This document shows, piece after piece, positions 1 to 64,000 of a stretch of 64,000 nucleotides of DNA. Location of the stretch: assembly GCA_951812925.1 (NCBI GenBank), contig OX638368.1, positions 22,197,187-22,261,186 of the forward strand, read 5' to 3'. The notes under the pieces were generated by a model. The model worked only from the letters and a program-made list of their open reading frames with translations, did no database searches and had not been told where the DNA came from. Within the stretch, counting starts at the first letter, position 1. Every line of letters starts with the position of its first letter. The stretch is from Calliopum simillimum (lineage: Eukaryota > Arthropoda > Insecta > Diptera > Lauxaniidae). The translations under genes were made by a program, and so were the position numbers.

Positions 1-780
1 CGTGAAAAGAAAACCACAACTTCGAAGAGATTTTAAATGAAAGACAGTGTTTTTGGGCACTTTCAGCAGCGAACTTTGACACTTGCATAGAAATGTACAT
101 TCTTAGCTAGAATTGGTCTTCTAATATTATACAGTAAATTGTATGCTAAGCACTCTTCAGCATATGAATGCACCTCCTATTTATATATCTTCGCTGAAGC
201 ACATCTACTTAGGGCATCACTTATGGCAGACAGTCTTTTCTTTATTAAAATAACTCTCAAAAGCTGGCGCTTCAGAGCCACTTTATGGCACAGAGTTGAT
301 CTTTTTTTTCTGCAGTGTACATATATGTAGTAATTTATATTATTAATAAGCCCATTTAAGGCACCACTTTTATGCAAGTACAGTGTTGTGCAATATTTTA
401 CAATATAACACGCCTTAAACTTTGCATATTTTGGTCAATTAATAAGACAAAATTAGGCGTCTGTACAGTACGTCTTGTTAAAGTTTTAAGACATTTCGTT
501 TAACGATACGTTAGGTCTTGCACCCGCTTTTTATTTATCAAATACATCAGTTCAGTTTCGCGTGCAAGTGACTTGACAATATTTGAATATGAAAGGAGAA
601 GAAAAAAGAAAGACTTGTCTTGTTTAATTTGGTTCAGTTTCGTTCAGTGCATTGATTGTAGTTGTAGTGTACAGGAGGAGGTAATCGGATTTAATTTAAT
701 TTTTTTCTCATTTTCCGTTTTGGTATGGAATGACCCGTATATCTTTTCTCAAACTCTTTCTGTCATATTTTAATGTAAAT
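1..780. other. AT-rich stretch, no gene seen
   Basis: Presumably deep intron of pros. No coding potential beyond chance frames and no clear repeat. Confidence 0.4.
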
Positions 781-789
781 GAGTGAAGT

Positions 790-1550
790 CTGATAATTAT
801 CATCAGAAACAAGTGCGAACTATCATTTAATTTAGTTCTTAAACATAGTTTTCTAATCTTAAATTTTGTATTATTTTTACTTCTCAAAGTACCACATTTC
901 AAAGTGATCTATTTTCTATATTCTCCAGCGGCCATTAATTAAATTTTACATTTTTATAGAGCACAACTTGACTAACGAATGATCTTAAAGTTTTTCTCGC
1001 AAGTCGAATCGGAGGAGAGCAAACGGAGCTTATAATTAATTTTGGTATGTTACACAATTTCTGTCTAGGTTTTGAGGTTTTGAACATAGTTTATGATTGA
1101 AAATTTTTTAAGCATTATGACGACTTTTTAAAGTACCCTGCTTCAAAGTGATCTATCTTCTATAATCTCCAGCGGCCATCCATTAAATTTAATATTTTTA
1201 TAGAGCACACTTTGTCTTACAAATGTTATTAAAATTTTTCACTCCAGTCAAATCGAATGTGAGCAAACAAAGTTTAAAATTGATTTTTGTTATGTTATAC
1301 AAATTTTGTCTAGGTCTTGAACATAGTTTTCTGAAAATTTTTTGAGGATTATGTCGACTTTTTAAAGTACCATCTTTCAAAGTGATCTATCTTCTATATT
1401 TTCCAGCGGTCATCGATTAAATTTTATATTTAAATAGAGCATAACTTGGCTTTCAAATGATATTAAAATTTTTCTAGCAAGTCATATCTGAAGCGAGCAA
1501 ACAAAGTTTAAAATTAATTTTTGTTATGCCATACAATTTCTGAATTGAAT
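790..1550. repeat. Tandem repeat, unit about 235-245 bp, three copies
   Basis: The motif CAAAGTGATCTAT followed by TTCTATA and CCAGCGG recurs near 898, 1143 and 1376. Each copy is followed by TTATAGAGCA, an AAAGTTTTTC-type stretch and GAGCAAAC. A partial unit precedes the first. Copies differ by several percent and small indels, so the array is old. Confidence 0.8.
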
Positions 1551-3329
1551 TTTGTGACAAAATACTCGTTAGCTTTAACGGTTTTCATACCCTACAAGTA
1601 AAATTTTTGATTTCTCGTCTTTATACGCCATCGAACTTGAATTTCCTTGTTTCTTACGGCCAAAAGTAAATTTCTTGTTTTGTTGAAAAGCACAAAGTAG
1701 TTCATAAAATTCAAGCAAAGTTTTTGTTTTAAATCGCATCGAAAGCGAAATAATAAACTTGAAATTTTTTTCTGAAGACCAAAATAATTGAGTTAACTGG
1801 GACACATATATTGACATCCAAATATTTCTTAATATCTATAATCATTTAAGGTTTTTATTTCATAAGTACGTTTGCAGTTAAATAAAAAGAAAAACAAAAA
1901 AAAAAAAAAACCTATTTGCGTTAAGCTGCCGCAGTATTTTTGTTTTTAATAGGCCATGAATCAAACTTAAAATTATTTAAGAACATAAGCTAGCTTACAA
2001 AATGCCAAAAACCTATTTTTTTTAAGTCGGATCGAAGCAGTGTTATTAATTTTCAAAGTTTTATATGTCCCCATGTATAGAAAATTTTTGTACACCAAAA
2101 CGTATGAGCAATATTTTTAACAAATAAATAAAAAGTTACTCATACGTCTAGTTAAACCTAATAAACACATCAAGTAAAGCTATTTATAGTTGTTGAAAAA
2201 AAAAACAAACATAATTTTTGCACAACACTGTCACTTGCACATAATGATGATAACAACGCGCGTGTCGCCGTTGTCGTCATAGCGCATTTAAATAATGCAA
2301 AGTGCAAAAAAAGTGTCACCATCTTTACAATTGTGGCATGTGCTCAAAATATAATGAAGTAATTGGCAACACTCTTTTGGTATTTTTTTTTTTTCAGCAT
2401 TGCATCTGAAGCACAGCAAACCACAAAGTGCACTTAACCTCAAAATATGTGAGAAAAAAAGTATGAGTATATGGATATATGCATATATGTATGTGGAGTA
2501 TGTGGAAGAAAGCATAACGTAGAATTCTAAAGCCTTCCTTTAGTCATTTTTCTAGTATATCCTTGAGTGTTTTATGCCATTATAAACTTCCACTTTTCCC
2601 AAGGCTTATCATTGTTGACACTTTTCGTCGTCGTCGTTCGCTGTATTTATACGCAGTATACCACTACCTATGGGGAGGGGGGGCTGTGGGGGCTAAATAT
2701 ACGCGAAGTAGATTTCGTTGAGTTTTCCAACATCTTAAACAAACTAATTAGCTTTCAGCTGCATAATACGAACTGACTACTCTATAGGTAGCTTATAAAA
2801 TGCATAATTATATGCATTTATGTATTAAAAATATTTTTTTTTCTCTTTATTTAAGTATCATTAACTGATACTACTTACTGCTATTTTTCTTCTCCAGTCA
2901 CTGCTTCATCTTTTATTTTCTTTTAATTATAATGTAAAAGTAGCTTTTCTTTTTTTTTGTGCAGCATGTTGTTGTCGGTGTACTATATTTCTCTAGTACC
3001 TACTTTTAATTACAACTCTTGTCAGTGATATTTTCACATTTGCATAGATAAACTTTGCTCATGTGGAAAGTAAAAAAAAAATGTCATCTCAAAAATGTTA
3101 CTACTACTTCTATGTAGATAGAACTTTATGCAAGTAGGCATCCTTAATTTCATACAAGAATGCATTTTCTTTCCTTGATAAACAATGAGTTGTGGAAAGG
3201 CCTTAGCTATGGTGAAAGAGTTTAGATGCTAGAAAATTGAAATGAATATATAGCAGCCACAAATGTAGCATACTAAGATTTTTATATACACTTAAGTATA
3301 TATTTAGAAAAACTTTACTTTTTTCATCT
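1551..3329. other. AT-rich intronic stretch, no gene seen
   Basis: Contains homopolymer A/T runs and weak similarity (GGCCA...ATCAAACTTAAAATTA, ...ACGTATGAG) to the units at 3330-4170. No gene found. Confidence 0.4.
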
Positions 3330-4170
3330 ACATATTTATATGACAAAGTAATGTCTTTTGAAGAATTTGCCCAAAATCAACAAAAAAAAATTTATCAAGT
3401 AAATCATGTTCAATTTCGTTGGCACTAAGTGGCCAAGTATCAAACTCAATAAGTCCTGTGGCATGTGAAGTGGCTTAGCAAAATTGCCTTTACCCTTGGC
3501 TTCCAAATTGTATCCATAAAGAGCTATTAAGCTTTTCAATTTGAATTCATATTTCTGGTTTAACATGACGTATGATTGACATCGCTAACTGTTTTGGTAG
3601 TAAAATTTTAAACACTATTAGAACGACATTTTTAAATTTGGATTTTAAGAAAATGTGCAAAATGTTAAATTTTGCTTAGAATATGCTATTTTTAAAAATT
3701 CCCGGTTTGCTTAAAACTTAGCGGCCATTAATCAAACTTATAAATTATTATAGCATATGAAATTGCTGCTCAAAATTGTCTCAACATTCGGTTGCTAAGT
3801 TGTATCAAAATAACGGTATAGAGCTTGAAAATCTAATGTTGCTAGCATATGCTGTCGTATGAGAAACATAAGCTCGAACAACAATATGTTACTATTTCTT
3901 GATAGCTGACTAAGACTTTTATATTATATATAAAAACTATTTGCCCCCTATATACATAGGCTTATTTCAAAATATGTTCTTCGTATCTTTATTACTTTGC
4001 GGCCAAATGTTAATATAGAAATTAAAGTTGGGCATAAATTTTCGAACAAAATCTCCTTAACATTTCGTTGTCAAGCTGTATCGAAATAGGTACATCAAGC
4101 TGAGAAGCATGGAAAATTTTTGTTCAACATGACGTATGAGTAACATTTAATTCAAGCTCTTAAGTTTCTT
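3330..4170. repeat. Diverged repeat units of about 300 bp
   Basis: Three loosely similar units each contain GCGGCCA or GTGGCCA, an ...AATCTCC/GTC...ACATTCGTTG segment, GTATCAAAATA-like words and end near CATGACGTATGA. The similarity is weak and boundaries are uncertain. Confidence 0.35.
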
Positions 4171-5060
4171 CCACTTTTTAGTTTATTATCTTAAACTGAA
4201 TTTTTCATCTTCTTCTTTCATAAAATGTGCAACTTGTTGTTGTTGTTGTTTTCTTTTATTTTCTGCTCCACTTAACTGAATTGAGTGCTCAGTTTAGTGT
4301 TAAAATATTCACTTTTCCCTGTTGGTAAATTTTTTTTTTACATTTTTTTCCTCATATTTTCTTAGTGCACTGTAGGAGGCACTCCTATTTTTCTGTTGTT
4401 TTTTTTTGTTTTTTTCATTTTGTAATGAATGACTTCTTAAGTGTAAAAAGAGGTAGAGCTACTGCTACTACTACTTGGCCTAAAGGGAGCTATTAGAGGG
4501 TATGTACATATATGAGCAAATGAAATAGGTACCCAACGACTGACATAATCATATGTATGTATGGCTTCTTCACTTATTGTTAACTGGAGTTTGGTTTTTG
4601 TTGTTGTCGTCACCCTAGTCATCTACTAGGTACTTAAGTTCACACTTTGTTAGTGGTTGTTGTTGTTGTTTTTTTAGCTTTTTCTTTAGGGTGTCCTTTG
4701 ACATTATCATGTCCATGTTGTTGTTCTTGTTTGGTTGTTTTTAGGCGCCTATACTAAAGTGTTGTTGTTTTTTTTGTTCTTTGAAGATGTGCTTTTGGCT
4801 GGAAAGCTCAGCTTAAGCAATGCTTAATACATATGGGCGAAAGCTTAAAAAAATTTCAGCGGGGGTTTGTGGCGTACACATCAAACTGAATGTAAATTAC
4901 TTTGCTTAATTTTTTTTTTTTAGTTTTCTGTGAGCGTGTGTGTTGAGCAACCAAACTTTAAATAAAAAATCTTTTAAGAAACCCTATTAAAATCATATTG
5001 GTACCCTTTATCTGGTAGAGAAAGCCTCGGAGCTTTAAACTTGGTGATAACGGTTTCCGA
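4171..5060. other. T-rich stretch with TTG runs, no gene seen
   Basis: Several TTGTTGTTG runs (near 4230, 4590, 4660, 4720, 4765) and homopolymer T runs; nothing coding. Confidence 0.4.
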
Positions 5061-5069
5061 AGAGATGAA

Positions 5070-5600
5070 CTATTTATTAGTGGAAAATTCAATTTTAGGT
5101 GAAAATTTAAATTTTTTAGTGAAAAATTAAAATTTAAATTTGTAGTGAAAAATTAATATTAAAATTTTTAGTGAAAAATTAAAATTTTTTGTGAAAAATT
5201 AAAAATTTACATTAAAAATTAAATTTTCAGTTATAAATTCAGTTTTAAGTGATAAATTCAATTTAAAGTGTAAAATTCAATTTTAAGTGTAAAATTCAAT
5301 TTGCAGTGAAAAAATTCGATTTAAAGTGAAAAATTCAATTTTAAGTGAAAAATCAATATTCTAATAATAGTTAAATTTTAGAGAAAAATTAAATTTTTAG
5401 TGAAAAATTAAATTTTTAGTGAAAAATTCAATTTTGAATGAAAAATTTAATTTCTATGAAAAGTTAAATTTTTAGTGAAAAATTAAATTTTTTGTGAAAA
5501 ATTCAATTTTAAATGAAAAATTTAATTTCTATGAAAAGTTAAATTTTTAGTGAAAAATTAAATTTTTTGTGAAAACTTTTATTGAAAAAATTAATTTTTT
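5070..5600. repeat. Degenerate short-period array (GTGAAAAATTAAATTTTTA)
   Basis: About 530 bp of units of roughly 18-20 bp built on GTGAAAAATT(A/C)AATTTT, with a higher-order duplicate (the block at about 5430-5490 is repeated at about 5500-5560). Confidence 0.85.
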
Positions 5601-5639
5601 TTTCAAAAATAAAACTTAGTGAAAAAAAAATGAGGCTTA

Positions 5640-6180
5640 CGCTCAAAAATTATGGCATGGTCTTACAAAACTGCCATTGTGAAAATGATCACTTATGCTT
5701 CATAAGCTTGATGGCTAAAGGTAGACCAAGTAAAGGTGTGCCAGAGAATGTCTACGTAGGGGCACTTTCGGCACTGACATATGCATTTACTCGAAGTGTT
5801 TTGAACTTCTTCTCCCAGCCTTATCCAGGAATAATGATGTGACTTTAATGTGGATACCAGAAAAAGAGGGAGCAGACTCAATATTTTCATAGGCTCAGAA
5901 CAATTCTGCGGAGTGAACAAAAGCTTTAAAAAGAACTTAATTCCGGAATAGGAAGAAAATAGCCTTATCGTTTACTAGGGAGCCCAAGAAGGTATGCGGC
6001 AGGCGAAAAGACTAATCGATCCCAAACGTGTTAAGGTGGAAGCTATTTTAAATCTAAGCATAGAATATATAAAAACCTACACTGAAATAATGTCAGTTCG
6101 CTATAGACTTAATTACCACCCAAAGAAGATGGCTTTGGTGAACAAAGGCTCCGTCAAGAGAAGCAGAATTAAGTATCTTG
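5640..6180 (+). pseudogene. Decayed non-LTR retrotransposon, RNase H / C-terminal region
   Basis: Plus-strand frames, broken by stops and frameshifts, read like the RNase H end of jockey/R1-type LINE polyproteins: near 5845 LMWIP (usual form WVPGH...GNE), then FIGSEQFCG, then RQAKRLI, LNLS and, near 6090-6140, SVRYRLNYHPKKM, where intact elements have TGH..LN.HL.K.G. No long intact frame remains. Boundaries are approximate and the clade was not determined. Confidence 0.6.
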
Positions 6181-6384
6181 GTGCAAAAAATTTAGATCAC
6201 ATTAATTTCACGGCAGTGACATGATTTATAGATGGCCTAGAAGTGTTCTGAAAGGGAAAGAGGCGAGATTTGCATCTTCTAAAACGAAATCGGTTCAGAA
6301 CTTAATTTTAACCAATTTGGATGATTTATTTTATGTTGAAATGGCTGTAAAAAGAGGAAGCTGCATAGGATTATATTTTTTGTT

Positions 6385-6910
6385 TAAAAGTGGGCGGTGC
6401 CACGCCCCTTAATGGAAAAAACGCTTTCATTGCTAAACCACTGCATCGATTTTTATGAAATTCGGTGTGAAAATAGAGTTAGCACTAAGGAGCGATAGCA
6501 AAACCGTTATACTTTTCAGTAGGCGGTGCCACGCCCCTAAAAAAATCGCTCTCACGGCCAAACCACTACACCGATTTTTATGAAATTCGGTGTGAAAATA
6601 GAGTTAGCACTAAGGAGCGATAACATGACCGTTATACTTTTCAGTAGGCGGTGCCACGCCCCTAAAAAACAAAAATCGGCCAAACCACTACACCGATTTT
6701 TATGGAGTTCGGTATGGGGAGTTAGCACTAAGGAACGAAAACATGAATATTATGTTTTTCAGTGGGCAGTACCACGCCCCTACATGGATAAAAAGCCCTC
6801 ACGGCTAAACCATTGCATAGTTTTTGATGACATTTGGTATGAAGATAAAGTAAGCACTAAGAAACGATAACATGATCATAATGTTTTTCAGTGGGCGTTG
6901 CCACGCCCGA
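6385..6910 (+). repeat. Tandem repeat, unit about 126 bp, with GGCGGTGCCACGCCC
   Basis: Units begin near 6391, 6520, 6646, 6765 and 6889 with GGGCGGTGCCACGCCCC or a close variant, followed by CGATTTTTATGAAATTCGG, AGTTAGCACTAAGGA and GATAACATGA. Open frames across it are by-products of the periodicity. Confidence 0.85.
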
Positions 6911-8934
6911 AAACAGAAAATGTGCAGACATGGTTGCTGGTAAGAATTTGTTTATTTAAGTTAAGTGTTGGTTGGTCTTTTTAAAGTCAAATCGAAATGC
7001 TCGAATTTTGGTCACAAGGCAAATGTGTTGGATGGACGTATTCCTATTATGTCAATAGCAAGAAATAAAAATAACATAGTCCGACGTCAGATATAAGTAT
7101 CAACTGAATAAGAATATGGATATTCTGCTTCTTTTACCCAGCTTGCACACATTTTTTGTGCATTTCTTTCATTATTTTAATTAACCCTTGCAATGCGCAA
7201 TCTAATGCATTTTTATGCTTTCGTAAACCACAAGTTGCCTATGCACCATCCAACAAGGCGACACCAAAAAGTCACTGTTTTTGATTTTTCTCTTTTGTTG
7301 CATACTTTGCAGCGCGCATTTATCTGGACCCCTTCATATGCAAAAATCGAGGCAAAAAATCTTTTGTCTCTTGCCTTGCTTTTTTTGCAACGTTTAAAGA
7401 GTAAAACGTAAATGTGGTGGTGGCGGAGGCGCTTTTGTGTGTTTTCGCTTGGCTTATTGTATGCATATAGACTTAGTGCATTATTGGATGAAATTAATAT
7501 GACATTATTAATAATTTGCAGCAGAGGCAGCAGCAGCATACACTTAGGCGCAAAGACTTTGCTATCAAAGGAGCAAAGGAGCGCTGTACAAAAGCAAAAA
7601 TCTTTGTAAAGAATTTTTAATAAATCTCTGTAGTATAACCGCAACAATATCTTTAGGGAGAGAAGAAAAACCATAAAGTAGAAAAAGCTTGAAAAGGAGG
7701 ACGAAGGAGTAGAGAAAGAATTAAACAGCAGCAGCAGAAAGTCATAGAAATGCATTTTGTCAACGACGGCGACGACGGCGATGATGACTTGAGAGGAGTG
7801 CACAAAAGTATGCAGCAGCATTTTTTCGAAAGAAATGCTTATGCTTTTTGGTTTGAGGCGAGTTAATTACGTAGAGCTTTTGCCAAAGGGGTGTAGGTAG
7901 AGGTAGAGCGTGGGTGGCTATTAAATGCAAAAATGATAAAGAAATAAAAAAACAAAATGAAATTCTACAAAGGAGTGGTGGTTATACAAAGAAAATGAAA
8001 ATGTAAATATTTGAAAATTGCATTAAAGTGTAGAAAGGCGTATGATGGACAAGAAGTAAGAAAAAATATTGTTGCATACACTTGAGCGTTATGCGGTGGC
8101 GGAGTGGTGGCTAGAAACAACAATTTTTAACCTTTTTCTGCAAGTAATTAGCAAAAAATAATAAATGCACGTTAAGATAATTAATTGAATTGTTTAATTG
8201 GAATGTAGAAGTCATAAGAAAATAACAAAAAGGGTGCATTTAGTAGCTGCATGAATTTAAAATTGTTAATATATAAATAGAACCGTCCAATTAAAGACAA
8301 AATGTGTGTTCATATAATATACACAGAAGACTTACTAAAGCGAGAGATAAAGCATTTTTTGTGCAATCCCAGCTTTACTACATCTACCATGCATTAGCCG
8401 AAGATTTGATACTTCTTTAACTTCAACAAACAATATCCGGCTCTTGACTATGCAGTGGACATTTGTCTTCAAACCTCCAAACTTTCAGATATGCAAAATA
8501 AGCTACAAGATCTTGTCTTGAAAACGCTACTCGCCCCGAGTCTAAAAGTATGCTGCGCAACCCTTATAGACATGATACTACTTTTATGGCTGACAACGCT
8601 GCCAACGTTGACAACTTTTCACTTCTAGAGGAAAAAAAAAATTATCATGCCATAGGAACAATAATGAATATTGGAACTTTTCATGATTTTATCGAGAAAT
8701 TAAGGAAATATTGCTTCCAGAGGATGTATTTGCTATAAATAAATAAATAAACATTTCGAGAATGGAAACTCCACTTCCAGCAGGGATACTCTTTCTTTCA
8801 ATTTTCGCCAAAAAATTACTATGCTGTTCTGGTATTTTTAATTTAACTAGAATTTGCCTTGTGGCGAAAATTCGACCAAAAAAGACCAACCAACTATTAA
8901 CCTAAGCAAGCAAATTGTCATCAGTAACCATGTC
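6911..8934. other. Mostly non-repetitive stretch, no gene recognised
   Basis: Lies between two oppositely oriented arrays of the GGCGGTGCCACGCCC family. A 202-codon open frame on the minus strand (7213-7821) is the longest outside pros, but it is rich in Leu/Phe/Ser and Lys and resembles no family I know. I do not call it a gene. Confidence 0.4.
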
Positions 8935-9230
8935 TGTGCATTTTCTCTTTAGAGGCGTGCCACCGCCCACTTAAAATATAATGGTCATATTATCGTTCCT
9001 TAGCGTTAACCCTATCTCCATACCAAATTTCATAAAAATTGATACAACGGATTAGCCATTAAAGGGTTTTCTCCATTAAAGATCGTAGCACCGCCCACTT
9101 AAAAACATAAAGGTAATGTTATCGTTCTTTAGGGTTCCTTAGGAATTTCATAAAAATCGATGTAGTGGTTTATCCGAGAGAACATTTTTTCCATTTAGGG
9201 GCGTGACACAGCCCACTTTAAAAAAAAGAA
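8935..9230 (-). repeat. GGCGGTGCCACGCCC-family array in inverse orientation
   Basis: Read on the minus strand, units near 9210, 9090 and 8965 match the array at 6385-6910 (GTGGGC...ACGCC, CGATTTTTATGAAATT, GCACTAAGG-like words). About 2 kb separates the inverted arrays. Confidence 0.75.
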
Positions 9231-9289
9231 AATCCTATTCCATGTCAATTTGGCATCGCATTGATAGCTAGAATTTGAGCACAATACTA

Positions 9290-9450
9290 TTCTCATTTAT
9301 AAATTTGGGTTTAGTTTATCTAGTTTCGGGGATAAAGCCAACGAAAGATCAAGATATATGTTGCTTTTAAAAAAACCCTTGGATGAATTTTAAAAACTAT
9401 AGATATCATTTGAAAGGTATATAAAATTGTCCTACCAAAGCTTTGGAATT
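9290..9450 (+). repeat. Diverged copy of the foldback-arm family
   Basis: CTAGTTTCGGGGATAAAGCC, AAAGATCAAGATATAT, CCTTGGATGAATTT and ATTTGAAAGGTAT parallel the arms at 51.2, 52.5, 53.1 and 54.7 kb in the same word order. Confidence 0.6.
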
Positions 9451-9985
9451 CCAGTTTAAAAATTTGGGAATAAATTCTTACAACAAATGTTTAAGTATTC
9501 AATCCTCAAATTATTGCCAATAACTTTACTTCCATAAATTTTTTTTTTTGCGATTACATACCAAGGAATCCAAGAAAAAATTCTCGAGAAAGAAAGCGGA
9601 TTTTCTCAGCAACAGTTATACGGATGTTTCCGGTTATTTCTAGCATACGTATATATGATGGCCGTCTAGTTCATAAATGCATACTTCCCGGCAAACATTC
9701 AAGAAAGTTTGCTTTTATGCCCCGGAATGGAATCAACAAGACATTAACCCATATCGGCCCGGTACCCGATCCCGCTGAAATTTTTTTCTGAATTTTAAAA
9801 CTCATAATCAAGAAAAATCCGGTAGAATTTTTGGATATCTCAAACCGTTACGATTGGTATAGTTTTCTACCCCTTGCGCCAATACATATACTTTATTCGG
9901 AACAAAACTGGTTTTTGTAAAGTTTTTGCAAGTTAATCTGAAAAAATTGTAAAGTTTCATTGATATGTTATTCAAAATGTTGTTC
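9451..9985. other. AT-rich intronic stretch, no gene seen
   Basis: No convincing coding frame or repeat in this part; contains a few homopolymer T runs. Confidence 0.35.
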
Positions 9986-9989
9986 TATG

Positions 9990-10790
9990 AGCAATGGACC
10001 CCAATCACCTTATAACCACTCAGTTCACTTAGCGCATATTCATATTCCAGTGGCCAGTGACTACGTGACCACAAAAAGTCATAATTTTCAGGGATGAAAT
10101 TCTGGTTTTAGGAAGAAGAAACTACGCTCTAACGATATGTTGTTTCAAAAACTATTTTAATCTCTATAGATCTCATTTGGCTTCATTGGAATCCATTCAT
10201 GTTCCAGTGGTCATGGACCACATGACCAAGTGGCCATATTGGATTCTTAGTTTGAAAAGCCTTTATTTTCGAGGATAAAATTCTGGCTTCAGAAAAGAAA
10301 AACTAAATCAAACTGATATATTCTTTCAAACACTGATTTTCTATAGATTCCATTTGCTTTCATCGGGATCCATTCATGTTCCAGTGGTCCATGGCCGGGT
10401 GACTTAGTATGAAAAGTCCTTATTTTCAAGGATAAAATCTTGGCATTAGAAAAAAGAAACTGCACATAATTAATATATTTTGTTCCAAACACTGTTTTAT
10501 GTTCTATGAATCTCAATTGGTTTCATTGAAAACCATTTATCTTTTAGTGGTCCATGACCGCGTGACCAAGTGGCCAATTTTGGGTTCTTGGTATGAAAAG
10601 TTCTTATTTTCAGAGATAAGATTCTGGTTTTAGGAAGAAGGAACTATACTATACTAATGCATTGTTTCAATAACTGTATTCAGTTCTACGTATCTAATTT
10701 AGTTTCATCGAAATCAATGCATGTTCCTGTAATCCATGAACAGATGACTAAATGGCCATATTTGGCATTGTTCACTTTACAACTCGCAGA
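9990..10790 (+). repeat. Tandem repeat, unit about 180 bp, four to five copies
   Basis: The words TTCATTGGAA(T)CCATTCATG, GTTCCAGTGGTCCATG, CGTGACCAAGTGGCCATATT and GATAAAATTCTGG recur near 10050, 10200, 10375, 10545 and 10725. The last copy is the most diverged. Confidence 0.85.
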
Positions 10791-10799
10791 CTATTTCGA

Positions 10800-11814
10800 A
10801 GGAAATTTTTTATTTTTCTGATAAGTGCACCCTGTATATAATGGTTGTTCTTGTTTTGTAAAATACCACAAAATCTATTATAATTAAAATTAGCTACTGC
10901 CAAAGCTTTTACTCATAAGTTTATTGTAAAAGAAAACATTGCAGCAGCCAGCAGCAGCAGCAGCATATGCAGCACATACTGCTGTTGCTGTCAATTGCTC
11001 ACTTAAAGGAAGGAAGCAGCTTTTTTTTTGCTGTGTTCCCTAACTGCAATGCGCGACAAAGTGATATATGAGGTGCTTAAGTGTTGTCGCTTTATATTTA
11101 TATGTATATGTGTAGGTACATAATTAAACAGGGTGGTTAGGAGGTGTTTGAGAGAAACTGTTCAAATATAACAAAGCGTTAAGTGTTTGAATATAAAAAA
11201 AAAAAAAATAAATAGCAGTATTTCACACCTATCTTTTGTGCATTTTATAGCTTTTTTATTAAAAAAAAAATTGTATGCAAAAGGAACTAATTAGCTTTGG
11301 CATGACTTTTGCTATTCACGCCAAGGAAGTTAAATATTTCATTATATTTTTCTCATATTTGTTCAAATCTACATCTGCATAAAAGCTGCAATAATACATC
11401 ACACTCGAAATTTAAATTAAAAATATCTATTGAAATTCAAGCACCCTTTGCAATTTTATTAACAAAAGTCGTCTCTTCTACGTTGGCTGGCTATGCATGC
11501 AATGTTGTCAAATTTCTAAGAAATAACTGTCAAAATCTTTAATTTCACTTCTGTTTACAACTTAAAAGTAGAGGTATTGCACTGCAATCGGAAATATTGG
11601 CATATGACGTTTACCTTAAAACATGCAATACAAACGATTTCTACAAGTTACAAATTGTCTTGTCATATAAGTATCTTCACGAATTTTGGATATTTTTTAT
11701 TGGGGATGTCCTTGCAGGGAAAGAAAGCACCACTAATGATATAGATAACACACTTGTAACAGCAATTGTAAGTTTCAACCATATGATGACAATTTAAAGT
11801 TAGACCTAAGGTAT
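10800..11814. other. AT-rich stretch, no gene seen
   Basis: Includes a short CAG/GCA-rich patch at 10940-10990 and A/T runs. Short open frames at 11309-11797 resemble nothing known. Confidence 0.35.
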
Positions 11815-12200
11815 CTAAAATAATTGATTTTGAAAAGATCTAATTTGATTTAGAAAAAGTTTGATTTGATTTTGGAAAAGTAAAACAGCTAATTTGATTA
11901 GAAAAAGGATAATTATGAGTAAAAGTTGAATTTAATTTGAAAAAAATTTAATTTGATTTGGTTTGGAAAAAGTTTAACTGAAAAAGTTCAATTTGATTTG
12001 GGAAAAGTTTTATATGATGTGAAAAGGTTAACTTGATTGGAAAAATATTAATTTGATTTGTAAACTGTTTAATGTGATTTATTTTAATTTGGAAAAAGGT
12101 TAATTAGATTTTGAAAAAGGTTCATTGCTCGAAAAGGTTTAATCTGATTTGAAAAAAGTTTGATAAGTTGTATAAAAAGTGAAAAGTTAAATTTTTCTTA
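11815..12200 (+). repeat. Degenerate array (AATTTGATTTGGAAAAAGTTT), first block
   Basis: About 18 degenerate units of roughly 20-22 bp. The same motif in the same orientation forms a larger block at 15480-16350. Confidence 0.85.
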
Positions 12201-14190
12201 TTTGAAGATAAAAAAAACTTATACTTAAAAGTGATGGGTACTGAAATCGTTTGTATTTTTCAAAAAACTAAATATTTAACAATTTTCATAATAAAATTAC
12301 AAAACACACTCCATTTCCTACTTTTTTGACCATACAAAATATATTTTGTAAGTAAAAAGAAAAAAAGGATAAACTATCTTTCACATGACCCAAAAATTAA
12401 GATGGTATATACGTATTAAGGCTTCATCATTACTTCTGATTTTATGAACCTTTCAAAACATGAAATTGGCCGAAACTGCTTCACAAAATTCATAAAAATG
12501 GTCCATAACTCGGACATTTCTCAACCGGTCTATATTAAAAGTTGAGCTGTTTAAATTTTAAGATCATTTTTTTTCCGCATTAAGAACATTTTTCGGTTTT
12601 GAAAATGGGTTCGGGTCCATCAAATGATTTCTGAAATGAAAAAAATTTAAGATGGTGCTTATCCACATCAAAATTAAGTTTTTGATGCGCATGAAACGAA
12701 ATTCTGAACAAATTTAAACTTTTTCATACAAATCTGAACCAGTCTAATGGAGTTGTTTTAGTTTGGGCAAAATTTTCGATGTGTACAGGCAATTGGAGTA
12801 ACAAGAGAATTATTAGTATAAATTTTCTTTCATTAATGATATGAACATATCAAAAAACTTTTCCAAAAAAATATTTCCTCTTCCAACTGGGTAACCCATA
12901 TATGTATTGTGAGTGTACTACAAAGATTGTCGGATAATTTCCAAATGATGTCAATTGTCTAAAAATCGAAAGCAACAACAACAAATGGTGATAGTGCTAA
13001 TGCAAATACTCTTAAAACTGACAACACATTAAATTGATATATTGTTGTTTGTGTAGAAAACGAAACGTACATATAAGTAATGCAACAAATGAAAACTTAA
13101 CCTACGAAATAGCGAAACTTGTCTATTTTATGTTGGAAATTGAGACAAGAAAAAAAAGCAGCAAAATAACAATGAAAGGGTATTTAAAACAAAGTTTAGT
13201 AACGGCTCAAGTGCCCGCATGACATGCAATGGAAATGCCAACCAACTCGTACGAAACATTTCAAGAAATATTGAGCAATGAAAATAAAAATAATAATAAT
13301 AAAAATAAAAGATAAAGCAAAAGAGAAAATGCAAAAATTTAAGAAAAAAAAAAAACAACCAAGTCAAGAAATTCTTCCTGACTTACGCGCCAAAAAACCG
13401 AACAACATCTGTCAGAGTAACGTGCTATTGCTCGAGACAAACAAAAAACCCATAATGCACAACAATCACAACGCAAGAATGTTAACAAAACAACAACAGC
13501 AACAATAATAGTTCACCTGGTTTCTTGCTTTCTTTACGTGTGCAAGGACATAAGGACAACCCTAAGAAATTGCTGATATACCTCGTAACTACCCGTAAAA
13601 TCTTAAGACAGCTGATTTTGTCTAAGACGCCGAAACGTCTTAAGAAACAACGTAAGGACTAAAAAGGGAGAAAAACAAAAAATGCAGGTAATAAAAATTT
13701 AAAAATAAATACGTTGGCACGTTCTCTGGTTTTTCCAAATATTCATTGTGAGAATTTTGTTTTTTTTTTTCTTCTGCGTTTGCACCCTTTTTGTCCCTAT
13801 GCTACATTAACTAAGGGTTGCTGTTATGCTCACAGCAGAAAAGGTATAAGTAAAATGTCTTAAAACTGCGACAACTCCTTACAAGGATATATAGTGTGAA
13901 TAGAAATCTTAAATAAATCTTACTAAGGGTTGTTCATAAAGTTTTCTTGTCTTGATGTATGGGAATTTTTCGAGAAATATTGTTTGCTTCTCTCGCGCGT
14001 TTAGTTGACTTGTAGGTTAAAATGGGTGGGAATTTTTATTTCAAAGATTCAGTAAGTTAAAAACATAATTATATAGGGAGAATATGGAAAAAAAGTAACG
14101 GTCGCGCAGTATTTGAACTTTGCAGTCAGCTGGCGGTGGTGGCTGTATTTTGTTGTCATTTTTTTGTAAGAAAATGCTGATGCACTTTTT
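12201..14190. other. AT-rich stretch, no gene seen
   Basis: Holds an A-rich patch with AATAAT and AAC repeats at about 13275-13510. No gene or RNA recognised. Confidence 0.35.
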
Positions 14191-15290
14191 TATACCCTAC
14201 ACCCAGGGTATATTCACTTTGTCCTTCCGTTTGTAACGCAATGAAAAGTACATATATTCTTGATGAGCGTCACCTCCTGAGTTGATATAGCCATGTCCGT
14301 CTGTCTGGCTGCTTGGCTGTCCGCCTGTGAAAATATTTTTTACGGGAAAACTACGCAAGATAATTCGATGTAATTTGGTACAGTGGATTTGCCGTAAAAG
14401 TTAGCTCGCTGGATTGAAAATGAGTGAAATCGGTCAACGGATACGCCTGCCACTCATACAAAAAATATATTCTTAATGCAATTTTAGGAGTGTTTTTCAC
14501 GACAATTCAATCAAAATACAATAAATACTACAAATTCTAGGCGCAAACTCTGAGCAAACTGGTTGAAACCGGACAAGAGGGCGTGGCACCTTCCATAGAT
14601 TAGATTAGAGTGGTGGCTTAGTAAAACGATGCTAAGTCCAAGTAGCACTGTTAGTGCCGTTTTAATACCACATAAATGATCGGTCTGGCTGGCAGTAGGT
14701 ATGTCAGGGTCTGAATTAGATATCCTTTAAAGGAAACTGTACATGATATTTATATCCATTTTATTGATGTAGTTGAGCAGGGGACCGATTTCAATATCGG
14801 CGAGTTAACTCAAATCGTTGAAAAAGGGTTTTCTAGAGATTTGAACCTGGCTCTAGCTAGAGCAGGGCAGTTGCAGAGAAAGTGTTCGAGAGATTCCTTC
14901 TCGTTGCCATCCATGCAACTCCGACAGAAAGAATTAAAGGGGATATCCAGCCTTTCGAAATGCTTTCCGATGGCCCAGTGCCCAGTGCAGACTGCAGCGA
15001 TTCTTGCAATATCAGCGAGATTTCTGGATAGCAGGTCTGATGTTTTTCTGTTTTGATGTCCCATATAAGGAAAAGTTTCACAATGCCATACTGAAAGAGT
15101 TTTTTGAGATTATCCAACTAAATTTCACTCAGACACTAAGAACTATAAACGCAAGGTCTGATCAAAAACTGTGTGAACTTAGACAAGAGGGCGCGGCACC
15201 TTCCTTATAAGCAAAATTTTCAAAATACTGCAGTATAGGGTATTTAATGTTTGACCAGGCCAAAGGTAACACACCTAGGTACTAGTTTCT
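14191..15290 (+). mobile_element. Helitron/DINE-like element, copy 1 (carries a nested LINE fragment)
   Basis: The left end is TATACCCTACACCCAGGGTA, containing a short inverted repeat as in INE-1/DINE elements. The right end has a stem-loop (TTGACCAGGCCAA) followed shortly by ACTAG|T, the layout of a Helitron 3' end (hairpin, then CTRR before T). The interior has the GGGCG(T/C)GGCACCTTCC...ATAAGCAAAA unit. A LINE fragment splits the copy at 14598-15060. No transposase is encoded, so it is non-autonomous. Confidence 0.75.
14598..15060 (-). mobile_element. 5'-truncated LINE fragment inserted in the Helitron-like copy
   Basis: On the minus strand the frame reads SRNLADIARIAAVCTGHWAI, then FCRSCMDGNEKESLEHFLCN and CPALARAR, the RNase H / zinc-knuckle end of jockey/R1-type LINE ORF2. 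The 3' end at 14598 is a short CTAATCTAATC tail. The host repeat is interrupted exactly here: TTCCATA lies on the left and TCCCATATAAG on the right, consistent with a short imperfect target duplication (CCATA or slightly longer). Only the last part of the element is present. Confidence 0.85.
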
Positions 15291-15479
15291 TTTTTGATAT
15301 TTTTTTTAAATTTTTCTTGAGCTAAGTGGAATGTAGTTAACTTAGGTAAAACAAAATTAGTGCTAAATTTGTAGATAATACAAATCATCTGTACTTTATT
15401 TGATGCAGGTTTTTTACTCCAAGATAAACCTTTTCCACATTATATTGATCATTGTGAAACTATTTCCAAATCAAAATAA

Positions 15480-16350
15480 ACCTTTTCTAATCAAAAAAAT
15501 CGATTTCCAAAGTTGAATTCGACTTGAAAGAAGTTTAATTTGATTTGGAAAAGGTTTATTTTGATTTGGAAAAGGTTAATTGGATTTTGAAAAGGGTTAT
15601 ATTTGGAAACAATTCAATTTGATTTACAATAGAATAAGTTTAATTTGATTTGGGGAAAGTTTTATATGATCTAAAAATCAAATTATGATTAGAAAAAGGT
15701 TTAATAGTTGGAAAAAGTTTAATTTGATTTGGAAAAGATTTAATTTGATTTGGAAAAGATTTAATTTGATTTGGGAAAAGTTTGATATGATGTGTAAAAA
15801 GGTTAATTTGATTGGAAAAAGGTTAATTGTTGGAAAACGTTTAACTTGATTAGATATATGTACGTATAGTTCAATTTGGTTTGGAAAAAGTTTATTTTGA
15901 TTTGGAAAAAGATTAATTTGTTTTCGGAAAAGTTTAATTGTTCGAAAAAGTTTCACTTGATTTAAAAAATTTTTAATTTGATTGGAAAAAGTTTAATTGT
16001 TGGAAAAAGTTGAATTTGATTTGGAAAAACGTAAATTTGTTTTGGAAAATGTTTGACTGAAAAAGTTGAATTTGATTTGGAAAGGGTTTATTTTGATTTA
16101 GATAAAAGTTTATTTTGATGTGTAAAGGATTAATTTGGAAAAGTTCAACTGTCGGCAAAACTTTAATTTGATATGGGAAAGGTTTATTTTGATTTGGAAA
16201 AAGTTTAGTTGTTTGAAAAAAATTTGATTTAGAAAAAGTTTAATTAGATTTGGGAAAAGTTTAATCTGATGTGTAAAAAAATTAATTTGATATGGAAAAT
16301 TGTGGAAAACATTGAATTTAATTTCGATAAATATAATTTGATTTGGAAAA
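15480..16350 (+). repeat. Degenerate array (AATTTGATTTGGAAAAAGTTT), second block
   Basis: About 870 bp of units of roughly 20-22 bp. On the minus strand it yields repetitive open frames of the type NLFPNQIKLF, which are array artefacts, not genes. Confidence 0.9.
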
Positions 16351-17122
16351 GCCTCGGTTTCGTTCGGTAAAAGCTTAAAACTATTCACCAAGAAATATGC
16401 GATTTTTTGTTGAAAATAAACTACAAGGCTTTAATTTTTTGATCGCAGTTATCCCTACGGACCTTTTCGGTCTATGTGTGGCTAATTTGCCGCCACTTAA
16501 ACCTAACCTATGTTTTAGTTATTTAGCAATTTAAGTACCTCAATAGTTAACCAGTTAATTAACCAGTTAATTAACCAGTTAATCAACGAGTTAAATAGAT
16601 AGTAAAATAATTAGTTAGTTAAGCAGTTGATTTAATAAATAGTTAAGATGTTAGAGTTTTGATTCATTAACCAATTAAATTTAACTTAACCAATTTGCTG
16701 ACTGCATATCTATAATTTCTGACATTAATGAGTTCTGGATAAACACAACTCAATCATTTTTAAAGTTCAGCTCTGGTTTTCGTGATAAGCGTGTATGAAA
16801 ATTTTACATAAAAAGCCCTAAAAAAGCGTTAGATCACAGACAGTGCAAAAAGTGCTTTAATAACTTTTTTCCATGTTAATTAAATGTTACTCATACGACG
16901 TGTTGTACGTGATTAAATAGGTTATAAATAATTACAAAAAGTATATAATTTTCGCAAATTTTGCAATAACCTGTCAATTTTTTTATATAATATGATAACA
17001 AGTAAGCAAATTATTTTTATCAGTTATTTAATCAATAAGTTAACTAGTTAGTTAGTTAGCTAACTAACCGCTTAAACCGCCTATGAATATATTGAATAAG
17101 TCACAAATTTGTTTCTACTCAC
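16351..17122. other. Intronic stretch next to the pros donor; AGTTAATTAACC mini-array
   Basis: A small degenerate array of AGTTAATTAACC occurs at about 16540-16690, with related TTAACTAGTTAGTTAG words near 17040. The pros donor GTGAGTAG ends the stretch at 17122. No gene is seen. Confidence 0.5.
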
Positions 17123-17305
17123 CGGAAATTCGAGAACCATTTCACCAATTGTGCTGTATTATTCTTGTTGAATTTGATATCGGGGAAATACATCTTCAAC
17201 ACCGCTGAACTGGGATAACGCACCCAGAAGAACATTAGTTTCGCCTTGCGCAGATGCATCGGTGTCAATGTCGATGAGTGCAATGGAGTTAAGGAATCGG
17301 ATTTG
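17123..17305 (-). CDS. pros: prospero, exon encoding the start of the homeo-Prospero domain
   Basis: This exon is too short for a simple ORF search and was found by reading the minus strand after the large exon. It encodes [20 protein letters not shown] followed by [20 protein letters not shown], then [20 protein letters not shown], the near-invariant first part of the Pros/Prox1 homeodomain. The frame joins the large exon exactly (CT + C = Leu) when the U2-type sites are used. It ends in phase 2 at CG, followed by a strong donor GTGAGTAG (first base 17122), so an Arg codon is completed in the next exon. The donor cuts the protein inside homeodomain helix 3, as judged from the known Pros structure. 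The remaining homeodomain and the Prospero domain must come from an exon outside this window. Confidence 0.96.
17288..17296 (-). promoter_or_regulatory. U12 branch-point sequence TTCCTTAAC within coding sequence
   Basis: The nonamer matches the U12 snRNA-pairing consensus without mismatch. In the long isoform the same bases are exonic and encode part of Asp-Ser-Leu-Thr, so they carry both splicing and protein information. Confidence 0.92.
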
Positions 17306-18343
17306 CTATAATTTTTTATGAGTATTTTATGTTGATTTTTGTATTTTAATCATATAAATTGAATTAAAATGCAAAATGCACCAAAAAATCCAAATACGAA
17401 GACAAAAAATGAAACAAAGAAATAAGAAAAGTTGGAAGAAAAAAAGTAGAAAAAATGGAAAGAAAACAAGAAAAGAAAAAAAGATAAAGTTTTAAAATTC
17501 TCTAGTCATTTCATAGTTTATGTGCGCAATGAAGTACCAAATGGTGGATTGATTGTATTTGATGACAATTCAAATTAAAATTTTTTTGCATATAAACTTT
17601 GATTGAATGTTGATGGAAAGAAATACAAAAAACTTATTTAATTTACTAAGTAGGGTAGCACTGTTAAGCTCTGCTACACCACGAAAGAAGGGCGCATTGA
17701 AAGACTTAAGAATGAGGGTTCTGATTACAACGCACGAAAACACAAGAAAAACACTTGATTGGATTCCTGTTTTGTATTGTATGTATTGTCATGCAGCGTC
17801 TCATTCTATTGAATTAAAACAAAAAACTACATTTAAATCGGTTAAGTCAGACTTAAGGCTTAAGACTGAGATTCAAATTCCCTCAATGTTGTGTTTTTCT
17901 TGTAGTAAGATTTTAAACGTTAGGAATAATGAATTGTAAGAAGTTTTGCTTTTAACTTTGTGAGGCTTCTGAATCTTCTGATAATACTACGATTATATGC
18001 TAGAATTATTTAACTTTGAAATGAATATTAATAGTTCGATTAAGAGAGCCTTCCTTGAATCGTCTTAAGTAGTTCCTCTAGAAATTCGTTTTAGTTGGCC
18101 TAAGGTCATACTATTCTCTTACTCGTATAACTATCTTACTATAGTCTTAATTCACCCTTTCAATTGAAATCCTCTCTTAGAGAAACTTTTTAAGATCACA
18201 TCTGACAATTCAAGTACTAAGTTCTAGACTTTCAAACTATTATTTATCTCCTCAACCTCTCCAACATTCAGTAAAAGTTGCAATCAATCCCTATTGGCAC
18301 TTACATACATATTTTCAATTCTAAAATCGGAACTCAAACTCAC
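17306..18343 (-). other. pros: U2-type GT-AG inner intron of the pros twintron
   Basis: The donor is CATATGCT|GTGAGTTT (intron base 1 at 18343), 26 nt inside the U12 donor. The acceptor is AATTATAG|CAAATCC, with AG at 17307-17306, 28 nt upstream of the U12 acceptor. The acceptor has almost no pyrimidine tract (A-rich upstream), so it looks weak; no other AG occurs in the roughly 50 nt upstream, which makes the choice clear. Use of this intron (1,038 bp) keeps the reading frame and gives the longer isoform. The interior is AT-rich with no recognised gene; a 110-codon open frame on the plus strand at 17607-17939 resembles nothing I know and is treated as chance. Confidence 0.92.
18246..18262 (-). 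promoter_or_regulatory. Candidate purine-rich splicing element in the twintron
   Basis: On the pros strand this reads GGAGAGGTTGAGGAGAT, a purine-rich block about 80 nt downstream of the U2 donor. Drosophila pros carries a purine-rich enhancer downstream of its U2 donor that controls the U2/U12 choice. The distance differs and the match is by composition only, so the function is inferred. Confidence 0.35.
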
Positions 18344-19258
18344 AGCATATGTTGTTTCAAAAAGGATATAGTAGGTTGCATGCCCTCGAATTGCATATCC
18401 GCCGAATTACAATCCGAACTCCGATCCTGTGCATCCATAGCGGCACGCAAATGTGCGCTATAATCGGGTGAACCACCATGATGTGCTGCTGCAAGCAATG
18501 CCGGATGTAGCATCGTTGGTGGATGCGGTAGAGGCGGTGAGTCGCGAGAGTCCATTAGACCGCCTAGACCCGGTGGGCTTGATGACATTTTCATATGATG
18601 CATTTGCGCGGCTGTTGGTGGCGCATGTGAACCGCCATGTGGCCCGTGTGGTGGCGGCGGTGGCGCATGCGGCGGATGAGGATTAAAGAATGGACTGTAC
18701 GGTGAGAAGACTTGCGACTCATGCAGCGATGGATTTGGTATAGCCACTGTGGTGGGCAATGACACCATTGGTGGTGGTGGTGGTGGAGGCGGATGATATG
18801 TTGGCGGGATCACTTGTGAACGAGGCGAAGGACTTTGCGTTGGCGTTGTATTGTTATTGTTGTTGTTGTTCGCATTATTGTTCAAATTCATATTGTTCAA
18901 ATTCATATTGTTGTTCATGTTGTTGCTGTTGTTCATTTGGGCGGGTATTGAGCTCAACGAATTGTTGTTGTTGTTGTTTAGATTGCAATTGTTATTTTGA
19001 TTTTGTTGCTGTTGCGTTAGATTACTACCACCTGGTAGCCCAAATTTACCATTCATATTGGTCGCATCTAACATGGGATTAGTTGACACTGCACCGTTGC
19101 CAGGAGCGCCCGTTGTAGGTGGAACAATACCGTCCTGTGCGAGTATACGGCTGACAGTACGCGGCGTTATACGTGTATCTGTGACCTTATGGCGTTTCTT
19201 CTTTGGTGTAACAACCAGACTGAGCGCTTCATTTTGCTCCAACTGTTGCTGTTGTTGT

Positions 19259-19316
<58 letters not shown>

Positions 19317-20644
19317 CACGCGTCTCCGGCAAGCAAAAAGGATTCATTTGACTTGGTCCTCCTCCACCGGCTGCCATTGAGTTGTAGAGCGCTGCTGCTG
19401 CAACTGGATTCATACCTTGTGGTGCTTTTGGTGCCTGAAACATTGCTGCCGCTGTGGGCGAAGGACGTATATGAGGAGGCGGTATATTAATGGAACTTAA
19501 GCTATTGTTAGTATTTATTGGGTTATTGGGATTATTAATGCTGCCATCAGGCTGCTGTGGGTGATTGTGGTTATGCTGGCCCGCTGCCATTGCAGCCGCA
19601 GCCGCATGTTGCATTTGCAGGCCCATTGCTGCAGCTGCTGCGGCTGCTGGCGAGGGAAATGCTAGCTGACTGCCGTTAAGGCGTGGACCACCCATCAGAT
19701 TTTGACAATTCTGTGCATTGAGTGCAGAGATTTGCTGATTCAATTGCGAGTGTTGCATTTGATTGACTTGACTTGCATTGGCCTGATTGTTGCCATTGCC
19801 GAGCGGGTTGCCGAGTTGACCCACCACCTGAGCTTGAGCTAAAAGTTGTGGGCCATTGCTAACAGCATTTTGCTGCATGTGCCCCATATTGTTATTAAGG
19901 TTATTGTTGTTATTGATGGAATGGTTAGTTGAGGAGTTACTATTGACTAGAAGTAGAGAACCGTTATTACCTGATTGATTACCACCAGCGTTGGAAGCTC
20001 CTGTTGAGCTTTGCCCCGAATTGGACTGATGGTTGGCTGCACCCGAAGCATTATTGCTGGTTGTAGACTGCGTACGATCAGCCACCTTGGTGCGTGGAGA
20101 TTTCCGATCCAGAATTTGTGAGGCCAACATAAGATCTTTATTGAGCTGCTCAGCAGCGGCTGCGACCGAATCCGATTGTTTGCTAAAAAGTCGACGTTGA
20201 TGCACAAAGCGTGTAACTATGGTATCGACGAGCGCTGAGAGTGAGGTGGTGATCTCTGATTTTAGTACATCAGCGAGGCCTTCAAGATCGGAACCTGACA
20301 TGCGCATAACTGAACTTGAGCTGGAGCGCAGCATATTGAACTTCTCAGAGATTTCAGACTTGATCGATGAATGGTTTGAGCGATTCAAACGATTGTGATG
20401 CATTTGTGGGCGGGTTGGTGTATTAAGAGGTGTGGCAGAAGCGGCAGCAGCTGCAGCGGCGGCGGCTTCAAGCTGTTGTTGCTGCTGCTGTAGCTGTTGC
20501 TGCAATTGTTGCTGTTGCCGCTGCAATTGCTGCTGTGCCTGTTGTTGTGCCTGCTGATGTTGCTGCTGTTGGTGCTCCTCTTTTCGTCGCTGTTGTTGTT
20601 CCTGTTCAAAGCGTCGCTGTTGCTCCTGCTGCTCTTGTTGCTGC

Positions 20645-20685
<41 letters not shown>

Positions 20686-23511
20686 TTGTAACTGCTGCGC
20701 CTGCTGCTGTTGTTGCTGCTGTTGACGTTCCTGCTGCTCTGCAGCTTCTTTAGCCATGCGTGCTTCTTGTTCGAAAAAGAATTGCTGTCCCAAGTACATG
20801 GCAGCAGCATTGCTTATTGCAGCATGTGGCAAATGCGGATTGTTTGTGTGATCACTTTGTAATTGTGGCATGTGTTGCAGCAATGGCAGTGGCCCATTGA
20901 ATGGCTGCTGCATGTGCGGATGTGCCATAAGCGGATTTTGCAATTTTGATGACATCATTTTCGACATCATTTGCGAAAGCATGTTTGGCGTATTGTCGAC
21001 AACCAATGATGCATTTTGGTCAATTGTTGCATTCAAATGTTTTGAATTTTTGAGGGCTTCCAGCGCGGAAGGTGATGTGGATGAAGCACGTTGTGGCTCA
21101 TCCTGATGTGTTTTATCACCACCAACAGAATCAGCTGTTAAAGAAGGAGATGGCGAGAGATCACCGGGGTTATCATCCTGCTCCATGCTATCGCTGGCAG
21201 TATCGTCCAACTCTTGACATTCCGACTCCTGCTCCATGCGCGAGCATAATTGCACATATTTCTGTTGCATTTCAGCCAATTGTTCCTGCATGGAACGCAG
21301 TTGTGATTTAAGTGCATTCTTTTCCACACGCTTTTGCTGTATCTGTGGTGATTCGATTTCATCATGTGACTCATCCGCATCATCCAGCATCATGCTCTGT
21401 AAATTAAGGCCAAAATTAAGACCTGCAGCAGCGGCCACATACCGTTCCATTGCATGTTGTTGTGGCTGATAGAGCTTGCGTTTCTTGCAGCCATTGACCT
21501 GCAAATGAGGTTGATGTGAAGTCGATGATGGACTGGAACGCATCGATGAAACGATATTTTCAACACGTGCACGCTTGAGATCTAAGCCACCAGACTTTTT
21601 GGACATAGTCGCGGCAACATCTTTCTCCAGCTCTTCCTCGAGCTCGTCCTTGCTGTTGTCTAGCAACATCATATCCGAGTGGCTGGGAGAAGCTAGTGAT
21701 TCTAAGTCGGAGCGCGAATTTAGACCCATAAGTTCGACATCTTCTAAAATATCGTCAGCTTCCTTCTTTGTCACACCAACTGGTAAATCTGTGGACGTTA
21801 ATTGTTGATCATCAGCCAATGGCTCGGCATCAGCAAGCTGTTCCATATTATCAGCCTCCGAATGTTGTTCGTCACCATGCTGAGAACCAACCGCATCAGA
21901 ATCTGATGATTTACGTCGTTCAGAGCCGGTGCCGCCAAGACCGATGCCGTTTTGGGTGATATTGGGTTCACTTTTGATTTTGATCGTTGGCAGATCATCA
22001 AGCAAATTTATCACATCATCACATGTTGATTTATCACCACCGGTCACTGTATTATTATTGGTGGCTGATGTGTTGTTATTGTTATGCTTTAGCGTATCCT
22101 GCACATCTTTCTGCTGCTGTTGCTGGTTCATAACCGAACGCAGCTCCTGATCAAGTTGCATTAGCTCCTTCTTGCCCTGCAGTATATTACGCAGCATATG
22201 ATGTGCCAAATCCTGCTGTTGTTGCTGTGTGGGCGATGTGCATGCTGAATTGCTAGCCTTTGAAGCGCCGCCTGTCGTTGATGGAGCGCGTGGTGGTGAA
22301 CCAGCATCTACAGCCACGGCTACAACACCCTCTAAGGAACGTTCACTACAGCTACTCGAACGACGATTTTTTGACGTTGGAGAAGATTGCGCGGTTGCAT
22401 TATCAAAAGCACCAGAATTGTTGTTTGTGGTTGATACACCACCATTTGGGGTAGTTGAGTTCGTATTGTTATTGTTGTTGTTGTTGCTTAAACTATTTAT
22501 TGTATTATTATTGAGCAATTTGCTAGTTGCATTTAAATTCAAACTATTCACTAAACCGGCTGCACTTAACAATTCGGCACTTGTTGCCGATTCCATGGCA
22601 GCCGCCAGCATGGCATTGTCCAGCGTACTGGGCAGACCGCTGGTAGCATCTTGGGCCTGTTTCATTTGACGTCCAAATAATTCATTTAACATTTTAGCTG
22701 AACCGAAACCGTTAGCACCGAATAGATTACCGAGCGCAGTCGTGAAGTTACCCGTTACCGTAGCCGCTGATGCGCCAAGCAGCGATGGGGACGAAGAAGC
22801 GGACGATGTTGTCGAGGATGAGGATGTGGGCGAATGGTTATTATTGGTTGAATTTGTGTTGTTGTTGTTTGTATTATTGTTCGCGGCGGAAGCGGCGGAC
22901 GTATTGGACGCGGACGTATTCGTTTGGTTTAGCAAAGCTCCATATAGAGCTCCTCCAGCGGCACCCGCGGCAGCCGCAGCAGCACTACTCATGAATGCAG
23001 CGGCTGTGGATGACGAGGACGCGTTGGATTTCGATTGTGATTTTGTTGTGAGAGTCGACGACGGTGATTTAACAGCAGCAAATCCCGATAATTGTGAACT
23101 CAAAGAGTTTTTGGTTTTTACTACTTTTGAACACGTGTCACTAGCACTATTTTTTTGGGGGGCTTCTACTGTCAACAACGACGACGACGTGGAATTTAAG
23201 GACGAAGACGACGCGTTTAACACTGAATTATTATTACTGACGTTGGTGGTGGGGCACGATGTTGTTGTCTTGTTGACGGCACCACACTGACTACTTGTAA
23301 GTTTCTGTATGGCTTGCGAGCTCGGGCTCGACGTTATTAGCACTTCGTTATTATCTACTTCGTGTTTAATTTCGTACGACGACGATAACGACAACGGAGT
23401 AAACGAAGCAGCAGCAGACGACGACGACGATAACGTTGTTGTCTTTAGTAGTAACTTTTCATCACTGTACAAACCAAAACAGTCTGTGTTGTCCTCCTCT
23501 GATGACATCAT
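18344..23511 (-). CDS. pros: prospero, large coding exon (N-terminal about 1,722 codons)
   Basis: Prospero is a nuclear homeodomain factor that switches insect neural precursors from self-renewal to differentiation and is partitioned asymmetrically at division. The frame opens with MMSSEED and runs on as [15 protein letters not shown] with one extra Asn, as I recall Drosophila Pros. I start at the ATG at 23511; an in-frame TGA lies just upstream, near 23541, and the only longer start would be a TTG at 23538. The second ATG (23508) has A at -3, so initiation could use either. Visible parts: Ser/Asn/Ala-rich N-terminus; KRARVENI motif near residue 646 and a coiled coil at about 728-761, both resembling Prox1; a Gln-rich stretch at about 924-1017; a conserved block ([20 protein letters not shown]) near 1081; a pure Gln tract at about 1399-1424; a basic KKKRHK, possibly an NLS, near 1437; a His/Pro-rich end. 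The U2 donor ends the exon in codon phase 2. The longer open frame to 18340 just reads a few bases into the intron. Confidence 0.97.
19240..19316 (-). repeat. Pure polyglutamine tract in pros
   Basis: About 25 consecutive Gln codons, mixed CAG and CAA on the coding strand. Mixed codons suggest a tract of some age rather than a very recent expansion. Confidence 0.95.
20462..20740 (-). repeat. Gln-rich region of pros, with adjacent Ala tract
   Basis: About 90 residues, mostly Gln with scattered Glu, Arg, Ala and Leu, ending in a run of about ten Ala (downstream side, 20440-20465). It lies between the coiled-coil part and the conserved LKSEITTSL block and is likely disordered or helical linker. 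Confidence 0.9.
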
Positions 23512-25080
23512 AAGATGCCAACAGTTACGGCGAAGCAATCACTCACTCGTACGGTTGGGCGCACACACATAAACAAGAGCACGCACAATACGTTGATAAC
23601 GGCAAAGGCAACGACGACGACAATTGCAACGTTAAGTTGGAGAGAGCGACGGGAATGCGCGAGATTTATACTTCGATAGTATGAATGTGTGTTTTGTTGC
23701 GGTACTCACGGGAATTCTCGTTTCTCCACTTTGTCGTGTCGTTTACTTTTGTGTGTCTTTTTTGTTGCAGAAAGTGTGTGCGTTTGATGATTCGGTGGTT
23801 GTATTGGTGTCGTATGGTTGAGGAACGTGCCGTCGTCTATTGGCTCGTCAAGTATTTGTTGGTTTATTTGTATTTTCTCTAATTCGTCGCGTTCTTTGAA
23901 ATTAAATATAAAGCAAGGAGTCGAGCAGGCAGGCAGGCAAGCAGTCAGGCAAACCACTACACTCAAAACCCGCGACAGTTGGTTTCTCTTCTCCGAGGTT
24001 TCTCCTTTAAAAGTGTGAAGGTAGTTGGGGTGTTGCTAATTTTTACTGTTGTTGTTCTAAATTCGCCGTATTTTTTCCGCTGTTGTTGTTGTCTCTGTGG
24101 AATCTTTATTACCTTCTTTCTCTGAGTTTTTCTAACTATTTTTATCTCGCTTGCGCTTGTGTTCAATATCTTTCTTTCTTTCTTTTTTGTAAGTTTTTTC
24201 TTAATGTTGGTATTTTGATATCTAATTCGTGTATTGTCAGTTCTATCTGTGTGCCTCTCTCTTTTTAATAATTTTCTTTTGGTATTGGTAAATTTCAACT
24301 GTGTTTTCCTTTTCTTTTGAAAATTTTATTTCTTCTTCTTTTTATTTTTTTACTTCGTTCCGTGCATGTGTGCCGTAGTTGGTTTGTTTTCTTTTTGAAG
24401 TTTTTCAAAATTTCTTGCGTATTTTTTTCGGCGATTTTAATAACTCCTTGCTGACGTTTACTCTCCTTTTTGGACGTCCTTGTAGTTGTTGTTGTTGTCG
24501 TTTTTGGTTGTGCTCAGTGAAGACAATTCGCCGTGTTATTGTTGTTATAATTTTTGCTTCGGTTCGCAATTTTTTTAAATTTTCAAAATCTTCGTTTTCG
24601 TTTTTTGCGTTTTCTAATAGTAAATTTTGTTTTATGTTTTCTTTCCACCACCACACACATGCGAATGTCCTTTGCATTTAAATTTTGTTATTTTATTTTT
24701 TGTTGTTTTTCCCTTTTAGGTATTTTTTTTATTTTTATTTTGTCTTGTCGTTTGAATTTGGTTTTTTTTCTTATTTTTGGTTTTTGGATTTCTCTTCTGT
24801 TTTGCTCTCAAAAGTCTCTCTGGAAATAGAAAAGAAAATATTGGAGAGAAAATCATATGTGAGAAAAGTTGGAAAAAGTTTTGTTTAAAAGTTGGGCTTA
24901 ACATAAAGCTTTTGCTGAGAATGTCCTATGCGAAAGCACAGCTTTGTCGTGAGGATGTCGAAAGTTTCTTTATGGCATGTCCTTTAAGCTTGAAAATCAG
25001 TTCGAGAAAATTGGAGTTCAAAACAAGAGATTTCAATAAAGATCGTATTTTGCTTTTGGACTAGAGTTGCCCAAGAAAAT
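23512..25080 (-). other. Upstream leader / candidate promoter region of pros
   Basis: This stretch directly upstream of the pros start lacks the tandem arrays seen elsewhere. It is strongly T-rich on the plus strand (A/GA-rich on the pros strand) between about 23990 and 24830. The part next to the start contains ACGACGACG-type runs and GAGAG motifs. Drosophila pros has a long non-coding leader, so part of this is probably 5' UTR. I could not fix a transcription start, TATA box or leader splice site, and the open frames here (up to 111 codons) are low-complexity. Confidence 0.45.
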
Positions 25081-25599
25081 ATGTGATGTTCAAAATTGGT
25101 AGAAAATCTTTTAAAAATTCCAAAACAGTCGTTACAGTTTTGAGTTTTTTTCGAAACGAGAGAATGTAAGAAAAAAGTTAATATATCCGTACGTTCATCT
25201 GTTTTATTTTCATTATCTTTATATCTTCTTCTCACGAGATTTCTGTCATCTCGTAGAATAAGGCATACAAAAACTCCACCATCTCCAACATGATTATTTC
25301 CACGATGTATTCGGACTGTCGTTTTTCAAAGGAATCAACAGAAGTTAAAAAATATCGAAAAAGTCGGCTTAACTCAAAAAGCTAAAATTCGAAAGGTAGC
25401 AAGAAACACCGAATATTCAATAAAACAGTAAAATTTTGGAATAACATCCGAGAAATTCAAAAAGGTACCAAAAAGTTTGGGAAAAAACTTAACTTTGAAG
25501 TATACTGTAATATTGAAAAATATCGTATAATCTCGAAAAGGAAGGAGAAACATAAAAATATATTCACGTTTTACTGCCATACCTTAATTAGTGCGTTAT

Positions 25600-25700
25600 A
25601 CCAGCGTCAGACGTATTTTACCATCTCTGTCTGTTTCATACCCATACAATTTGTATGGTGCATACCGAAACAGAGACGGTTAAGTTACGCTGACGGTCGT
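25600..25700. mobile_element. Hairpin (MITE-like) element, about 100 bp
   Basis: The arm CCATCTCTGTCTGTTTCATA and CCCATACAA faces TTGTATGG and CATACCGAAACAGAGACGGT. The outer ends GCGTCAG and CTGACGGT are also complementary apart from small mismatches. No target duplication was established. Confidence 0.6.
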
Positions 25701-25736
25701 CTTACGCTGCAATTTAGGTATGACAGTTATAGGTGA

Positions 25737-25833
25737 TTATCGTGAATAAATATTACCGGGGAATTTTCTCAAACTGCCGTGCATTCTCTGTTGCAGTTTA
25801 AGAAAATTCCCCGGGAATCTTGATTCACGATAA
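25737..25833. mobile_element. Hairpin (MITE-like) element, 97 bp
   Basis: TTATCGTGAAT at the left end is exactly complementary to ATTCACGATAA at the right end. Inner segments CCGGGGAATTTTCT and AGAAAATTCCCCGG pair perfectly, with AAACTGC/GCAGTTT inside. Confidence 0.7.
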
Positions 25834-26760
25834 CCCCCATAGTGTTGAAAAACATCGAAAACGTTGAACAATCTGAGGAGTAATAAAAACCATCGAAACA
25901 AAAGACTTTAATAAAGTGGTATGGTGTAATAACATCTTAAAAGTCGAAATATTGCAAAATATCGAAAAGATCGAGAAGTATCGAAAAACATTGATCGAAT
26001 TGAGTTGAAAATCATCATGTAATAATGATAAATATCGAAAATCTGGCGTTTAAGTTTAATGTAATCAGGCTTCCAATTTGTGTGGATCTCATTTCCCCTT
26101 ATAAAGACATAATGAAGAAATCGTTAGCCCCAAATCGTGAAAGTAAGAAAATATTGATCTCCCCGTTGACCTGCTTACGTTATTCTTGAACACCATATTG
26201 CAAAAGAAAAGAAAGTCCGGAAAAGTATCGAAATAATCTATTTGAATGGAAGAGTACAGAATATCATTGATTAGCATCCGAAAAGTTAAAATATCGAATA
26301 ATAGCTACCAAAAAAACAACAAATAAATCGAAAAATACTTAGAAGCATTGAAGAGATCGATTTGAGTCTTAAAAGTATCGAATACTGCTAAAAAAAAATT
26401 CGAATAACTTGGGAAAAGTTAAAATCGAAAAACCCCAATAAAGAAAAATCATCTTAAGTACAATCGAGTGGAAAACAATGGTTTCGATAAAAAACAAAAA
26501 AATCGATAGCAAATGAATAATGTCATATAGGTAATTTCAAAAATCACCGAAAATTACGAGTAGAATTGAATAGTGTCGAAAACGTCGATTTGAGTGGAAA
26601 AACTGCAAAATATCAAAAATTCGGTAATATCGAAAAATATCGTAAAACATCGAATATGAATGAATAAGAAAAAAAGCATACATATTTGTATAGAATAGTG
26701 CCGATAAACAGAAAAAATCAGTATCGGAAACTACCGAAAAAAAAAAATCAATTTGAATGG

Positions 26761-28680
26761 ATAATCCTTATGAGGATCCGCATACGATTTTTAACTTCTA
26801 TGTAACATTTTAAAGTGGTCATAACTTTTTAAGGAAAAATTGCACAAGAACAATTCACAGCTTATTTTAAAGACGAAGAGTAGAATAAAAGACAAAAATG
26901 ATTCTAAACTTTTAAAGAAATTCAAAATTGATAATAAGTAGATACAAGTTCTGCACAATATTTTCGTAAAAGTAGTGTAATGAGTCTTGTGGAAGAATTT
27001 AATTGCACAAGGTGTAGCGAAAATATTGAATTATTGAAAATGGATTTAGAAAATCGTGATTTTATTCAACCGTTTAACCATCCATATTTAAACGGATTGA
27101 GATATCTCATGAATGCTGGTTCAATCAATTATTATGATACTGATACTTGTAAATTCGTAGTATTATGGAAAATAATCCAAATTTGTTTGATGACTCTAAT
27201 ACATGTTGCCAACATAATATTGAGATTCTAAATGATTTATTTAAGTGGTTAATGCAATGTTTAGCAAGAATTGATACTCTAACTGTTAAAAATAATTATA
27301 CTTTGTAGATTATTAGATAAGAATTATTGGAACGCATACCTCTTGTAGTATGATGGTTAGAATGGGTGATATAGGCCTATAGGGGAACCGAACATCCCGA
27401 AAAACATCGACAACGCACCAAAATACATACCTCAAGAGTTGTGTGGAAATGTATAAAGACTATAATAACTTTTGTTAGCGACTAGGTTCAATTGAGGAAG
27501 AGTAAACTCTATGTACCAAACTGAAAGTGACCAATGTTCAATGGGTTAAATTCAAGGTTCCATATATTATTGAATACAAATATTTTTAACATTTTCGAAT
27601 GCATTGGAATTCCATAGTAGATATTTGTTTGTGCTTGAACACAAAGTTCATGCGGGATGACTGTACTCTAAGGCGATAGTTGCATTTATAGCATAAATGC
27701 AGTAACCACCACCAAATTCACTACCACCCTTATTTATTTTATAAAAATTCCTTTACTAAGGTTTTTGTTTTTTGCATCATAAAATGTTTGTTTATTTTTA
27801 TAAATGTTAAGAGAAGAAATCTTTCTTTTAAGTTTATTATTTATAATTTTTTTTTTTTTTTACCACAAACAAAGCGTTATTTATCTCTGTCGTCCATCGT
27901 TAATCCTCCTGAAAAAGAAAAAAAGGAATAAAATACAATTAAAATGAGTTATTCTTGTTTTAAAAAATTAAATAAAATTGTTTAAAATATATTTAAAATG
28001 TATAAATTACAATAAAACTTGTTATTTTTTTGAGTTACCATGATTTTTGACCTGAGGCTTGTACCTCGTAATTACTGTTTTCATTACCCACTTCCTTTTT
28101 AAGTAGTAGAACTGTATTCTTAGTGAAAGACATGCAAACATATATACATTTTTTTCATCACGATCACGATCATCATCATCAACAACATAATCATAATGAT
28201 CATGTTAGGGTTCCGTAACTTTTAAGCCCACAAACGATGCGGCGCTACCCTCCCTATTGCGCTTGTGCTTCTTTCGCGTTGTTGTTTCTTGCATTCATTC
28301 GATTTTTCAGGTAGGAAACGGAACTAATGGCGTTTGCCACTCGCCATCGTACACCCGTTTTTCATTCTGGCATAAAGTCCAGGTGTCTGTAGCTTATGGC
28401 ACGCACCGCACCACGACATCATAGGCGTTATGACATTGACGATGCGTCGTTCAGGCAGTTCAACAAAAACAACTTGTATATATCAGCAAGAGATAAAAAT
28501 GTCTCAAAGTCTACCACTTTTATGAGCGAAAAATTGTCACAAAGGGAGGACAAAAAAAGAGTAAAATTTTATGTGTCTAATGCAGTTTATATCACACTGA
28601 TCAGAATGGGCACATATGGGCACAAATCTGAGTTGTGGTCAGTTTAAGAGTTAGAATAGTTTGGATGGCTTTTGGTTTCC
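26761..28680. other. Stretch with no recognised gene
   Basis: An 83-codon open frame at 26980-27231 (plus) has a plausible start but matches no family known to me. The part 28200-28640 is less AT-rich and non-repetitive, so it could hold a non-coding exon or regulatory element; nothing in it is diagnostic. Confidence 0.35.
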
Positions 28681-28689
28681 TTTACATAT

Positions 28690-29240
28690 TTTCAAAATAT
28701 ACCATGATGCAAATATAAATCATAGAAATAGTGACCAAATCTTCGAAATAGTGACATATTTTGAATTGTGACATTATTGTTGAAAAATAAGAGCAGTTGC
28801 TTATGGTTGAAAGATCTGAGGAAAAGTGCCTTATTTTGAGCTGTGACATAATTGTTGAAAAACAAAGGAAATTTTCCATGGCCAAAAATGACATTTGAAA
28901 TATTGGCTTATTTTGAGTTGTGACATTATTGTTGAGAAACGAACGCAGCTTTCTAAAAATCTTCGAAACAGTGGCATATTTTGAGTTGTGACGTTATTGT
29001 TGAAAAATAAAAGCAGTTTTCTATGATTGAAAAATATTCAAAATATTGGCATATAATGGGCGATATTATTGTTGAGAAACAAAGGCTATGGCTAAAATAT
29101 CTTCGAAACGGTGATATATTTTGAGTTGTGACATTATGGCTGAGAAACTAAAGCAGTTGTTTGTGGGCAACAAATCTTCGAAACAATGTCATATTTTGAG
29201 TTGTGACATTATTGTTAAAAAATAAAAGCAGTTATCTGAA
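28690..29240. repeat. Tandem repeat, unit about 75 bp, seven copies
   Basis: TTTTGAGTTGTGACATTATT, GTTGAAAAATAAAAGCAG and AATCTTCGAAATAGTG recur near 28750, 28830, 28910, 28980, 29045, 29120 and 29195 with substitutions. Confidence 0.85.
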
Positions 29241-30585
29241 GAATCTATACTATTTTATAAAATGACTATTGGTGATTTTTTTTAAGTGAATCATAACAAA
29301 AATGACATAATTTTACTTATCACGCAATGTAAAATAAAAGCTTTGCAAGAATGGCGTCATAACTTGAAGTATGGTTAGTTTCTGACCTGTCAACAGAGGA
29401 AAAAGTTCCACCCGAGGTCAATTCTCAAGTTTATTATCCTTAACCCATTCGAACTAAAAAAATGCTTTGGGATATACAATATTTGTGATAGGTTAACCTT
29501 AGAAACTAAATTTAAGTAAAATGTTTGACCGTCTCTAAATTAAAAATTTTGCCGCCAGAGGCACCTCCGGCCTATATCCCAACAGATGTTTTTGATTTGA
29601 ATTTTTGGGATATAATGTCTTTGGAGCGATCATAAGAAAAATAGTGGTTACACCAAACTTCATTTATTTTATTAATTGATTCAATTTAATGCATCACTTA
29701 ATAACCGAATTATGTATTTATTCAAAAATTTTTGGAATATGTTGTCCCAATCGGGTCGAAAGGATTAAGTAATATGGGCTTATAAGGTAAAGTATACGAC
29801 CAACCGTAATAAGTTTAATTTTAAATTAAAAAATACAAATTTTAATTATCAAGAAATTTCACAAACTTAACTAACGCTTAATCCTAGCTATAATACAAAA
29901 TTGCAACCGCACAGTTCAACAAACAACTGCTCATACAACGTTCTTTCTTAATTTTGAATTTGTACTTAAAAGAAACTTTGTTGCAACAGCAATAATTTGC
30001 CAAATAAAATTTCATATGAAAAGTTAACGCGTTGTCATTGTGTGTGCCTGTGTAATATGAAACTCACTAAATGTTAAAATTATGCCAAAATACCGACGTA
30101 TACGACAAACGAAATGTCATGTAAAGAGTAGAGTTGGAGAAGAAACAACTTGGCAAAAAAAACAGTAGAAGATTTTATGTTTATGCCAAAAAGTTGCAAC
30201 ATCTACACGACTATGGCAACAAGCAACAAAGTAACATTAGGGACAAAACTAATGTTGTTTCAAGTTTTGGTTGCATACTTATGAATGCGGATATGTACCA
30301 ATACCCGTATATGGCAATTGGAAATGTAAGAAAATGGGTTAAAAGTAAATTGCATGCATGTAGCATTAAGTGTCTTTGTTTAAAGATCGAAAGTATGATA
30401 GGATTTGCAAAGGAAATATAGTTGATATAAAATTAATAGCACAATTTTTGGCGACTTCTTGTGATGATAATGATGGTAATATTAAGAATTTAAAAATTTC
30501 CGTATAAATTGAGAACTAAAGAACTTGTATGTATGTTGGGATAAATATGAAAATCAATTTTAAAGAATTTTCCAAATAATGTCCA
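29241..30585. other. AT-rich stretch, no gene seen
   Basis: A 95-codon open frame (30134-30421, plus) resembles nothing known. No repeat structure is obvious. Confidence 0.35.
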
Positions 30586-30589
30586 CGTT

Positions 30590-33500
30590 TGTGCACCTCT
30601 TGTCCTATTTGTCCACCGTCCAACATTTAATTATATGCTCCAAGAAGTTGTTCATAGCATGCCCATGTTTGTCCAAATTTGTTTCAAGAGATAATCGAGA
30701 AAATAAGTTTTTAGTTGACCATGAACTTTGTGTCAAAATATCGGGAAAAATTTAAATTTTTATTGAGTTCGATTGTCCATCAAATGCACATGTTTGTCCA
30801 GTCTTCTCTCCTATTTGTCTATCCTTGGTTCAAAAAATATTCCAAAAATTAACTCTTGTAAAACCATAAATGTGCAGCCGAAAACTCAAAAAGAATAAAA
30901 AAGCCTATTCCAAGTATTGTCCAAGAATTACCCAAGTTTGTCCACGTTTATTTTGTTTGACCATACTATGTTCAAATGTTATTCAAGGGATAAAGTCCGG
31001 CATTAACTTTCAAAAAGTGTACCAAAATGAAAATATCTATTAGAAAGGATCGTCGAAAAAATAGCCAAGCTCGTCCACACTATTTTTTTGTTTGTCTAGC
31101 CTTGAAAGTATTGCCCAATTGTTATTTTGGCTGTCCAGTGTTGATCCAAATAATTTTTGAAAAAAAAAATCTATCTTATCTAGCGTTAAGAAATCTGTAA
31201 AATTTAAAATCTCTATTATGTTTTATTATTCATTGAATATTCATGTATGTCCATCCTTCTTTACCAAAAATGTAATCGAAAATAAACTTTTACGGGAAAG
31301 AATGGCGATGTTCGTCCATGCTTTTCCCGTATGTCTCGCTAAATAGTCGTTCATGAAAAATTAAAAAACCTTTTTTAAAGAATTGTTCAAGTAATATTTT
31401 TGTTGTTCGTCCATTTTTATTTCGTTTGTCCACCCCTTAACTTTACTAAAAAATAAAAATATCTATTTGAAAAAATTGTGCAAAAAAATAGCCAAGTTTG
31501 TTCACACTGTTTTTTTGTTTGTGTAGTCTGGAAAGTATTGCCTAATAAATAGTCATGTTTGTCCACACTGTTCTTCTGTCTGTCCAGTCTTGGTTCAAAT
31601 AATTTTTGAGTAACTGTGATAAAAAGTCCGTAAAGCTTAAAAACTCAATTGCATTCAAATATTCATCGAATGTTCATGTTTGTCCATTCTTTTTTACTCA
31701 AAATGTAATCAAGAGCAAAAGTTCGAGAAAAAATTATTTTAAACGATTTTCCAGAGAATATCGCTGTTTGTCCATGCTTTTTTCGTATGCCTCGTCAAAT
31801 AGTCGTTTAAGAAAAATAAAAAAAACCTATTGTGTTTTAAATGATAGTCCAAGGAATAAACCTGTTCGCCCGTGATTTTTTTCGTTTGTCCACAATTGGT
31901 TCAAATAGTATTCAAATAACAAAGTTCTTCAATATCTTCGCCACAGAGTCGGGAAAAAATAAAAATGTTTATTCGTAAGCATTGCTCAATAAATAGCCAT
32001 GTTCGTCCGCATTGTTTTTTTTTTTTTGTTGCAAGACTAGCTTGGTTCAGATAACTTTAAAAAAAAAATCTTTTTGAGGCACCGTGATGAAAAAGTCGTG
32101 AAAAAACCTATTTTAAACGATTATCGAAATATTATCCATGTTCGTCTAGACATTCAGAAGATATGAGAAAACGTATTATAAAAAATTGTCCAAGTAATAT
32201 CTGTATCGTCTATGTTTTTTTTTTTTTTTCGTTTGTCCACCCCAGATTCAAAGAATACAGTTTGGAATTAACTTTAAAAAAAAGACCGGAAAGAATTAAA
32301 ATATCTTTTCGAAAAGATTCCGTAAAGCATAACCATGTTTGTCCACACTTTTTGTTTTAGTTGTCCAGCATTGGTTCAAAAGATATTTCAAAAGACATCT
32401 TTCGAGACCGTTATACTGAATCTAAAAAATTACGAAAATCTAAAATTTTTATTGCGTTTTATTTACTGCCCATTGAATGTCAATATTTTAATTCTAAAGT
32501 TATTTCAAAATGACTAAGAATTCGAAAAAATCTTGTTTGAAACGATTGTCCAAAGAATATCCATTCTTATTGTTTGTCAATGTCTTTTTTTTTTTTTGGA
32601 AAAAATTAAAATATCTTCTCGAAAAGATTGCATAAAGCATAGCCATGTTTGTCCACACTTTTTGTTTTGTTTGTCCAGCTTTGGTTCAAAGATTTTTCGA
32701 AAGATATTATTTCGAGACCGTTATACTGACTCTAAAAAGTTAAGAAAATCAAAATTTTTTATTGCATTCTATCAACTGTCCATTGGATGTCCATATATTA
32801 ATTCTGAAGTCATTTCAAAATAAAAACATTCCAAAAAAATAAAAATCTTGCTGTATAAGATGTTCAGAAAATTATACAACCTATTTTAAAGGATTGTCCA
32901 AGTAAAATCTGTGTTGTTTGTCCATGTTTTTTTTTTTGTTTGTCCACCATTGATTCAAAGCATAAAGTTTGGCATTAACTTCCCTAAAAAATCCGGAAAA
33001 ATTAAAACATCTTTTTGAAAAAATTTCCCAAAGCATAGCCAGGTTTGTCCACACTTTTTGTTTTGCTTGTCCAGCATTGGTTCAAAAGATATTCCGAAAG
33101 ATATTCCTTTGAGACGGTTATACTGACACTAAAAAATTTAAAATTTTGTTTGCGTTCTATTTACTGTCCATTAGAAATGCTTATAAATTCGAAAAAAAAA
33201 CTTATTTCAAACGATTGTCCAAAGAATATCCACGTTCGTCCAATGCCTCATCAAATAGTCGTTTATGAAAAATTAAAAAATCTATGTTAAAGGATTGTCC
33301 AAGTTAGATCTGTATTGTTCATCCATGTTTTTTTTTTCGCTAGTCCACCCTTGATTCAAAGCATAAAGTTTGGCATTAACTTCAATCAAAAATCGGAAGA
33401 AATAAAAATATCTATTCGAAAATATTGCTCAAAGCGTAGCCACGTTTGTCCATACTTTTTGTTTTGTTTGTCCAACATTGGTGGAAGATATTCATGTTTA

Positions 33501-33780
33501 AGATTGTTCATTCACTGCATACACCATTAATATACAAAGATATCAAAGAAAATTTAAAAAACCTTCTCCAAAGAACTGTCCAGGGTATGCCCATGTTTGT
33601 CCAGCATTTATATTCGTTTGTTTTCTCTTGTTTCAAAAGATATTAAAAAAAGAGTGGTTGCGGTACTGTAAACCCGGCTCCATTGAGTCGGGAGAACTAA
33701 AATTTTTATTATATTCGGCTTTCCATGAAATGTCCATGCTTCTCAACTTTCAGTTCAAACTTTATACCAAAACTTCTCGT
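30590..33780. repeat. Large degenerate array rich in TTTGTCCA
   Basis: About 3.2 kb in which (T/C)(G/T)TTTGTCCA and TTGTCCA words recur every 30-80 bp. At 32.2-33.5 kb there are longer units of about 310-400 bp, marked by GTTTGTCCACACTTTTTG at about 32337, 32648, 33045 and 33443. Each of these units also has a TTCGAGACCGTTATACTGA block or remnant. Open frames on the plus strand share peptides such as HVCPHFLF because of the repetition. Confidence 0.9.
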
Positions 33781-36700
33781 ACCCCATTTTGAGGGGACAA
33801 TTTATAACTTGTTATATTAATTTTTGAATGATATTCATATTCTGAAATGAATATGGGGGTTCTGAGCTTATTGAAGTTTCAAAGAAACAAGCATTCAACC
33901 TCCTTACTAATAAGCCCCAAAACTTCTGAAAAGTTGGTAATAATAAAAGTATTTCCCTTTCATAAGACAACATTTTTTGGAGAGTTCTCTAAACATGGTA
34001 CGTGTTTTTTTAACGGTTTTTAAATTCATTTGACCATAACAATTTTTTTTTTAAACTTAAGGACAAAAAAAAAGAGAAAAACTTGTGACAGTAAAATATA
34101 TCAAGGTACCATACTCTACATTTATTATTTAAGTGCACGTAACAAACGTTAAAGCCCAAAATTAATACGCACCAACGTTGATGAGTACAAAAACGTAATG
34201 AGAGAAAAAAAAAACGAAAAAAATTACTCAACACATGCCAAAGTACGCTCCGATATTACAGTGTTCTATAGACTATGAAGGCACATTCCAAAACAGCTCA
34301 TGCCCAAAAACCATATCAAGTAGAAGTCGGCGGCATATCATCATAATGTATTGTAGGCAGACGTTCGAAAAAATAAAAATACGTTATGGAGTGAGAGTGT
34401 GTAGAGAAAAAACATCGGTGTTAAGGTTGTAACAATTAAAATTTGTGTAGTTGTAGGAGTGTGTAAAGTTTTGTAGATACAAAATTAACATAAAGCCAAG
34501 AAAAGTTGAGTTAATTTGGTTATATGGGCATATCATTGAAACTGTAGATAGAATTTTCTTAAGAAATTACGTATAAACCCTCATATTGTTTTGGTAATAC
34601 AGTGGCATTAAACGGTTTATCTACACAGTAAAAATTTTAGTTTAGTTTTAAAACCAAAAAGTATTTATATAGAACAATGCCAAAAAAAGTTTTAATTTTA
34701 AACTATTTTGGTATAAATTTTATACTTTTTTGTAATAAATTTTAAATTTTTTTGGAAAAAAATCGGATTTTTATACCAAAAAAGGTTGAAATCAATACTA
34801 TAGGGAATCAGAAGTAAGAAAAGTAAATCAACATTTTTCTAGAATATTTTAATCCATTATATACTGTTTTTTGTCGTTTTTCTGGCTCTTTATTTTATTT
34901 TTTTCTTCCAAAAACTGGTATAGAATGGGTTAAAATGTTCTATAAAAATAATCTACTATTGCAAGAAATGCTTCAAATTTAAGATTAGTACGTAAAAAAT
35001 GTAATAAAATGCAATAAATTTAGGACGAAGTCAAAATGGGACAAAAATACCCATAAGACAGTTAATGTATGCTGGGTTAATTTGTTATAGAAAAATGTTC
35101 GCTGCGTGATTTTTTTAAGACCTTGCTTCATCAAGTTTTATCCAAAATGTAGTTTCAGAATTTAACGGTCTTATGAAATTTCGAAAACACGTTACTTAGG
35201 GATTTTAGCTAATAAGCAATTTATGGTTGATATGAAGTTTGAGATATTATTATTTTTATATACCTTGATTTAGACAAAAATTCCGAGATATTGCACGACT
35301 CATTTCGAGCATTTTTAAGATCTCATTACAATAAAAACAGTATAAAGCTGAGATTTTGCATAAAATGACCTTTAAATGATCTCCAAAAAATTTGAAAACA
35401 TTTTCAGCTCGTCTCTTAAACATCGTCTTTTAGATTTTCGGGGTTAATCGTTGAATTTGCAAAAATCGATTTTTTAATCAGTACCTATGTGTATATGAAA
35501 TAGCCTAGAGCACGAGAAATATTTAGCCTTAAAAAAAAAACTTTCAGTTTTGGCCTACATAGAAATCACCATTATGCCAAAATCTCAATTACGCAAAACG
35601 CTCCTGTATTTTTGAGTGCATTTTTTTCAAATATATGGCACAAGAATGCACCTTATAGTCTGTTTAGTTTTCTTGCAACCATAAAGAAGTGAAGTGATTT
35701 CATAAAAAGTAACGTATTTTTTAACGCACGATAAAGATCGTCGTCATTGCAAGCACACAAAATAGTTCCATTCAATGAACTTTACAGAAAATTGTTTGTA
35801 ACAAAAACACCCCTTAAAGAAAAAAACGTTACCGAGGCATGCAGGCATGCGCACTTTAACCAAAAGAAAGAAAAAAAGAGCGAACGAATCTTATCAACGT
35901 CTTTTTGGCGTGAGCGTCAATTTCCCAAAGCGTCTTCAAGACGTTCCGTATGGTTTCATATGCTTTCTTATTAAATTGGGGTGACTTATGTTTTCGACGT
36001 ACAGAGTGCATAGTGAAAATGCATAATATGCAATGCCAGTAACTTGTAATTAAAGCGACATATGCAACTTTTAACGGGTGTACAATGTGCTTAGAGAAAT
36101 TACCCTATGTCAGTTTGAACTCATATGGTTATGCTTGAAAAAATGTGGTTCTTAAGAATTACTAGTGCTTTTTGTAGTGTAATTAGTAAAGAAAAATGTT
36201 TTTTTTATTAAAAACGAAAAATAAGAACATTAATTTTGAGTTTGATTTGAAAAAAACTTAATTTACTTCTACCTAAAGCTACTTATTAAAATGTTTTCTC
36301 CATAAAAATGCTTTGACTTTTCTATCATATTATTGCGTGCTTAAAAATATTTGAAGAAATCAAAAAGTTTTACGCATTTAACTTTTTTAACACTTTAAAA
36401 CTAAAGGTGTCTAGTAAACATATAATGACTTAATTTGTTGACAAACTTTTCAAATCAATGGTATAATGAATACTCAAGAATATAAGTTTGATAGAAAAAC
36501 TTTGTTTATCACGCAAACTACTGGACGAATATGTCTACACACGTACACGTAAAAAATATAATTTTTATAGTACGAGATAACCAAATTATCAAGTTTTAAA
36601 AGCGGTGGTAAAATTGGTTTTTTCTTCATAGAAATTGTATTGGAGAATTCATATACATAACTTAAAATAGTTCTGTTCCAATCACTTGTAGGAAAAACTC

Positions 36701-38430
36701 TTAAATGCCCATTGAAAAAAAAAAATGAGAAAGAAAACTAACTCCAACAAAACAATGGACATTCCAATCCATGGGCGAATATATCATTAAAGAGGTTATA
36801 TATGACACTGTGAAAACACTGTTCTTTGCACTTTTAGGTAAGGATGTCTCAAAATCTAGGCTTGATAGAAAATTTTTAAGACCACTAACAAATCGAAAAT
36901 GACTTCTTGTTTCTGATTATTTTTAGAGAATGATGCATTTTTCGAGGCTGATGCAGCGAATTTAGCGAATTAGACTTTCTCGTAGAAAAATACTTCCAAT
37001 ATATCTTAAATTGATAATTCACGGTCCAAAATAGGGTGCCACATGTTTGAAAAATAACTTGATTTTTTTTTTCGAAAAAGTCATATTTGCTGAGATTTCC
37101 CCACATAACACCTATTGTTGAAGTTTGTTCTGGGGAGCGATTTTTTTACATATCAATTGGCCCTAAATCCAATGATCACGCAAGGTTTGAGACTGTTTTG
37201 TGCCCCCGGGTTGTTATAAACCAAAAAATACCATTTTTTAGACGCAATTACGCATGAAAAATTGCCATTCGAGCATCGTCCCAAGTGTGTTACCACCGAA
37301 CCAGAGGTGGCATACCTTTCTTCCCAGCCAGATCTTTTAGTTGTAACATTTCATGGGAACATTGCCAAAAAACAATCGCCTCCAGAGCAGCATGTTAGAA
37401 ACCGAAAATTACCAGATTTTGTGTAAAAACCATTCAAACAACTTGAGAGACTCGTATATAGCATTCTACTGGAGGAAAATTTACGGGATGCGATTTTCAT
37501 ACGTCTAAGCACCCATGTTAAAGATCCTGAAAGCCCCAAATAATCCGCTGAACCATCTCAAAAGTTATAGCTCAATAATGGAAGTGGTTTTTTCAATTCA
37601 CATTCAAAATATGTAGATTATGCTCGAATTTCGGCAAAAATTTAAAAAATAATGCTTCCAGGCGGTAGCACACGCATGTTTTGTATTTAGTATCATCCAA
37701 TAAGTATCCGAGACATGTTAGAATGGATGGGAGATGAAACGGGTGCTCACTCGGCGAATCGAGACCTGTTCACACCGAAAGTCACACTTGCTGAGATTTC
37801 CCCTTATCAATTATCAATTTTTACAAGGTAGCGGTTCGGTAAGACCGCTTTGATTGGTATTTATGATTTGATAATCGACCTCAAATTAGTTCTAAAATGT
37901 TCATAACATGTCTTAGCACTGAATTCCACCTTAAACTAAGAACCGATTAAATTGCTTAATTTTTTTGGTTTTTAGCTGTATGTACTTAGTGATCGAAGTG
38001 GTCGTTTAGTGAGGTTCTCTGTAAATATGGGTTAGCCAAAACACTATGAGTCAGGGCTGAGAAACGTGCCTGTTGCGTGGTCTAAACTCCAAAAAAGGGT
38101 TGCAAAAAGACAAAACTTAATTTGAAATGCTTGGGAGGGATTATAAATTTTCATGGGTCCCAAATATCTTTCCCTCTCGAATCAGTTTTCTTGAACATAC
38201 TAACTCGCTTTTTTCGCATCTAAGAGAGCTATCATAAAAAACTTATGTTTTCATCTTATCGATGCTCACCGCCTCTAAAGGGCCTTGAGGGGAAAATAAA
38301 TGTTAAACTATTTTTTTACTCTTAAGATTTGTTTTTAACATATTATACCTTATTTTCACCCCATGAGCGAGCTCCCATACAAAAACTTTCCCGAAAATAT
38401 CAATTTTATAAGAGAGTCCCCTTAATTGAA
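33781..38430. other. AT-rich stretch, no gene recognised
   Basis: Holds a TTTAAATTTTTTTGG-like low-complexity patch at 34620-34790, and the word TTGCTGAGATTTCCCC twice (about 37087 and 37787), hinting at a diverged duplication. No coding frame longer than about 75 codons and no RNA gene recognised. Confidence 0.35.
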
Positions 38431-38439
38431 ATAATTGGT

Positions 38440-39195
38440 AGTTATATAATGATATTCGGTGAACATTTTTTTTCATTTCTAGAAAATAGATGATTTCATC
38501 GCCACGATCATTGTCAGTAATTTTGATTGATATTTTGAATGATTTGATGATTTGTTTCTGTGTGCCTGGTATCAATCAACACTGTTTCAGCGATTTTTTT
38601 TTCCCAGACGTGTAAAATTCCAAACAGGTGAACAAGAAAATTTCGACATGAGGGACTGTCAGGAGATCGTTTTACCTGAAAATTTAGGGTTTTTGCCTTT
38701 TATTGTCGACATGTGGGGCTTACATTAAAAAAGCATCATGAACAAAGTCTATTTATTTTTCATGAAGAACTTTGCTTGAATGTGTTCAAAATTTGAAGAC
38801 CTGTTATGTGGCCGTAATGAGCGATTCAGACTTTTTAACCCCTTCCCTCACCACATACGATTTTTTTGATTTTCACTTGAGAATATTCGAAAATGTGTTC
38901 CGTAACATATCTACTAATTCTGAAATGTGTGCTCTCCCGTAAATTATCAATTTTAACGCAATTTTCAGATAAAACGACCTCCTGACAGCTCCTCATATTG
39001 AAATTTTCTTTTTCACCTGTTGGGAATTTTACACGTCTTTGAAAAAAAAATCGCTGAAACAGTGTTGATTGATACCAGGCACACAGAAACAAATCATCAA
39101 AATATCAATCAAAATTACTGACAATGATCGTGACGATGGTATCATCTATTTTCTGGAAATGAAAATAATTTTCACCGACTATCATTTTACAAGTC
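38440..39195. mobile_element. Large inverted repeat (foldback-like), arms about 250 bp
   Basis: The left arm (about 38440-38690) has GGTGAACATT, CACGATCATTGTCAGTAATT, TGTGTGCCTGGTATCAATCA and ACGTGTAAAATTCC. All recur as reverse complements in the right arm (about 38940-39195). About 250 bp of unrelated sequence forms the loop. Arms differ by several percent. Confidence 0.85.
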
Positions 39196-40939
39196 TGGGA
39201 AAAAAAAATTTCTGAAAACCTGGGTCAAATAAAAGAAGATTATTTCGGATATTGCCATATATGAAAAAAACAAAAAAGTTCACTTATTTTCAAGCTTTTA
39301 TTATGGCTAACAAATTCGAAGAACGGAAGTTTTTTTTATATATGAATGGTGTTTAAGTTGATATTATCAAAATTCGCCAGAAATATTGAGAAGTTGCTTT
39401 ATTCCGATGCAGCAAAATGGTCTTTCCAACACGAGCCTTTACTATGCGCTAATAAAGTACAGTGCTGTTAAAATATAACATATACTCGTACATACGTATG
39501 TATGTTTGTTGCAATAAAAATTTGTCTAAAAAAAAATTACTTTGCATTATTAGACAAACAGCAATAGTAAGCTTCAGAGCCATGCACTTAGCAATATCTC
39601 CAGACTACCCATTCTGTGCTATCAAATTTCCCCAACTCTAACAGCTTTGTCATTACACTAAGCGATTATAACTATAGTTTTTTTTTTTTGTATATATTTT
39701 ACTGATGATTAGATAGCGTCCATGCTAACGCAAAAAATAATATATGCATTATAAAAAGATAGAGAAAAAAAAAAATTCTAAAAAGCCTTGTATGTCTCCA
39801 GCTAGACTCATACCAAGTTATTAGTGCGCTTTTCTTTTGCACATGTATTGTTTGTTTGAATGTGCACGTAAGTACGAGTACATGTGCCATTTGGTTTTCC
39901 TGTCAATTCTTACGTGTAGATGTGTGGACTTGTTGTTTTCTATTGGTATCGTAAAATATATCTCACTATTTTTGTTTTTTTTTTCTATACTCTATAGTCA
40001 GATAGTTACTTCAATATTACTTATATAGATATATATGAAAATAGTATGTGTAATATATCTATGTAGATATCTTTCTCGTTGTCATTGTTTTTATTGTAGC
40101 ACTTGTTGTTCCCATTGCCGTTGTCGTCCGTCGTCATCGTCATATAGAAAGCCATTGTAATCAAGCTTATTTTCTTTCATATTTCAAAGTGCTGTTCCAT
40201 TTTTGCTAAACCGTTTTTTTTTTTTTGTTGTTTTTTCATATATCTAGTTGGATCATATATTATTTATTGATCGCGATATCAAACACGAAACTTAAGCGCA
40301 TACATGCTAAGCAAAAGGTTTGTGTTTTTTTTCTTATTTGTTTTTAGAGATATATATATGAGTACATACCAGTGTACTTTTTATAATGATAGTTTCAATG
40401 GAATAACAAACTTGAGCTACATATTAGATATATATTTTTTTTTTCGAAATTTTAATGACTTTAATTGCCAAGTATTTTCATATTTGTATAGACATAAGGT
40501 AGGAATATATTCTACCGCTGCTATTATTGTACTATGCTATATCTCCTTAGTTAGCGTAGGACCTGTACAAAAGTTCTATCATCATTTCGATTCCAGGCTC
40601 ATTTCAATTTTCGACGTATAATTTTCTATCACTCAGCGCTACGATGTTCTGGGTCTGCCTTTTTTGCCCTGCGGGTATCACGAAAGTGTTGATAGCTAAA
40701 TTTCTGTAAGGGTCTTTTTCGTTAGTATAGTCAATCCATTGCCCTGCTGTTTTTCTTATTCTCAGTGGAAGAGTGTAAAAGCCAAATGAAATTCGAGATC
40801 ATGCGGGTTACCAAATTACCATTTTTTCATTGGGCATTATTTGGGGCGAAACTCTTAATACCAAATCTCATCCATGTCCGTTAAATATTTTCAGCGATAT
40901 AATATGATTTTTTTGGAAACTCGAAAAAACGAATTATTC
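39196..40939. other. AT-rich stretch, no gene recognised
   Basis: Contains TATATA-rich simple sequence at about 40020-40070 and 40255-40440. A 105-codon open frame (40304-40621, plus) is hydrophobic and unrecognised. Confidence 0.35.
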
Positions 40940-41210
40940 AAGAGGGGACCCTTGGGTGAAGAAAATTTTTCTCAACTAAAATGCCGTAAAAAGTCATGAA
41001 ACGCTTAGAAAAAACGAAAAAATTTTTTTTTTTTAATTTTTGGTTCCAACATCTTATAAGCCTAGGCCTAGATGGGACCTTTGGGTGTAAAAATTTTTTT
41101 TCCACTAAAATTTTGTAAAAAGTCATGAAACGCGTAGAAAACACAAAAAAAAAAGAAAAACAATTTTTGGTTCCAGCATCCTAGGAGGACCCTTGGGTGG
41201 TAAAAAAAAA
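40940..41210. repeat. Tandem repeat, unit about 120 bp, two and a half copies
   Basis: GGGACCCTTGGGTG, AAAAAGTCATGAAACGC, AGAAAA.AC and TTTTTGGTTCCA(A/G)CATC recur in order. The third copy is partial. Confidence 0.85.
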
Positions 41211-41394
41211 AAACGAAAATACTAATGATGCAGAAACACGTGCCGTACCCAAAACCTATACAAACATTCATATTTATATATATAGATTCACTCCAAGCAG
41301 AAATCTATGAAGGAAGCAAAATCTTTTCTAGCTAGACTATGCTGACCATTTTCTTGATGGCCCAATCCAAGATGGAAAAAAATTTTTTTATACA

Positions 41395-41820
41395 GTTGGG
41401 GCAAAAGTAATAGTCCACAATATGTGGTCTATGATCTGTCTTTTATGGTCTGTGGTCCATAAAATATGGCCTATGATCTGTTCTTTATGGTCTATGGTTC
41501 GTAATTTATGGTCTATCTATCTGCCCGTTATGATATATGGTACATAATAACATAATATATGGTCTATGATCTGTCCTTTATGGTCTATGGTCCTTAATAT
41601 ATAATCCATGATCAGTCCTTTATGGTCTATGGTTCATAATATATGCTCTTTGATTTGTCCTTTATGGTCTATGGTTCTTTATCTATGATCAGTGATCTGT
41701 TTTTTATAGTCAATGGCCGAAAATCTAAAGAATAGTCAATATTATATGCTCCATCGTTCATTATCTTTGATCTATGATCTGTCTTTTATGGTTTGTTGTC
41801 CACAAACTTCTACATAAAGA
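41395..41820 (+). repeat. Tandem repeat of TATGGTCTATG / ATCTGTCCTTTATGG
   Basis: About ten units of roughly 40 bp combining CCTTTATGGTCTATGGT, CATAATATATGGTC and TATGATCTGT. Confidence 0.85.
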
Positions 41821-42440
41821 GACATTGTATTCATCTATTAAATGAAGATATTACTGTTATTAAATGAAGATATTATTATTATTAATATCTTCATTTAGCC
41901 TATACCATCCTCTGTGAGTATCAGCAATAATTCCATCCCGAAAGTTTATTGAATTTTTGTTTTTTCTTAACTTGACATATGTTCTGGCAATTAATGTTTT
42001 ACACCAAATTGGTTTTGCTTACCTTTACCCAGCTATATACAAGTATGTCTAAAAAACGCTTTGTACATATTTTGATTAAATCTTCTATTGGAACACCAAG
42101 CAATTTTCTTTATCAATTCATATATCTTTCTGCCAGTACATGCATTGTAATAAAAGACGTTAGGGTGATTCCAAAAATTCAGTGGGAAAAAGTGTACAAA
42201 ACTTTTTTCTTAAAACCCCAAATCATAGAGTTGTTAGTACTTTTCCTAGGGGTTTTCGGTCATATTGCGATACAAATATTTCAGGAAGCGCGAAAAATTT
42301 CGAAAAAATTCGATTATTATGATATTAGAATATTTTAAATCTGACTCTTTTAACTGTAGCCAAAATGTTAGTAAGTTCGAACTGGCGCCCTATATTCTTT
42401 ATAAAGATTTTGGTTGACTTTTTCCGTTGTCTCGCTAATA
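41821..42440. other. No gene recognised; small AT palindrome
   Basis: AAATGAAGATATTA faces TAATATCTTCATTTA at 41855-41900, forming a short palindrome. The 119-codon open frame at 41979-42338 (plus) is not recognised. Confidence 0.35.
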
Positions 42441-43075
42441 GCCCGAACACAATGCGGGCGGAGCGTTTTTTTCGGTTGGAGAAATTTTGTTGATTGTTTG
42501 TATTTCATTCTCCTTCTGCTTTCGGCTAGCAGAGTAATTTTTGTTCCTTAGCAACTATTTTTTTATTTATTTTTTCTAGGTCAGCTTTTTTTTTATTATT
42601 TACAACATAAAAACCAAATACAAACCGAGTACTCACAGCTTTTTTATTTTTTAATTTTTAAATATTTGATTTATTTCAATTGAGGAAAATTTTAAAAACA
42701 AATTTTATATATAATAAAATTTAGTTGTTTTTATTTCTTAACATTTAGATCTATATTTCGATTAATTTTTAAAAACGTAACCATTTTAATCAAATACTTT
42801 TAGTAACCGATTGCCACAAAATACAAAACTACCAACACTACTTAGTTTTTCGTCAGCCGAATTTTGTGAAAAATCGTTTGGCTATTGACAAATTGAATTT
42901 GAGCAGCTTTTTTTTTAGTCTCTAAAAATTTTTTTACTCAAAAATCTCAACGGAAATAGAAAAAACGCTGCCGAAATAACAAAATTTTTTGTACTGCTTT
43001 CACAAGGCAATTTCTTATTGTTTCTCGCTCTATCGGCAACCGAAGAAAACGTTCCGCTCGCATTGTGTTCAGGCC
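42441..43075. mobile_element. MITE-like element with inverted ends of about 38 bp
   Basis: The left end GCCCGAACACAATGCGGGCG then GAGCG...TTCGGTTG is matched, in reverse complement, by CAACCGAAGAAAACGTTCCG then CTCGCATTGTGTTCAGGCC at the right end. The interior is AT-rich and non-coding. I could not identify a target duplication. Confidence 0.7.
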
Positions 43076-43890
43076 ATAATTTTCAATATCTGTAGTGGGC
43101 TTAGTTTTGCCCGGTCACATGGAAATACTATGTTGGATAGTGAGTTGGATAGTACCAACTGAATTATACATAAATACAACACGGAATGGAAGAGTTGATT
43201 TTTGCTGGCTGACATCTTAGTTGAAAGACCACCCTAGTCAAATTATTATTTTACATACATATATGTTGCGACGTATGCATAAACTAAAATATCGTACGAT
43301 ATCGAAAAAATGTTTTTGTAGCATTACATTTAATAACCATTTATTTTGCTCTTTATTTTTATAATGTCCTGTATGTCCTTCTTGAATAAAATAGTAAAAA
43401 AAACCTTCAGGCTTTCACACACACTCACATATAAGAACATTTAGTGAAATTAAAACTTGAATATTTTCTTGTATCTACTAGTTACTATGTTCGTGTTTAA
43501 GTTTGGTGTCCTTTTTCTGCTTTTTTTTTTTTGGTTTTTGGTTCATTACCGTATTTTGTAGAAAAATTGCTTTATATCATGTTATGGATAATTATAATAT
43601 CCGTATATCTGTCTAAGTGCTCTGGACATTTGTCTACTTTTGTTGTTTGTGATTGACGAACAACGTTATGGTCAGCCAGTAAGCAAGTTTAGCGGTTTTC
43701 TATGGAATTTTTTATCACAAGCAAAGATCTAAGTTAAAAACTGAGTTGTAGCAGGGTCTTTTAACTGTTCATTGCAATTTGCATTAAGGTTGTTTTTTTC
43801 TGTTTTTGCTAATAAAACATAGAGTTTATAGATGGATATTTTTAATTTTAAAGAACATGCAAAATGCACTGTCAGATAATGAGGATTTCA
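43076..43890. other. AT-rich stretch, no gene seen
   Basis: No repeat or coding frame supported. Confidence 0.35.
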
Positions 43891-44055
43891 TATGTGTGAC
43901 CTGGTCTACGAAAAGGGGGCTTTTGTGTCGAAAATTCATTATACACTTTTTTGCCGATTCGCATAGAATTGACCTCTAATAGTTGTTTTCCAGCTATTTT
44001 CTCGAAAACTTGTTTTCGCACGTAAGACCCCATTTCACAGACCAGGTCACATATG
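43889..44055. mobile_element. Short MITE-like element, about 165 bp
   Basis: The ends CATATGTGTGACCTGGTCT and AGACCAGGTCACATATG are inverted copies apart from a 2-bp indel. CATATG at each edge is itself a palindrome, so it may be part of the ends or a target duplication. Confidence 0.65.
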
Positions 44056-44679
44056 TATATCTATTCAGCTTGAGGAGGCAAAAAAAATTTTTTGATTGTA
44101 TGCGGTGATATCATTTCGAAGGCAATTTTCGCCTACCATAAAATTGGAGTTGGTGATATTTTTTATGTAAGGGTATAGTAGATATCAGGCAGAAACTGTA
44201 AGGATTTCATGAAATTCTGGCTTTTCAAATTTTGTTTCAAAAATTGTTTATATAATCGGAAATTGGGTGGTATTGATATAGGGACACTAATGACATTTCT
44301 GCTTTTAGTTAGATGATATGTTATTTATATTTGAGCATTTATTTTGTTGCAAAAATGTTGCGTATACTATAGTTATATGGAGTTACCATAGATTTGAGAA
44401 ATTCAAAAATTATTGTAGAAAATAATTTTAATTTTTTACGAAAATACTAAAGTGACACTTTTGACAAAATTCTCGTAAAAAATCTTATATATCACTGATA
44501 TCAAGTTGAAGTTCAAATGATGTCATCTTTATTGAGTGAACAACTTAATTCCAGACACAAAATATTCTACAAAATCTCACCAAAGTTGAATCAATAAAAT
44601 TATAAAAAGTCAAAGTAATTTAAAGTTTACGAGCAGAATATTTAAGTATTAAATAAATCAACAAATTTGCGTGATAACA
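44056..44679. other. AT-rich stretch, no gene seen
   Basis: Nothing supported. Confidence 0.3.
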
Positions 44680-45086
44680 AATGCAAACAATTTCATTTAA
44701 CACTCAGATGGAGATTTCAACATTCAGAAGTCATGTCTCATTCAGCAACAACAGCAACAACAAAAACGATACACAATTGACTGTCGTAAAAACAGCAACA
44801 GTGACAATCACAATCACAACAACAACTATACAGTCGTTGTCCTCAGCAAAAGATATACGTACAACAAACAAATTGACTCGGAAAATTAAATTAAATTGAT
44901 TACAATACTCGCCAACTAATAAAGAAGAAAATCCACAAAGGAACAAGAAAATAAAACACGACGACGACAACACTGGCCAATGGTCAATTCAAACTGGGAT
45001 TTGCACTAGAGGAGTATCGAGAGTACGATCCATAGACAGCAGCGCCTAAGTCTGTCGTCCATCAACGACGACGACAGCACAATTTG
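44680..45086 (+). other. Candidate non-coding exon (UTR-like island)
   Basis: A non-array, less AT-rich island with CAACAACAG, CAATCACAATCACAAC and ACGACGACG runs, typical of 5' leaders of fly neural genes. It is followed by a donor-like TTT|GTAAGGAAG whose GT is at about 45088. No start codon with a meaningful frame is present; the 72-codon frame is low-complexity. It could equally be simple intergenic sequence. Confidence 0.2.
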
Positions 45087-45405
45087 TAAGGAAGTAAATT
45101 GCAAATAATTTAATACAAATGAAGTTGTTAAAGACGGAAGACATCGGAAACAGAGCAAGCAGACAACTGCAGTTAGACTACAATGAATGGACCAGCAAAT
45201 TTATTTTCAAGAATTGCTTAAAGTTTAAAAGATCCATGCATAAGAATTAATTAAGAAAACACTTAGCTTATGCCATGCACTTGAGGTTTTATTGTAAGAT
45301 AAGACCGGTGGGAATATGTATTTTTCTGTTGAAAGATTTCAATAATGCAGCGAAAACTTGCATTGCGCATAGTTTTCTTCTTCAGCTGGTAAAAATGGAT
45401 GCAAA
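45087..45405. other. No gene seen
   Basis: AT-rich sequence between the UTR-like island and the next array. Confidence 0.3.
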
Positions 45406-45409
45406 ACTA

Positions 45410-47000
45410 AAAAGTAACTGCAAAATACAAATGTATATTTGAGTTAAAAATGTATCTATGAGATAAAAATATATCTGAGACAAAAATGTATCTATGAGAT
45501 AAAAATATATCGATGAGATAAAAATGTATCCATTAAATAAAAATGTATCTATGAGATAATAATGTATCTATAAGATAAAAATGTCTCTGTGAGGTAACAA
45601 CGTATCTGCAAAACAAAAAATAAGCTGCTTATGCTAGCTGTAAATTTAGATACCTCCAAAATACAAATATGTCTGTAATATACAAAAACTTGCTAGAGAT
45701 AAAATTTATCTGTAAGAGAAGAAAATTTAAAAATTCTTCAGCGCAAGAAAATTATGTAGATGAAAAGTTTATTTTAAATACAAAGGTTTCTGTAAGAAAA
45801 AATGCATCTATAAGGTACAAGTGTAACTGCAATATAAAATTGTATCTAGATACAAATATATCTGCGGTATACAAGAGTTTTCGTAAGATCAAAATATATC
45901 TGCAAAAAAAAAAACAAATTTAACAAAAGATGTTAAAGATAAAAAACTTATGAGATATTTAGCCAAAATATAAAAGTATCTGTAAGGTACAAATGTATCA
46001 ACGGAGGCATGAGATATAAATGTATCTGCAAAAAGATTGCTTAAGATAAAAATTTATCTGTTAGATAAGAAAATTTTTAAAAATTGTTTAAAATAAAAAA
46101 AAAAAAAAGTTATAAAGATGACAAGTATCTGCATGCTAAAAATATATCAGTCAGGTGAAAATGTATCCGAAATATTAAATTAACTTAAAAACTTATGAAG
46201 AAATTTTGCCAAAACTCAAAAGTATCTGTAAGATAAAAATGTATCTGTAAGATACAAATGTTTAGACGCAAGCTAGAAATGTATGAAAACATCTATGAGA
46301 TACAAATATATCTGCAATATACAAAAGACTGCTTAAATAAAAATGCATCTGTAAGATAAAAAAATTTCAAAAAAATTTTTTTCAGACAAAACGAAAATAA
46401 AAAAGATGACTCCAAAATACAAAAGTATCTGTTAGATCAAAATATATCTTCATGGAGCAAATATATCCGAAATATAAAAAATTAATTATCTACAATTTCA
46501 AAATGCAAATGTTTGTAGATATCTATGAGATACAAATATAACTGCAATATGAAAAATTGTTTAAAATAAACATTTATCTGTAAGATAACACATAAAATAA
46601 AATTTTCAAGACAAAAAGCTTATGAAAATTAATGTGCAAAATGTATCTGTAAGATAAAAATGTATCTGTAAGATAAAAATGTATCTGTAAGGTATGATAT
46701 AAAAAATTATCTACACATGCAAGATGAAAATAGATATACATAGGTAATCGTAAAAGATGTGGAATAAAAAATGAAAAAAATCGTCTATGGTAAAAAACTT
46801 ATGACTATCGTATCTCCTTAACACAAAATTATCTGTAAGATAAAAATGTATTTGTAAAGTGCTATTTGTATCTGCAGTATTACAAATTATCTGCACATGC
46901 AAGGTGAAAATGTATGTAGACATCTGATAGACACAAATATAAGTAACTGCATTATTCCTAATATTGCTTGAGATAAAAATGTATCTGCTAGATCAAAAAA
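45410..47000 (+). repeat. Degenerate array (AAAAATGTATCTGTAAGAT), about 1.6 kb
   Basis: Dozens of units of about 19 bp built on ATGTATCTGTAAGATAAAA or ATGAGATAAAAATGTATC, interleaved with A-rich spacers. The best-preserved run is at about 46635-46695. Confidence 0.9.
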
Positions 47001-48541
47001 AAAAAAATAAAATTCAGATAAAAGAATTTGTGATTAAAAAACTTGAAAACGAAAGACACTAAGATCTTTTCCTACTTCCGCTCTGAATCTTCAACCGATT
47101 GTTATTTAGAGCAAGACAAAAAAAAGTTTTTTTATGGTCAGAGCAAGACTGCTCAATCCTGATGATACATAATTTGTTGACAAAATTGTTTAATGTGAGC
47201 CCACCCTAGATTTTAATAAATATTTGGGATACGCCTCTCACTCTTAAACAAGACGCTCTTCAAACGTTCACTTTCAGTTCAAAAATTGAGGAAAATGTTG
47301 GTGGAGTTCATTGCTCCCAAGAGCACAATTTAGAATTTGCTAAGTGTAGTGATTTTTCCCCAAGAAATATAAGCCCACTATCAAGCCTCTAAAGTTTTGT
47401 TTCAATTGTTTGTTTGTCTTTTATAGGTTACTAGTCGGAAAATCTGAGTTTCATCAATAAATCTAAGTGTTTTTGATAGTATCGGAGCTGTCCAATTTAA
47501 ACTTTTCTTTACTAAAAGACTACCTTGTCTAAGTGCCTCCATTAACCTTTGTTTTTTGGATAACCGTTCAAATTTAATTAATTAAAAGGAAAGGTTTTCG
47601 AATGAAGAACAAAACCTTTTCAGATCAGTTTAAATGAGCCATATTCACACTATATTGTCACACCCGCCACAAGTTGGCAAACGGAAAATGTTAGTATACT
47701 TTGGAGAAAGAAACTCCACAAATGTTTTTCTTCCCGCCAGCAGCACTTCAAGATGTTAATATGAATCTGAGCACTAATAACACACTGACATCGAAGTTGA
47801 ATACATATTTTGAGCCATGAGTAGGGTACACCACCCATTTATCCGTGTGTACGAGTTTGTATATGTATATCAATGCACCAACGCAAGTGTACCTGTCTAC
47901 CAGACTCACAATTGTTAAAGGTCTTTAATGTTTTTCGTTTTTTTATTTTTTTTTACCATTGTAATTTTTCCCACAAGTTGCTTGAAGCTACCACGTGCAT
48001 GTTACACGTTGGCTTTACAATTTCACATATGCCATTCGCATCATAACGAACATATATACATACAGACATATTCTGCTGTTACTTACATTTATGCATCTGT
48101 TTGTGTGTGATTCACAACCCTTTCACTTTTAATAAAATAAAATATAAGCCGAACTCCTTTTCTCAAAGAAAGAGTATTATGCATCTTAACTGTTGCTTTA
48201 TCAATATTTGATTTTTGCTTTAAGTTACCACCACATGCTCAGTGGCGTTGCAATATCTTTTGGGGGGCAAACGAGAGGGGTTAAATCTGTGTGAGATGTT
48301 ATACAAAAGAAGCTGGGTTTTTAGGTTTCCAAAAAGACGGGAATATATAGCGGTTAAAAATCTATTTGTTTTAAGTAAAAAATAATTTTCAAACTTTTCT
48401 GGAATAAATTTTAAACTTTTATGGAAACAATTCTGAGATTCAAAAGTAAACTATAATTTTTTAGTGTGTATAGAACGTTTGAAAAGTTGAGAAAATTCTG
48501 GAAAAATAACTATCGATTTGTATCAGTCTACCCTCAGAATG
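47001..48541. other. AT-rich stretch, no gene recognised
   Basis: Includes simple TTTT runs and TATATG words; nothing coding. Confidence 0.35.
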
Positions 48542-48549
48542 GTACATAT

Positions 48550-48957
48550 TAGGCCGGGTCAAATTTTTTTGCGGCAAAGAGTATAGCAACAAAACAATCT
48601 ACGAAAAATTCCAAGAAACTTTGCCCAAGAAACCATGGGTCTAAAATCAATATCGAGCCGCCGTAAATTGCGTTGAAGTTTTGTATGTAGTACTTTAAAA
48701 TTCAATAAAAAAAAAACAAAAAATTCAAATACTTTGAATAATTTTATATGAAACAAGTAAAAAAAAATTTGAATTTTTTATTTTTCTTATTGTATTTTGA
48801 AGTACTACATACAAAACTTCAACGCAATTTACGGCGGCTCGATATTGATTTTAGACCCATGGTTTCTTGGGCAAAGTTTCTTGGAATTTTTCGTAGATTA
48901 TTTTGTTGCTATACTCTTTGCCAATTTTTTGCCTCCCGAACAAATTGACCCGGCCTA
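48550..48957. mobile_element. hAT-like MITE, 408 bp, with 8-bp target duplication
   Basis: The element begins TAGGCCGGGTCAAA and ends ATTGACCCGGCCTA. It is flanked on both sides by GTACATAT (48542-48549 and 48958-48965). Arms of roughly 150-165 bp are nearly perfect inverted copies, for example TTACGGCGGCTCGATATTGA and its complement. An 8-bp duplication with TAGG...CCTA ends fits the hAT superfamily. Open frames in the two arms encode the same peptide because of the palindrome; there is no transposase. Confidence 0.93.
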
Positions 48958-49244
48958 GTACATATCCACTAAAGTTTCAACAAAATGAAATACTTATAAC
49001 CAAAAAGTTTCTATCTTATTTCTATTTTATAAAAGTTTATAATTTAACCATTCTAAAAAAATATAATTTGGTAATTATAAACACATGCATGTTTCTGAAG
49101 AACACATTTTAGTTTCAATCAACATATAATTTGGAAATTAAGTATACAATTGATTAAATAACAGTGTTAACGTTAACGTGGCACTCAGATAAAAAATATT
49201 TCGTCCTTAGATTGACAACTATATCGACTAACAGTTAAGGGAGA

Positions 49245-49660
49245 TTATTCTTCAAGTCCGAACTGGGACACTGATACATCCCTTATACTATCGATACACG
49301 TTTTAAGCCTTGTGTTTGTTTCATATATGAGGTTTTCTTTGGGTATTGTAAATAGTCTAATCTTTTTGGCCATTGAAGTTTTAAACAACAATGTCCATAA
49401 AAAAAAACTAAAACCTAAAATTACTTTGAGACAAAAATTAATCAGATTTTTCTGAAAATAAGGCCGCATGCAAGTCAGGCTACGTGGTTGTAGGTAAGTT
49501 AAATAGCGTAGTCTTTCAAACTGGTCTAATTTTTTCTGCCATTGAAGTTTAAAGCAACAATGTCCAAAAAAACTAAAACCTAAAATAACTTAAAACCAGA
49601 ATTTAGTCAGATTTTTCTGAAAATGTGGCTGATGGTCGAGAAAACATCTGGATTTGAATA
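49245..49660. repeat. Tandem duplication, unit about 195 bp
   Basis: The segments GGCCATTGAAGTTTTAAACA / GCCATTGAAGTTTAAAGCA, CAATGTCCA, ACTAAAACCTAAAAT and CAGATTTTTCTGAAAAT occur twice in order, near 49365 and 49540. Both copies are diverged. Confidence 0.75.
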
Positions 49661-51080
49661 GGTGACATTATAACGATTTCTTGTGAACATGAGCCACCTA
49701 TATAGAAACTGAAGTTCAATGGCAAATGTTTTTAAGCCTCTTCATTATTATATATTATTTATATGAAATATATGCTTCCCTGAAATATATTTACACTTTT
49801 TAAAACATATCCTTGTGTTCAAACTGTATATCATGATGATAAATCCCACCCTTTACTCGGAATATTACTGTAATTCTCAGTAATTGCTGCTGGCGCATTT
49901 CATTAAAGCTTCTTCCGAGTATTTTTTTTTTTCAGTACCAATATAGACATATGCATTTCGTAAGAAAAAATAAGAAAAAGAGAAAAAAATTTCGCCCAAG
50001 GAATCGCATTTACAGAGAAATCTTTACAAAAGAAAAGAAAAAACGCAGCCAAATATTTATAAAATACATTTTTTATGCATAATCTCAAACATATTACAAG
50101 TACAATGCATATAAAGAAAAATAGGGTTGCATGTGCTCCTTACACTACCCCCCTTCATTTCGTATGCGTTTCAAGGCAGCCTCCCTAAGCATAACTCCAA
50201 GTACTGGCCAGCCGACTAATACATACATATGGCATCTCAGCAGCATCAGCACTTGGATTTGCATATTCTTGTGAATTTTTAATTTCAAATACTTGTAAAT
50301 TTTCTTAAAATTCAACAAAGAATAGAAATTAAAAGTGCATACCACCCCCAAACTCTTGCAGTAACAAAACCATGAAAAACGCAAATTTTTTAAGCTTTTA
50401 AAAGGGGGCAGGAGCCTTGAAATCCAAAAAACACAAAAGGAAAGAGTTAAAATTTCAAAACAAAAATTTCTAATGAAAAGAAATTAAAAGTGAAAAGCAG
50501 AAGAAGATGGAAAAAAATGTTGAAAATAATGCAAGATTTGCATTTTTCTTTTTATTTTGTTCCCCTTCTCCCACGTTTTTGTTTTTTAAGTTGCAATCTC
50601 ACAGTTCTTGTTGGAAAAAATACACTGCACTGGTTGAATTAAGGGCTTTTTCAATGGGCGTGCGGCGGCAGCACAAGGTGCTCATATACGTTACGATACT
50701 TCTTACGCTTCTTATGTTTTTCAATCCTTTCAAATTGAAGATTTAATATTGCAGAAAAATACAAAAAAATACTGAAGAAGCAAAAGAAGCAACAGCAAAT
50801 AGCAGAGAAATTAAGTACGGGGGTTTCAATTTAATGCAACCATCGCCTGCAAAAAGGGGCGACCTACAGTGGGAACTATTGAATCTTATTTTACATAAAA
50901 TTTTTGAAGTGTATTCATACAAGACTGATTAAAAAAAAAAACAATTTTTGGAAATTTCAGCATTACACCAAAAAATCTGAAAGAGGCTGTCAAAAAAGTG
51001 AGTTGAAAACTTGCAAAATTTTTTGTAGGTCGTTTAGAAAGAAGTCTTGCAAATTCGGTCTGTGCAAAATCTCGGCTTGG
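49661..51080. other. AT-rich stretch, no gene recognised
   Basis: A 79-codon minus frame at 50145-50384 and a 79-codon plus frame at 50507-50746 match no family I know. Confidence 0.35.
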
Positions 51081-51293
51081 TGCGGCTTTTTATTTTACTA
51101 AGATCTGAGAAAAAAGATTTCAAGGTCATATGGATGTCAAAATGGGGTTCATGTGTCATTTCGTGATAAATTCGCTAAAATTCTGAAACAAATTTTTAAT
51201 CATTGAGCTCTTAGGTCTTAAAAGGAATATATGATCAAAAAGAGTATCCCGGACCTAGTTTCGGAGATATAGCCATCGGAAGATCAGAATATA

Positions 51294-52201
51294 TTGGGTG
51301 TACAACTTAAAAACCGGAATTTTTTAGCGAAATTTGATGCTTTATTGTGGAAAAATGTTCATTATATTTTATTCAAAGTATTGTCCATTGAAGCTACAAA
51401 ATTTCGCCATCTTTCAGGCAATTTATGAATTCCATCCCCAAAATATTGCGCCGGCTTGGCGGCCAAAAATGAATTGAGCCAATTTTCGATATCTTGAACT
51501 TAAGTGAACCGTATTCCTGATAGGGCATTCTGCATTGATCGGAACAAATGGTAGTCTGATGGTGCAAGGTCTGGGCTATAAGGCGGGTGAGGCAAAATTT
51601 GTATAGATTTCCCATCCGTTGTTTTCCAGGTAATTTTTGACTGGGGCAGCAATATGTGGCCGAGCGTTATCGTGGTGGAAAATGATTGACTCGTGTCTGG
51701 TCGCATACGTTGGCCGCTCTGCCTGGATTTTCTGCTTCAATCGGATCAATTGCTGACGATAGAGTTGAGCATTAATGGTTTGGCCACTTGGCAACAGCTC
51801 ATAATGGATCACACCTAGCTGGTCCTGACCAGGACGTTCTTTGTCTTCGACATCAAAATCACCACTTTTAAACCGTCGAAACCACTCACGACAGCTTGAT
51901 TCAGCTGGAGCATAGTCCCCATAAACTTCTACAAGCAAACTATGACTTTCCGTAGCAGTTTTCTTTGCAAAAAAATTACCCAACAGAACCTCCCGCAAAT
52001 GCTGTCTTTTTCTCTAATTTTCGAAGTTATTCATCGTGAAAAATAATAATGATGCACACAAGATAAAATTGTTTTGTTGACTGATTTTGACAGCTGTCAA
52101 ATGTACCTTCAAAATGACATATATATAAAGTTCGAGCTTTCATGATATTTGTTAGTATGGACATCCACCGTCAAATTCCGGTTTTTAAGTTGCACACCCA
52201 A
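51294..52201 (-). mobile_element. Deleted mariner element, 908 bp, with intact inverted ends
   Basis: The terminal repeats begin TTGGGTGT(A/G)CAACTTAAAA and match over about 28 bp with one difference. TA lies on both sides (51292-51293 and 52202-52203), the usual mariner target duplication. The internal frame is a mariner transposase remnant. At 908 bp it is several hundred bp shorter than full mariners of about 1.3 kb, because the middle of the gene is missing. Confidence 0.95.
51360..52000 (-). pseudogene. mariner transposase remnant (deleted and frameshifted)
   Basis: The N-terminal part (ESHSLLVEVYGDYAP, CREWFRRFKSGDFDVEDKE) is the paired-type HTH region. It jumps directly to GVIHYELLPSGQT, so roughly 130 residues with the first catalytic Asp are gone. 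The second Asp motif (HHDNARPHIA) remains. The third (YSPDLAPSDYHLF) survives only in another frame, after a shift near 51590, and a further shift follows. It cannot make an active enzyme; mobilisation would need transposase supplied from elsewhere. Confidence 0.93.
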
Positions 52202-52784
52202 TATATCTTCTATGAAAACCGCTATAAGTTAGGAACCTCTGGATGGAATAAGAAAATATTGGCATCATATGGAAGGTATTTTGTTGTTGTTGTTGTTGGT
52301 AATGTTGATTTATTTGTTGTTGTAATTGAAAAATTTCATAAAATTTCAAAAAAGGTCATATCTCGAAAACTATGAATCCAATTGAAATTATCCTCAAAAC
52401 ATTTTTATAGGCTGTCAAAATACCTTTTATATGATACCAAATCCATCCAGGGGCTCCCAACTTATAGCGGTTTTCATATAAGATATATCCGGATCTTCCG
52501 ATGGCTATATCTCCAAAACTAGGTCCGAGATACCCTTTTTGCTCACATGTTCTTTTTAAGGCCTAAGGGCTCAATGATTAAAAATTAGTTTCAGAATTTT
52601 TCACTAAGCGACACATGAACCCCATTTTGACCTCCATATGACCTTGAAATCTTTTTTCTCAGACGTTCTGGAAAAAAACGGACCCGGGATTCGGAGTTAG
52701 GACGCCAAAGTCCCTAGGAAACACATAGTCTGGTCAAAACGCCATGACATTTTTTTTTTTTTTTTTGTAAACCTGTGTAATTTT

Positions 52785-52940
52785 TACTATCGTGTGTGAT
52801 AATTTTTACTCTCGTGCTTGATAATTTTTACTTTCGTGTTTTATCATTTTTATTCTCGTGTTTGATAATTTTTGCTATCGTATTTGATAATTTTACTATT
52901 ATCTTTGAAATTTTTATTGTCGTGTTTGATAATTTGGCTA
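52785..52940 (+). repeat. Tandem repeat GTGTTTGATAATTTTTACT(C/A)TC, unit about 24-26 bp
   Basis: Six to seven units at the outer end of the large inverted repeat. A shorter pair of the same unit, inverted, lies near 54835-54875. Confidence 0.85.
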
Positions 52941-53429
52941 AAGTCAAGCGTTGCTCCCAGAACCCAATTTGGTTTAAACCAAGCTTTTCTTGTTAAAGGT
53001 ATAATTTTTACAAAAAATGTTTAATCAAAAAGTGTCGCTCGGACTTGGTTTTGGAGATATGGTCATCGGAAGATCGGGATATAGCTTTTATAAAAACCGA
53101 TATAAGTTCTGAATCCCTTGATGGATTTCAAAAATATTGATGTTATATGAAAGATATTTTAATTGGCTACAAAACTTTACTGAAAATGTTTTAAATCCAA
53201 GCTATGGTTTTCAAGATGTGGTGATTTTGTGAAAATTTTGACCAGTTTTTTTTTAAAAAACTATTATAAATTAAAAAAATACCTTAATAACCTATAGCTG
53301 TGGTAACAAAATATGGTAGCCTTATTTATTTTCCTTCATAAGGTATTCCATTTAAAGCTGAATTTGCATCATTAGGGCATTTTTTATAGGAAAACAAAAA
53401 TTAAACTAAAGGAATTTTTATGAAATTTA

Positions 53430-53905
53430 GCAAATATTACAACAACAACACCACCACTAACAAAAACAGCGCTAACAAAAACAACAACACCACAACCACT
53501 AACAACAACAACAATGTCTCAGAGAGACCATCCTATTGGGAGGCCAGGAATAGCAACCTTGACGACAATATCTGGCCTGGCGTTCGAGTCGTTACAATTA
53601 CAACAACGACATCACCACTAACAAATACAATGACACCACTATCCACAGCAATAACAACAACAACACCAACAATACAACCAACAACACTCACAAAACAAAA
53701 AACACAACACTAACAACAACACCACAAACAACAACAACAACAAGAACAACACAATAACACTAACAAAACAACAACACTACTAACAACAACAACATCAATA
53801 ACACTAACAAAACAACAACACTACTAACAACAACAACATCAATAACACTAACACAACAACAACACTACTAACAACAACAACATCACTATCAACCACAACA
53901 AAATG
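53430..53905 (+). repeat. AAC-rich simple sequence with a 47-bp tandem unit
   Basis: Runs of ACAACAACA and ACAACACCACC. At about 53760-53890 a unit of roughly 47 bp (CAACAACACTACTAACAACA, then ACAACATCAATAACACTAAC) is repeated about three times. The Asn/Thr-rich frame at 53420-53713 is a product of the simple repeat. Confidence 0.85.
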
Positions 53906-54879
53906 AAAATGTTTATTCAAAAATGTTTGGTTAACTACTACTTTTTACTACAAAAGAGAAATTTTTAATAACAATTTTTCGCCTGCGGCGCTTTCTATTT
54001 TATAAATTTTTCCAAATCATTCAGTCAGGTTATATAACTGATTACAAAAAGAAGGTCTTAACCCCCTAACGGTGAACCACTCAATTTCTTTTAAAGATCC
54101 AGTAACTAATGACCACACAAATACGATTGAGAGTCTGTGGCGATTTGTCAAAAACGCTTTGCATGTATTTAAAAGAAGAAAATGATTTTACGAAGGATAT
54201 ATTGCAGAATTCATGTTCCTTAAAAAATGAAAAGCAGAGGGGATTGAGCCAATGGCCAATGAGGGAGAATTGCATAAAGTCGTTTCCTATGAAGCAGAGA
54301 ATGATGATGATGATAATGTTGTAGATGAAGACATCTTATAAAAAAAAAAATACAAATTTTAATTCTTCTATTTTTTTTTTTTTTTTGGTTAAACCTTACA
54401 AATATAGGAAATCAGATGCAAATGGCATAGTTAACAAAAGTAAATAGATTGGCCTTTCATATTTTATTACTAAAATTATGGATTGATGAGACGTTTTTTG
54501 GAAAAAAATAGTGTTTTTTTAAAAAAACCCGGTCAAAATTATCTTAAAATCGCCATATATCGAAACCGAAAACTCGGATTTAAGACTTTTGTACACCAAT
54601 TTGGTAGCTAGTTATTATACCTTTCATATGACACCAAAATTTTTAATATCCATCAAGGGACTCAGAACTTATACTTGTTTTCATAAAAGCTATATCCCGA
54701 TCTTCCGATTGCTATATCTCCGAAACCAGATCTGAGCGACACTTTTTGTTTTTGCTGTTGTTGTTGTAATTAATTTCCAAAGCCATATTTTGGCAAAAAA
54801 AAAAAATTTGGCTTTGGGAGCAACGCTTGACTTGTTCCGATAATTTTTACTATAGTGTCTGATAATCGTGCCATTAGCT

Positions 54880-56305
54880 TGCGTCATAAACAGTTGCGGA
54901 ATTGTATAAACTAAAATTTTTTTAAATTCATTAAGCCCCACTGTGCCATCTTGGAATGCCTTGGAACTTGTAATCAACCTAAACCAACCAACGTAAAATA
55001 AATTTTGTTTACTTCAACATCATCATCATCGTCGTCGTCATTCTCGTCATCAGCGTCATCAACGAGCTCTACTTAAAAAACTTTGGCCTCAAATAATTTT
55101 ATAGAAAAGTGAAGGAGAAAAAAAAGTAAAAAAAAACCAACAAATTTTTTCCTGAAGAAGTGCCAGAAACTCTCTGATAGCAGTTTTGCACCGACCATTT
55201 ATATTTTCGCTACTTTTTTTCCAAGTTTTTCTTCTTCGATTTATAGCTCTTTTTTTATGCGGTTTGCTAGGACATCATCAACCAGTGGTATTCAAAGTAT
55301 AACACACTTCCGCGCATCATCATTATCATCATTATGGTGAAAAAAAAAAAAAAAATTTCTCAAGTGTGTGGTATGTAACCACCAGATTATTTCTCGTTAA
55401 AGCGATTATTTATAAATTTTTTTTCTATTACTTCCTTTTAATGAAACGTTTTTTTCTTCTTCTCGATATCTTCAACGCAGTTTACTTTTTTGTGTCTTCT
55501 TTTAGCGGGAATATCTTTTTGAAGATTTTTTTTTTTTTCGTAAAACTTTTCAGTTAAAAAATCTATATTTTTTTTTCTTTTAAATGAGTTCGACTTTTTA
55601 ATGAACTTTGCATATTTTGTGAAGGTTATATTGTCGTGTATTTTATTTTATTTTTCTTAAGTACTGGCGTTACTTCCTGATGTTTGTAAAGAATTATATC
55701 TGATGTCCAAATACGTTTACTTTCATAGACTTTTTTGCGGGTTCTCGTGACTTTTATAGAAGTTTGAATTTTGTTCTTTCTTTAGTTCTTTCGACTTTTC
55801 TCAAAGGCTTTGAAATCCACGACTCTTCCTGTTTTCTGATTTTTATAAACTTTTTCCACACTATTTTTCAATTAGTATTGAATTTTCCGATGCTTATGGA
55901 CTAATCACTATTTATTGACTTTTTTATGAATTTTTCAGTACTTTTTCGTTATCCTTTCTATAGTTTTCGAGCTTTATTGAATTTTTGGACTGAATATTTT
56001 TACTTTTGTAGACCTCTCTAAGGATTTTTAAAACTTTTATAGACTTTTTGAAATTTTAATTGAGTACTACTTGTTCGTATTTGAATATCCTTGAATTTCC
56101 AAAGATTTCCATATCTGGAAAACTTCTAGTCTTTCAAGGGTTTTTTTGATTTTTTGGACTTTTCAAAAACTATCTTTCGATAAGACCTACCTTTTTCGAA
56201 GTTTATGGACTTTTCAAAATATATATGTATTGACTTTCCGAAAAACTTTCTTTGGTCTTTGGACTTTATTACATTTAATAGACTCCTCAGGCTTTTTAGA
56301 ATAGG
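54880..56305. other. T-rich stretch, no gene seen
   Basis: Contains CATCATCATCGTCGTCGTC-like runs at 55018-55065 and 55310-55335 and long T runs. From 55700 onward GACTTTT words become frequent, grading into the next array. Confidence 0.4.
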
Positions 56306-56309
56306 GTTT

Positions 56310-57720
56310 TCAAACGTCTACATGATAAATTTTTCGATATATTTGAAACTTAGAAAATTTTTCGATGTTTTCGAATTGATGCGATATTTTCGAAAGTTTT
56401 TGTCTTAATTTAATATATTGAGGGGATTCCTGAAAACGTTTAAAAGCTTCGAAAACCTCGTAAACTCGTAAATATTGTCGAAATCAATACGAAATTTGAC
56501 AGTTTTACGAGTTTACGAGGTTTTCGAGGCTTTTACACGTTTTCAAGAATCCCCTCATTGTGATACTTTCTAAACTTTTCGGAGCTACTTGGTATATTTT
56601 GATACTGTTAAAGTTTTTCGATATTTTCGAAGTAACTCAATATTTTTGAAATTTTTCGTCACCACTCGATATTTTTTTATGAATTTGAAACTTTTTGAAT
56701 GTTTTCGAAATTGCTCGATATTTTTGAAATTTTTCATCAGCACTCGATATGTTTTGATACAGTTGAAATTTTTCGAAATTACTTGATACTTTCGAAGTTT
56801 TCCGATGTTTTCGAAATTTCGCGTATTTTCGAAATTATTCGCCAACATTTGATATACTTTGCAACTATTTAAATTTTGCGATGTTTTCGAAATTACTCGA
56901 TTGTGCTTTTGAAATTTTTTGATGTTTTCGAAATTACTCGATATTTTTGAAATTTTCCGATGTTTTCGAAATTGCTTGATATTTTTAAAATTTTCCTCCA
57001 ACATTTGATACATGTACTTTGAAACTATTTAAATTTTGTGATGTTTTCGAAATTACTCGATTGTGCTTTTGAAATTTCTCGATGTTTTCAAAATTACTCG
57101 ATGTTTTTGAAATTTTTCGATGTTTTCAAAATTGCTTGATTCTTTTAAAATTTTCGCCAACATTTGATATATTTTGAAACAATAGAAATTTTTCTATGTT
57201 TTCGAAATTGCTCCATATTTTCGAAATTTTTCTCCAACATTTGATATATTTTGATACAATTGAAGCATTTCGATGTTTTCGAAATTACTCGATGTTTTCG
57301 AAATTGCTCGATATTTTCGAAATTTTTCGCCAACATTCGATATACTTTGAAACTATTTAAATTTTTCGATATTTTCGAAATTACTCGATATTTTTTTGAA
57401 ATTTTTCGATGTTTCCGAAAATGCTCTATATTTTCGAAATTTTTCGTCAACATTCGATATATTTTAATCCAATTGAAATTTTTCGATGTTTTCGTTTTTA
57501 CTCGATATTTTCGAAACTTTTCCTCACCACTCCATATTTTTTTTAAGCATTTGAAATTTTTCGATGTTTTCGAAATTGCTCGATATTTTCGAAATTTTTA
57601 CTTTCCACTCGATATATTTTGTTGCTTTTGAAATTTTTCGATGTTTTCAAAATTGCCCGATATTTTCGAAATTTTTTCGACAACACTCGATACATTTTGA
57701 TGCAATTGAAATACAAACTT
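56310..57720. repeat. Degenerate array (TCGATATTTTCGAAATT), about 1.4 kb
   Basis: Units of about 17-36 bp with TTTTTCGATGTTTTCGAAAT and (A/G)CTCGATATTTTCGAAATTT. Longer units of about 100-180 bp recur, marked by CAACATT(T/C)GATATATTTTGA. The motif is the reverse complement of that in 25340-26760. Repetitive Asn/Lys/Phe frames here are artefacts. Confidence 0.92.
56419..56557. mobile_element. Hairpin (MITE-like) element, 139 bp
   Basis: TGAGGGGATTCCTGAAAACG on the left is matched by CGTTTTCAAGAATCCCCTCA on the right, and GAAAACCTCGTAAACTCGTA by TACGAGTTTACGAGGTTTTC. Arms are about 57 bp with a short loop. No clear target duplication. Confidence 0.75.
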
Positions 57721-58884
57721 CACTTCTATTAAATTTTGCAGAGTCTATATCACCTACATATACACATAACTCGAGTAATTGGATGAAGACTTTCAAAAAC
57801 CACGTTATTACAACGTGATCTGGTTTCCTTAAAAGGTTTTTCATTCGGAATAATATGATAATGGCAAATTCAAGAAAAATTTTCGCTAACTCTGCAATAT
57901 CTATTCATCCAACTTCTTATCTATTTATATACTTTTCTTTAAACTAATAAAGCTGCTTCTCCTGAGCATAGTTCTATGCCCTTATAATACAATCGGAATT
58001 TTGTATGATATCTCGGAAACAATAAACATAGAAATATATAAGACACGTGCTACTACATTCATATCTTACAAAAAAACATCCCATTTATTTATTCAAAAAA
58101 AGATGAACTAATTTTTGTGTCAATCGAGTACGCGTACACAACCCTCTCAGGCTGACAGCTAGCAATACATTCAATCATAACTGAATCTCCAGACTTTCAC
58201 ATTTAAAGTCAGGTTGAAAGCACCACGATTTATAGGCTCAAAATAACAAAAAAGTAAAAATTAGACTGTTGAACACTTGTACTCTGTACTGGTCAAAGAA
58301 TAAATCGGAGGGTGCTTAATGAGAATATCCGGTCTTTGTCGTGCATTTCGGATTGCATTGCTTTCAATGCTTCATTGCACTCTTGTAATTTTGTGACCCC
58401 AGAGACGAACGACGCTGATGACTTTGTCATTCATTAGCTTACTTTTCAGTCAGTCAGTCAGCCCCTTGTGGCGTGGCGTCTCTTCGTTGCAGTGACACAT
58501 AATGGGCAGTTGAAGTAGTAGGTGCATTATAAAATGCATTACATTTCGATTGTTGTGTCTTCCAAGAATCACAAAAATGCATTTTATATTTCTTGACATA
58601 ATTGTCTTTTACACTTTTTGTGTAATAAAATATCAATTAAATGTAGCTGCTACTCTTCTCATATTTCAAGGTGTTTGAGTAAGGTGTCACCATAGCATAT
58701 CGTTATAGTCTTTTCTTTTGATATACTATTGCACTCAGTGTGCGTGGCACCTTTTGCAAGAAAACCGCTTTGTTTGTTCAAGACTTTGCATTCGCGCGCA
58801 AGGAAGTGTATCCAACCGCCGTGACTTGTCTGAGAGTTACCCTTTTGTTTTGGGTACTTTTGTGACTTTTTGTTTGATAATTTT
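57721..58884. other. No gene recognised
   Basis: Non-array sequence with a CAGTCAGTCAGTC run at about 58447-58461. Nothing coding recognised. Confidence 0.35.
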
Positions 58885-59976
58885 TATACCCTACACCCAG
58901 GGTATATTCACTTTGTCCTTCCGTTTGTAACGCAGAGAAGGAGGCGTGGCAGGTATAGAAAAGTATATATATTCTTGATCAGCGTCACCTCCTGAGTCGA
59001 TATAGCCATGTCCGTCTGTCTGGCTGGCTGGCTGGCTGGCTGGGTGGCTGGCTGTGTGTTGAAATACACTTTTTGGGAAAACTGAGCAAGATAATTCAAT
59101 GAAATTTGGTACACTGCCTCCGTCGTCAAAGTTAGCTCGGGGGATTGAAAATGAGCAAAATCGGTCAACGGACACGCCTACCGCCCATACAAAAATTATA
59201 TTCAAAATGCAATTTTAGAAGTATTTTTCAAGACAATGCAACCGCAATACATATAAGTACTACGAATTGTAAGCGCAAGCTCTGATAAAAAACTGAGCGA
59301 ATTCGGACAAGAGGGCGTGGCACCTCCCATATAAGCAAAAGCTTCAAAACGCTATACTGAAAGCGTTTTTTGAGATATTCGAACCAACTTTGACTCAGAC
59401 ACTAAGAGTCATAAATGAAAGCTCTCAGCAAAAATTGGTTGAAATCGTACAAGGGGGCGTGGCACCTCCCATATAAGCAAAAATTTCAAAATGATATACT
59501 GAAAAAGTTTTTTGAGATAATCCAACTAAATTTCACTCTGACACTAAAAACTATGAATGCAAGCTCTGAAAAAAAACTGGGTGTACTCGCACAAGAGGGC
59601 GTGGCACCTCCCATATAAGCAAAAGCTTCAAAACGCTTTACTGAAAGCGTTTTTTGAGATATTCGAACCAAATTTGATTCAGACACTAAAAATTATAAAT
59701 GAAAGCTCTCAGCAAAAATTGGGTGAAATCAGACAAGGGGGCGTGGCACCTCCCATATAAGCAAAAGATTCAAAATGCTATATTGAAAGAGTTTTTTGAG
59801 ATAATCCAACAAAATTTCACTCTGACACTAAAAACTATAAATGCAAGCTCTGAACAAAAACTGGGTGTACTCGGACAAGAGGGAGTGGCACCTCCCATAT
59901 AAGCAAAATTTCCAAAATACTGCAGTGTAGGGTATTTATTTTTTGGCCAGGCCAAAATTTACACCCTTACTAGTTT
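58885..59976 (+). mobile_element. Helitron/DINE-like element, copy 2 (most complete)
   Basis: The left end is TATACCCTACACCCAGGGTA. Then come CACTTTGTCCTTCCGTTTGT, a GGCTGGCTGGCT run at about 59022-59050, a core, and an internal tandem array. The right end has the stem-loop TTTGGCCAGGCCAAA followed by TTTACACCCTTACTAG|T, the expected hairpin plus CTRR-T of a Helitron 3' end. No protein is encoded. The other two copies in the window (14191, 61461) share both the ends and the core. Confidence 0.8.
59305..59910 (+). repeat. Internal tandem array of the Helitron-like element, unit about 142 bp
   Basis: GGGCGTGGCACCTCCCATAT followed by AAGCAAAA starts units near 59312, 59454, 59597, 59739 and 59882. 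Alternate units resemble each other more closely (ATTCGAACCAA versus ATCCAACTAAA), suggesting a 284-bp higher-order unit. Small frames sharing GAWHLPYKQK come from this. Confidence 0.9.
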
Positions 59977-60375
59977 TATATTTTTTTTTTCCAACCTTAA
60001 GATGACTAAGGGTTTTTCTTTTGTCTTAACATTTTTCACTTTAATTGTTATTTCTTATTCTTGATTTGACCTTTTGTTATTTTTGGTTGCGGTTCATTAA
60101 GGAAAGTTGATACCTTACATTTTGTCATTTTCTGTCTTGTTGATTGTTTTGTTCTGGAATTGTTTATTACGCTATATTATTATCAAATGTTTTGTAAATT
60201 AAGCCAGTTTTTTCTTCTTTTCAAGGATGAGAAACACAAAAAGTAATAAAGCGTGTGAAAAAAGTTGACTCTGAGAGTTATATTATTATATTTGTAAATT
60301 TAATGAAATTTTAGCTAAATTTACCTAATTTTGCGGAAAAAACTTCCAGCAAGTGAGTAAAAGGATGTTTTCTTA
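59977..60375. other. AT-rich stretch, no gene seen
   Basis: Nothing supported. Confidence 0.3.
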
Positions 60376-60379
60376 AGTG

Positions 60380-60830
60380 TTTGGTCTGGTGTCGAAAAAT
60401 CCTAAAAATGTCGAAAACTTTTGAAAAGTATAAAAAAGTTGCTGCATGTCGAATAACGTTGAAAAAATTGTTTAAAATCGGAAAATTTTGAAAAATATGG
60501 TGTTTATTTAAAAAGCATTAGATCCATTGGAAAGATAATATACATAGAAAAATATCGTAATAATGAAGATATATGTATAAATTACTTTGTAATCGAAAAA
60601 TGTCGGATATTGTCGAAATATATTGGAAAAGTACAAAAATGCTGAAATGCTGCTCGATATATTTTTGAAAAGTCGAAAAAAACGGGAAAATGTCAAAAAG
60701 TGTTCAAATAGTTGAAAATTTTACATGAAATCGAAAATTATTGAAAAATTTGAAATCTGACTCAGAAGTGGAAAAGTTCGTAAAATGTAGAAAAAACTAA
60801 AAGGTAGACAATTCAGGAAAAATCAAGAAA
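60380..60830 (+). repeat. Degenerate GTCGAAAAA-type array
   Basis: Words such as ATGTCGAAAA, AAAATCGGAAAA and TTGAAAAGT recur at irregular spacing, related in composition to the array at 25340-26760 but less regular. Confidence 0.55.
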
Positions 60831-61460
60831 TATGAAAATCGTTGGAGAGATTTCCAGAAATTAAAGTAAAGGAAAGACGTATTTTGAAGAATTCTGATAT
60901 CGGCATTTCCACGAAAGGTAAACCGTAAGCCAAAAATTTAAATCATAATATCTCTGAAATTATTTAACGTACACAGATGAGATTTGGTACATATGTATTG
61001 TAAAAAGCACCAAGACAAATAATGTGTACTGGACAAAATGGAGGTTTCACGCTCCCTTTGGAACAATTGGCAATGCCACTTTAACATAACAAGATATGTA
61101 AAACCAACATTCACTGGGAAATCCTGACTTTTTTAAAGATTTAAAATTTGTATGCTGGAAAAAAGGTCACGTTCATATTGTCACGTATCGAATCAGATTG
61201 TGATCAAAACAAAGAAAAGTACAGAAGATATTTGAATCAAACTAAATACATTATAAAGTGACATTATTGCATAAGATTCTATAATTAGTCGCACTAAAAA
61301 ATTCTGACTTGCTTCGCTGAATTCTGATAGGTACGAAAACTACTTCTATTTTTGTCACGTTCGTTTTGTGTCTTTTTTTGCATGTATCTTGGAACCAAGA
61401 CTTTGCCTGCTGTTAAGATTGCTACCTAAAAGCTATAATGTAAAGTAAAAACTAAAATAA
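60831..61460. other. AT-rich stretch, no gene seen
   Basis: Nothing supported. Confidence 0.3.
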
Positions 61461-62402
61461 AACTAGTAAGGGTGTAACCTTTGGCCTGGCCAAACATTAA
61501 ATACCCTACACTGCAGTATTTTTAAAATTTTGCTCTTATGGGAGGTGCCACGCCCTCTTGTCCGAGTTCACACAGTTGTTTTTTCTCAGAGCGTGCATTT
61601 ATGGTTTTTAGTGGCTAAGTAAAATTTAGATCGATTATCTCAAAAAACGCGTTTAGTATCGCCGGTGCTTACGAAGACTATCTCTTCTTTAAATGCGGAC
61701 AAGAAAATCTTTTTTTTGAAATTGCGGCGAAAAAAATTTTTTTTGTAATATGCGGACAAGAAAATCACTTTTTATAAAATGCGGAGAAGAAAATAACTTA
61801 TTACAAAATGCGGCGAAGAAAATCTCTTTTTTAAAAATGCAGCGTAAAAAATCAAATTTGTTCGAAAAAAGGAATAGGAAAAATTTCTCTGAAAAAATAA
61901 ATTAAATAAAGAGATTTTCTTCGCCGCATTTTGTAAAAAGTGATTTTCTTCGCCGCATTTTGTAAAAAGTGATTTTCTTTCCCGCAATTTGAAAAAAGTG
62001 ATTTTCTTCTCCGCATTTTATAAGAAGTGATTTTCTTGTGCGCATATTACAAAAAAGATTTTTTTCGCCGCAATTTAAAAAAAAAGATTTTCCTCGCCGC
62101 AACTTTCGGTTGGAAAATTTTCTTCGTAAGCACCGGCGGTATAGCGTTTTCAAGCTTTTGCTTGTATGGGAGGCGCCACGCCCTCTTGTCCGATTTCACC
62201 CAGTTTTTCCTGAGAGCTTGCATTTATAGTCCTTAGTGTCCGAGTAAAATTTAGTTCGATTAACTCAAAAAACGCTTTCAGTATAGCGCTTTGAAGTTTT
62301 TGCTTATATGGGAGGTACCACGCCCTCTTGCCCGAATTTGGCCACATTTTGCTCAGAGCTTGCGCTTACAATTCATACTATTTATGTGTATTTTGGTTGT
62401 GT
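61461..62402 (-). mobile_element. Helitron/DINE-like element, copy 3 (truncated, split by a foldback)
   Basis: In minus orientation the 3' end is AACTAGTAAGGGTGTAACC followed by TTTGGCCTGGCCAAA, the complement of the copy 2 terminus. The body matches the 142-bp units (GGGAGGTGCCACGCCCTCTT). Similarity stops near 62402, inside the element core, so the 5' part is missing. Another element interrupts it at 61661-62138. Confidence 0.78.
61661..62138. mobile_element. Foldback element, 478 bp, with 4-bp target duplication GTAT
   Basis: The ends CGCCGGTGCTTACGAAG and CTTCGTAAGCACCGGCG are near-perfect inverted copies, flanked by GTAT at 61657-61660 and 62139-62142. Inside each arm are about five units of roughly 30 bp, AATGCGGCGAAGAAAATC on the left and their complement GATTTTCTTCGCCGCATT on the right, around a short AT-rich centre. 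Subrepeats within long inverted arms are the hallmark of foldback elements. Lys/Cys-rich frames across it are artefacts. Confidence 0.88.
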
Positions 62403-62439
62403 ATATTTGGTGATGCAGAAAGTAGCAGCGTAGCTCATT

Positions 62440-63110
62440 TTTTTTTTGGCGTTTTCCCAATAAATTTTTGGAAACTTTTGGTAAGCAGGTTTCAGTATAC
62501 CACTTAGCAGTAACTGTCTGACCTTTTTCTTATGGAATAGCAGCTACAACTTTCCCTCTGGTGAAGTAAACTGACATCATTACTTTTTTTGCTTTGCTTT
62601 AACAGGTGGACTTGCACCTTCTGTGCTCCATACCACGGATTGCTGTTTGGATTCATGCTTTATCACCTGTTACAATTTTCTTGAAAGTGTTAGACTCTCC
62701 GTTTTTAAATTTTTCAAAAAATTCCTAGCAAAACGAACACATGCCTCTTATTGAGCATCAATTTTAGACTTCACCACCACGACACTTGCATAATAAGTCG
62801 AAGATTTTGAGCGGCCTTCTCGAGGTTCGTCCTCCACAAAAAAACTACCTGTCTGGAATCTTCGGAACCAATTTGAAATAGTCACGAGAGATGGCGTATT
62901 AACTGCAAATGCTAAATACATCAACAGACTTGAGCTTACGTCGAAATCCAAAAAGAATAGCAAACCGAATCTCTTGCTGCATTGGCACTGGAATATCTGC
63001 TGATATTGTTTCACGAATTTTACGTTTTCTTCTCTCCAGTTTGAACGATCTTTCTATCGTAAGACTACAACAAATAGTACGCAATTTTTTGATTTACTTA
63101 AAATTTATAA
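62440..63110 (-). pseudogene. Second, strongly decayed mariner-type transposase
   Basis: On the minus strand, near 62900-62810, the frame reads ISNWFRRFQTGSFFVEDEPR, the end of the mariner HTH region. Near 62665-62620 a TGDKA segment (usual TGDE(S/A)W) and KHESKQQSVVW follow, with stops and shifts. The upstream frame IPVPMQQEIRFAILF may be its N-terminus. No clear terminal repeats were found. It belongs to a different lineage from the element at 51294. Confidence 0.7.
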
Positions 63111-64000
63111 CATGACACCTACTAAGCGAACTTTTGTTAGCCCCTCCGTATACTTAGATATGAAACTTTCCAAAGAACTTAAGTTACACAATATATTCTG
63201 TTATCAATGCGGTTACGCTTGAAATATTAATTAAATCATGAATTTCTTTAAAATTCTTGAGAAAAACTCAAAAAAATTCCCACAAGGATACTGGGAATAA
63301 ATAAAGAAAATATATCGTAAATTAATGCAAAATTTGGAATCCAAAACTTCCGTAAGTAACGAAATTAAAAATGTTCCACGAAATATAAAATTCATGCAAG
63401 GCAGGAAATAATAACACACCCTACTTACAAATACCTTTTATAAAAAGTACACGAAGCATAACCAATAAGTTACCGCCACTAAAAATCTAAAGGTGAGCGA
63501 TATGGATATTGCACGAACATATGTGGTATGGACCTAAATTACAATTTCCTTAAAAATACAAAAAAAACAATCAGCAAGTTACTAAACAGGAAGAAAATAC
63601 AAAAACTTAACAATAGAGCACTGAACTTGTAACACGACTTGGCGGTTATTTTCTTGAGGGTGTCATTTCTCACGATCGTTTGAACTAAAATGCAAAGTAT
63701 CGCAAAGATAGGGGTGCAATATGTGTGCACCGCCGCAATGCAACTGAGAATTTTCTCAAGCAATAATTTTTAATAATTTCCTTTAATATCGTTTCCTTTA
63801 CATTATCAAATGCAAAATAAGCTGCTGTTACATTTAATAAATTCCCATAAGATATTTCTTGCATGCATGGTACATACACTAAGAGTTAACCATAGATACA
63901 ATCCATAAGATACAAGAACTAATTTGAATTGGTTGATTTGTGACATGGGAGCACATTTTGGAGAGACACAAAAACTTAAACAAGAAAAACAATACAAAAA
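63111..64000. other. AT-rich stretch, no gene recognised
   Basis: Short open frames of up to 74 codons overlap on the minus strand (63539-63997) but show nothing recognisable. Confidence 0.3.

What the first reader, a model, noticed from the sequence alone, without database searches (positions are those of the whole stretch)
17278..18369. Nested U2-in-U12 twintron in pros, with perfect minor-spliceosome signals
Both donors and both acceptors are visible and in frame. The AT-AC U12 intron (ATATCCTTT donor, TTCCTTAAC branch site, AC acceptor 11 nt later) encloses a GT-AG intron. Twintrons that act as an isoform switch are very rare. Drosophila pros is the classic case, and here all four sites persist although the inner intron is about 1 kb and the flanking sequence has diverged.
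Basis: partly seen in the sequence, partly recalled or inferred. Interest (0 to 1): 0.9.

Follow-up and report, generated by a model that had tools for sequence, protein, structure and literature searches.

The report
Fly prospero nested major-minor intron
This looks like a fly's copy of the known prospero "intron within an intron", where two different splicing machines compete to make a shorter or longer version of a nerve-cell master regulator; the signals are intact, and the major machine's 3' end looks unusually stretched out.

Summary
Confirmed at the exact coordinates. On the minus strand of a fly prospero gene, an AT-AC U12 intron (18369-17278, 1092 nt) encloses a GT-AG U2 intron (18343-17306, 1038 nt). 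Both splices join the long pros exon in frame to the Homeo-prospero exon and differ by 54 nt (18 aa; published D. melanogaster: 29 aa). Swapped pairings shift the frame; retention meets a stop at once. Rhagoletis and Eupeodes gene models carry nearly the same insert. This is the known prospero twintron, so its persistence is expected. Additions: (1) no AG for 194 nt before the U2 acceptor, with the pyrimidine tract about 100-170 nt upstream (0 of 2000 shuffles; 2 of 5650 gaps outside tandem arrays), suggesting a distant branch point; (2) in relatives the insert's ends are conserved and its middle is not, and the ends spell U12 signals (ISF = ATA TCC TTT, SLT = TCC TTA ACT); (3) ISF-initial inserts in six of seven malacostracan models and an ISF segment in three spider models hint at an origin before insects. 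No transcript of this species and no DNA of other arthropods could be examined.

The parts
18370..23511 (-). long prospero coding exon up to the U12 junction (ATG of MMSSEED at 23511; 5' UTR not mapped)
   Evidence: open frame 18340-23538; tblastn of Rhagoletis P0001, Drosophila pseudoobscura P0009, Eupeodes P0005
17278..18369 (-). outer AT-AC U12-type intron, 1092 nt
18361..18369 (-). U12 5' splice site ATATCCTTT; read as ISF in the long isoform
   Evidence: ISF conservation in relatives
18344..18369 (-). long-isoform-only coding segment, 26 nt (ISFLKQHM + 2 nt)
   Evidence: similar insert in P0001, P0005
17306..18343 (-). inner GT-AG U2-type intron, 1038 nt, phase 2
18338..18343 (-). U2 5' splice site GTGAGT with poor exonic context (GCT|GTGAGT); TGA stop 18342-18340 if not spliced
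18299..18304 (-). decoy consensus donor GTAAGT 39 nt downstream; its use would keep the TGA stop
   Evidence: score 6.42 versus 6.97 for 18343, recalled weights
18288..18293 (-). TAGGGA at +51 of the U2 intron, candidate hnRNP A1-type (Hrp36/Hrp38) site
   Evidence: motif preference recalled; not rare in the window (15 found, 13.8 expected)
18232..18272 (-). most purine-rich stretch of the inner intron (+72 to +112), candidate purine-rich enhancer
   Evidence: function inferred
17402..17490 (-). distant pyrimidine-rich tract of the U2 intron (extent read by eye)
   Evidence: best 40-mer 92.5% pyrimidine, starting 168-170 nt before the intron end
17307..17501 (-). AG exclusion zone, 194 nt from the previous AG to the acceptor AG
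17306..17307 (-). U2 acceptor AG, the first AG after the distant tract
17278..17305 (-). long-isoform-only coding segment, 28 nt (rest of L, then KSDSLTPLH)
17288..17296 (-). U12 branch site TTCCTTAAC, read as (D)SLT in the long isoform
   Evidence: SLT conservation
17278..17279 (-). U12 acceptor AC
17123..17277 (-). exon encoding the first third of the Homeo-prospero domain, followed by donor CCG|GTGAGT at 17122
   Evidence: Pfam PF05044 1.8e-27, profile 1-50 of 154; 52 of 52 residues match Drosophila Prospero 1xpx_A

Best explanation
It is the prospero twintron of this fly, orthologous to the Drosophila one. Shown from sequence: two nested splice-site pairs, both in frame, that exclude each other. 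Inferred: U11/U12 recognises ATATCCTTT and TTCCTTAAC and removes 1092 nt to give Pros-S; U1/U2 recognises GTGAGT and the TATAG acceptor and removes 1038 nt to give Pros-L, whose 18 extra residues sit immediately before the homeodomain. Each choice destroys the other: U12 splicing removes the U2 intron, and U2 splicing turns the U12 donor and branch site into codons. The U2 donor is weak and has near-equal decoys, so U2 choice probably needs the purine-rich stretch just downstream, as with Hrp36/Hrp38 in Drosophila. Speculative: the 194-nt AG-free zone suggests a U2 branch about 100-180 nt upstream, which would move U2AF65 and U2 snRNP away from the U12 branch site lying 10 nt past the U2 acceptor, so that the contest is settled at AG recognition rather than at branch-site loading. 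The confidence given is for the twintron itself, not for this last step.
For: Exact splice sites, frames and frameshift of swapped pairs. HPD domain, 52 of 52 residues identical to Drosophila Prospero. Gene models of Rhagoletis ([19 protein letters not shown]) and Eupeodes ([18 protein letters not shown]) with the same ends; a Glossina model ends ISFLKQQMM, as an unspliced donor at this place predicts; the Rhagoletis protein aligns in blocks ending at 18343 and starting at 17322. Anchor-based sorting of 175 relatives placed 151: 66 models with insert, 47 without, 38 open run-through ends. Insert ends conserved, middle not. AG exclusion zone: 0 of 2000 dinucleotide shuffles, 2 of 5650 AG gaps outside tandem arrays. 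Most purine-rich 30-mer of the inner intron at +75. Drosophila precedent: passages of PMC2831892, PMC3564746, PMC8329584, PMC6865273.
Against: No RNA of this species seen. U11, U12, U4atac and U6atac genes could not be checked: the genome search did not complete in 12 tries. The U2 donor scores 6.97 against 12.24 for the next pros donor, with 18155 at 6.68 and 18304 at 6.42 (recalled weights). TAGGGA and purine stretches are not rare (15 versus 13.8 expected; 23 comparable 30-mers in 128 kb). The AG-free zone folds no better than shuffles (z -0.08). A yUnAy match lies 13 nt before the intron end, so a distant branch is not forced. Counting tandem arrays, 9 of 6128 AG gaps reach 194 nt. In PMC1431707 only an estimated one-fifth to one-half of zones of 100 nt or more mark distant branch points, and alternative-acceptor events were not raised among them.
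Confidence: 0.9

Rival explanations
1. Relic: the sites persist by recent ancestry or as protein sequence, and in this species one spliceosome now does nearly all the work, so there is no switch.
For: No transcript data here. Some relatives may have lost the canonical U12 donor: 8 sequences read MSF (Diamesa and 7 unnamed ones) and 4 read LSF.
Against: In this window the U12 donor and branch site are full consensus matches. If protein function drove conservation the middle of the insert should be conserved too, but entropy is 0.3-0.6 bits at residues 1-3 and 2.2-3.8 bits at residues 4-9. Chironomus, Clunio and Polypedilum models still read ISF.
Confidence: 0.06
2. The real U2 donor is a downstream GT (18304 GTAAGT or 18155 GTGAAT), so U2 splicing yields a truncated, decayed product and the twintron is an off-switch.
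For: These sites score close to the proposed donor (6.42 and 6.68 versus 6.97).
Against: Both leave the TGA at 18342-18340 in the message. Rhagoletis, Eupeodes and Megaselia models have inserts of 19, 18 and 18 residues against 18 predicted here, which implies, without showing DNA, the same donor place.
Confidence: 0.03
3. Chance or mis-assembly: splice-like motifs without function.
For: Each motif alone is at chance frequency in the window.
Against: Joint placement at the conserved boundary, correct frames and matching inserts in relatives.
Confidence: 0.01

Closest known systems
Drosophila melanogaster prospero twintron (Otake 2002, Scamborova 2004, Borah 2009: originals not held; seen through passages of PMC2831892, PMC3564746, PMC8329584, PMC6865273)
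   Same: Same gene, intron just before the homeodomain, AT-AC U12 outside and GT-AG U2 inside, in-frame longer U2 product.
   Different: Insert 18 aa here against 29 aa. A 194-nt AG exclusion zone with distant pyrimidine tract here; whether Drosophila has one was not checked.
PROX1 (vertebrate prospero) AT-AC U12 intron
   Same: Orthologous U12 intron (PMC2831892 Table 2 in the passage: fruit fly twintron, human U12).
   Different: Listed there as U12, not twintron; the table of 18 human twintrons in PMC3564746 was not read.
SRSF10 nested U2-in-U12 (AT-AC) module (PMC8329584 passage)
   Same: Same nested logic and AT-AC outer intron.
   Different: Decides an exon with a poly(A) site and truncation, not an in-frame insert; unrelated gene.
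dUrp/ZRSR2 twintron of Diptera (PMC2831892, PMC3564746 passages)
   Same: Insect U2/U12 twintron.
   Different: Sites shifted rather than nested, GT-AG U12, and the ancestral intron was U2.
Human exons with distant branch points and large AG exclusion zones (PMC1431707 passages)
   Same: AG exclusion zone of at least 150 nt with pyrimidine tract far upstream; cassette splicing is more frequent among exons with zones of 100 nt or more.
   Different: Described for U2 exons of human genes; here the zone sits just upstream of a competing U12 branch site, and the branch itself is unmapped.

Membership tests
prospero/PROX1 gene | Homeo-prospero domain | tested here: met
   PF05044 1.8e-27 for the exon product, profile 1-50 of 154; 52 of 52 residues in 1xpx_A. 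No convincing match to the rest of the domain in the window (best E 0.89).
U12-type AT-AC intron | ATATCCTTT donor, TTCCTTAAC branch site, AC acceptor close downstream | tested here: met
   (consensus recalled)
U12-type AT-AC intron | excision by U11/U12/U4atac/U6atac | not testable with these tools
   no RNA; the genome search unanswered
prospero twintron | U2 pair nested inside the U12 pair, both in frame, mutually exclusive | tested here: met
prospero twintron | long isoform with extra residues just before the homeodomain | tested here: met
   predicted 18 aa; inserts in gene models of relatives
prospero twintron | purine-rich intronic enhancer shortly downstream of the U2 donor | tested here: inconclusive
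   best purine stretch at +72 to +112 and TAGGGA at +51, neither rare; Drosophila element not available for alignment
prospero twintron | developmental change of U2/U12 ratio | not testable with these tools
   no expression data
distant-branch-point U2 acceptor | AG exclusion zone of at least 150 nt with distal pyrimidine tract | tested here: met
   194 nt
distant-branch-point U2 acceptor | branch formed far upstream | not testable with these tools
   needs lariat data; a near candidate (13 nt before the intron end) exists

The most novel reading that the evidence does not exclude
The prospero twintron is an arthropod device older than insects, in which the minor-spliceosome donor and branch site are kept as the fixed ends of an otherwise free peptide; in this fly the U2 side uses a branch point 100-180 nt from its acceptor, so that U2 and U12 snRNPs can sit on the same pre-mRNA at once and the decision is made at acceptor choice, not by exclusion at the branch site. 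In some midges (Diamesa and unnamed kin) the U12 donor has changed, which would be the completed U12-to-U2 type switch that was proposed for twintrons but not observed in the two insect cases.
Probability: 0.2. Interest if true: 0.65.

Novelty: new member of a known kind. Interest (0 to 1): 0.4.

Why it matters
Twintrons are a natural test of competition between the two spliceosomes. A version with an 18-aa insert and a stretched U2 acceptor gives a way to ask at which step the competition is settled. The insert comparison separates RNA constraint from protein constraint: the residues that are fixed are those that spell U12 signals. [quoted passage not shown]

Tried and rejected
Secondary structure: neither the acceptor region (17278-17505, z -0.08) nor the donor region (18150-18400, z +0.75) folds better than shuffles, so I claim no structural control. 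Rfam on the window: 0 matches at gathering score. Relatives' DNA: phages (no match), viral contigs (10 pattern hits, none a relative), genome contigs (75 pattern hits, none a relative). TAGGGA kept only as a candidate, since its window count equals chance. Literature searches: prospero with twintron 15 papers; minor introns with Chironomus and U12 0; twintron with crustacean 2, one of them PMC2831892; twintron with polypyrimidine tract and branch point 4, not opened for that question; prospero, twintron and arthropod 0. All cover open-licence PMC text only, so absence from print is not claimed. Of the eight papers opened (PMC2831892, PMC3564746, PMC8329584, PMC3584512, PMC1431707, PMC8199999, PMC9352204, PMC6865273) I saw passages only; PMC9352204 had nothing on the twintron.

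Counts and their biases. A first version of that anchor slipped by two residues in many rows and was discarded; one search is the one used. It left 24 of 175 unplaced (11 with the homeodomain motif matched, 13 without), among them the three spiders, Artemia, Strigamia, both Cloeon, Oratosquilla and Bemisia; and two of its rows (P0027, P0151) are off by one residue. Against the reading: two leafhopper inserts start DSPRN, and a Menopon and a Nicrophorus insert do not start ISF. The searches listed 120 of 244, 255 and 316 hits, 175 different proteins in all; many are gene models, which do not prove transcripts, and clusters may hide other isoforms.

Full report
Observation. The gene is on the minus strand. 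The open frame 18340-23538 is the long prospero coding exon; Rhagoletis, D. pseudoobscura and Eupeodes Prospero proteins align along it. At its end the sequence reads CAA CCT ACT | ATATCCTTT TTGAAACAACATATGCT | GTGAGT, and 1 kb later TATAG | CAAATCCGATTCCTTAACTCCATTGCAC | TCA TCG ACA TTG ACA CCG ATG. U12 splicing gives ...[15 protein letters not shown]...; U2 splicing gives ...[33 protein letters not shown].... U12 donor with U2 acceptor, and U2 donor with U12 acceptor, both shift the frame, and intron retention meets TGA at 18342-18340.

Is it more than chance? Single motifs are not (2 found versus 1.19 expected; 1 versus 0.76). Their joint place at the conserved exon boundary is, and so are the frames and the match to relatives. 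The downstream exon starts the Homeo-prospero domain (1.8e-27, profile 1-50 of 154), with 52 of 52 residues shared with the solved Drosophila protein 1xpx_A; the matches to 1xpx_A and 1mij_A begin at SSTLTP, the junction, so they say nothing about the insert. The rest of the domain was not found in the window.

Relatives. Three protein searches brought 175 different proteins. Gene models of Rhagoletis pomonella and Eupeodes corollae carry [19 protein letters not shown] and [18 protein letters not shown]; a Glossina model ends ISFLKQQMM, which is what a donor at the same place, read through, predicts. With an anchor in the upstream exon that asks nothing of the insert, 151 of 175 could be placed: 66 models with an insert, 47 without, 38 open ends that run into the intron; 24 were not placed. 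The insert starts ISF in 59 of the 66 and in 29 of the 38 (30 of 38 if one row that is off by one residue is counted); the others are MSF 8, LSF, DSPRN (two leafhoppers), VHF and a few misread or different starts. Over 53 distinct inserts of at least 11 residues, entropy is 0.63, 0.27 and 0.37 bits at residues 1-3, then 2.2 to 3.8 bits at residues 4-9; near the end it is 1.5, 1.2 and 1.4 bits for the S, L and T columns, 1.0 for the final H, and 3.4 just before the S. ISF is ATA TCC TTT, the U12 donor, and SLT is TCC TTA ACT, within the branch site. The simplest reading is that RNA signals, not protein function, fix the ends. This is inferred from proteins; the codons were seen only in the window.

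Reach of the arrangement. Six of seven malacostracan models (Portunus, Panulirus, Macrobrachium, Homarus, Penaeus, Oratosquilla) have an ISF-initial insert before SSTLTP, and the krill model has LSF. Three spider models (Caerostris, Stegodyphus, Nephila) read ISFLP...SMHTSTLTP at this place. The Artemia model and the centipede Strigamia do not show ISF. PMC3564746 states that the U2 sites appeared early in insect evolution (passage). If these models reflect transcripts, the origin is older. In the seven malacostracan models the end of the insert lacks SLT, so there the U2 acceptor probably lies after the branch site.

The U2 side is odd. The last 40 nt before the acceptor are 35% pyrimidine. 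The best pyrimidine 40-mer (92.5%) begins 168-170 nt before the intron end, and no AG occurs for 194 nt before the acceptor. None of 2000 dinucleotide shuffles of the intron has a last gap, or any gap, that long. In the window, 9 of 6128 AG gaps reach 194 nt (6 of 3051 on plus, 3 of 3077 on minus); outside the tandem arrays it is 2 of 5650. In a human set, 165 of 67,334 introns have a zone of at least 150 nt; cassette splicing is more frequent for zones of 100 nt or more, alternative-acceptor events are not, and only about one-fifth to one-half of such zones are taken to mark distant branch points (PMC1431707, passages). Against a firm conclusion: T-rich stretches lower AG frequency by themselves, and a yUnAy match lies 13 nt before the intron end. 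The mechanistic point is that the U12 branch site starts 10 nt past the U2 acceptor; a distant U2 branch would separate the two branch-recognition complexes.

The U2 donor is weak (6.97 versus 12.24 for the next pros donor, recalled weights) with near-equal decoys at 18155 and 18304. The most purine-rich 30-mer of the inner intron begins at +75 and TAGGGA is at +51. In Drosophila a purine-rich element binding Hrp36/Hrp38 controls the balance (PMC8329584, passage), at a place that I recall as about 46 nt downstream of the U2 donor. Position and composition fit, but neither motif is rare, so this is a candidate only.

Mechanism, with status. Shown: sites, frames, stop on retention, AG-free zone. 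Supported by gene models of relatives: both products. Taken over from Drosophila: developmental switching (nested major intron preferred early, minor intron later; PMC6865273, passage) and enhancer control. Speculative: distant U2 branch and simultaneous occupancy.

Verdict. It is a new member of a well-known system, so the overall interest is moderate; the AG exclusion zone, the insert ends that are RNA signals and the hint of a pre-insect origin are the parts worth following.

Noticed in passing
P0019, P0022, P0025, P0034, P0035, P0043, P0045, P0046 (P0019 is Diamesa hyperborea; the rest unnamed): The insert begins MSF instead of ISF, implying a changed U12 donor (ATG in place of ATA) if the place is the same. 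Chironomus, Clunio and Polypedilum models still read ISF. Possible U12-to-U2 type switch in some midges.
   Followed up: partly
P0137, P0138 (mayfly Cloeon), P0151 (krill), P0054 (unnamed): The insert begins LSF, so the U12 donor would start TT or CT instead of AT if the position is the same.
   Followed up: no
P0161, P0168, P0169 (spiders): ISFLP...SMHT directly before STLTP: an ISF segment at the twintron position outside Pancrustacea.
   Followed up: partly
P0060, P0107 (leafhoppers): A 51-52 aa insert starting DSPRN instead of ISF; may be a separate cassette exon spliced at this junction.
   Followed up: no
window 1-17121: The rest of the Homeo-prospero domain (after NFR, donor at 17122) was not found in the 17 kb downstream: a long intron or an assembly gap. 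The Rhagoletis model also ends at NFR, where reading through the donor gives a stop here.
   Followed up: partly
window 56593-57712: Dense nested tandem arrays (periods 19, 38, 77, 155-160) of a TTTTCGAAATT-like unit, also containing the longest AG-free run of the plus strand.
   Followed up: no
window 59275-59908: Tandem array with a 142/284-nt unit, 92% matches at period 284.
   Followed up: no
window 34298-34543, minus strand: The only other AG-free run of at least 194 nt outside the tandem arrays.
   Followed up: no
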